Shown here: positions 1 through 31,818 of the stretch, one piece after another
Position numbering within the stretch: position 1 is the stretch's first letter
Layout: each line of letters opens with the position of its first letter
Origin: a virus
DNA length: 31,818 bases
Reading direction: 5' to 3' (one strand)
Virus record (IMG/VR): IMGVR_UViG_3300005253_000331
Span: 1-31,818 of that record
The notes under the pieces: generated by a model
What the model was told of the DNA's origin: nothing
What the model saw: the letters and a program-made list of their open reading frames with translations, nothing else
The model's database searches: none
Made by a program: the position numbers and the translations under genes

Positions 1-1140
1 AAGAAGAAGACGGCACAGGAACAACCGGACAGCGCGGATTTGGAGCGGCGGATGAGCCGGGCGCGAAGGGGAAGAGAAGAGACACCACCAGCCCACCACG
101 ACACAGCAGCACCGGCTGGAGCGGCGGATCGCAAAAGGGAAAGGGAAGCGGACCCCGACCAGAAACCGGCACCGGTTGAAGAACCGACGCAAAAAAGAGA
201 CACACTAGCAGGAGAGACTGCCAGAGCGGAGGAAAGGACCAGGGCGTCAGCCCCGGACGCGCAGCCGACGGACAACGCCAGGCCGCGCGCCAGGGCGGAG
301 CGCACAACACCACCAACGAGAGGAGAAGAGGAGGAAGCAAGGGACCGGGACCCCCCAAACAGGACACGAGCCCCAGGGGGAAGGGAAGGGAGCGGGAAAG
401 GGGAAGGAGAAGGGGAGGGGGACATGGGAGACTAAAAAGCAAGACCAGACGAAAGGAGAGCGAGCCGGAAAGCGCGCAAACCACCGACCACAGACACCAC
501 ACGGCCGACAGACGGAGGCCAACGCGAAGACCCGACAGAAACCGGGACAGACACGGCCCAAAGACCGGCCCAACGGCGGAGGGAAACAGAAACACCACAA
601 CGACCGGCCCAACGCGCCGCAAAAGAGCCGGCGCGCCGAGGGCAGGAGAAAAGACACACCAACACCGCGCCAGAACGGGCGCGGCTGGAAGAGCGGGGGA
701 ACACACCACGCAAAGAGCCGGCGCGGAAAGCAGAGCGGGCGACGGGACCAAACGAGGGGAGACTAACCACAGCCAAACCCCAAACGCCCGGCGGAGCGAA
801 AACAACCGACCGGGGCAGTGAGAACGGCGGAGCGCACGGCAGGAAGGGAGGAAAGGCAAGAGCGAGAAAGGCCAACAAAGACAACCAAACACCAGCGCCC
901 GGCACCAAGGGGGGAAAGCGCAAAGGCGCGGGCTAGACCACGGGAGCGGGCAGCAAGCAGAGCACGGCGCGCCAAAGAGAACCGGCAAGCGCCAAAGAAG
1001 ACAAGCCCAACAACAAGCCTGCCACAGCGAAGACAGGACAAAGAAGAAACCACGGGGACAGAAGAGAAACCCAAAACAGAACTGACAACACCGGCAACGG
1101 AACCGGGGGGGGGTAGAACGGGGGGGTTTGACACGGAGCA
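1..1140. other. Thymine-depleted gene-free tract
   Basis: The plus strand has only about 23 T in 1140 bases (about 2 percent by hand count), while A, C and G are all common. Uninterrupted T-free runs include 434-685 (252 nt) and 248-424 (177 nt). All stop codons begin with T, and minus-strand stops need A, so long open frames arise here on both strands without meaning anything. The predicted peptides are low-complexity Arg/Glu/Pro/Ala (plus) or Ser/Phe/Leu/Cys (minus), with no visible domain. I therefore call no gene. The bias continues into 31736-31818 at the other end of the window, which is T-free. Function unknown. Confidence 0.85.
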
Positions 1141-1466
1141 CCTCACTAAAAGGGATAGAAGAAGGGTTGTGAACGTTAGCTAAGTATAGCACAAAACAGG
1201 GTTTGCGCGAGAAAAAAGATGAGGGATTGATTAGAAAAAGGAGAGGAAAAAAACGGGAAAACGGCAGGAAAGCCTGCAAAAAAGAAGGGCGCGGATCACT
1301 GGAGCGGGGCGGCGCCAGCCGAGAAAAAAGAAGGCGCGCCAGGCAGGTGACAGACAGAAGCACTCGAAGCACTCGAAGCACTCGAAGAAAAACTACTTGA
1401 AACAGATTAAAAAACAATACACCAAAAATAGGTGAATTGCATTTACGTAAGGGGTGGGAAAAAAAG
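1141..1466. other. Purine-rich intergenic stretch
   Basis: T returns gradually from about 1125, but the plus strand stays rich in A and G. The only open frame (from about 1203) would encode a Lys/Arg-rich low-complexity peptide containing the AAGCACTCG tandem repeat; I regard it as spurious. A TTGACA at 1128-1133 lacks a convincing -10 box at the right distance. Nothing else is recognised before the inverted repeat starting at 1467. Confidence 0.6.
1358..1387. repeat. 9-bp tandem repeat (AAGCACTCG)x3
   Basis: Three perfect head-to-tail copies of AAGCACTCG followed by a final AAG. The repeat lies in gene-free sequence at the right edge of the purine-rich region. It could arise by slippage or form a small protein-binding cluster; nothing chooses between these. 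Confidence 0.85.
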
Positions 1467-1588
1467 GTTAGAGATCGCAAAAAGATTAATAAAAAAAACT
1501 AACTTACTTGCAAAACGTCAAGTAAAACAGGCCTTTTTTTTACACCTTGTTATCGAAGGCTGTACTCCGCAACAATGCGATCTCTAAC
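1467..1588. ncRNA. Candidate structured element closed by a 13-bp inverted repeat
   Basis: GTTAGAGATCGCA at 1467-1479 is perfectly complementary to TGCGATCTCTAAC at 1576-1588, with 96 nt between. Inside lies a second hairpin, TTACTTG pairing with CAAGTAA (about 1504-1525), then a run of eight T near 1534-1541 that resembles an intrinsic terminator. The arrangement fits a roughly 120-nt structured RNA or a small inverted-repeat element. No known family is recognised, and transcription is unproven. Confidence 0.4.
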
Positions 1589-1670
1589 GGTGGCTAGAGA
1601 AAATAAGCTTAGATATTTTCCGCTTTTGTGTATAGGTAGGGAATGCTAAAGGTAAGGTAATGTCTATTGA

Positions 1671-1748
1671 ACAGGAAAGGCCAAATTAAGGAATACGGCG
1701 AAGCCGAAGGAAAAAGGAAGTATTCAGGTTGTGGGTTTTAATCTCCCA
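1671..1748. repeat. 78-bp dispersed direct repeat, copy A
   Basis: This segment matches 24653-24730 in the same orientation at about 66 of 78 positions with no gaps. Shared blocks include ACAGGAAAGGCC, CCGAAGGAAAAAGGAA, TTCAGGTTG and TCTCCCA. It ends 6 bp before the -35 box of the promoter for the small helix-turn-helix gene at 1814. The first 15 bases also resemble a segment starting near 31559, on the other side of the T-depleted tract. Role unknown; a binding or recombination site is possible. Confidence 0.8.
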
Positions 1749-1754
1749 AATAAC

Positions 1755-1783
1755 TTGACAGATTAGCTAATATTAGGTAATAT
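1755..1783 (+). promoter_or_regulatory. Sigma70-type promoter for the 1814 gene
   Basis: TTGACA at 1755-1760, a 17-nt spacer, then TAATAT at 1778-1783: near-consensus boxes at ideal spacing. Transcription would start near 1790, shortly before an AGGAG ribosome site and the ATG at 1814. It is one of the two clearest promoters in the window. Confidence 0.75.
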
Positions 1784-1813
1784 GGATAATAAACCAGAAA
1801 AGGAGCACACAAA

Positions 1814-2062
1814 ATGTTCGTACAAAAAAAGATCACATACGAAGAGGTGAAAATTGAAAGGAGTGAATTAATGAGCATGGCAGAAGCCGCCAGAGAATTG
1901 AAGATGTCCCAGCCCGGGATATACAGAGCAATCGAGCACGGTAGGCTGAGGGAAATAATCGACAAAGACCGGGAAGGCCAGCATTTTCGTCGTCTGGTTG
2001 TTCGGTCTGAAGTACAGCTGATGAAATTCGACCGCATACTGCGTGGTGTGATGGAGGCATAG
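1814..2062 (+). CDS. Small helix-turn-helix DNA-binding protein (MerR/excisionase-like)
   Basis: An 82-residue protein whose middle part (MSMAEAARELKMSQPGIYRA, residues 20-39, then IEHGRLREI) has the shape of the winged helix-turn-helix used by excisionases and MerR-type DNA-binding domains. The rest matches the usual 'wing plus positive C-terminal helix' layout. It likely binds phage DNA as a regulator or recombination directionality factor. Two starts have good ribosome sites: ATG 1814 (AGGAG about ten bases upstream) and an in-frame ATG at 1871 (AGGAG at 1859-1863), so two products could be made. It is a single-gene unit with its own promoter (1755-1783) and terminator (2122-2158). A second excisionase-like gene lies next to the attachment site at 26641-26844, so this one may be mainly regulatory. 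Confidence 0.75.
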   Translation: MFVQKKITYEEVKIERSELMSMAEAARELKMSQPGIYRAIEHGRLREIIDKDREGQHFRRLVVRSEVQLMKFDRILRGVMEA

Positions 2063-2067
2063 GAAGA

Positions 2068-2121
2068 AAACCACCACAAAAACCACCACAAAAACCACCA
2101 CAAACACCACCAAAACCACCA
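2068..2121. repeat. ACCACCACAAAA-type tandem repeat
   Basis: About five imperfect copies of an 11-12-bp unit (ACCACCACAAAA and shorter variants) fill the space between the stop codon of the helix-turn-helix gene and its terminator. The plus strand here has only A and C, echoing the T-poor region to the left. Confidence 0.8.
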
Positions 2122-2158
2122 AAGCACAAGCATAAATAAATTAATGCTTGTGCTTTTT
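2122..2158 (+). terminator. Intrinsic terminator after the 1814 gene
   Basis: AAGCACAAGCAT (2122-2133) pairs perfectly with ATGCTTGTGCTT (2144-2155) across a 10-nt AT-rich loop, and a T run ends at 2158. The stem has no mismatch. It isolates the small regulator from the sequence downstream. Confidence 0.85.
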
Positions 2159-2700
2159 GCTGTGAGATAAGCGAAACAACATGAGGAACGAATGGAAACG
2201 AATAGGGGTTTGGAGGATGTTTGGGAGTAGAAAACAGGTAATAGACTGGTTTTTGGTGGGATTTGGCCAGGATTGGAGCGAATAGGGCGCCAGACTGCGC
2301 GGCTGGGCTGCTTGTAGACTATGGGGTGCATGTAGGGAGGCCGTAAGCCCCGAGGTAGAGAAGGGTTTTCCCCTGCCGTGTTCTCAGGTGGGGGAAGGCC
2401 CGAAACGGACGAAGGCGCCGCGGACGACCGGACTTCGAACATGGAACAACTTGAGAAAGCAAAACATATTGAAAAACCTGCCTCCCGGGACATGGCCAGC
2501 TCGTGACAGCTGCAGACGGCGCCAATAAAGCTTATGAAGACAATAGAACTTGCAGATTTGGATAAAAGTAGGGATAAAAAAGGGGAGCTGGGATGGTTCA
2601 ATAAGATTAGTAAAGATTACATGAATTATAGAATGTGGTAGTATAACGGAATAATGCAATGAAAAGTGTAGCAAACTTACTGTGATGGAGGTCAATTTAT
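2159..2700 (+). other. 550-bp gene-free G-rich region, possible structured RNA
   Basis: No plus-strand frame here looks like a protein, and minus-strand frames are shadows running through neighbouring real genes. The stretch 2286-2530 is G-rich and contains local stems (for example CAGCT pairing with AGCTG around 2498-2514). A GGCGCC at each end could close a domain of about 240 nt. This is compatible with a large non-coding RNA upstream of the late operon, but I match no known class and could not fold it. Confidence 0.3.
2617..2644 (+). promoter_or_regulatory. Weak candidate promoter of the late operon
   Basis: TTACAT, a 16-nt spacer and TAGTAT lie about 70 bp upstream of the first late gene (2716). 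Neither box is consensus. The real late promoter may be elsewhere in 2159-2700 or need an activator. Confidence 0.3.
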
Positions 2701-2715
2701 ATAAGGAGGCTTGAG

Positions 2716-3048
2716 ATGGACGCTGTTTTATTAGCATCAATCGCTGGTGTGGTATTGTCGTTAGGTTTCTCGTACGTGCCGAAGCTGGCACCATGGTACG
2801 AAAAGCTGGGGAAGCGCAACGGCACGGATAACGGATTGCGTAAGCGCCTGGTGATGTTGGGTCTTTTGATCTTGACATCGGTAGGCGTTTATGGTTTGGC
2901 GTGCATGGGGTGGGGAATTGAATTTGGGTTGGAATTGGAATGTGGAAGAGCTGGAGTTTTCGAGTTGGCAAGAGCATTGATCCTGGCTGTGATGGCCAAC
3001 CAGTCAACGTATCAAATAACGCCAAAAAAGATAAGCAGAATTGGTTAA
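2716..3048 (+). CDS. Small membrane protein, putative holin
   Basis: A 110-residue protein with hydrophobic segments at about residues 3-20, 45-65 and 78-95, separated by basic loops (KLGKRNGTDNGLRKR). It ends in the motif ANQSTYQITP, which I associate with small membrane proteins of phage late operons. Size, topology and position two genes before an endolysin argue for a holin, which would form pores in the inner membrane at lysis. A strong AAGGAGG site lies six bases before the ATG. The stop overlaps the TTG start of the next gene. Holins share little sequence, so this is a context call; a virion-associated membrane protein is the alternative. Confidence 0.55.
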   Translation: MDAVLLASIAGVVLSLGFSYVPKLAPWYEKLGKRNGTDNGLRKRLVMLGLLILTSVGVYGLACMGWGIEFGLELECGRAGVFELARALILAVMANQSTYQITPKKISRIG

Positions 3049-3388
3049 GAAAGGGGCACAACCTGGTAACACCAACGCGCTCAAACACGGATTCTACAGT
3101 GGCCAATTCCAGGACGGAGAAATAGCAGATCTTGATGTTTTACTGGCAGACGGGCTGCAGGATGAAATAAACATGATGCGAGTGATGACACGTAGACTGC
3201 TGAAGCTGGCTGATGGTGAAGATACTATGGCAGAGCAAGCAAATATATTGGGCGTGTTGGGACTGGCGTCAACGCGGTTGGCTGGATTACTGCGCACTCA
3301 GAGGGTACTATCAGGCGAATCGTCTGAGGTTAAATCAGCGATATCGCAAGCGCTATCCGAGATCGTAGAGGAGATGAAAATAAGTTAA
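3041..3388 (+). CDS. Small-terminase-like / phage HTH-associated protein
   Basis: A 115-residue protein beginning with TTG. Its N terminus carries the motif KKGAQPGNTNALKHGFYS, common at the start of phage small-terminase-like proteins. The rest is helical, with acidic and Leu-rich stretches typical of an oligomerising domain. Likely role: recognition of phage DNA for packaging, although it is far from the large terminase (16945). It overlaps the preceding gene by 8 bases, and an endolysin gene follows after 2 bases. The motif also occurs in unrelated mobile-element proteins, so the function is tentative. Confidence 0.5.
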   Translation: MVKKGAQPGNTNALKHGFYSGQFQDGEIADLDVLLADGLQDEINMMRVMTRRLLKLADGEDTMAEQANILGVLGLASTRLAGLLRTQRVLSGESSEVKSAISQALSEIVEEMKIS

Positions 3389-3390
3389 CC

Positions 3391-4329
3391 ATGAAAGGGC
3401 TTGGGTTTTTGATCTGGAGACTGGAGAATATGCCGGCAGTGGATTGGCTGCTGCCGGTGCTGAAGGGCGTGGGCACCAAGTGGATCAGCATCAAGGTGGC
3501 AGATGGGGTATGGAAGTACAACCAGGTGGATGGAAGCAACAAAAAGCTAAAAGAATTCCTGAGGGCTGTTTCTGACGCTGGTATCGAGGTAGGGGGATGG
3601 CATTGGGTTTACCCTGAGAGCCCGGGTAAGCAGGGGGACCTTGCTGTGGTGCTGTGCAGAGAGCTGGGCTTGAAGCATTATCTGCTGGACGTGGAGTATA
3701 ACTGGAAAAAGTCGGGACTGGGAAGATCGGCAAACAAACTATTGGATAAGCTGCATGATGGTATGGAGGCTGTAGATGTGGGATTTTGTTCTTATCGTTT
3801 TCCTAATTATCATCGGGCTGTGCCTTATAGAGAATTCCTGGATCACGAAAACATGGAACTGATAGTGCCACAGCTATATTGGTTACTTGCGCATAACCCC
3901 GCAAAGCAGATAAGGCGAAGCCTGGCAGAATACCGAAAGATCAGCGACAAACCATTTATTCCAATCGGGTGCACATTTCCATGGGGAAACTGGGAACCAA
4001 GTGTAGAAGAACTGAAAGAATTTGTAAAAGAGGCCGTAAGTAGCGAGTTAAAAGCTTATGGGTTCTACTCACTAGACAAGATAGTGGAGGGCAAACGTTA
4101 CGATTGGCTGGATGCAATAGCCGGCAGTGTGCAAACAGAGCCAGGCAACAAGATCAGGATAAAGGTGGATAGACTAAATATTCGTAACTCTCCTAAAATT
4201 GCTGATGCTACAGACATAGGGAACTTGCATAAAGGCGCGGTGATGAATGTGTTAGAAAAACTTGACCCTAACTGGTATCGGGTCGAAGGGTACGTGTGGG
4301 TAAGAGGGACGGAACGTTTGAATGGCTGA
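3391..4329 (+). CDS. Endolysin: TIM-barrel glycoside hydrolase with C-terminal SH3 domain
   Basis: A 312-residue cell-wall hydrolase. Residues 1-235 look like a GH25-type lysozyme barrel: strands such as TKWISIKVAD and EVGGWHWVYP, and the acidic pair D100-x-E102 in HYLLDVEYNW at the position of the GH25 catalytic D-x-E. Residues about 252-310 form an SH3b-like domain (IKVDRLNIRNSPK...NWYRVEGYVWVRG) that would bind the wall. It would cut peptidoglycan at the end of infection after the holin opens the membrane. There is no signal peptide. The gene overlaps the portal start by 8 bases, which places lysis at the head of the late operon. The exact glycosidase family needs a profile search. Confidence 0.75.
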   Translation: MKGLGFLIWRLENMPAVDWLLPVLKGVGTKWISIKVADGVWKYNQVDGSNKKLKEFLRAVSDAGIEVGGWHWVYPESPGKQGDLAVVLCRELGLKHYLLDVEYNWKKSGLGRSANKLLDKLHDGMEAVDVGFCSYRFPNYHRAVPYREFLDHENMELIVPQLYWLLAHNPAKQIRRSLAEYRKISDKPFIPIGCTFPWGNWEPSVEELKEFVKEAVSSELKAYGFYSLDKIVEGKRYDWLDAIAGSVQTEPGNKIRIKVDRLNIRNSPKIADATDIGNLHKGAVMNVLEKLDPNWYRVEGYVWVRGTERLNG

Positions 4330-5683
4330 CCCATTAAGAATTAGGATCGCAAAATGGATAGCCGGAAGCAAAAACGGTGCGCTGGCTTCGGTGACGGCGA
4401 AGGTCGACGATTCTGCTGGGTGGGCTTCGTTGACTGGACGTCCGCACGATTACGAACAGTCGAAGATCATGGAGTTGTACGAAGACGCTTTAACTGCCTG
4501 GCGAAAGAACCCAATAGCCTGGAGGATAGTGTCTATTACGACTGATTACCTGGTGGGAGACAAGTTCCAGATATCGTCATCAAACCGTAATATGAACAAG
4601 TTCATAGCGGAATTTTGGAACCATCAGAAAAACAACATCGATTTGAGACTGGAGGGGATGAGTGACGAACTGGCCCGAGCTGGAGACTTATTTATTGCAC
4701 TATTCCAGAACGACCAGGATGGGATGAGCTACATCCGATTTGTTACCAAAGACCGGATACAAAAGATAGAGACTGCGGAAAACGATTGGGAAGTCGAGAT
4801 TGCTTATTACGAAATGCAGAATACTGGAGAACCACGAAAGTGGCTATCACCCGTACACCCCGATGCCAAGGACGCTAACGTGATAATGATGCACTACAGC
4901 ATCAACAAGCCTATAGGTGCACTGATGGGGGAAGGTGACTTGACCACCATGATACCCTGGCTGCTGCGGTACAGTCGGATGTTGGAAGACCGGGTAAGAC
5001 TGCATTGGGCCATACGTGCGTTTCTGTGGATCGTGACTGTGCCCACCAACAAGGTAAAGGAGAAACGAGAGCAATATCGGGTGCCTCCTGAATCAGGGTC
5101 CATAGTCGTGAAAGACGAAAGCGAGAAATGGGAATCTGTAACTCCATTGCTACGAGGGGCTGACGCCTCGCATGACATGAAATCGGTAAGAGGGATGATA
5201 GATGCCGGCAGTGGGTACCCTCCACACTGGCGTGGTGAGAGTGGAGATGCGAACCTGGCTACGGCTACTGCAATGCAGACTCCTACAGAACGTCACTTAC
5301 TGCGCCGGCAGAGATATTTTGGTTACATTTTGCAGGACATCATATACCAGGCTTACCAGCGCGCGGTGATGAAGGGAAGGATAAGGAAACTATCGACAAG
5401 CGATTACTCGAAGCTGTTCACCATGGACGTACCGGATATACGGCGATCTGACAACGAAGCTCTAGCAAAATCGGCCAAGAGTCTGGCCGATGCATTCAAG
5501 ATAATGGGAGGACAACTACCGGGTAAGAGCGAGACTTTCACCCGGCTGCTGATGAAACTGGTATTTAGAAATGCTGGTGAACCACAGGCAGAAAAGGTAA
5601 TAGACGATATTTTTAATGAGGCCAAGCTGGACAAAACCGAAAGCGAGCCCGAGGAAGAAGAGAAAGAGGAGAAAGAAGAATGA
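4322..5683 (+). CDS. Phage portal protein
   Basis: A 453-residue protein of typical portal size, followed by capsid genes. The N-terminal half (TAWRKNPIAWRIVSITTDYL, then LARAGDLFIALF) shows the helical wing region seen in many portals. The middle has the SGYPPHWRGESGDANLATATA stretch followed by a long helix, matching the stem/crown part. The C terminus is strongly acidic (EPEEEEKEEKEE). Twelve copies normally form the ring through which DNA enters the head and to which the terminase docks. It overlaps the endolysin by 8 bases and the next gene by ATGA. Confidence 0.8.
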   Translation: MADPLRIRIAKWIAGSKNGALASVTAKVDDSAGWASLTGRPHDYEQSKIMELYEDALTAWRKNPIAWRIVSITTDYLVGDKFQISSSNRNMNKFIAEFWNHQKNNIDLRLEGMSDELARAGDLFIALFQNDQDGMSYIRFVTKDRIQKIETAENDWEVEIAYYEMQNTGEPRKWLSPVHPDAKDANVIMMHYSINKPIGALMGEGDLTTMIPWLLRYSRMLEDRVRLHWAIRAFLWIVTVPTNKVKEKREQYRVPPESGSIVVKDESEKWESVTPLLRGADASHDMKSVRGMIDAGSGYPPHWRGESGDANLATATAMQTPTERHLLRRQRYFGYILQDIIYQAYQRAVMKGRIRKLSTSDYSKLFTMDVPDIRRSDNEALAKSAKSLADAFKIMGGQLPGKSETFTRLLMKLVFRNAGEPQAEKVIDDIFNEAKLDKTESEPEEEEKEEKEE

Positions 5684-5988
5684 GCGAAGACAACAGTTTC
5701 GAACAATGGTGCATCATAGAGTTATTTGGTCATCAGGTAATAGCTGGAATGGTGACACAGCAAGCGGTTGGAAGCGCTGCGCTTATAAGGGTTGACGTGC
5801 CTGAAACCGAGGATCATCCAGCATTTACCAGGTTTTACGGTCTTGGCGCCATATACAGCATTACGCCGGTGAGTGAAGAGGTGGCAAAGGTGGCGGTGAA
5901 GGAATTCAGGCCCAAGCCGGTGAATGTATATATGCCGCAATTGGTTGAAAAAACACACAGACAAGATGAGGATGGATATGCCGAATAA
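5680..5988 (+). CDS. Conserved phage-type protein of unknown function
   Basis: A 102-residue protein beginning MSEDNSFEQWCIIELFGHQV and containing FTRFYGLGAIYSITPVSEEV. I recognise this pattern from uncharacterised proteins in phages and prophages but know no function. It is predicted to be mostly beta with no membrane segment. The start overlaps the portal stop (ATGA) behind a GAGGAG site, so it is translationally coupled. The end overlaps the chosen start of the protease-capsid gene by 11 bases. Lying between portal and capsid, it may act in head assembly. Confidence 0.65.
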   Translation: MSEDNSFEQWCIIELFGHQVIAGMVTQQAVGSAALIRVDVPETEDHPAFTRFYGLGAIYSITPVSEEVAKVAVKEFRPKPVNVYMPQLVEKTHRQDEDGYAE

Positions 5989-8083
5989 GAATTCTGAAGT
6001 ATTAAGACCCGCCATCGGACTAAACGGGCTTTGGAACAGCAAGCAAACAGAAATAGGTGGGGGAATGAAAAGTAATACGGTGCGGATCCAGATGGGGAAG
6101 CTGCATTCTTTGGCTGCTAACGCGGGCAAAAGGCGAGAGTATGAAGTAAGGTTCATTACTGCCGGACGAGTAAGGGCTGCTGGTAACCGAGAGTCGAACA
6201 TTATAGTGCCGGCAGAAGCGATACAGAAGGCAATAAGTGAGGAGAAGTTCACTGGCCTCGCAAGTTTCATAGATCATGCCGGCTGGTTCGATTATCCATC
6301 TCTGCGTGACATGGTGGGTGTGTCGCTGTACAACGAATGGAACGAGGAAACAAAAAGCGCCGATGGGGTGATAAGGTTTTTCGGTACTGCGTCGGCAATA
6401 GCACTGTCGATGATACTGGATGGGATGCTGGAAGATAAACGAAATGGGGAGCCGGTGCCGGACGTTGGGTTGAGTATTGTGTTCTGGCCCAAATGGAAAC
6501 CTCGAGACAACCGGGAAGACCCTCTTGTGTTGGATGAATTCAAACACATAGAGAGTTGTGATTTTGTGTTTGAGCCTGCTGCGGATGGGCGGGTTAAGAA
6601 GGCGCTCAATAGTGTGTTGGTTGAACTGGGCGTGAAAAGTAACTCGGAAACAGGTAATAGGAATCAAATTAGTGAAGGAGGTACGGAAATGCCTGAAATA
6701 AAGCAAGAAGATGGTCGTGAAATACACGACTCGGTTGAGCCGACCCACATGGATGCGGCTCAGAGTGATTGGATGGGGGCTTTGTCTGGGTCTGTGGCAA
6801 ATGTACTTATTGCCAACACGGACCTGCCTGCGGCTTCGAAGGAGCGTTTGCAGGAGACGGACTATGCTACACCCGAAACTGTGCTGGCTGCGATTGAACT
6901 GGAGCGTAAATTCCTGGCGCAATTACAGCAGGACCACGTGATAAATATGCCCGGTGGCGCTCCACGTTCGCCGGAGATCAGTATGGGCATGACCGGGATC
7001 GACCAGGTGAAAGCGGCGATTGAGGCTTTGATCGCGGGGGTGCGGCCTGCGGATGGGATACAGCCATTGACCGGAATACGTGAGTTGTATCATTTGCTCT
7101 CTGGTGACTTCGAAATGACTGGTGTCTTCCAGAGAGAGAGGATACGATTTGCAAACGTCACCTCCTCGACCATGGCAGAACTAACCGCCAATGCGCTGAA
7201 CAAGGTAGTGATCAACGAGTTTCAGAAATACCCTCGTTGGTGGGAGGCTATTACTTCGGTAGTTGACTTCCAGAATTTGCAGACTGTGCGTTGGATCACG
7301 TTGGGCGGGGTTGGTGAACTGCCCACGGTGGCAGAAGGTGCTGCTTACACCGAGCTGACCTGGGACGACAAGAAAGAGACCTCCAGCTTCGTGAAGAAAG
7401 GTGGTTACCTGGGGTTGACTCTGGAAGCGATAGACAAAGATGACACCAACCGGCTGAGGGCTGCCCCTCGAGCGCTGGCTCAGGCTGGCTGGCTGACATT
7501 GAGCAAGTCTATCTCGGCCATATTCACTGCAAGCAGTTGTGTAGGGCCGACGCTGCAGGATGGCGACGCGCTATTTCACTCGAATCACAGCAACCTATTG
7601 ACGACCGCTCTCTCTTGGACCGCCTACGTGGCGGCACGCCTGGCCATGCGCAAACAGACCGAAGTACACAGCAGTGAGCGACTGGGTGCTCTGACTTCTC
7701 CCAAGTTCTTGCTGGTGCCTTCGGACCTGGAAATAACTGCGCTTCAGATCCTGGCGAGTGAAGGAGAACCGGGGACAGCGGATAATGACGTGAATCCCCT
7801 GGCAACCGGTGACGCTTTCAATGCACGAATGAACGCGGCCAAGGATCGAGTAATTGTGGTGGACCTGTGGACTGATACGGATGACTGGGCTCTGGTTGCT
7901 GATCCCCAGTTGTACCCTTCGATTGGTCTCGGCTTTCGTTATGGCCGAACACCTGAGATATTCTCAGTTGCCAGCCCGACTGCTGGACTGATGTTCACCA
8001 ATGACACAATGCCTGTCAAAGTGCGGTTCTTCTTTGCAACGGGTCCGACGGACTATCGCGGACTACATAAAAACAACGTATAA
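5978..8083 (+). CDS. Capsid maturation protease fused to major capsid protein
   Basis: A 701-residue polyprotein if started at ATG 5978, which has GAGG six bases upstream; ATG 6065 is an alternative. Residues about 30-215 resemble a herpes/HK97-type prohead protease: a His in GLASFIDHAGW and a Ser in PDVGLSIVFWP at the order and spacing expected for the catalytic pair. Residues about 220-360 are acidic and helical, like a scaffold. The remaining 340 residues read as an HK97-fold major capsid protein (Mu gpT-like pattern: FQKYPRWWEAITSVVDFQN, then VKKGGYLGLTLEAIDKDD). The protease would cut itself and the scaffold away as the shell matures. One gene therefore carries three functions usually encoded separately. 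Boundaries are estimated from sequence texture. Confidence 0.8.
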   Translation: MPNKNSEVLRPAIGLNGLWNSKQTEIGGGMKSNTVRIQMGKLHSLAANAGKRREYEVRFITAGRVRAAGNRESNIIVPAEAIQKAISEEKFTGLASFIDHAGWFDYPSLRDMVGVSLYNEWNEETKSADGVIRFFGTASAIALSMILDGMLEDKRNGEPVPDVGLSIVFWPKWKPRDNREDPLVLDEFKHIESCDFVFEPAADGRVKKALNSVLVELGVKSNSETGNRNQISEGGTEMPEIKQEDGREIHDSVEPTHMDAAQSDWMGALSGSVANVLIANTDLPAASKERLQETDYATPETVLAAIELERKFLAQLQQDHVINMPGGAPRSPEISMGMTGIDQVKAAIEALIAGVRPADGIQPLTGIRELYHLLSGDFEMTGVFQRERIRFANVTSSTMAELTANALNKVVINEFQKYPRWWEAITSVVDFQNLQTVRWITLGGVGELPTVAEGAAYTELTWDDKKETSSFVKKGGYLGLTLEAIDKDDTNRLRAAPRALAQAGWLTLSKSISAIFTASSCVGPTLQDGDALFHSNHSNLLTTALSWTAYVAARLAMRKQTEVHSSERLGALTSPKFLLVPSDLEITALQILASEGEPGTADNDVNPLATGDAFNARMNAAKDRVIVVDLWTDTDDWALVADPQLYPSIGLGFRYGRTPEIFSVASPTAGLMFTNDTMPVKVRFFFATGPTDYRGLHKNNV

Positions 8084-8142
8084 AAGTTAGTACGTTTGGA
8101 AGTATAAGTTGCAAGAATAGATGGCTAGTTCGGAGGTTTATT

Positions 8143-8520
8143 ATGCAAAGAGTATTTCAACATGCGGTACACGTGCCTGGGACATTAGGTGCAGATTTGA
8201 ACGTTCGGTTCACTGCACCGTTCGACATGACTCTCAAGCACGTTTCGGCGGTGGGTTCTAATGCTTACGCTGCGGGGCTCAATATCGGTTCTTCGTCTGA
8301 CGAGGATGGTTATCTCACCAAGTATGACATTGGTGTGAGTGACACACCGGTGCAGAAGGAGGCGCTTACTGATTTCGATGGTGCGCTGGCGCTTTCACAG
8401 TTCCCCCGTATCTCTGACGGTGACATTGTGGTGCTGGTGTTGGACTATAACTACAACGGTGGTGGGGGAGCCAATGCAAGCGCGGATGTTACGATCGTGC
8501 TGACCTTTTTGGAAGGATAG
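8143..8520 (+). CDS. Small virion protein, tandem paralogue 1
   Basis: A 125-residue beta-rich protein (VHVPGTLGADLNVRFTAPFD; SDTPVQKEALTDFDGALALS; ending DVTIVLTFLEG). It is closely similar over its whole length to the next gene (8564-8941), so the pair arose by duplication. It directly follows the capsid gene with a GGAGG site seven bases before the ATG. Position and size suit a head decoration or cement protein, or a fibre subunit. No named family recognised. Confidence 0.7.
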   Translation: MQRVFQHAVHVPGTLGADLNVRFTAPFDMTLKHVSAVGSNAYAAGLNIGSSSDEDGYLTKYDIGVSDTPVQKEALTDFDGALALSQFPRISDGDIVVLVLDYNYNGGGGANASADVTIVLTFLEG

Positions 8521-8563
8521 AAGGTTAGCAGGTTAGCAGGTTGGAAAGAAGGAGGTACGTAAT

Positions 8564-8941
8564 ATGAACAGAGTATTTCAAGTAAGTTTCCACGTGCCTG
8601 GGACTCTGACTGCGGACTTGAATATAAGGTTCACTGCGCCGTTTGACATGACTCTAAAGCACATTTCGGCTGTAGGTTCAAATACTTATGCTGGGGGTCT
8701 CAACGTAGGTCTTTCGAGTGATACGAATGGTTATCTCGAATTGTACAGTATTGGTGTGAGTGACACACCGGTGGAGAAGGAAGCAATAACCGACTTCGCC
8801 GGTGCGCTGGCTGGCTCTCAGTTTCCACGTATCTTGGATGGGGAGATCGTGGTGCTGGAGTTAGATTACGACTATGCCGGAGGGGGAAGCGCCAATGATT
8901 GTGCGGACGTTACGATCGTGATGACTTTCTTGGAAGGGTAG
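8564..8941 (+). CDS. Small virion protein, tandem paralogue 2
   Basis: A 125-residue duplicate of the preceding product, with the same start (MNRVFQVSFHVPGTLTADLN) and end (DVTIVMTFLEG). Differences are scattered, and DNA divergence is clear, so the duplication is not recent. A strong GAAGGAGG site precedes the ATG. The 43-bp gap between the copies contains short AGGTTAGC repeats. Two diverged copies could form a hetero-oligomer on the capsid surface or supply alternative decoration. Confidence 0.7.
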   Translation: MNRVFQVSFHVPGTLTADLNIRFTAPFDMTLKHISAVGSNTYAGGLNVGLSSDTNGYLELYSIGVSDTPVEKEAITDFAGALAGSQFPRILDGEIVVLELDYDYAGGGSANDCADVTIVMTFLEG

Positions 8942-9135
8942 TTGCCGCTACGCTTAGGTAGTCTTATAGTCTTGTTGTCGGGTAGTAGGTGATACTCGAC
9001 AACTGACGAGGAAAAGTGTGAATGATCCTAGAATGGTAACCCTGGGATAGTCACATTTAGACAGTGCTGCACCGGGTCTTACTCGATGCGTCACGCTTTC
9101 AAAGCGACAATCAATGGAAGTAGGAGGTAAGAGGT
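8942..9135. repeat. Intergenic dispersed repeat, locus A, with hairpin
   Basis: This gap interrupts the late operon. GTTGTCG (8974-8980) can pair with CGACAAC (8997-9003). From 9016 it carries GTGTGAATGATCC, then at 9051-9070 TCACATTTAGACAGTGCTGC, then CTCGATGCGTCACGCTTTC. The same words in the same order occur at 18553-18640 and, less completely, at 27290-27360. A ribosome site (GTAGGAGGT) precedes the gene at 9136. Confidence 0.7.
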
Positions 9136-10596
9136 ATGAACAAAGGTGAACGGAAACCTTTAATAGCTATAGCTGCCGGTGTTTGGTTGGTGGCTTTGGT
9201 AATGGCTCTGATTTATTTCAGTGGGCCTGGTATAGGGGTGGTAGGGCAAGGAGATGGGATTGTAAGTTTGGGTGTGACTCACTTCTCGGGTATGGAAATC
9301 TCTGGCGATGAGACTGACGAGCTGGTGGTAAACCAGACTTCGAGTGGTGACATTGTGGAGTTTAGGGATGGCGGTTCGGTGGTGGCTCGGATTGCGGATG
9401 GTGGAGCGTCTACGTGGACCGGGGTAATAAACGCGGATGCCGGTATAGATTTCAATGGGTTTGCTGATGCTGTGATCCTGGATGCCGATGGTGATACAAC
9501 GATATCCTCTGACGTTGAGGACACAATCGAGTTTGAGATAAACAGCGCCAATGACTTCAAAATGACTGCGAATCTCTTTACGGCTTATTCGGGTTCAACC
9601 GTAACAACTAACGCTATCAATGAAACCACGGCTGGCTCTGGTGTGGCAATTGAAGAAGTTACTTTCAATGATGCTGCAGGTGCAGACTCCGCTGCAACCA
9701 ATGAGCATACTGAAGTCGCATTCACAACTCCTATAGACACAACTGGTATAAACACCCATAATGCCTTGACCATCGACTTAGCTATTGGTGCATCCACCGG
9801 TGGTACGAACCACGTACGGGGATTAGAGATTGATGGTGTCTCCGGTGATCCGCAGGTGATAGAAAGCGCAATAGTAGTAGGTGCTGGTTGGGACTATGCT
9901 TTTGATACGACTCTACCCATTGTCTCGACAGCACAAACTTACTACGATGACTTCATGGGCAATACTATTCGGGACGAGTGGGCGCTCGATAGTGGTTCAA
10001 CCGCATCGGACCCGGCATTAGACCAACAGCAATTTGGTGTTATAGCATTTACGACCAATGCAGACAGCGCTTATGCCGATGACTTCTCTGCCATAACTCT
10101 GGGGTTACACTGGTCAGCCGATCAAGGTAGCCTGGTGTTTGAGACTAGACTGCGCCACGTCACTAACATCACAGCTCAAGCCGTATGCTTTGGATTGACC
10201 GATGTGCAGGCCGACGAACAATGGGCTGCCATCGATGGCTCTGACGTAGTTACGATTGCGGCCAATGATGGTGTAGCGTTCTGCTTCGATGATACTGCGA
10301 CATCAAAGCAGTGGTTTGCGCTTGGTGTAGATGGAACTACGCCATCTACTGGAAATGGTGCAGTGGGTGCAGGATCAGCACCGGTAGCAGGTACGTTCCA
10401 AATATTTCGAATAGAAGTAGATGCAGCTGGGGAGGACGCTAGATTCTATATCGACGGCGCTCTGGTTGCAACACTAACCGCAAATGTAGTCAATGTAGGT
10501 GTTCTGCTTACTCCATTCCTCAACATAGACAACCTGGGTGACCCAGTAGACGTAATAGACATGGATTACATCTACATCAGTGCTGCACGAAGCTAA
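9136..10596 (+). CDS. Large fibre/spike-like protein with N-terminal membrane segment and lectin-like C terminus
   Basis: A 486-residue protein. Residues 8-27 (PLIAIAAGVWLVALVMALIY) form one clear hydrophobic helix after a basic start (MNKGERK). Residues about 50-170 repeat short beta units of the kind seen in phage fibres (VILDADGDTTISSDVEDTIE, FEINSANDFKMTANLFTA). From about residue 270, starting at YYDDFMGNTIRDEWAL, it resembles a concanavalin-like jelly roll that could bind sugars. It probably contributes to host attachment. The membrane segment is odd for a virion fibre, with possible explanations being assembly at the membrane, tail insertion or a hydrophobic trimer core. A GTAGGAGGT site precedes the ATG. 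Confidence 0.65.
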   Translation: MNKGERKPLIAIAAGVWLVALVMALIYFSGPGIGVVGQGDGIVSLGVTHFSGMEISGDETDELVVNQTSSGDIVEFRDGGSVVARIADGGASTWTGVINADAGIDFNGFADAVILDADGDTTISSDVEDTIEFEINSANDFKMTANLFTAYSGSTVTTNAINETTAGSGVAIEEVTFNDAAGADSAATNEHTEVAFTTPIDTTGINTHNALTIDLAIGASTGGTNHVRGLEIDGVSGDPQVIESAIVVGAGWDYAFDTTLPIVSTAQTYYDDFMGNTIRDEWALDSGSTASDPALDQQQFGVIAFTTNADSAYADDFSAITLGLHWSADQGSLVFETRLRHVTNITAQAVCFGLTDVQADEQWAAIDGSDVVTIAANDGVAFCFDDTATSKQWFALGVDGTTPSTGNGAVGAGSAPVAGTFQIFRIEVDAAGEDARFYIDGALVATLTANVVNVGVLLTPFLNIDNLGDPVDVIDMDYIYISAARS

Positions 10597-10599
10597 AAA

Positions 10600-11115
10600 G
10601 TGAAGACCTTTGCATACTGCGCTGCTTCTTTCGAGAAGAGTGTGAGAAGGGCGGCGGGGGTAACTCCTCTACTCTCGCCGCCAGTTTCTTTTCAGGGCTT
10701 CTTGCCTGAGTGGCTGGAGGGTTATGACCTGCTGTACTTCAAGCTGCATGGTTTCCCGGACCAGGCGTATTGGTATGGTGATGATTGGATAACTGCGATG
10801 AGCGAGGAGCTGGTGAGACAATCGGACCTGAGGGAAACAATTGTATTTGTAGCCAACTGTTATTTACCTGAGAGCCCGATGCTGAAGGCGCTGCTATATG
10901 CTGGTGCCAAAGCCGTGATTGGTGGGGCTGGAGTCAATTATGCCAGGTCTAAACAGGTGGATGGTGCGGATCTGCTTGGACTTTACTTACGATTCTTTAT
11001 GCAGGTGGGATTGTCTGCTAGTAACTCGCTGACATTGGCAAAGAATAGAATCAGGATAAAGAGAAAAAGCATGGTGAAGAGTGACACATTGGATTTCAAA
11101 ATATATCGAGCGTAG
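10600..11115 (+). CDS. Minimal caspase-fold (CHAT-like) putative cysteine peptidase
   Basis: A 171-residue protein started at GTG, 3 bases after the previous stop. It shows the two signatures of clan CD (caspase/CHAT/gingipain) peptidases in the right order: a strand ending in His-Gly (LLYFKLHG, H50-G51) and a strand ending in Asn-Cys (IVFVANCY, C87), followed by a helix and KALLYAGAKAVIGGAG. That last stretch matches the CHAT pattern in which a helix leads to 'aGA-avig'. H50 and C87 would form the catalytic dyad. There is no signal peptide and no partner domain. It lies between fibre and small virion genes, so it may process a virion protein or act on a host target. Activity is inferred from motifs only. 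Confidence 0.6.
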   Translation: MKTFAYCAASFEKSVRRAAGVTPLLSPPVSFQGFLPEWLEGYDLLYFKLHGFPDQAYWYGDDWITAMSEELVRQSDLRETIVFVANCYLPESPMLKALLYAGAKAVIGGAGVNYARSKQVDGADLLGLYLRFFMQVGLSASNSLTLAKNRIRIKRKSMVKSDTLDFKIYRA

Positions 11116-11124
11116 GAGATTGTT

Positions 11125-11595
11125 ATGAAAGGATTGCTATCGGTATTACACAGCCCTATTCAAATTGTAGTTGCTCCGGTTGCAGACACAAGCATCTATG
11201 CTGCGGGAGATCTAATTGGTGGGAAACTTACACTATCGCCGGTGGTGGTGGCTGCGGCTAGTGGTGGGGTGATTCAGACGGTGGTGTTGGTTGACCAGGC
11301 GGATCAAAAATCTGCGATTGACATTGTATTCTTTGGGGCTGACCCAACAGGCACCACATTCACGGACCAGGCTGCCTTGGACGTAGCTGACGCGGATAAC
11401 CTGAATATTGTAGGTGTGGTGAGCATTGGAGCGTCTGATTACGTCTCGTTTAATGACAATGCGCTGGCTACGGTGAGGCCCAGCCTGGCATTCAAATTGG
11501 ACAAAGGGGTAGCGATGTATGCGGCTTTGGTCTGCCGGGGGACACCGACATACGCGGCTGCGACTGATCTTCAGCTGACAGTAACGTTAATTTAG
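11125..11595 (+). CDS. Beta-rich virion-associated protein, unknown
   Basis: A 156-residue protein made of alternating hydrophobic strands (LTLSPVVVAAASGGVIQTVV, VDQADQKSAIDIVFFGADP, FKLDKGVAMYAALVCRG). This texture is common in small structural proteins of marine and environmental phages. No catalytic motif or membrane segment. Clear ribosome site (GTAGGAG) before the ATG. Probably a minor structural protein; no named family. Confidence 0.65.
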   Translation: MKGLLSVLHSPIQIVVAPVADTSIYAAGDLIGGKLTLSPVVVAAASGGVIQTVVLVDQADQKSAIDIVFFGADPTGTTFTDQAALDVADADNLNIVGVVSIGASDYVSFNDNALATVRPSLAFKLDKGVAMYAALVCRGTPTYAAATDLQLTVTLI

Positions 11596-11611
11596 TAAAA
11601 CATAAATAACG

Positions 11612-12343
11612 ATGGGATTCCTAAGGCTTGGCAGGCGAAAGGTGTTGTTGGGTTCGATGGGGGATTATTCTACGAAGGTGATGGCCCAAACTCCTATTGC
11701 TTACTGGCCTATGTGGGAGGCTGCAGGGAGTGTAGCTGCGGATATAAGCGGCAATGGTTTTGATGGTGTATTTGCGGGTGTGACGTTGGGGCAAGTAGGA
11801 ATTGGTGATGGTAATACCTGTCCGTTCTTCGATGGGGCAAACGACAAGATGAATGCCTACTCGACCGGGTTTAGAGATGCTTTCAATGGTGCTGAAGGTT
11901 CGATTGTTGCTTGGGCAAAGATGAATGCGGGGACAGTATGGGAAGATGGGGTCTCGAGGTATATATTCAGATTTCTGGTAAACGGAAGCAACGAAATTCG
12001 AATGTACAAGTCTACGGCAAATAATCGCATAGACGTGAACTACAAAGCCGGAGGTACTGGACACGTTAGATCACTTACAGCACTAACGACTGTGGAATGG
12101 ATGAACATTGCAATAACATGGAGCAAGATAGCGGATCAAGTGAAGGTGTATTTGGATGGTGTGCAAAATGGAGCCACGTTAACAGGATTAGGAACATGGG
12201 CAGGAACATTCTCCTCTAGTCAGACTGTGGTTGGTGCTCGGATCGTAACCCCATCGGACGTTTGGCATGGGTATCTGGCTCACTTTTCTGTTTTTGGTAG
12301 TCCGCTTGCTTCGGAAGTGGTAGCGGATCTGGCGGTGGTGTGA
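11612..12343 (+). CDS. LamG/concanavalin-like lectin protein
   Basis: A 243-residue protein whose residues about 25-235 follow the LamG jelly-roll pattern: IAYWPMWEAAGSVAADISGN, FDGANDKMNAY, GSIVAWAKMN, WMNIAITWSK, DQVKVYLDGV and WHGYLAHFSVFGSPL. Such modules bind glycans, and in phages they usually sit on fibres or capsid decorations. The ribosome site before ATG 11612 is weak; the in-frame ATG at 11657 is an alternative start. Neighbours are other virion genes, which supports a receptor-binding or surface role. Confidence 0.75.
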   Translation: MGFLRLGRRKVLLGSMGDYSTKVMAQTPIAYWPMWEAAGSVAADISGNGFDGVFAGVTLGQVGIGDGNTCPFFDGANDKMNAYSTGFRDAFNGAEGSIVAWAKMNAGTVWEDGVSRYIFRFLVNGSNEIRMYKSTANNRIDVNYKAGGTGHVRSLTALTTVEWMNIAITWSKIADQVKVYLDGVQNGATLTGLGTWAGTFSSSQTVVGARIVTPSDVWHGYLAHFSVFGSPLASEVVADLAVV

Positions 12344-12344
12344 T

Positions 12345-12773
12345 ATGGCGATGAGACACTTCTACCTGGGCATAGAGAATCTAAACCTGAACAATAATCA
12401 ACGCCAGGTATTGGTAGATGAACTGAAAGCGCTAGGACAGGCATCAGACTCGCAACCGGCGCGGCTTAACCACTGGCGTACTCGACTGGATGGCGAGGCG
12501 ATAATACTTGAGGCTAACTTCAACGAGGACAATCTGACCATTCAGCGATTCAAACAACGACTGGCGGCGACTTTCGGTATAAGTGCCGATGACATATCTC
12601 ACGTTACACAGAATAGATCATTCAGCGGAGATATGACACTGTTGGTCACGTTCGCTTATGGTGGTACAGATTATCTGAGATTTGCGCTATTTGGTGGAGG
12701 TGGAGCTAGTTGGATGCAGTCCGGTGATGAGTGCAGAGGGTATCTGGCTGCTAATAAAGAAGAATGGGAATAG
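12345..12773 (+). CDS. Unknown protein in virion gene cluster
   Basis: A 142-residue protein (MAMRHFYLGIENLNLNNNQR) with a helical first third and a beta second half ending in FALFGGGGASWMQSGDECRG. The N-terminal part resembles a small alpha/beta fold, with LNHWRTRLDGEAIILEANFN. No catalytic motif is recognised. It starts 1 base after the lectin gene stop, so it is probably translated together with it. Confidence 0.65.
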   Translation: MAMRHFYLGIENLNLNNNQRQVLVDELKALGQASDSQPARLNHWRTRLDGEAIILEANFNEDNLTIQRFKQRLAATFGISADDISHVTQNRSFSGDMTLLVTFAYGGTDYLRFALFGGGGASWMQSGDECRGYLAANKEEWE

Positions 12774-12809
12774 ATAATTGGGTAATCAGGTAAGAACATG
12801 GAGGCTGAA

Positions 12810-13226
12810 ATGAACGAGGAATTTGATTTGAAAGCTATTAAGAAAGAACTGGGGATTGACGTGCCGGTGATAAATACCAGGGTTGTGGGGAAGAATATTG
12901 AGTTGTTTTTGTATGGCGGGCGGGTGGTGAAGTATCCGCTGCCGGTGAGGGAGGGGCCTGGGGATAACATCGTACAAAATGGGGATGATATTGAAAAAGC
13001 TGGGGAAATAAATGAGGAATGGGGTGAGGTAATGGAAATGGATACTGATGAGATTGAGAACCTGCAAGATGAGAAGGGGGACGGTCTCGATCTGGATTAC
13101 AGAAAGTTGAAAGTGAAGGAGCTTAAACAGGAGGCAAAGGAAAGGGGGGTGTTGGGATACGACGCCATGCGAAAAAAAGACCTCATCGAAGAGCTAGAAC
13201 GTAGGGATATATGGCCTGAGGGATAA
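12810..13226 (+). CDS. Acidic protein with C-terminal Rho-N/SAP-like helix-extension-helix motif
   Basis: A 138-residue protein started at ATG 12810, chosen because GGAGG lies five bases upstream; ATG 12798 is in frame but has no site. The middle is strongly acidic. The C terminus (YRKLKVKELKQEAKERGVLG, then YDAMRKKDLIEELERRD) is a clear Rho-N/SAP/LEM-type motif of about 40 residues, used elsewhere to bind nucleic acids or as a small docking module. In phages it often ends connector or head-associated proteins. It may help contact DNA in the particle. The GGTAATCAGG repeat word lies just upstream. Confidence 0.7.
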   Translation: MNEEFDLKAIKKELGIDVPVINTRVVGKNIELFLYGGRVVKYPLPVREGPGDNIVQNGDDIEKAGEINEEWGEVMEMDTDEIENLQDEKGDGLDLDYRKLKVKELKQEAKERGVLGYDAMRKKDLIEELERRDIWPEG

Positions 13227-13229
13227 AAC

Positions 13230-14045
13230 ATGGGTACTAGAGTACTGTCGACAGGTACTACTTCTCCGGGGCGCATGCTGGTGGTAGACGCCCAGGGCAA
13301 CGGGGACTATGCAACGATTCAGGCTGCTATAAATGCTGCCCAGGCTGAGACGCCATCGGAAACGGGTCAGTGGTTGGTGTTGGTTGCTCCTGGCGCTTAC
13401 CCCGAGTCTCTGACCTTGTACGATTACATCAATGTGGCCGGTGACTCGAGGGATAAATCCGTATGGCTAAACCCTTCCGGTGCAGTGGCGATCCTCAATG
13501 GGGCTGAATGCACCGTGTCGGATATTCTCATCGCTGGCAATACATCGCCCATGGTGCAGTCTGGTGGCAGCTTTACCGGACACATGAGATTGCGCGGGGT
13601 GCAGTGTGATAGGGAAGATGCAACGATTGGTTTTCTGAAGGCAAGCACGGGGGTAATATCATTGTATAACTGCGATGTGCAGGCCGGGGGTGTGGTGGTT
13701 GATTTGGCAGGTGGAGAGGTGAACGTCTATGACTCGAAATTAAACCACTATCACACAAACGGCGGCGCTATCACGGAAAATGCGGTAGATGTGAGGGGGG
13801 ATGTGTTGAACCTGGTACGTTCGGTGATAGAAAACACCTCACCGGCTGGAGCTGGTATCAAGTTCTTTACTCCCGCTCCTTCTTCGGCCCGGATACATGA
13901 ATGTATTGTCAGGAGAGCAACCGGTAACTATGCGATTGATGCCAGCCTTGCGGTGACGGTCCGGATAAGCATGTGTACGATGAATGACGAAATACACAGC
14001 AACATAACCGGCTGGCTGTCTTACGATGAGAACGCAAACATCTAA
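13230..14045 (+). CDS. Right-handed beta-helix protein, tailspike-like
   Basis: A 271-residue protein with the N-terminal pattern of pectin-esterase/pectate-lyase-like beta helices: VDAQGNGDYATIQAAINAAQ, then WLVLVAPGAYPESLTLYDYI and NVAGDSRDKSVWL. It continues with short repeating strands up to about residue 260. In phages this fold builds tailspikes that bind or cut surface polysaccharide. I do not see a clear catalytic Asp pair, so binding without cleavage is possible. It is short for a full spike, and a missing N-terminal head-binding domain suggests that it attaches through a partner. The RBS is modest (GAGGGATAAAAC before the ATG). Confidence 0.75.
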   Translation: MGTRVLSTGTTSPGRMLVVDAQGNGDYATIQAAINAAQAETPSETGQWLVLVAPGAYPESLTLYDYINVAGDSRDKSVWLNPSGAVAILNGAECTVSDILIAGNTSPMVQSGGSFTGHMRLRGVQCDREDATIGFLKASTGVISLYNCDVQAGGVVVDLAGGEVNVYDSKLNHYHTNGGAITENAVDVRGDVLNLVRSVIENTSPAGAGIKFFTPAPSSARIHECIVRRATGNYAIDASLAVTVRISMCTMNDEIHSNITGWLSYDENANI

Positions 14046-14073
14046 ACAAGTCAGAGCGTTGGAAGGTGGAAGA

Positions 14074-14274
14074 ATGAAGAAAGGATTGAACAAAAAATAT
14101 AGGGTGGAGAAGGTAGACGGAAGCCCTATTGACCCGAAAGCGGTGTACTTTGTGATGCGGGTTGACACTGATATACATGCGAGAAAGGCGATACTGGCTT
14201 ACGCGGAGAGCATCCGGGAGGATGATCCTGTCTTGGCGATGGATTTGGAGAAGTTGGCTGGGTCGGCGGGATGA
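14074..14274 (+). CDS. Small conserved phage protein, unknown
   Basis: A 66-residue protein if started at ATG 14074, which has GGAAGGTGGAAG just upstream; a longer frame begins inside the previous gene and lacks a site. The sequence (DPKAVYFVMRVDTDIHARKA, ending AMDLEKLAG) resembles a small protein often found beside phage structural genes, with no known function. It is basic at the start and helical afterwards. It ends 3 bases before the next gene. Confidence 0.65.
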   Translation: MKKGLNKKYRVEKVDGSPIDPKAVYFVMRVDTDIHARKAILAYAESIREDDPVLAMDLEKLAGSAG

Positions 14275-14277
14275 GAT

Positions 14278-14574
14278 ATGGGAAGTATTTATTCTGGCAG
14301 TGGTGGGTTTGTAGGTGCAGAGACGAAGACGATTCACAAAGGGAAAGGGTCGTTGATAAGTATGATAGTCAGCCACAATTCCTACTACATCAAAACTGTA
14401 ACCGTGTATGACAGTCTATCGGCTTCGGGATTGGTGTTGATGAGATTGAAGGTAGCGCCGGAAAGATCGCCATTTTACGTTATATTCCCCTCGAAGTACC
14501 GGCCTCGCTTCAACACTGGTCTGACTGTGGCTGCAGGGGATTGTGACGTGGTGGTGATCGCTACAGGGGTTTGA
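14278..14574 (+). CDS. Small beta-rich protein, probable virion component
   Basis: A 98-residue protein beginning MGSIYSGSGGFVGAETKTIH, with strands LISMIVSHNSYYIKTVTVYD and GDCDVVVIATGV. There is no cysteine cluster, membrane segment or catalytic motif. It is packed between small genes with gaps of 3 bases on both sides. A minor structural role is inferred from position and fold texture only. Confidence 0.6.
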   Translation: MGSIYSGSGGFVGAETKTIHKGKGSLISMIVSHNSYYIKTVTVYDSLSASGLVLMRLKVAPERSPFYVIFPSKYRPRFNTGLTVAAGDCDVVVIATGV

Positions 14575-14577
14575 TAG

Positions 14578-14913
14578 ATGCCCTTACAGGAAAAGCAGTT
14601 AGGACAATCACGGCCAACGGGCACGACAGTAGTATCGCTGTATTCGCCGGGTGCATCTATTACGGGAATAATTACTTCGATCATTATTTGCAATCAATCG
14701 GGGGTGTCTGCGGCTTACAGGATATTTTTGGATGATGATGGTGCGGTCTATGACGAGAGTACGGCATTGTTTTGGGATATAGTTATAGCTGGTGAAGCAA
14801 CCCACGTGGTAGAGGCACGACTGCCCATGAATGATGAGGATGGGAACCTGGCAGTGAGGTCGGATACCGGAAATGCGCTGACGTTTACGGCCCTCGGGAA
14901 AGAAATAACATGA
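14578..14913 (+). CDS. Small beta-sandwich-like protein, probable virion component
   Basis: A 111-residue protein (TTVVSLYSPGASITGIITSI, ICNQSGVSAAYRIFLDDDG, HVVEARLPMNDEDGNLAVRS). Its pattern resembles small stopper-like or decoration proteins of environmental phages. It shares general texture with the preceding gene but not recognisable identity. The stop overlaps the next ATG by ATGA. Confidence 0.6.
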   Translation: MPLQEKQLGQSRPTGTTVVSLYSPGASITGIITSIIICNQSGVSAAYRIFLDDDGAVYDESTALFWDIVIAGEATHVVEARLPMNDEDGNLAVRSDTGNALTFTALGKEIT

Positions 14914-15050
14914 AAACACTGAGAGTTAGATCGTATATTGCCTGGTACGATTTTTGGGTAGGGGCCTATTACGATCGGGATAAAAAAGTTCTTTATCTTT
15001 GCCCTCTGCCGATGTGTGTATTTAAAATCTGGATTGTAGGATACCCATGA
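14910..15050 (+). CDS. 46-residue conserved phage microprotein (WYDFWVG family)
   Basis: A very short gene: MKTLRVRSYIAWYDFWVGAY, then YDRDKKVLYLCPLPMCVFKI and a short end. The core pattern (WYDFWVG...YxD...LYxCPLPM) is one I recognise from many phages and prophages, always tiny and uncharacterised. It overlaps the previous stop and the next start by ATGA on both sides, so it sits in a translationally coupled chain. The composition (Trp, Tyr, Cys) suggests a compact protein, perhaps a clamp or inhibitor. Function unknown. Confidence 0.75.
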   Translation: MKTLRVRSYIAWYDFWVGAYYDRDKKVLYLCPLPMCVFKIWIVGYP

Positions 15051-15724
15051 CCACAAGACAAGATTTACGTAGCTTGATAAGAAGGAGGTTGGGAGATTTG
15101 CTGGCGCCGGTGGGTTTTTCGGACATGCAGATCAACCAGTGGGTCGTAGATTCAATTGCGGAATACTCGAAGCATTTCCCCAGAACTTTGACAACCACGA
15201 TCAGCACAACGGCCGATGACAGAAAATACGATCTACCTGAGGATTATATTGGTGCCCTCAGCGTGGAGTACCCGACTGGCGAAGATCCACCTGCGTATTT
15301 GCTGCATCGTGAGTACACACACGCAAACTTTTGGCAGGTAGATGGATATTACAGTGTGGTAAAGCGTGACGATGGCACCGACGTCGATGAACTGTGGATG
15401 AGCAAGAAGCCTGGTGCAGGCGAAACCATTACGATGATGTATCACGGGAACCATGATTACCTGGATGCGGATGCGGATGTCTGCACCGTGCCGGATAATC
15501 ACATTGAATTGTTGGTATTGTTTGTGCGTTGGCTGGCCAATCAAGAAATAGCTTCGACTGAAGCAAGGGAACCGGATCCTACTTCGCTGAACATAAATAC
15601 CATGGAGCTGAACACCTTCAGGGCTGAGCGTGCCTATAGAAACCGGCTGAAGGAATACAGGTTAGCTGCCGGCAAGAGCGTGCAGGTGCGCTGGGCGATG
15701 GATAAACATGACTCGGTTTATTAG
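15047..15724 (+). CDS. Head-to-tail connector / adaptor protein candidate
   Basis: A 225-residue protein whose N terminus (RQDLRSLIRRRLGDLLAPVG, then INQWVVDSIAEYSKHFPR) is the helical pattern of phage head-completion and adaptor proteins, followed by beta strands (DRKYDLPEDYIGALSVEYP, LWMSKKPGAGETITMMYHG) and a C-terminal helix (FRAERAYRNRLKEYRLAAGK). Such proteins form a ring under the portal to close the DNA channel and receive the tail. It overlaps the microprotein upstream by ATGA. With no tape measure or tube genes nearby, it may bind the short tail directly. Confidence 0.65.
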   Translation: MTTRQDLRSLIRRRLGDLLAPVGFSDMQINQWVVDSIAEYSKHFPRTLTTTISTTADDRKYDLPEDYIGALSVEYPTGEDPPAYLLHREYTHANFWQVDGYYSVVKRDDGTDVDELWMSKKPGAGETITMMYHGNHDYLDADADVCTVPDNHIELLVLFVRWLANQEIASTEAREPDPTSLNINTMELNTFRAERAYRNRLKEYRLAAGKSVQVRWAMDKHDSVY

Positions 15725-15726
15725 GT

Positions 15727-15767
15727 ATCGGGTAATCAGGTAATTAGGTAATCAGGTAATCAGGTAA
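15727..15767. repeat. GGTAATCA-type 8-bp tandem repeat, block 1
   Basis: About five copies of GGTAATCA with small variants (GGTATCG, GGTAATTA) directly after the connector stop. Related words occur at 12779-12793 and in block 2 at 16561-16591. The rest of the gap to 15877 is AT-rich, with a GGAGAGGT ribosome site before the next gene. Confidence 0.85.
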
Positions 15768-15877
15768 TAAATGTTGTAGTTTTTGAATATATACGGATGA
15801 TCATCAAATTTACGGATATGATTGGCCAATCGAGTAAAGAATTGACAATCTACATTGCATTTTTGGAGAGGTAGACG

Positions 15878-16558
15878 ATGACAAAAACGCATTTATATGA
15901 ATTGATCTTGGGGCTGGTGTCAGCAGGAAAATTGAACACGGTGACAGGAACTGCTGCGATTGCTTTTGGTATTTCAAACACAGTAACTGGGGATGCTGCA
16001 ATCGGGTTGGGCAACTGGAACACCGCGGACGGGAACTACGGGTTAGCGATTGGCTATAACAACATTGCGACTGGTGTGGTGAGCCTGGCGTTGGGTCAGG
16101 CGGCGGTGACAAGGATACAGCGAACCACAAACATATGCCCACCAATCATAAACCGAAAGGATGATGGGGAGTCTTCTGCTATCGCCTGGGAGTCGTTCTG
16201 CGGGGTGGAAGTGGTGATCATGAGTAAAGAGATAGATTTGGAGGCAGTAGCGGATCAGACCATTAATCTTTACTCTGGGTGTCGTTTCTTCGTAAACGAG
16301 GTTGGGTTGATCGTGACCTCGGCGAACACGGTAACTGATCAACCTACGGTGAGGGCTGGATATACAGGGACGCTGGCGGGGTTGCTGGCTGCGGTGCAAA
16401 CGACTGGGCTGACGGCTGCGGGTCATCGTCAACGATTCACCACAATGGTGACTTCAGCGGGACAAACTACACTTACGGCCGGGGTGACTGTCGTAGCAAC
16501 TGCAACAACTATGCTCGGGCGATTCTATTGGAAGGGATTGCTGGTGGAGAATGAATAA
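15878..16558 (+). CDS. Fibre protein with YadA/Hia-like head repeats
   Basis: A 226-residue protein. Residues about 18-72 contain four to five repeats of the trimeric-adhesin head type (NTVTGTAAIAFGISNTVTGD, AAIGLGNWNTADGNYGLAIG, YNNIATGVVSLALGQ), which fold as a left-handed beta roll in a trimer. The C-terminal 140 residues are beta-rich and could form a distal knob (SCRFF-like strands, TTMVTSAGQTTLTAGVTVVA). It probably acts in receptor binding as a short trimeric fibre. It is flanked on both sides by GGTAATCA repeats. Confidence 0.7.
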   Translation: MTKTHLYELILGLVSAGKLNTVTGTAAIAFGISNTVTGDAAIGLGNWNTADGNYGLAIGYNNIATGVVSLALGQAAVTRIQRTTNICPPIINRKDDGESSAIAWESFCGVEVVIMSKEIDLEAVADQTINLYSGCRFFVNEVGLIVTSANTVTDQPTVRAGYTGTLAGLLAAVQTTGLTAAGHRQRFTTMVTSAGQTTLTAGVTVVATATTMLGRFYWKGLLVENE

Positions 16559-16560
16559 AT

Positions 16561-16594
16561 CAGGTAATCAGGTAATCAGGTAATCAGGTATCAG
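16561..16594. repeat. GGTAATCA-type 8-bp tandem repeat, block 2
   Basis: Three perfect CAGGTAAT units and a shortened fourth, immediately after the stop of the fibre gene. With block 1 it brackets that gene. Confidence 0.85.
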
Positions 16595-16611
16595 TAAGTG
16601 AGGATGTGATA

Positions 16612-16812
16612 ATGGAATGTCCGATCAAACCGCTGTTCGAACAGGTGGTAGAGGATGGCACCGCATTTATCAAATCGCTGAGAGAACTAAGAGTACAAAT
16701 GGATGAATGTACGAGTTGTAAGTATGATTCTAATTGTGCGATCAGGAAGGAATTCCACGTGCAAATAAATGCGGCCATATTGGAAGTTTGTGAGGAATGG
16801 GGGTTGATGTGA
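16612..16812 (+). CDS. Small Cys-rich protein upstream of the terminase
   Basis: A 66-residue protein started at ATG 16612 (AGGA about eight bases upstream; the in-frame GTG at 16606 is too close to the site). Cysteines at the start (MECP) and in CTSCKYDSNC could bind a metal. The rest is helical. It precedes the packaging genes and could be a small DNA-binding or packaging accessory. Its stop overlaps the start proposed for the next small gene. Confidence 0.55.
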   Translation: MECPIKPLFEQVVEDGTAFIKSLRELRVQMDECTSCKYDSNCAIRKEFHVQINAAILEVCEEWGLM

Positions 16813-17063
16813 CTGAAGATGATCTGGAAGCTGCCCTAATAGCTGCCAAGCCGAAACACGTAATTGATCTACTTCGGATGGACATAAAGGGGTGTGATGG
16901 GTCTTTTGGCTTTGCTCAAGTCTTGGCTGGCGGGGTGATTATGTATGAGCGAACTGATAAAAACGTTGAAGCGAATTATAAGAAGTGTGGTTTTGTTTGC
17001 TCAACACGCTTCGGGTCTGAAATTGAGAAAGTACCAGGAGGATGTTGCATTAGCGGTAGTTGA
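16809..17063 (+). CDS. Doubtful small gene overlapping the terminase start
   Basis: An 84-residue frame from GTG 16809 (or 88 from ATG 16797). Its first 50 residues (TEDDLEAALIAAKPKHVIDL, then KGCDGSFGFAQVLAGGVIMY) look like real protein. Its last 40 residues lie inside the terminase gene in another frame and look less natural. It could be a true gene whose end overlaps by 119 bases, or an older gene extended by loss of its stop. It is in the usual place of a small terminase, but I see no helix-turn-helix. Confidence 0.45.
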   Translation: MTEDDLEAALIAAKPKHVIDLLRMDIKGCDGSFGFAQVLAGGVIMYERTDKNVEANYKKCGFVCSTRFGSEIEKVPGGCCISGS

Positions 17064-18477
17064 TTCTGTGATCAATAAACGGGGGTTGTCGATAGTGGTT
17101 GTGTTTCCGAGGCAGAGCGGGAAAAACGAATTACAGGCGCAGATAGAAACTTATCTGCTGACGTTGTTATCTCAACTAGATACCGAAATAGTAAAAATAT
17201 CCCCGACCTGGAAGCCTCAGACGTTAAATGCGATGAGGAGACTAGAGCGAGTATTGGATAAGAACCTGATAGTACACGACGTTGGATGGAATAAAGAATC
17301 AGGTTACATATATAAGGTGGGGAAGGCTAGAATATTTTTTCTGTCTGGTGGTCCTGCGGCGTCTATTGTGGGGGCGACGGCATCGACTCTGCTGGAAGTA
17401 GACGAGGCTCAGGACATATTAATTGCCAAGTATGATAAAGAGATGGCACCAATGGCTGCCAGCACGAACGCTACGAGGGTGTTTTGGGGCACAGCCTGGA
17501 CTAGCAAGACTCTGCTGGCCAGGGAGATGAGGGCGGCAAGAAAGGCTGAGATGAGAGATGGGATAAGGCGTGTGTTCAAGTTGGATGCTGACGAAGTAGC
17601 TGAAGAGGTGCCTGCATATGGTAACTACGTGGCTGAACAGGTGGCGAAATTGGGAAGGAATCATCCAATGGTAAAGACTCAATACTACTCTGAGGAAATC
17701 GACGCTGAAGGTGGTATGTTCCCGCTGGCTAGAATGGCAATGATGCAGGGTAATCATTTGCCAAGCAATGCACCGAAAGATGATAGTTTGTATGCGCTGC
17801 TGGTGGACGTTGCTGGAGAAGACGAGGGGGTAGGCGATGATGGTGACATCGATTCGCTGGTGAATAGGAGAAGAGATAGTACTGCGGTAACGGTTGTCGA
17901 AGTGGACCTGTTAACCCTGGACGATGAATTGATAAACGCTCCTACTTACCGGGTGGTTCAACGTCACGAATGGGTGGGCATAAAACACACGAAACTATAT
18001 GGAAAGATAAAGGCCCTATTCGAACACTGGAAGGCGTCTTATATTGTGGTGGATGCTACGGGTGTTGGAACTGGTTTGTATTCTTTCCTCGATTCTGCGC
18101 TTCCTGGATCAGTAATACCATACGTGTTCACTTCGAAGAGTAAATCAGATTTGGGGTGGGGCTTTCTGGCGGTGATCGAAACCGGAAGGTATAAAGAATA
18201 TAAGGGATCAGGGGATGAGGATAGAGAAGCTGCGAGAATTCAGAAAGTGTTTTGGATGCAGGTGGAGAATTGTCAGAGCAGGGTACTGGATGGGCCGGGG
18301 AAGCTGATGCGGTGGGGGGTGCCTGATGGGACTCGGGATGTGGGGACCGGAAACCTGGTACATGATGACATGCTTATTTCGGCTGCTATGTGTTGGGTGC
18401 TGGATGATGAAACCTGGGGGATGGCTAAAAGTATGGTGATTGATGCTGTGGATCCACTGCAGGACCTTGAATTTTGA
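16945..18477 (+). CDS. terL: Large terminase subunit (packaging ATPase-nuclease)
   Basis: A 510-residue motor that pumps DNA into the head and cuts it. ATPase part: Walker A FPRQSGKNE (residues 54-62), Walker B LLEVDEAQ (149-156, D153/E154), and a motif III-like WGTAWTS. RNase H-fold nuclease part: acidic residues in YALLVDVAGEDEG (D288), YIVVDATGVGTG (D370) and VHDDMLISAA (D474/D475). All key motifs are present, and the length is normal. The start ATG 16945 lies inside the preceding small frame. It is the last plus-strand gene; the dyad array follows within 110 bases. Confidence 0.9.
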   Translation: MSELIKTLKRIIRSVVLFAQHASGLKLRKYQEDVALAVVDSVINKRGLSIVVVFPRQSGKNELQAQIETYLLTLLSQLDTEIVKISPTWKPQTLNAMRRLERVLDKNLIVHDVGWNKESGYIYKVGKARIFFLSGGPAASIVGATASTLLEVDEAQDILIAKYDKEMAPMAASTNATRVFWGTAWTSKTLLAREMRAARKAEMRDGIRRVFKLDADEVAEEVPAYGNYVAEQVAKLGRNHPMVKTQYYSEEIDAEGGMFPLARMAMMQGNHLPSNAPKDDSLYALLVDVAGEDEGVGDDGDIDSLVNRRRDSTAVTVVEVDLLTLDDELINAPTYRVVQRHEWVGIKHTKLYGKIKALFEHWKASYIVVDATGVGTGLYSFLDSALPGSVIPYVFTSKSKSDLGWGFLAVIETGRYKEYKGSGDEDREAARIQKVFWMQVENCQSRVLDGPGKLMRWGVPDGTRDVGTGNLVHDDMLISAAMCWVLDDETWGMAKSMVIDAVDPLQDLEF

Positions 18478-18815
18478 TATTGGGATGTGTGACTGTCCGG
18501 ATTTGTGACCAACCTGGCCGGTCACGTTATCAAAAGGTCACAGGGGGGGAAAGTGTGAATGATCCCCGAACGTTGACAGCCGGTCGGTCACGTTTTTGTG
18601 ACAGTGCTGCTCTTGGGATTGAGCAGGTTGACACGCTTTATATGTGACAAGCCCAGGGGTGTGGTGTAGCGCTGAGTCACATTTGTGACATGGCCAGGCT
18701 CAGCTACGATCGATGGGTCACGCTTATGTGACAGGGCTCAGCAGGGGGATGCTCGAGGCGTCACGTTTCTTGGGGTGTGACATGACCGGCGGTGGAGCTG
18801 ATCGAGGCGTCACGT
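18478..18815. repeat. Array of GTCAC/GTGAC dyads (dispersed repeat, locus B)
   Basis: Six dyads begin at 18587, 18630, 18676, 18717, 18760 and 18809, spaced 41-49 bp. The best are GTCACGTTTTTGTGAC (18587-18602), GTCACATTTGTGAC (from 18676) and GTCACGCTTATGTGAC (from 18717). Between them are related words such as GCTCGAGGCG, CAGGGCTCAGC and ATCGAGGCG. The first unit is preceded by GTGTGAATGATCC and followed by ACAGTGCTGCTCTTGGG, shared with loci A and C. The array separates the late operon from the convergent early operon and runs into the last codons of the cytosine methyltransferase. It could be an origin, partition, packaging or operator site. Confidence 0.85.
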
Positions 18816-19561
18816 TTGCGGCGTCGCTCTAGGCGTTTGCGACATGCGGGAGTAGCTGATAGTTGCCTCCCGGTTAATCTGCGTCCACATCCACATGCAC
18901 AGAGTCGTACATCGGTGTGCAGAATGTGAGCATCTAACACGGAGCGCGCAATAACTTGGGCCATGGGGATAGGCACGCCATTGCCAACTGCGGCGTAACG
19001 TGCGGCGATTGATAACCCCGGAAAGGTAGTGGATCGGGGGAGACCTTGAGCGGCGCAAAAATCAGACCATGAGCGCCGGTTAGCTTTTTTACCCTCACTG
19101 GCCAGGCAAATGGGTACGGCATGGCCATAGGGTTTTTGGCGTTTGGGGATGATAACGAAGCCACTCTTACTGCCGAACTGGAAATGTCTGAGCCTGGATT
19201 GTCTCATTCCGCATTCACGGGCGTTGAGGTCGAAGCGCTGAACGTGATAGCCCGGGACTGTGATATCTGGTACTGTGGGTACATTCTCAAGCAAAAACCA
19301 TTCAGGGAAGGCTTCTAGGACCACACGTCGGAATTCGGCGAGCATATTGTCACTGTAATCCGTGGGTGTACGGGTTAATGTGCTGAAATCCTGGCAGGGG
19401 CTGCCGGCAATGACGCCGTCGAAGATCGAACCAGGCGGATGAAAGGTGCGGATATCACATCCCCAAAGCAAATCAGGACCACGGACCACACAGTAGCCCT
19501 CTGCTTCGAAGCCTCGGCCAAGGAGATCAATGCCGGGAAATATAGAAAGGATGAGTTTCAT
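18761..19561 (-). CDS. DNA cytosine-5 methyltransferase with C-terminal Cys motif
   Basis: A 266-residue protein (start ATG 19561; an upstream TTG at 19573 overlaps the previous stop and is possible). Conserved motifs in order: the SAM-binding start LILSIFPGIDLLGRGF, motif IV GSPCQDFS with catalytic C56, motif VI LLENVPT, motif VIII ECGMRQSRLRHFQFG and motif X YAAVGNGVPIPMAQ. It transfers methyl to C5 of cytosine in an unknown site, probably to shield phage DNA. After the enzyme comes CACGCGRRLTGRQLSATPAC, then RKRLERRRKR: a four-Cys plus basic tail that may bind metal and DNA. The last 18 codons lie in the dyad array, so the tail may have grown by extension into it. It is the last gene of the leftward operon. 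Confidence 0.88.
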   Translation of the reverse strand: MKLILSIFPGIDLLGRGFEAEGYCVVRGPDLLWGCDIRTFHPPGSIFDGVIAGSPCQDFSTLTRTPTDYSDNMLAEFRRVVLEAFPEWFLLENVPTVPDITVPGYHVQRFDLNARECGMRQSRLRHFQFGSKSGFVIIPKRQKPYGHAVPICLASEGKKANRRSWSDFCAAQGLPRSTTFPGLSIAARYAAVGNGVPIPMAQVIARSVLDAHILHTDVRLCACGCGRRLTGRQLSATPACRKRLERRRKRDASISSTAGHVTPQET

Positions 19562-19569
19562 GAGTGAAT

Positions 19570-20064
19570 TCAAGCTGGACGGAGATATTTAATGGAGTAT
19601 ATATTTTCTAAACGATGAAACAAGATTCTGCCAATGTCTATAAGTTTCTTGTCTGGTATCTTATGTTGGTGCAGCCTGGGGGCCTCTTTCTTGAAACGCA
19701 TTCCAGGGATATTCCCAGTATCTAAAAACCTGATCCAACCGGCGTATTCTGGTGGTTCAATGTCGAAATCACAGGTAACGAACCAGAAATAGTTTGGCCG
19801 TCGCTTCCAACCTCCTCCCGGGTGTAGGAACATGTGATGCTTTGAGCGCTTACAGATAAAATCTGCTCTGTAATCAGCCATAGATCGCTTGATTTCGAAT
19901 TCATGAACAAATCGAGCACGCGTGACACTGGCTAAATCACATTCCCATGGTGTAGGCCAGTAAATAACCTTTGTGTTAGGCACAGCGATAATGTGTTGCC
20001 TTGCATAAAGAACATATTGCATTAGAAGCGCTTGTACTTGATGTTCTGTCAATTTGCTGGTCAT
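19570..20064 (-). CDS. PD-(D/E)XK nuclease-like protein (MmcB-like pattern)
   Basis: A 164-residue protein started at ATG 20064, which overlaps the upstream stop by ATGA. Core: ECDLASVTRARFVHEFEIKR, with D43 and E57-x-K59 as the PD-(D/E)XK triad, followed by SMADYRADF. The same order is seen in MmcB-type repair proteins and in phage relatives. Later parts (NYFWFVTCDF) fit the remaining strands. It may cut or process DNA, or act together with the PAPS-reductase-like and methyltransferase products it is coupled to. Activity is inferred from residues only. Confidence 0.65.
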   Translation of the reverse strand: MTSKLTEHQVQALLMQYVLYARQHIIAVPNTKVIYWPTPWECDLASVTRARFVHEFEIKRSMADYRADFICKRSKHHMFLHPGGGWKRRPNYFWFVTCDFDIEPPEYAGWIRFLDTGNIPGMRFKKEAPRLHQHKIPDKKLIDIGRILFHRLENIYSIKYLRPA

Positions 20065-20909
20065 GAATGACAATAACCTCCGCACATCAGGGGGAGCTGC
20101 TTACCTTTTCTTTCCCTCTTGGCGTCGGCTTCGAGGGGGGCGTCTTCGAGAGGAGTAGCGTTGTATTTGTAGATGTAAAGGGAGTCTGCTGTTGACGCTC
20201 CTCGGTCTGCCAGTGGGTTGTTGCGGTTCTTCCGATCGAAGTTAATTGAGTCGTGCCACTCCGGTGGATCGTTGTCTCTCATGTGTATCCACTCGGACGG
20301 CAGGCGGTAGGGACAAATAACACAGGATGACTTAATGGGGACTGGCAAGTAGAGAGCCTCAAGATACCGTGTGCAATCTAACCTGGTGAGGCGATGTTCC
20401 AATAATGGCCAACGATGTACCATGAACTGGAGAAGGGAGTCTTTCATGCGTTCGGTTTCGTCCCAGGTGATGCCAAGCCAAAGCTCCACAGAGTTCATAG
20501 GTGGGTGGGGTGGGACGCTGGTAGGGTACCCCATGATCTGTCTTATTCTGCGCTTGATGGGGTCGATCTTGAAATGTCTGGTGCACTGTCTGTGAAGTGG
20601 GCCTCCGGTGTCGGTCCAAAACGGGATGTGTATGTGTTCTTCGGCGCCTAGCTTACGGATGGACCCAACAGAAACTACTTCGACTCGCTGCCCTCGATCA
20701 CGTAGCCACTTTATGTAAAACTGTTGTACCTCATAAGTGCGTCTTCGTTCCCACATAGTATCTGCCATGATGATCAGGTCCAAAGGTTCAAGTTCCCCAA
20801 GGGCTGACATAACAGCCAGTACGGTGGATTGGCGCCCGCATCCCCAGGATAGAGCACGGAAAACAGGATCTGGGAGGGCTTCGAAGGTGCGGTATAGGGG
20901 AGTGGTCAT
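20061..20909 (-). CDS. PAPS-reductase/ATP-pyrophosphatase-like protein
   Basis: A 282-residue protein. The PP-loop SWGCGRQSTV (residues 21-30) is the nucleotide-binding signature of PAPS reductases and DndC-like proteins. It is followed by LDLIIMADTMWE and by RQCTRHFKIDPIKRRIR (C109). Near the end of the domain is KSSCVICPYR (C196, C199), so C109, C179, C196 and C199 may hold an iron-sulfur cluster. Family members activate a substrate by adenylation and often move sulfur. Phage members are widespread but uncharacterised. No good ribosome site precedes ATG 20909; a 19-bp palindrome (20920-20938) lies there instead. Genes downstream overlap by ATGA, suggesting joint function in DNA modification. 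Confidence 0.72.
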   Translation of the reverse strand: MTTPLYRTFEALPDPVFRALSWGCGRQSTVLAVMSALGELEPLDLIIMADTMWERRRTYEVQQFYIKWLRDRGQRVEVVSVGSIRKLGAEEHIHIPFWTDTGGPLHRQCTRHFKIDPIKRRIRQIMGYPTSVPPHPPMNSVELWLGITWDETERMKDSLLQFMVHRWPLLEHRLTRLDCTRYLEALYLPVPIKSSCVICPYRLPSEWIHMRDNDPPEWHDSINFDRKNRNNPLADRGASTADSLYIYKYNATPLEDAPLEADAKRERKGKQLPLMCGGYCHS

Positions 20910-20919
20910 GGTGTATTGG

Positions 20920-20938
20920 TAGTCTAATTATTAGACTA
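20920..20938. promoter_or_regulatory. Perfect 19-bp palindrome upstream of the PAPS-reductase-like gene
   Basis: TAGTCTAAT, a central T, then ATTAGACTA. It begins 10 bases before the ATG on the transcribed strand and ends at the stop codon of the upstream gene. It could bind a dimeric regulator or control translation as an RNA hairpin over the ribosome site. The core word GTCTAA/TTAGAC also recurs inside the initiator-like gene. Confidence 0.6.
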
Positions 20939-21238
20939 TATCTTGAGGCGCATCTGTGAAGGCCAGGCTGATTTTAGGTAATAGCGGAAGGATGATTCTG
21001 ATTCTATATGCTTGGGCGCTACACTGGCCATCGGATAGGGCCAGTTTTTGAGAATAGTATGCCATTCTGTATCACTTGGAAAAACCAATACTCTGGATAT
21101 TTGCAGATGGGTCTTTTCAGTGGTGACAAGGACGTCGACCTTTAAGCCGTTGGGGAGATGGGTAGAGGATTTTACTCCTGGTGTTGACTCGGCTTGGATT
21201 AACAGATTGCCTAGAATGAATTGTAGTTTGGAGATCAT
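20936..21238 (-). CDS. Unknown early protein
   Basis: A 100-residue protein (MISKLQFILGNLLIQAESTP; VFPSDTEWHTILKNWPYPM; ending in basic residues). Mixed alpha/beta appearance, no motif recognised. Its start overlaps the stop of the upstream gene by ATGA, which supports translation and coupling. Confidence 0.6.
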   Translation of the reverse strand: MISKLQFILGNLLIQAESTPGVKSSTHLPNGLKVDVLVTTEKTHLQISRVLVFPSDTEWHTILKNWPYPMASVAPKHIESESSFRYYLKSAWPSQMRLKI

Positions 21239-21435
21239 GATTGTGCTACTTTTTCTAAACGGTAAACGTCTCCTGCATGCACAATGGTGGTAATGATGGT
21301 GCGATTATTATCAATGTGGGCGATGCAGAACCAAACATACTGGGACTTATCATCCAGGATGAAATTTATTGCAGCCTGTTCGTCGGAAAATGTACCCATT
21401 TCGATGTACGAACCTACGGTGTATACGGTGAACAT
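21235..21435 (-). CDS. Small unknown early protein
   Basis: A 66-residue protein. I choose ATG 21435 (MFTVYTVGSYIEMGTFSDEQ) because AAAGGAT lies eight bases upstream. A longer frame from 21468 would overlap the methyltransferase. The sequence suggests a small alpha/beta fold (AAINFILDDKSQYVWFCIAH). It begins 5 bases after the methyltransferase stop and overlaps the next gene by ATGA. Confidence 0.6.
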   Translation of the reverse strand: MFTVYTVGSYIEMGTFSDEQAAINFILDDKSQYVWFCIAHIDNNRTIITTIVHAGDVYRLEKVAQS

Positions 21436-21440
21436 ATTGT

Positions 21441-22649
21441 TTATCCTTTCAATAATTCTGTGTACCATCTCAACTTCTGACCGAAATTAAGATGTTTGGT
21501 TGGTATGGTTGCCCGGGCACCAAATGTGTTTAGGCGTTGCTCCAGGTATCGGGCGTAGTCCAGGGTAACATGTAGCTCAATATGATCGCCGGCGCCCAAA
21601 CCGTGATTGATGACGATATCGCGGGCGATGGAATGTGACAGTTCCCGGCGGTCTATGGCTTTCGGCCGGCGCGCAGAAGACCAGAATAGGTTTTGTGTAC
21701 TGTCGACGTCGTAGATTTTGTGGTTGGACCATACTAAAACAGTGTTTGATCGTGCTCCAGCGAGCCTTAGTTGTTTTTTGAATAAGACGACACCAGGTGA
21801 GCTATTCGGTTTTGGTGACTGCACCAGGGCGAATTTACGCTTAGTCGACGGAGGTAGGTCCTGCTTTTGGAAGACAAGAGCGGTTTCGACTGTGATCATG
21901 GGGTAGTTATGGCCTTGGCGTTTATGATGTATCTGACGGAATTGGGAAGGGATGGTTTTGCGGTGGTGTGTGGCCACTAGCAAAAATCCGTTTGATTGGA
22001 GTAGTGCAAAGGTATCTTTTGTGATTGGAACGACTCTGCCTCTACGTACCTTGTTGCCTATGATCAAGATCAATAAGGCCTCATGGCGGAGGATACGCCA
22101 ATACTCTCGATAAACATCGCGCATAGCTAAAAGATAGTTTTCGTAGATGTGAATATTTGCGAGCTGGCGAGGATGGAACCCGTAGCATTGGCCGGTCTTA
22201 CCAACGTAACGGCCATCGAGGGAATGTCCGGCTTTTTTATTCCAGTTGCTGAACAGGTCGAAGTAGGGCGGTGATGTGATTATGGTTGGCAGCGAGCTGG
22301 AGGCAATTGGTAGTTTGGCAGCATCCCACTGGGCGACAACTGCCGGCGCATGGATCAGGGTTTCGTTAAGGATCCGGGAACGGTTTTGGTTTTGAATATG
22401 ACACCAATGAGATTCGATATCGCCGGTGATAGTGGGCCGTCGCTTGAGAGATGCGAAAAGAATAGAACCTGAACCTCCCATGGGGTCAATGACAGTTTGG
22501 CCGAGATCCGTATACATGTCTATAAGATGGGCAAGCCAGTACAGATTCGTCTTGGCTTTGTGTGTAAACGACTCTTCGACAAAATGCAGGCGTCGTATGT
22601 GGTGGTCGCGAGAGTAGATAAAAGGTGTTGCAGTGGTCATGTTGTTCAT
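21441..22649 (-). CDS. DNA amino-methyltransferase (N4-cytosine/N6-adenine type)
   Basis: A 402-residue enzyme. SAM-binding motif I is VIDPMGGSGSILFAS (DPMGGSGS, residues 55-62), and catalytic motif IV is TSPPYF (125-130). The motif order I then IV with a long C-terminal part (about 200 residues, including VETALVFQK and HHKRQGHNYPMITV) fits a methyltransferase whose target-recognition region is C-terminal. It methylates an exocyclic amino group of A or C in an unknown sequence, and can protect phage DNA or mark replication. The start overlaps the previous stop by ATGA behind GGAG. No restriction enzyme partner is recognised beside it. Confidence 0.82.
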   Translation of the reverse strand: MNNMTTATPFIYSRDHHIRRLHFVEESFTHKAKTNLYWLAHLIDMYTDLGQTVIDPMGGSGSILFASLKRRPTITGDIESHWCHIQNQNRSRILNETLIHAPAVVAQWDAAKLPIASSSLPTIITSPPYFDLFSNWNKKAGHSLDGRYVGKTGQCYGFHPRQLANIHIYENYLLAMRDVYREYWRILRHEALLILIIGNKVRRGRVVPITKDTFALLQSNGFLLVATHHRKTIPSQFRQIHHKRQGHNYPMITVETALVFQKQDLPPSTKRKFALVQSPKPNSSPGVVLFKKQLRLAGARSNTVLVWSNHKIYDVDSTQNLFWSSARRPKAIDRRELSHSIARDIVINHGLGAGDHIELHVTLDYARYLEQRLNTFGARATIPTKHLNFGQKLRWYTELLKG

Positions 22650-23107
22650 GGAACATCTCCGTTGCTAAGAAGTTGTTGACCTGGTTGAAAAAGAGATGGT
22701 ATGGATTCGAGGACATCTGAGGGAGAAAGATCAGAGACAACCTGCCCACTGGGTAACAAGAGATGGGAAAAGAAAACTGTACGTACCCCGAGGATTGTTG
22801 CAGAGATACACTTTGCTTTAGTGTCATGGTAAAGAAAAGTTGCAGCCTGGCGCCGGGCGGCGGACTCGTCGCCGGTCTTGCTGGGGAGTACGGGCCAAAC
22901 TATCTTGAAGCGATCCCCCTGTATTTCGAAAGCGAGCATGTAAGCAGAATTGCCGGCCGCGTCTTTTCCAAAGGCTTCCATGAGGATACGGCCTGAGAGT
23001 TTTTTGATTAGTTTGATAGTTTTTTCGATCCAATGGTCGGGAGAAGAGCGACTGGTTTTCCAATAATTCATTGATTCGGAGTAAGGTAAGTTTTTTGTTT
23101 TATTCAT
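22646..23107 (-). CDS. Conserved phage protein of unknown function
   Basis: A 153-residue protein started at ATG 23107 (a GGAG ten bases upstream; the longer frame from 23239 runs inside the initiator gene). Features: YWKTSRSSPDHWIEKTIKLI, then AYMLAFEIQGDRFKIVWPVL and SKTGDESAARRQAATFLYHD. I recognise this pattern from phage early regions, where the function is unknown. It overlaps the upstream gene by 8 bases and the downstream methyltransferase by ATGA. It may assist replication or recombination, judging by position only. Confidence 0.65.
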   Translation of the reverse strand: MNKTKNLPYSESMNYWKTSRSSPDHWIEKTIKLIKKLSGRILMEAFGKDAAGNSAYMLAFEIQGDRFKIVWPVLPSKTGDESAARRQAATFLYHDTKAKCISATILGVRTVFFSHLLLPSGQVVSDLSPSDVLESIPSLFQPGQQLLSNGDVP

Positions 23108-23774
23108 CGTCTTCATTCTCCGAAGTCCATTCGGCATAGCGTCTGCGGGATGCATCGTCAGAATTAGAATCCTTGTAACCGAGGGGGGCTGGCCATTCTT
23201 CTTTAATTGCAAGGACAAGCCAACCTGGTGATCTTGCAAACTTGACTAAGATTGCATATTTGTAATACTTCAATTGTTGTCGGATGACATCTTCGCTATG
23301 GTCTTTGATAAGTTTTTGTGCAGTCTTGAGATATACGCCTGCTTGCCTGAGTTCTTGGAGCAACTGTACAAAATTTAGACTCTTCTGTCTAATTTTTAGA
23401 CTATCATCATCAGAGGAATCAGTAAGAGAGTCTTCTGCTTTCTGACTTTCTCCATTTAACTTTCTTAACTTAACTGACTCTGACTCTGAGTGGTCTAAAA
23501 ATTTGACTACCAGGTTGTAGACATAACTATTACCAAACTGATGGCGTTCGACAAGTTTTTCATGGGTCAGTGATTGCAGGCTTGACACAACAGATTGATG
23601 GCTAAGGCCAGTGAGGGATTCGATTTCGGAAAAGGAAAGCGGTTCGCTGGCACCGATTTGTAACGTGTTGTAGAGGATGGCCAAGATGGTCTTTAACTTA
23701 GCGCCTGAAAGCTTGGGAAGCAAATAAATCAATTCGGGGGGAAGGTATGCTCCATCGGGAATTGTGAAGATCAT
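23100..23774 (-). CDS. Replication-initiator-like winged-helix protein
   Basis: A 224-residue protein in three parts. Residues about 20-95: winged helix-turn-helix (KLKTILAILYNTL, LSFSEIESLTGLSHQSVVSS, LQSLTHEKLVERH). Residues 95-130: Ser/Asp/Glu-rich linker (SESESVKLRKLNGESQKAED). Residues 135-205: helical domain with a DnaD/RepB-like end (QQLKYYKYAILVKFARSPGW, then LVLAIKEEW), resembling initiators that load the helicase. It probably binds the phage origin. The DNA coding the linker contains repeated TTTAGAC/GTCTAAA words, as when an origin lies within the initiator gene (compare lambda O). It overlaps both neighbours. Confidence 0.65.
   Translation of the reverse strand: MIFTIPDGAYLPPELIYLLPKLSGAKLKTILAILYNTLQIGASEPLSFSEIESLTGLSHQSVVSSLQSLTHEKLVERHQFGNSYVYNLVVKFLDHSESESVKLRKLNGESQKAEDSLTDSSDDDSLKIRQKSLNFVQLLQELRQAGVYLKTAQKLIKDHSEDVIRQQLKYYKYAILVKFARSPGWLVLAIKEEWPAPLGYKDSNSDDASRRRYAEWTSENEDDE
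23374..23499. promoter_or_regulatory. Candidate origin repeats inside the initiator-like gene
   Basis: TTTAGAC occurs at 23374-23380 and 23395-23401, its complement GTCTAAA at 23493-23499, and GTCTAAT at 23387-23393, the middle two forming GTCTAA-TTT-TTAGAC. The interval also has several GACTC words and is AT-rich. It encodes the acidic linker of the winged-helix protein. The arrangement is like iterons in the middle of an initiator gene, but a biased Ser/Asp linker could yield similar words by chance. Confidence 0.3.
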
Positions 23775-24031
23775 TGTGAGAGTTCCCTATTGAGTTCGTC
23801 GGCGTCTATGGATTGCATGGATATTGTTTTGGCTTTTTGTTGCAACATGAAGGCCCAACGTAACTCCCTTCGTTTGTCGCAAGAGGGACAATGGACCGGA
23901 AGCATGCCGGAAGAATTAAAAATCTCGGCACATTCCGGACAATTTTCTGCCTCGTGCCGAGCTAGGACCTGCATTATTTCGTATACGATCAATGACATAG
24001 CTGGAGATTGGATAATACCGATGACAATCAT
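23771..24031 (-). CDS. Small zinc-ribbon protein
   Basis: An 86-residue protein with two Cys pairs, CPEC at residues 31-34 and CPSC at 48-51, spaced as a zinc ribbon, and a basic stretch DKRRELRW after the second pair. It could bind nucleic acid or the adjacent initiator-like protein, whose start it overlaps by ATGA. A strong AGGAGG site precedes ATG 24031. Confidence 0.65.
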   Translation of the reverse strand: MIVIGIIQSPAMSLIVYEIMQVLARHEAENCPECAEIFNSSGMLPVHCPSCDKRRELRWAFMLQQKAKTISMQSIDADELNRELSQ

Positions 24032-24127
24032 TTTTGCCTCCTGGTTAGGTACATAGGGGTAGATTGAGGTATTGCGACGCTCCTGGGCTTGCCTGGGGGC
24101 GATTGCAGGCTATTCGTTTGGTTGTTC

Positions 24128-24400
24128 CTAAGGATGATCATGCATTTTTCTAAGTCGTATGTCGCGCGCAATGCTTTTGGCTACTGCGTCGACAGTTTTA
24201 TCGCTTACGTTGGGTGGGTGAATGAATGAATGCCGTTCGGCAAGGATAGCACAGGCTTCGCGCTCATCCTGGATGGCCGACTCGAGAGCGTCAACAACTT
24301 TGAAACCCAGCTTGCCTAGTGACATAGTGATTGGTAACCCTATAGTTTCCTGCAGCCAAGAGTTAACTAGCTCATTTGTGCGATCAATTACGGTGGACAT
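24128..24400 (-). CDS. Unknown early protein
   Basis: A 90-residue, mainly helical protein (MSTVIDRTNELVNSWLQETI; VVDALESAIQDEREACAILA). ATG 24400 is chosen because GAGGAG lies four bases upstream; a longer frame overlaps the previous gene. The sequence DEREACAILAE is a pattern seen in many small phage proteins. No function known. The 96-bp gap to the next gene holds nothing I recognise. Confidence 0.6.
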   Translation of the reverse strand: MSTVIDRTNELVNSWLQETIGLPITMSLGKLGFKVVDALESAIQDEREACAILAERHSFIHPPNVSDKTVDAVAKSIARDIRLRKMHDHP

Positions 24401-24401
24401 T

Positions 24402-24602
24402 TTACTCCTCCTCGACACCGATCCAAATATGGTTTTTTTGGATAACGGGGGATGTCTCGATGGTGATGATTTTGAGGATGTCGACTTTGATTCTTGTATC
24501 CGGGTGGACGATACAAAGATTGGGATCAGCTCCGTATTTATCTTTGTAAAAGGACGTGGCTTCTTTGAGGTCTATACCACGCCACATCATTCCGATATTC
24601 AT
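24402..24602 (-). CDS. Small phage protein, first gene of the early operon
   Basis: A 66-residue protein (MNIGMMWRGIDLKEATSFYK; DKYGADPNLCIVHPDTR; ending NHIWIGVEEE). This overall pattern, with an 'FYKxKYGxxPN' helix and a C-terminal IWIGV strand, is familiar from small uncharacterised phage proteins. AAGGAG six bases before the ATG is a strong site. It starts the leftward chain that ends at 18761. Confidence 0.65.
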   Translation of the reverse strand: MNIGMMWRGIDLKEATSFYKDKYGADPNLCIVHPDTRIKVDILKIITIETSPVIQKNHIWIGVEEE

Positions 24603-24652
24603 TTTGGGCTCCTTTTCGTGGGAAAAATTGACTTAAGGTTTTTGCTAAAGAA

Positions 24653-24730
24653 ACAGGAAAGGCCGAATTAAGGTGTACGGCAAGGCCGAAGGAAAAAGGA
24701 AATGTTCAGGTTGATGGTTGCAGTCTCCCA
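24653..24730. repeat. 78-bp dispersed direct repeat, copy B
   Basis: It matches 1671-1748 at about 66 of 78 positions in the same orientation. It lies between the start of the leftward early operon (24602) and the stop of the membrane/winged-helix gene (24775), so it overlaps the likely control region of the early operon. I could not find a consensus promoter reading left within 24603-24774. Confidence 0.8.
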
Positions 24731-24774
24731 GAAAAGACTGAACGCGCGTACGCACACACACGTATACGACGTTA

Positions 24775-25365
24775 TCATGATTCGATGTCCAGCTGGCTGA
24801 GGGTGGGGGAGTGGTCGGATAGGTAACGCATTACAGCGCGGCCGGTGCGTGTGAGTTCTAACCCCTGGGCTCGGGCGTAGGGGTTTACCCACTGCAACAA
24901 TTTTCTTTTTATCATAACGTCCCGCAGCTGTCGGAATTCGGAGCGGGAAAAGAGAGCGCCTCGACCGGTCCAGGACGACTCTGAAAACGACAGACCACTA
25001 TCTAACCCCATGGCCAGGGTCTTGAGATCTGTACGGCTGACCGGAAGATTTACTATACTGGTGGAGTTTTCGCGACCAATTTCCAGGCGAACGTTGGAGT
25101 TATAGCCCCGGTGGGTGGGTTTGTCGTACGTAGGTATGATAGCTTCTCGCCAAGCCCGGAGAAGATTAAACCAGGCAAACATAGCGATGAGGGAAGACAC
25201 GACCAGAAAAGTGTCGAGTGACGGAAGGTCGACCAGAGGCGCCAGGCTGCCAGCGGCAAGACCAGCCAAAAGCCCGGACACAATGGCTTGAAGCGCAGGT
25301 ATAACTATTGCAACTGATGATCGTAATAATTCTGTTTTATCTTCGGTGGAAGTTTCTGTATACAT
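24775..25365 (-). CDS. Membrane protein with C-terminal winged-helix-like region
   Basis: A 196-residue protein started at ATG 25365 (AGAGGAG upstream; the longer frame has no site and runs through the hairpins). Hydrophobic segments at about 17-40 (SVAIVIPALQAIVSGLLAGL) and 51-70 (DTFLVVSSLIAMFAWFNLLR). The cytoplasmic C-terminal half ends in a winged-helix-like pattern (FSRSEFRQLRDVMIKRKLLQ, then GLELTRTGRAVMRYLSD). It could sense conditions at the membrane and bind DNA, perhaps as the missing lysogeny regulator. It is divergent from the integrase across a 123-bp region with an inverted repeat and a terminator. No named family. Confidence 0.6.
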   Translation of the reverse strand: MYTETSTEDKTELLRSSVAIVIPALQAIVSGLLAGLAAGSLAPLVDLPSLDTFLVVSSLIAMFAWFNLLRAWREAIIPTYDKPTHRGYNSNVRLEIGRENSTSIVNLPVSRTDLKTLAMGLDSGLSFSESSWTGRGALFSRSEFRQLRDVMIKRKLLQWVNPYARAQGLELTRTGRAVMRYLSDHSPTLSQLDIES

Positions 25366-25390
25366 GGGGCTCCTCTCTATGGTAGAATGG

Positions 25391-25432
25391 AGCCGGGTAC
25401 GTATATCCTGCAAGATAACAACGTACCCGGCT
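25391..25432. promoter_or_regulatory. Perfect 12-bp inverted repeat between the divergent genes
   Basis: AGCCGGGTACGT (25391-25402) and ACGTACCCGGCT (25421-25432) with an 18-bp spacer. As DNA it could be a dimer operator controlling both directions; as RNA it would be a strong hairpin in the integrase leader. A weak rightward promoter (TACATG, 16 nt, TAGAAT at 25384-25389) would start transcripts just at its left arm. Confidence 0.75.
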
Positions 25433-25437
25433 GAGAG

Positions 25438-25473
25438 ATCGGGCTCGATATTGTGCCCGATTTTTCTTTTTTT
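25438..25473 (+). terminator. Intrinsic terminator in the integrase leader
   Basis: ATCGGGC (25438-25444) pairs with GCCCGAT (25455-25461), followed by TTTTCTTTTTTT to 25473. It points rightward and ends 15 bases before the integrase ATG. Either it protects the integrase from read-through, or it acts as an attenuator in its own leader together with the hairpin at 25391-25432. Confidence 0.8.
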
Positions 25474-25488
25474 GGGAGGTAGATACAT

Positions 25489-26337
25489 ATGGACATTGAA
25501 AAGTTTTTGGCTGTGAAAGGGTATGCATCGACTACCGTTGATCAATATAAAAGGACATTGACAAACATAAGCAGAGACCTGGGGGACCTAGAAAATTTAT
25601 CACCCATGGAATTGCGAAAGTGGTTGGAATCGTTCGGGTGGGCGAATGCCACTAAATGGGTATCTCTGTGTGCGGTCAGGGCGTATTTGAAATGGAGATA
25701 CGGGGAGTCTCACCTGGCAATGGAATTGAAGATGAAGCGGGAGGAGAGTCCGCCACAAAGATCGTTGAAAATGTCGCAGGTGGAGGAACTTTTATACTAC
25801 TTTGAAACCCATAAAGCCAAGGGAAGAAGAGACCTGGCAATTTGCACCATGTTCCTTGACACTGGTCTCAGAAGTTTTGAGATGTGTCATCTGGAAATGA
25901 GGTGGACGGATGTAAGGGAAAGATGTATTAAAGTCAGGGTGAAGGGGGGTAGTATACAGACTGGGGTGTTTTGCGAATATACAGCATCTTGCGTGATGCG
26001 GTGGTTGGGTGACCGTAAAGAATATGTGCGCAATGATGCAAGATCGTTGTTTGTGTCTGTAGGTGGTACAACACCGGGAAATCCGTTGACTACTGGCGGG
26101 TTACGAGCAGAAGTAAGAAAGTGGGGAAAGGAATCGGGAATTGGACCACTTTCCCCCCATGATCTTCGTAGAACATTTGCAACACTATCGACAAGGCTTG
26201 GAGCACCATCCAGGATAGTGCAGGTAGCTGGAAGGTGGTCAAGATTGGAGATGGTTGAGAGATATACGCGGGATATAGTAGCTACAGATTTTGACCCTTG
26301 GTTCCCAGTTAGTGCGGCGATGGAATTAAACCGATAA
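25489..26337 (+). CDS. int: Tyrosine recombinase, phage integrase
   Basis: A 282-residue integrase. N-terminal SAM-like core-binding domain, residues 1-85 (DIEKFLAVKGYASTTVDQYK). The catalytic domain has Arg I in FLDTGLRSFEMCHLE (R128), a likely Lys in VRVKGG, HxxR in SPHDLRRTFAT, a Trp in place of the second His in AGRWSR, and Tyr in MVERYTRD. The full R-K-H-R-W-Y set is thus present. It is short, lacking a long arm-binding domain, like many XerD-type phage enzymes. It recombines attP with a host attB, here most likely a tRNA-Thr gene whose 3' copy begins about 20 bases after the stop. GGGAGGT lies eight bases before the ATG. Control by the leader hairpins is likely. Confidence 0.92.
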   Translation: MDIEKFLAVKGYASTTVDQYKRTLTNISRDLGDLENLSPMELRKWLESFGWANATKWVSLCAVRAYLKWRYGESHLAMELKMKREESPPQRSLKMSQVEELLYYFETHKAKGRRDLAICTMFLDTGLRSFEMCHLEMRWTDVRERCIKVRVKGGSIQTGVFCEYTASCVMRWLGDRKEYVRNDARSLFVSVGGTTPGNPLTTGGLRAEVRKWGKESGIGPLSPHDLRRTFATLSTRLGAPSRIVQVAGRWSRLEMVERYTRDIVATDFDPWFPVSAAMELNR

Positions 26338-26355
26338 AGCAGGATTTGAGAGGCG

Positions 26356-26402
26356 TTGACTCGTAATCCGTTGGTTGTGGGTTCGAATCCCATCCTCGCC
26401 AC
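26356..26402 (+). other. attP: attP candidate: 3' half of a tRNA-Thr(CGT) gene
   Basis: The stretch contains an anticodon loop CTCGTAA (anticodon CGT, threonine), a variable region, a T arm GTGGG-TTCGAAT-CCCAT, and the acceptor strand CCTCGCC plus A. The 5' half is not a proper tRNA: the D arm is missing, and the anticodon stem is mismatched on its 5' side. The acceptor 5' strand GGCGATG at the integrase end pairs six of seven by chance or design. Such a 3' tRNA fragment next to an integrase is the classic attP identity block that rebuilds the host tRNA on insertion. No encoded CCA follows. Confidence 0.8.
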
Positions 26403-26462
26403 TACGCTATTCGGTTATTAAAGTTCTGGCGGCTTCCTGTGTCTTGGTAGGATGGGAAGCGG

Positions 26463-26525
26463 CCGGTCCGAGTGGACCGGATGGCGTAAAACCGGCCTGC
26501 GTTTTAACACAACGCGGGTCGGTTT
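26463..26525 (-). terminator. Two strong hairpins past attP, leftward terminator
   Basis: CCGGTCC pairs with GGACCGG across GAGT (26463-26480). Then AAACCGGCCTGCGTT (26489-26503) pairs along 15 positions, with two G-U, to AACGCGGGTCGGTTT (26511-26525) around a 7-nt loop that contains the stop codon of the tiny membrane gene. On the minus strand the second stem is followed by TTTTACG. It can end leftward transcription before attP; read rightward it could also stop the integrase message. Confidence 0.65.
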
Positions 26526-26644
26526 GTTTGTGTGAGAACGACCTTGATGATGGCAATGATGAGAATGATTCCAGCGACAAACCAAATGGGACTTTCACCC
26601 CGAATGGCAGATTTTTTTACTGAACGTCGGCTAAAGGGATTCAT
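26504..26644 (-). CDS. 46-residue single-span membrane protein coupled to the excisionase
   Basis: MNPFSRRSVKKSAIRGESPI, then WFVAGIILIIAIIKVVLTQT and a short end. A basic N terminus and one clear transmembrane helix (residues 21-38) predict an N-in protein. Its ATG overlaps the stop of the excisionase-like gene (ATGA), strong evidence for translation. The stop lies in the terminator loop. Small coupled membrane proteins can be toxins, superinfection-exclusion factors or regulators; nothing decides here. Confidence 0.6.
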   Translation of the reverse strand: MNPFSRRSVKKSAIRGESPIWFVAGIILIIAIIKVVLTQTNRPALC

Positions 26645-26844
26645 GGCGATTTGTGGTGGTTCATGCGAATCTTTTCGCGATAGGACTCGACATCTTCGGA
26701 CGGGAATCTCAATGGAGAATTTTGCCTGGTGGGATCAACCTTGAACGCGTTGGGAAAGTGACCGCGCTTAAATAAGGAGGCAATTGTTTTGGAGGTTACG
26801 CCGAGAATTTTGGCAACCTCGCTTGAAGAATATAGTTTTTGCAT
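26641..26844 (-). CDS. xis: Excisionase-like helix-turn-helix protein
   Basis: A 67-residue protein with the MerR-type (HTH_17) DNA-binding pattern typical of phage excisionases: MQKLYSSSEVAKILGVTSKT, IASLFKRGHFPNAFKVDPTR, then RFPSEDVESYREKI. It would bend attachment-site DNA and direct the integrase toward excision. AAGGAG six bases before the ATG and a near-consensus promoter (26884-26912) drive it. Distance of about 240 bp from attP fits this role. The alternative is a plain transcription regulator. Confidence 0.75.
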   Translation of the reverse strand: MQKLYSSSEVAKILGVTSKTIASLFKRGHFPNAFKVDPTRQNSPLRFPSEDVESYREKIRMNHHKSP

Positions 26845-26883
26845 AAGTATCTCCTTTGAATGCTGGCTCGAAGAGTGCGAAGA

Positions 26884-26912
26884 GTATAACCGGAGTTACT
26901 GGAAATTGTCAA
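26884..26912 (-). promoter_or_regulatory. Sigma70-type promoter of the excisionase-like gene
   Basis: Read leftward: TTGACA (complement of 26907-26912), 17-nt spacer, TTATAC (complement of 26884-26889). The 69-bp repeat at 26917 begins four bases upstream of the -35 box, so that repeat is well placed to bind a regulator. Confidence 0.75.
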
Positions 26913-26916
26913 GGAG

Positions 26917-26985
26917 TATTTAACTACGCCGGGGGATGGTGATCACACTGCCTGGGACCGGCTCGCTGCTCTTCTATGCGTTTGC
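26917..26985. repeat. 69-bp direct repeat, copy 1
   Basis: Matches 27030-27098 at about 60 of 69 positions without gaps (TATTTAACTACGC, CCGGCTCGCTG, TTCTATGC and TTTGC shared). It sits just upstream of the excisionase promoter. The two copies are offset by 113 bp. Confidence 0.85.
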
Positions 26986-27029
26986 AAGGCGTCGAGTAGG
27001 TAAGTATGATTGCAATTGCGAGGTATGAA

Positions 27030-27098
27030 TATTTAACTACGCAGGGGGAAGGTGATTACGCTGCCTGTGCCCGGCTCGCTGCCGTTCTATGCATTTGC
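27030..27098. repeat. 69-bp direct repeat, copy 2
   Basis: Second copy of the unit at 26917-26985, same orientation. Only a poor promoter-like sequence adjoins it on the left. The spacer of 44 bp between copies is not repeated. Confidence 0.85.
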
Positions 27099-27370
27099 GT
27101 CATACTGTTGTAGTTGAATGATGGAGAACAAAAACCACATAAAACAAGGACCACATCCGGGACATATTTTGCAGGCACGAAAACATGACCGGAACACGCA
27201 ACAAAGCCAACTCCCCCTTACGCGCGATTTTTTCAAGAATATTCGGATAAAGATGGTGTGATATAGAGATAAGGTTAACTAAGGATGATGTGACCAGACC
27301 GGCGGATCACATACCCGGATTGTCACAAGTGGGACAGTGCTGCTCTTGGGGTTGCTCGATGAGACACAGT
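27099..27370. repeat. Gene-free region with dispersed repeat, locus C
   Basis: From about 27285 it carries GATGTGACCAGACCGGCGGA, then TTGTCACAAGTGGGACAGTG, then CTGCTCTTGGGGTTGCTCGA. The block GACAGTGCTGC (27333-27343), followed by TCTTGGG, is shared with locus B, and GACAGTGCTGC also with locus A. The left part (27121-27261) contains a 46-codon frame that I do not accept as a gene. The region lies between two leftward units. Confidence 0.65.
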
Positions 27371-27400
27371 AAAAAAGCCGCGAGGGTGGAATCTCGCGGC
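27371..27400 (-). terminator. Intrinsic terminator of the second leftward operon
   Basis: Read leftward: GCCGCGAG (complement of 27393-27400), an 8-nt loop, CTCGCGGC (27377-27384), then TTTTTT (27371-27376). A textbook stem and tail, 24 bases past the stop of the last gene of the operon. Confidence 0.92.
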
Positions 27401-27423
27401 GTTGGGTTGAGGATCAGCGGTGG

Positions 27424-27801
27424 CTAAGGTTTGTAAAGTTTGCGTACTTTGTCTACGATCGAAGGCCAATCAAGTGTAAGGGCGTTTTCGTGGTTCACAC
27501 CTAACATGTAATAATATTCCTCACACCAATCATCAGGGACGCCTCCCACCGGGATGATGAGAATAGATACGAACTGACGATTACTTAATCGTTGGTAGGT
27601 GATTATGCAAGCAGGATCAACGCGCATCCCCCCCAAACCAATACCGCCACGGATATTCAGCATAGTCTCTTGGTATGGTATTCCTTCTTTGTCCAGGCAT
27701 GAACGTAGATCGCCAGTTTTGGTCATGCTAGTTGCATAGCTAGCATGTGTGATTCCGTAGTTGTTCGGATGTGCTGGTGGTGGTCCTTTTCCTTTGAACA
27801 T
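27424..27801 (-). CDS. Unknown protein, last gene of the second leftward operon
   Basis: A 125-residue alpha/beta protein (YGITHASYATSMTKTGDLRS; RLSNRQFVSILIIPVGGVPD). No recognisable motif and no membrane segment. A good AAGGAG site precedes ATG 27801. It is followed by a strong terminator, so its end is the end of the operon. Confidence 0.6.
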   Translation of the reverse strand: MFKGKGPPPAHPNNYGITHASYATSMTKTGDLRSCLDKEGIPYQETMLNIRGGIGLGGMRVDPACIITYQRLSNRQFVSILIIPVGGVPDDWCEEYYYMLGVNHENALTLDWPSIVDKVRKLYKP

Positions 27802-27837
27802 GATAATCTCCTTTTCTGGTGAGTATTAGTATCTCCA

Positions 27838-28212
27838 CTATTTCCAAGACTCAGGCTCTGTTGTTGTACCCACATATAAACGTTTGTATTCATCTATGTC
27901 TACATCCCATTTATCGACAGGAGTTTTCAGGATGTGTGTAAGCGGCATATGTGAAAAAACTTCTGCCTGAAACCTGACACCGTTGGGCATATCGAAAGTC
28001 GGGTTAGTACCATTCACTACAATTTTTCTTGTTATGTAGTTCACCACTGGGTCTACTCTTAATTCCCAACAAGGTGCACATTCTCCAGCGGCTTTGTTCA
28101 TCATGGGTTGCCCATGATGTCTTACAATGTGAAATTCTTGTCCATGTATGGTAATTCCCAGTTCTTTTAGTTTCCTTACTAGAGCATAGGCATTTCTACT
28201 TATCACTTTCAT
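27838..28212 (-). CDS. Unknown protein in second leftward operon
   Basis: A 124-residue protein (MKVISRNAYALVRKLKELGI; HGQEFHIVRHHGQPMMNKAA; GECAPCWELRV). One CxxC pair and several His near the start could bind metal, but there is no known pattern. The start overlaps the upstream stop by ATGA behind GAGGAGGAG. Confidence 0.6.
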   Translation of the reverse strand: MKVISRNAYALVRKLKELGITIHGQEFHIVRHHGQPMMNKAAGECAPCWELRVDPVVNYITRKIVVNGTNPTFDMPNGVRFQAEVFSHMPLTHILKTPVDKWDVDIDEYKRLYVGTTTEPESWK

Positions 28213-28607
28213 TTCTCCTCCTCTGGTGGTGGTGTAGGGCGGATACGCAATACCGCTTTACCGCGGAAAGTGTCCAGCTGGATGATGATTCTACTACCAA
28301 TGAGCTGCGCGATAGTCTGCGCGCCGGTGGCGCTTTTCAAAGCGTCTTTGTCGATTTTGGCGGATAGAAGGTATCCCTGGGGGTGGATACCGTTGTCGCG
28401 GGCATGGAAGTAGATCACGGTTTTCCATTCCATCTGGTTGGGCCGTGGCTGTACTTCCTCCTCGACCAATTTGGCTATGGTTACGGTGAGATCGGTTATT
28501 TTCCAGGCGATGAGATGATCAGCCTTGAGAAACCGCGAAGGGAATAGAGAGTCCAATGATCGGCTCTCGTCCAGGCTGCGGGTTTTGGGTTCGGGGTTGG
28601 TGTTCAT
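28209..28607 (-). CDS. Conserved phage/mobile-element protein of unknown function
   Basis: A 132-residue protein from ATG 28607 (AAGGA nine bases upstream; a TTG at 28616 overlaps the previous stop). It contains DSLFPSRFLKADHLIAWKIT, then DLTVTIAKLVEEEVQPR and SRIIIQLDTFRGKAVLRIRP. The 'LFPSRFLKAxDL...VTITI' opening is familiar from a small protein family that recurs in phages and mobile elements and is uncharacterised. It may be a small beta-barrel (OB-like). The C terminus is Pro/Glu-rich. Confidence 0.65.
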   Translation of the reverse strand: MNTNPEPKTRSLDESRSLDSLFPSRFLKADHLIAWKITDLTVTIAKLVEEEVQPRPNQMEWKTVIYFHARDNGIHPQGYLLSAKIDKDALKSATGAQTIAQLIGSRIIIQLDTFRGKAVLRIRPTPPPEEEK

Positions 28608-28612
28608 GGTTT

Positions 28613-28867
28613 TCAATCCTTTTTTGCGTGGTCTGTGATTTTGATTTGGGTTAGGTCGATATCATAGCCATACAGTTTGCCATCGTCTACCAGGTCGTCG
28701 AGGGTAGGCGAGGAGTAGATATTGATGTAGGTGTACGGGGCAAAATACTGAAGGGTGAAATTCCCATCGACTCTATAACGTACGATTTTGAATTTTGACC
28801 AGTCAAGTTTTTTGACAGGGACGTGGGATGGTATTGGATTTGGATTGGGGTTATTTTGAGTTAGCAT
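28613..28867 (-). CDS. Small unknown protein
   Basis: An 84-residue protein with an Asn/Pro-rich start (MLTQNNPNPNPIPSHVP) and a beta-like remainder (FKIVRYRVDGNFTLQYFAPY). No motif. The stop lies 6 bases before the start chosen for the next gene. The ribosome site (GGAG about 14 bases upstream) is distant. Confidence 0.55.
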   Translation of the reverse strand: MLTQNNPNPNPIPSHVPVKKLDWSKFKIVRYRVDGNFTLQYFAPYTYINIYSSPTLDDLVDDGKLYGYDIDLTQIKITDHAKKD

Positions 28868-28883
28868 GATTTTTGTGCTGCTC

Positions 28884-29693
28884 CTATTGAATGTCTAAGG
28901 CGGTGATGATTTCCGCGGCGGTTGAACGGATGCGGTTAGCACGGGCTGTGATTGTACGGGAGTCTGCATTGCTGAGTACAAGATAATTCGGGCTGGACAG
29001 ATCATCAAGACCAAAATGTAAGGCGACAACATAGGCGATGGCCTCGGCTTCAAGCTCTTTGGTCTCACGGGTTAAGGTAAGACGGTCAGGTCCATGATGC
29101 AAAAGTTCGTGTGCTATCTCGTGGATAAGGGTCTTGGTGCCTGCGGTGGGGTCTAGTTTGATATCTCCTCCTGCGGATGATCCCTGAGCGCCGGCTGCCA
29201 GGTCTTTGGTTACGGTTACAGTGATGTTTTTAGATGCGGCAAAATTGGTGAGAAGGATCTGGAGTTTTTCTGCTTTGGCGGGTGATTTCCATTCAGGCGC
29301 GGGTGGGAGAGGATCTCCGTCGGTCTGGCTGATATCGAAAATGTAAACAACTTTAAAAAAGCGGATCACCTTCTCGCTGTCCTTGTCTTCCGGGTCTTTT
29401 TTATATACGCATGGTGCTAAGATCGGGATACCCTTCTCGCCGCGTCTAACGGTGCGGTTGAACGTTTGCCATTTGCGATAGCCGGCTACGCGGGTAGCGT
29501 GGGGCGCAAAGATCGCGATGAGCATTTGGTTATTTGGTGAGTATGTGTAGAATTTTGACATAGCTTCGAGCCATGCCTGCATAGCGTCGGTGATGGCTGT
29601 GGCGTCGGTTAATGTTGCTAGATTCTGGATGTGTTGATTGATTTGGCTGGTGAGTTGGGCGGATGTGAAGCGGGATTTCTTTTTCTTGGTCAT
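28884..29693 (-). CDS. ArdC-like antirestriction protein with ImmA/IrrE-type metalloprotease domain
   Basis: A 269-residue protein. Residues about 10-125 follow the ArdC N-terminal ssDNA-binding domain: YSPNNQMLIAIFAPHATRVA, GYRKWQTFNRTVRRGEKGIP, ILAPCVYKK and VVYIFDISQT. Residues about 180-265 hold a zinc metalloprotease motif HEIAHELLHH (H191, E192, H195) with the third ligand in ELEAEAIAYVV (about E215-E217). ArdC proteins travel on plasmids and phages and protect incoming DNA from restriction. The catalytic set is intact. AGGAG precedes ATG 29693, and it is coupled by ATGA to the GIY-YIG gene upstream. Confidence 0.85.
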   Translation of the reverse strand: MTKKKKSRFTSAQLTSQINQHIQNLATLTDATAITDAMQAWLEAMSKFYTYSPNNQMLIAIFAPHATRVAGYRKWQTFNRTVRRGEKGIPILAPCVYKKDPEDKDSEKVIRFFKVVYIFDISQTDGDPLPPAPEWKSPAKAEKLQILLTNFAASKNITVTVTKDLAAGAQGSSAGGDIKLDPTAGTKTLIHEIAHELLHHGPDRLTLTRETKELEAEAIAYVVALHFGLDDLSSPNYLVLSNADSRTITARANRIRSTAAEIITALDIQ

Positions 29694-29905
29694 GGTCCTA
29701 ATCTCCTACGTCTTTCTGTGTGTTGGGACCCCTTCCAGGTGCGGGCAAGCTCCCAGGGGATGCCCGCGCGGGTGACGGCTGCCACTAGGGGAGAGCCATT
29801 ACCCGCGCGGTGTCGTGCCAGGCGGTTGGGGAGGTTGTCGGTGTATCCCAGATAATGCCTGGCGTGGTAATAAGGTTTGGAAAAGTGGATGAGGTAGACG
29901 GTCAT
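29690..29905 (-). CDS. Minimal GIY-YIG domain protein
   Basis: A 71-residue protein with the GIY-YIG layout: VYLIHF (Y4), HYLGYT (Y18, G20), LPNRLARHRAG (R28, H32) and a Glu in SQHTERRRRLG (E64). It belongs to the short, predicted nuclease type found in phages and mobile elements. It ends right after the Glu; relatives often continue with a basic KxxxAPRLCP tail, so this one may be truncated. Overlap with ArdC start by ATGA suggests expression with it. Confidence 0.75.
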   Translation of the reverse strand: MTVYLIHFSKPYYHARHYLGYTDNLPNRLARHRAGNGSPLVAAVTRAGIPWELARTWKGSQHTERRRRLGP

Positions 29906-29911
29906 GCTCGA

Positions 29912-30460
29912 TTAGTTGAGTTGTACGGTGTTGGAGCTTGTGCCTTCGAATCCTAGACCGCGTTCTTTCATACTGACAAAGCATCCACATCCAATAACGA
30001 TATGGTCCAACACATCGATATCCAAAATACGACCGGCCTCGACCAAAGTACGGGTAATAGACAAGTCCTCGGGCGATGGGGTTGGATCTCCGCTTGGATG
30101 GTTGTGTATTAACACAATAGCGGCGGAGCTGCGAAGGATGGCAGGTCTGAAGACTTCGGCGATTCGGATCAGGGCAGAATTTAGGGTAGATGTATAGATA
30201 GTTTCGATGGAAAGTACGCGGTTTCTGTTGTTGAGCAAAAGTATTCGAAATTGCTCTTGCTCTAGGTGCGACATGTCATACATAACAAGGTCAGCGGCAT
30301 CGTGTGGGCTGCGGACATAGGGGCAATCCTTGGCAGGGGAATAGCGGAGGGCGCGGTTAAGCTCATCGTGAAGCTTACGCATTTTTGACAGGGTTGTATC
30401 TACTTTTCCAGCCAATATCCGCGGGGACATGTCGGGAAGGGGAATTTGTTGTGTGGTCAT
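29912..30460 (-). CDS. RadC/JAMM-domain protein
   Basis: A 182-residue protein started at ATG 30460 (GAGGAACGAG upstream; the longer frame runs in the previous gene). The C-terminal part carries an intact JAMM metal site: E86 in VLSIETIYT, then HNHPSGDPTPSPED (H119, H121, S129 and D132). RadC-type proteins are common on phages and integrative elements, often beside ArdC, with a disputed role in repair or in defence against host systems. The usual N-terminal helix-hairpin-helix region of chromosomal RadC is replaced by about 45 other residues. Confidence 0.85.
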   Translation of the reverse strand: MTTQQIPLPDMSPRILAGKVDTTLSKMRKLHDELNRALRYSPAKDCPYVRSPHDAADLVMYDMSHLEQEQFRILLLNNRNRVLSIETIYTSTLNSALIRIAEVFRPAILRSSAAIVLIHNHPSGDPTPSPEDLSITRTLVEAGRILDIDVLDHIVIGCGCFVSMKERGLGFEGTSSNTVQLN

Positions 30461-30665
30461 CTCGTTCCTCCATAAGCAAAAATTCGTGTAAATGATTCTC
30501 CTCACCGCGCTTGCTGCCGCGTGCTTTTCTTGGACAAACCATAGTCAAGTGGTTGGTTGACTGCATCCAATTCTTAAATTGGTTGTCGTCGAAAAAGGTA
30601 TGAAGAATGTAACTAAAAGTGTCTTGCTCGGCTACAATTAGATTACCTTGGCCGTCTTGCATCAT
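30375..30665 (-). CDS. Unknown protein overlapping the RadC-like start
   Basis: A 96-residue frame. Its start (MMQDGQGNLIVAEQDTFSYI, then LHTFFDDNQFKNWM) looks real and overlaps the stop of the upstream gene by ATGA. The last 28 codons (DDHTTNSPSRHVPADIGW...) run inside the RadC-like gene in another frame and look like by-product sequence. A recent loss of an earlier stop could explain the 86-base overlap. Confidence 0.5.
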   Translation of the reverse strand: MMQDGQGNLIVAEQDTFSYILHTFFDDNQFKNWMQSTNHLTMVCPRKARGSKRGEENHLHEFLLMEERDDHTTNSPSRHVPADIGWKSRYNPVKNA

Positions 30666-31213
30666 GTCAAGGCCTCCTGGTGATCATTCTTCCATTGGCG
30701 CAACTCGCGGATGGCGGCGTCTGGACTGATACCACCTGCGGCCAATGCGTAGAGGGTGTGGGTTAAAAAGTCGGTGCTTTGGGTTTTTGCGGGGTCTGCG
30801 TGGTTGAGTAAGAAGGTGACGGCCTGACGTACGCGGTCGGCGTTGTACTCGGCTGGTGTTACATTGGCATTACGTGCAAGCGTACCGTGATCGAAGCGCA
30901 AAGGGATAACGGCGTCACATAACCGAACGATTCGTAGATCGCCTATAAAGTCGCTGTGATGCCGACAGTCGCAGGCGAACCGTATATAGCCAAGGTGGTC
31001 AAGCCAATTGGAGAGAGGCGTGTTGTACCAATCTTGATAAGGCTTAACCCAGTCTCCGGAGCCGGTGGTAACGGGTGCTGCCCTGCAAACTGGGCAGGAG
31101 TGAAAGGGCAGGTATTGGATGTCCTCAACGCGTAAGTAGAGCTGATTGGGATCTGCGGGGGTAGATTGGATGGGGATAGGTGCTGAAATGGTGGTAGAAT
31201 CTGGGATAACCAT
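30662..31213 (-). CDS. Unknown protein with Cys pairs
   Basis: A 183-residue protein. FHSCPVCRAAPVTTGSG and later FACDCRHHSDF place two Cys pairs about 40 residues apart, suggesting a metal site in the first half. The second half is helical (NADRVRQAVTFLLNHADPAK). A strong AAGGAG site precedes ATG 31213. Possibly DNA-binding; no family recognised. Confidence 0.6.
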   Translation of the reverse strand: MVIPDSTTISAPIPIQSTPADPNQLYLRVEDIQYLPFHSCPVCRAAPVTTGSGDWVKPYQDWYNTPLSNWLDHLGYIRFACDCRHHSDFIGDLRIVRLCDAVIPLRFDHGTLARNANVTPAEYNADRVRQAVTFLLNHADPAKTQSTDFLTHTLYALAAGGISPDAAIRELRQWKNDHQEALT

Positions 31214-31278
31214 GGCTTGACTCCTTTTCTTGGTTGTGCCACTTTGGTGCTGATAACGCCAGGGTGGCGGTTTTATGT

Positions 31279-31488
31279 TTACGGGTAAGTTAAGATTACT
31301 CGTGCCCTTGGTGGTAAAAAGGTGGGAAATACAAAGACGGATACACCATTATTTCTCAGATCGTTAGCCAAAGACTCGGCATAATCGGAGTCACGTACGC
31401 GATCCAAGAAGTAACACTTAAGCAGATCAGAGTTGTATACCCAAAGATCGAAAACGGGTCTGATGGGGTTTAGATGGGTCTGGGACAT
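31279..31488 (-). CDS. Small unknown protein, first gene of the second leftward operon
   Basis: A 69-residue protein from ATG 31488, chosen because AAAGGAG lies eight bases upstream; the longer frame enters T-poor DNA and encodes low-complexity Phe/Leu sequence. It reads MSQTHLNPIRPVFDLWVYNS, then CYFLDRVRDSDYAESLANDL and VFVFPTFLPPRAR: a compact alpha/beta protein without known motif. Confidence 0.6.
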   Translation of the reverse strand: MSQTHLNPIRPVFDLWVYNSDLLKCYFLDRVRDSDYAESLANDLRNNGVSVFVFPTFLPPRARVILTYP

Positions 31489-31818
31489 GGTTTTACTCCT
31501 TTCGTGAGATAGCAGGTATGGTGGGTGGGGAATGTCGAAGGGGAGGCTATGTAGACAAAACGGGAAAGGCCAAAGATAGGCCGAGGAATGCCAAAGAAAG
31601 AGGAAAAGGCCAAGGTTAATGTCTTCATCATCCAGGACAAAAAAAGCACGATCCATAACAAGTACACACAAGAAAAAAAAGAGCGGTCCATAACCAGTAC
31701 GCACGATAACTAGAACAAAACGGCTTGAGCGGGCTGCCAGGCCCAAACACCCAAAGAAAAGAAGGACCAGCCGCCAAGACCGGAAAGAGCGGGGAGAGCC
31801 GAGGGCGGCCCGGAAAAA
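31489..31818. other. Gene-free leader grading into the T-depleted tract
   Basis: It contains the ribosome site of the 31488 gene. I found no convincing leftward promoter. A segment from about 31559 (CGGGAAAGGCCAAAG) resembles the start of the 78-bp repeat. T becomes rare, and 31736-31818 has none. If the contig is circular, this joins 1-38 in a T-free run of 121 nt. Confidence 0.7.

Follow-up and report, generated by a model that had tools for sequence, protein, structure and literature searches.

Prokaryotic proteases with a caspase fold have been studied mostly as defence effectors, secreted proteases and parts of signalling systems. Peptidase family C25 (gingipains, PF01364) and the TPR-C25 proteins of Anaerolineae have a caspase-fold catalytic subdomain with an HG and C active site, and the CHAT proteases (SAVED-CHAT, the TPR-CHAT of Craspase) have the same fold. 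Among phage systems, head-maturation proteases are encoded in the structural region, and in many phages the gene of a tail-fibre assembly protein directly follows the fibre gene. Polymorphic toxins contain a caspase-like releasing peptidase, a domain of clan CD whose proposed task is to detach a large exported protein from its carrier (PMC3482391).

The window, the whole stretch of DNA analysed here, is a virus record of 31.8 kb and encodes a putative peptidase that resembles each of these systems in part (Table 1). Unlike C25 and TPR-C25 proteins, it consists of the catalytic subdomain only; the N-terminal subdomain of the two-subdomain C25 catalytic unit, the propeptide, the secretion signal and the TPRs are absent from its 171 residues. 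It has ANC in place of EAC, is phage-borne and is paired with a fibre-like gene. In contrast to CHAT proteases, it has no sensor, TPR or CRISPR partner, and its locus is not a defence locus. The polymorphic-toxin domain, which by analogy would be the closest precedent in logic, is internal to a toxin, whereas here the peptidase is a separate phage gene and no toxin domain is seen. The likeness to phage proteins is one of position: head-maturation proteases, too, are encoded in the structural region, and genes of tail-fibre assembly proteins, too, stand immediately behind a fibre gene. The fold of the window protein differs from that of the head proteases known to us, and the window phage already encodes a head protease as a fusion with the head protein. 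The initial annotation had called a stand-alone protein of this type in a phage structural region unusual, and we agree: no phage-encoded C25 or CHAT protein was found in the open-access literature, nor was a clan CD protease that cuts an anchored tailspike-like protein free found described for phages.

Table 1. Features of the window and their positions.
Feature	Position	Strand	Remarks
Portal	4322-5683
Head protein fused to head protease	5924-8083
Partner fibre-like gene	9136..10596	+	486 aa; N-terminal hydrophobic anchor, linker, LGVTHF motif, long fibre-like body
Peptidase gene	10600..11115	+	171 aa, GTG start; putative stand-alone C25-like (clan CD, caspase-fold) cysteine peptidase
H50 codon	10747-10749		putative catalytic residue
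C87 codon	10858-10860		putative catalytic residue
Small protein	11125..11595	+	156 aa, downstream of peptidase; relative in L017 (no cassette), similar gene in L217 (by reading)
LamG/concanavalin-like protein	11612..12343	+	LamG-like genes near the cassette also in L206 and L210 (by reading)
Small protein	12798-13226		kind related to small proteins of L205, L208 and L219; weak matches to several PHROGs
SU10-type adaptor	15047-15724
Further adhesin-like gene	15878-16558		same block; weak YadA-head repeat match
Terminase	16945-18477	+	last in the + block, after the adaptors
C5 methyltransferase-like	18761-19573	-
Phosphoadenosine phosphosulfate reductase-like	20061-20909	-
N6/N4 methyltransferase-like	21441-22649	-
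Candidate anti-restriction protein	28884-29693	-	ArdC-type N-terminal domain, IrrE-like metallopeptidase hint

Fold and active site of the phage protein

The open reading frame and the motifs named in the initial annotation, H50-G51, N86-C87 and AGAKAVIGG (residues 101-109), were found again in the sequence. Structure prediction was carried out with AlphaFold2; the model built on a 15-row alignment has a caspase fold with a mean pLDDT of 92.8 and a pTM of 0.90, and a model from the single sequence (pLDDT 33.5) was set aside. In the predicted fold, H50 follows the strand at 44-48 and C87 the strand at 81-84, which is the order in clan CD peptidases as defined in PMC12445089 and as initially proposed. 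The top Foldseek matches were SAVED-CHAT (E 8e-6), DdvA and Craspase, with gingipain R ranking below. VIA-align, in which Z differences of less than 1 count as ties, placed DdvA (Z 14.8, rmsd 2.9, 157 residues), the gingipain RgpB (Z 14.1, rmsd 2.8, 159 residues), SAVED-CHAT (Z 13.3, rmsd 3.0, 153 residues), Craspase (Z 13.0) and separase (Z 12.7) on the model; caspases match as well. The caspase fold, as predicted, is secure. C25 and CHAT are not distinguished by fold alone; it is the sequence link, described below, that picks C25. PDB sequence searches with phage and host profiles gave no gingipain, so the link to solved structures runs through fold comparison. Two viral proteins of similar predicted fold and no named function were present in BFVD, A0A1P8DJ94 (E 4e-4) and A0A8S5MXG5 (E 1.3e-3; from Myoviridae sp. 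ctWaE18), so viral proteins with a caspase fold are not in themselves without precedent.

The phage homologues are 42-58% identical to the window protein, with a mean column identity of 43% over 15 aligned sequences. In this alignment L49-H50-G51 and C87 are among 20 invariant columns, and both H50 and C87 are retained in 16/16 distinct phage sequences. Since these positions are invariant across the homologues, the H50-G51 and C87 motifs are no chance occurrence. Thus, the two outcomes that the initial annotation had named as telling against it, a fold lacking the caspase topology or homologues lacking both residues, did not appear. The dyad is conserved and aligns with an invariant His and Cys in the host C25 proteins; both points argue for proteolytic activity, which we infer, and the protein is probably a cytoplasmic, stand-alone clan CD cysteine peptidase.

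Relatives and family link

The window protein alone gave no significant match in Pfam, PHROGs, NCBIfam, PADLOC, PDB sequences, or phage or plasmid records; against the PADLOC defence models there was none at E up to 10. Weak hints of DUF72 (E 0.25) and TM1631 (E 0.84) were dropped once the fold was known. Single-protein scans of viral and genome contigs gave no match, and homologues were found by an alignment-based scan. When genomes of terminase relatives were searched with the window protein, long proteins with a related domain were found, as was a stand-alone homologue (G286, L170) that is 48% identical to the window protein and has the same gene setting. The alignment of these two stand-alone proteins led to 10 and then 13 viral loci, together 15 IMG/VR contigs (L205-L219), two of which (L210, L211) encode the same protein as L170. 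Besides the window, stand-alone copies are thus known from these 15 contigs and from two Chloroflexota genome contigs; counts are lower bounds, the collection scans using exact peptide words, and some loci are near-duplicates. The G286 locus looks like a prophage, since its gene lies, by reading, amid head and tape-measure-like genes on a contig of 287 kb. The additional copy in G419 is close to the end of a short Chloroflexota contig. A motif search for caspase-like ORFs in relatives returned chance matches only, and L168 and L169 were read as glutamate-synthase-like proteins and not as true relatives.

At E up to 1, 0/15 phage members match the Peptidase_C25 model (PF01364), and 0/15 match the CHAT model (PF12770). 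In sequence, the phage members are closest to TPR/peptidase C25 (gingipain-family) proteins of Anaerolineae; 33/396 sampled genomes match, a few of these not being true relatives. Three host relatives match Peptidase_C25 (E 2.4e-15, 2.5e-13 and 2.2e-8), above the Pfam cut-off, one of them with a CHAT match at E 0.02, and a fourth has no match. HHalign of the phage against the host profile gave a probability of 99.5 and E 3.3e-23, with both catalytic columns aligned; the alignment spans the whole phage protein and, on the host side, only the catalytic second part. In the host domains the His is present in 49/50 and the Cys in 46/50. Anaerolineae (L171, L175, L167 and other host loci) encode proteins of about 600-950 aa in which a C25-type domain is in some cases accompanied by TPRs and the LHG...WYG / EACYG active-site region is invariant. 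All phage proteins fall into a single clade, separate from the host proteins (support 1.0), with the active-site words ANC and KLHG against EAC and NLHG in the hosts. Because the host relatives pass the Pfam C25 cut-off, and CHAT reaches just E 0.02 in one of them, the phage protein is C25-like, corresponding to the catalytic subdomain of gingipain-type peptidases, and not CHAT in the strict sense. The earlier label 'CHAT-like' holds for the fold, which is close to CHAT, and fails for family membership.

The locus and the fibre-like partner

A search with the terminase gave many viral loci as well as 80 genome loci whose titles nearly all name Chloroflexota or Anaerolineae, so that on terminase kinship an Anaerolineae bacterium is the most likely host. 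The peptidase gene is absent from all of these terminase relatives. The window's gene order is rearranged, with portal and head genes at 4322-8083 and the terminase gene at the far end of the block; in relatives the terminase gene is ahead of the portal and head genes. On the opposite strand, two methyltransferase-like genes flank a reductase-like gene (18761-22649), a trio reminiscent of sulfur-type DNA modification modules or an auxiliary gene.

The peptidase GTG start is 3 nt past the stop of the upstream fibre-like gene, whose N-terminus recurs in the upstream neighbour of the peptidase gene at all other loci. In 17/17 places with upstream sequence, the peptidase gene is directly behind such an anchored or lipoprotein-like, fibre/tailspike-like gene, often with a gap of a few nt or with stop/start overlap. 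In the partners, a hydrophobic stretch whose highest 19-residue Kyte-Doolittle mean is 1.8-3.0 is followed by a linker some 10-23 residues long, in most by LG(T/V)THF (diverged in L210, L212 and L213) and then by a long body; those of L206, L209, L215 and L217 have a Cys at a lipobox-like place. Several partner relatives end in Phage_depo_C, the phage depolymerase C-terminal domain. In L205:8388-8855, L208:7154-7537 and L219:8309-8773, small proteins with a helix-hairpin-helix-like C-terminus, odd for a structural gene block, are encoded directly ahead of the fibre gene (e.g. DFTAIAGVGPKTAQKL).

The pairing is well supported and, to our knowledge, a new observation. A fibre N-terminus profile, trained on peptidase-bearing loci, matched the 17 loci (16 places) then known as peptidase-bearing and gave no match in the terminase relatives. 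Neither gene was present in any of the 87 terminase-set loci of the window's head-gene type with at least 2 kb downstream, and both were present in all 11 loci of that head type found via peptidase or fibre (8 distinct records). When the viral collection was scanned with the fibre N-terminus, 12 loci were found, seven of them from known peptidase-bearing records; L222 and L226 end ahead of the expected peptidase position. The fibre N-terminus is also present in L227-L229, one phage type by identical proteins. The genes after the fibre are seen in L228 and L229 and do not include the peptidase; L227 ends within the fibre gene. In this type (fibre at L228:7950-9224) GTTHF is directly behind a signal-peptide-like stretch, with no linker.

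The near-obligate pair occurs with the gpT-protease fusion of the window, with a separate gpT-type head protein (L212, L213, L215) and with another major-head family (L210); L215 is the window's nearest cassette relative, yet has a different head gene. The two-gene cassette is mobile across head types. The LamG-like gene is a neighbour and not a core part of the cassette, since relatives without the cassette carry LamG-like genes too.

Possible role of the peptidase in fibre processing

That the two genes almost always occur together suggests that the peptidase serves the fibre. The reading we favour, at a little short of an even chance, is a dedicated protease that frees or matures the partner fibre; of the three roles initially offered, fibre maturation is the best supported, the gene being tied to a fibre-like gene, and no positive evidence was found for action on the host or against CHAT or caspase-like defences. 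The fibre and the peptidase would be made late, from coupled genes. The peptidase would cut the fibre near its N-terminus, most likely in the short linker that joins the hydrophobic anchor to LG(T/V)THF, and the cut would free the fibre body for the virion or the surroundings. The linker as cleavage region is weakly suggested by one lineage, L227-L229, in which both peptidase and linker are absent; the same lineage speaks against the proposal, as it shows that the fibre N-terminus can occur without the peptidase. Topology is the main problem: the peptidase lacks an export signal, while the body of an anchored fibre is expected on the outer side of the membrane, so cleavage would have to come before export.

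The same pairing would be expected of a fibre assembly chaperone that keeps the caspase fold and binds the fibre without cutting. The position of the peptidase gene, immediately behind the fibre-like gene wherever there is upstream sequence, fits this. So does the divergence of the protein, which is correlated with that of the fibre N-terminus (r 0.64, p 0.0002, n=15); the correlation speaks for a fibre protease as well. Within the window's head type (n=10) the correlation is r 0.67, with a partial r of 0.62 given the head protein, whose own distances correlate with those of the C25-like protein and the fibre at r 0.50 and 0.31; with the terminase (n=6) none is significant. Such correlation could stem from co-inheritance of neighbouring genes alone. 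Binding alone, however, would not require that both catalytic residues and the positions around them be strictly conserved, and the host relatives that share this dyad match a peptidase family; we consider a chaperone unlikely, though worth weighing.

A host-directed protease or decoy, which would cleave a host protein at entry or at a late stage of infection, or interfere with the related host TPR-C25 proteins or with caspase-like defences, would agree with the Anaerolineae host proteins being the nearest non-phage relatives and with clan CD proteins being known defence effectors. This is improbable, given that the gene stays strictly linked to one fibre-like gene whichever head type it accompanies, that there is no PADLOC match and that the phage clade is separate, because of which the phage protein is not a recent copy of one host protein. 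We find it quite improbable that the pair is a surface-protein cassette outside the virion, with an anchored adhesin or decoy receptor displayed on the infected cell and its shedding or turnover controlled by the peptidase. The hydrophobic anchor in all partners and the lipobox-like Cys in some would suit it, and the pair moves as a unit and is missing from most relatives, like an accessory module; but it is inside a head-to-tail gene block in the same orientation, and depolymerase-type C-terminal domains are typical of virion fibres.

Returning to the dedicated fibre protease, we tentatively propose, at somewhat lower confidence than for fibre processing as such, that a gingipain/caspase-fold protease serves as a dedicated fibre-processing enzyme, in a mobile cassette whose anchored tailspike-like protein is released by the clan CD peptidase encoded with it. 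This would be one way for a phage to make or deploy a receptor-binding protein. The proposal is directly testable by co-expression of the two genes. The phage peptidase would be a compact enzyme with its predicted substrate encoded next door, and the fact that a phage clade keeps a minimal, stand-alone caspase-fold protease tied to a fibre-like gene suggests that the fold has another use, in the viral life cycle.
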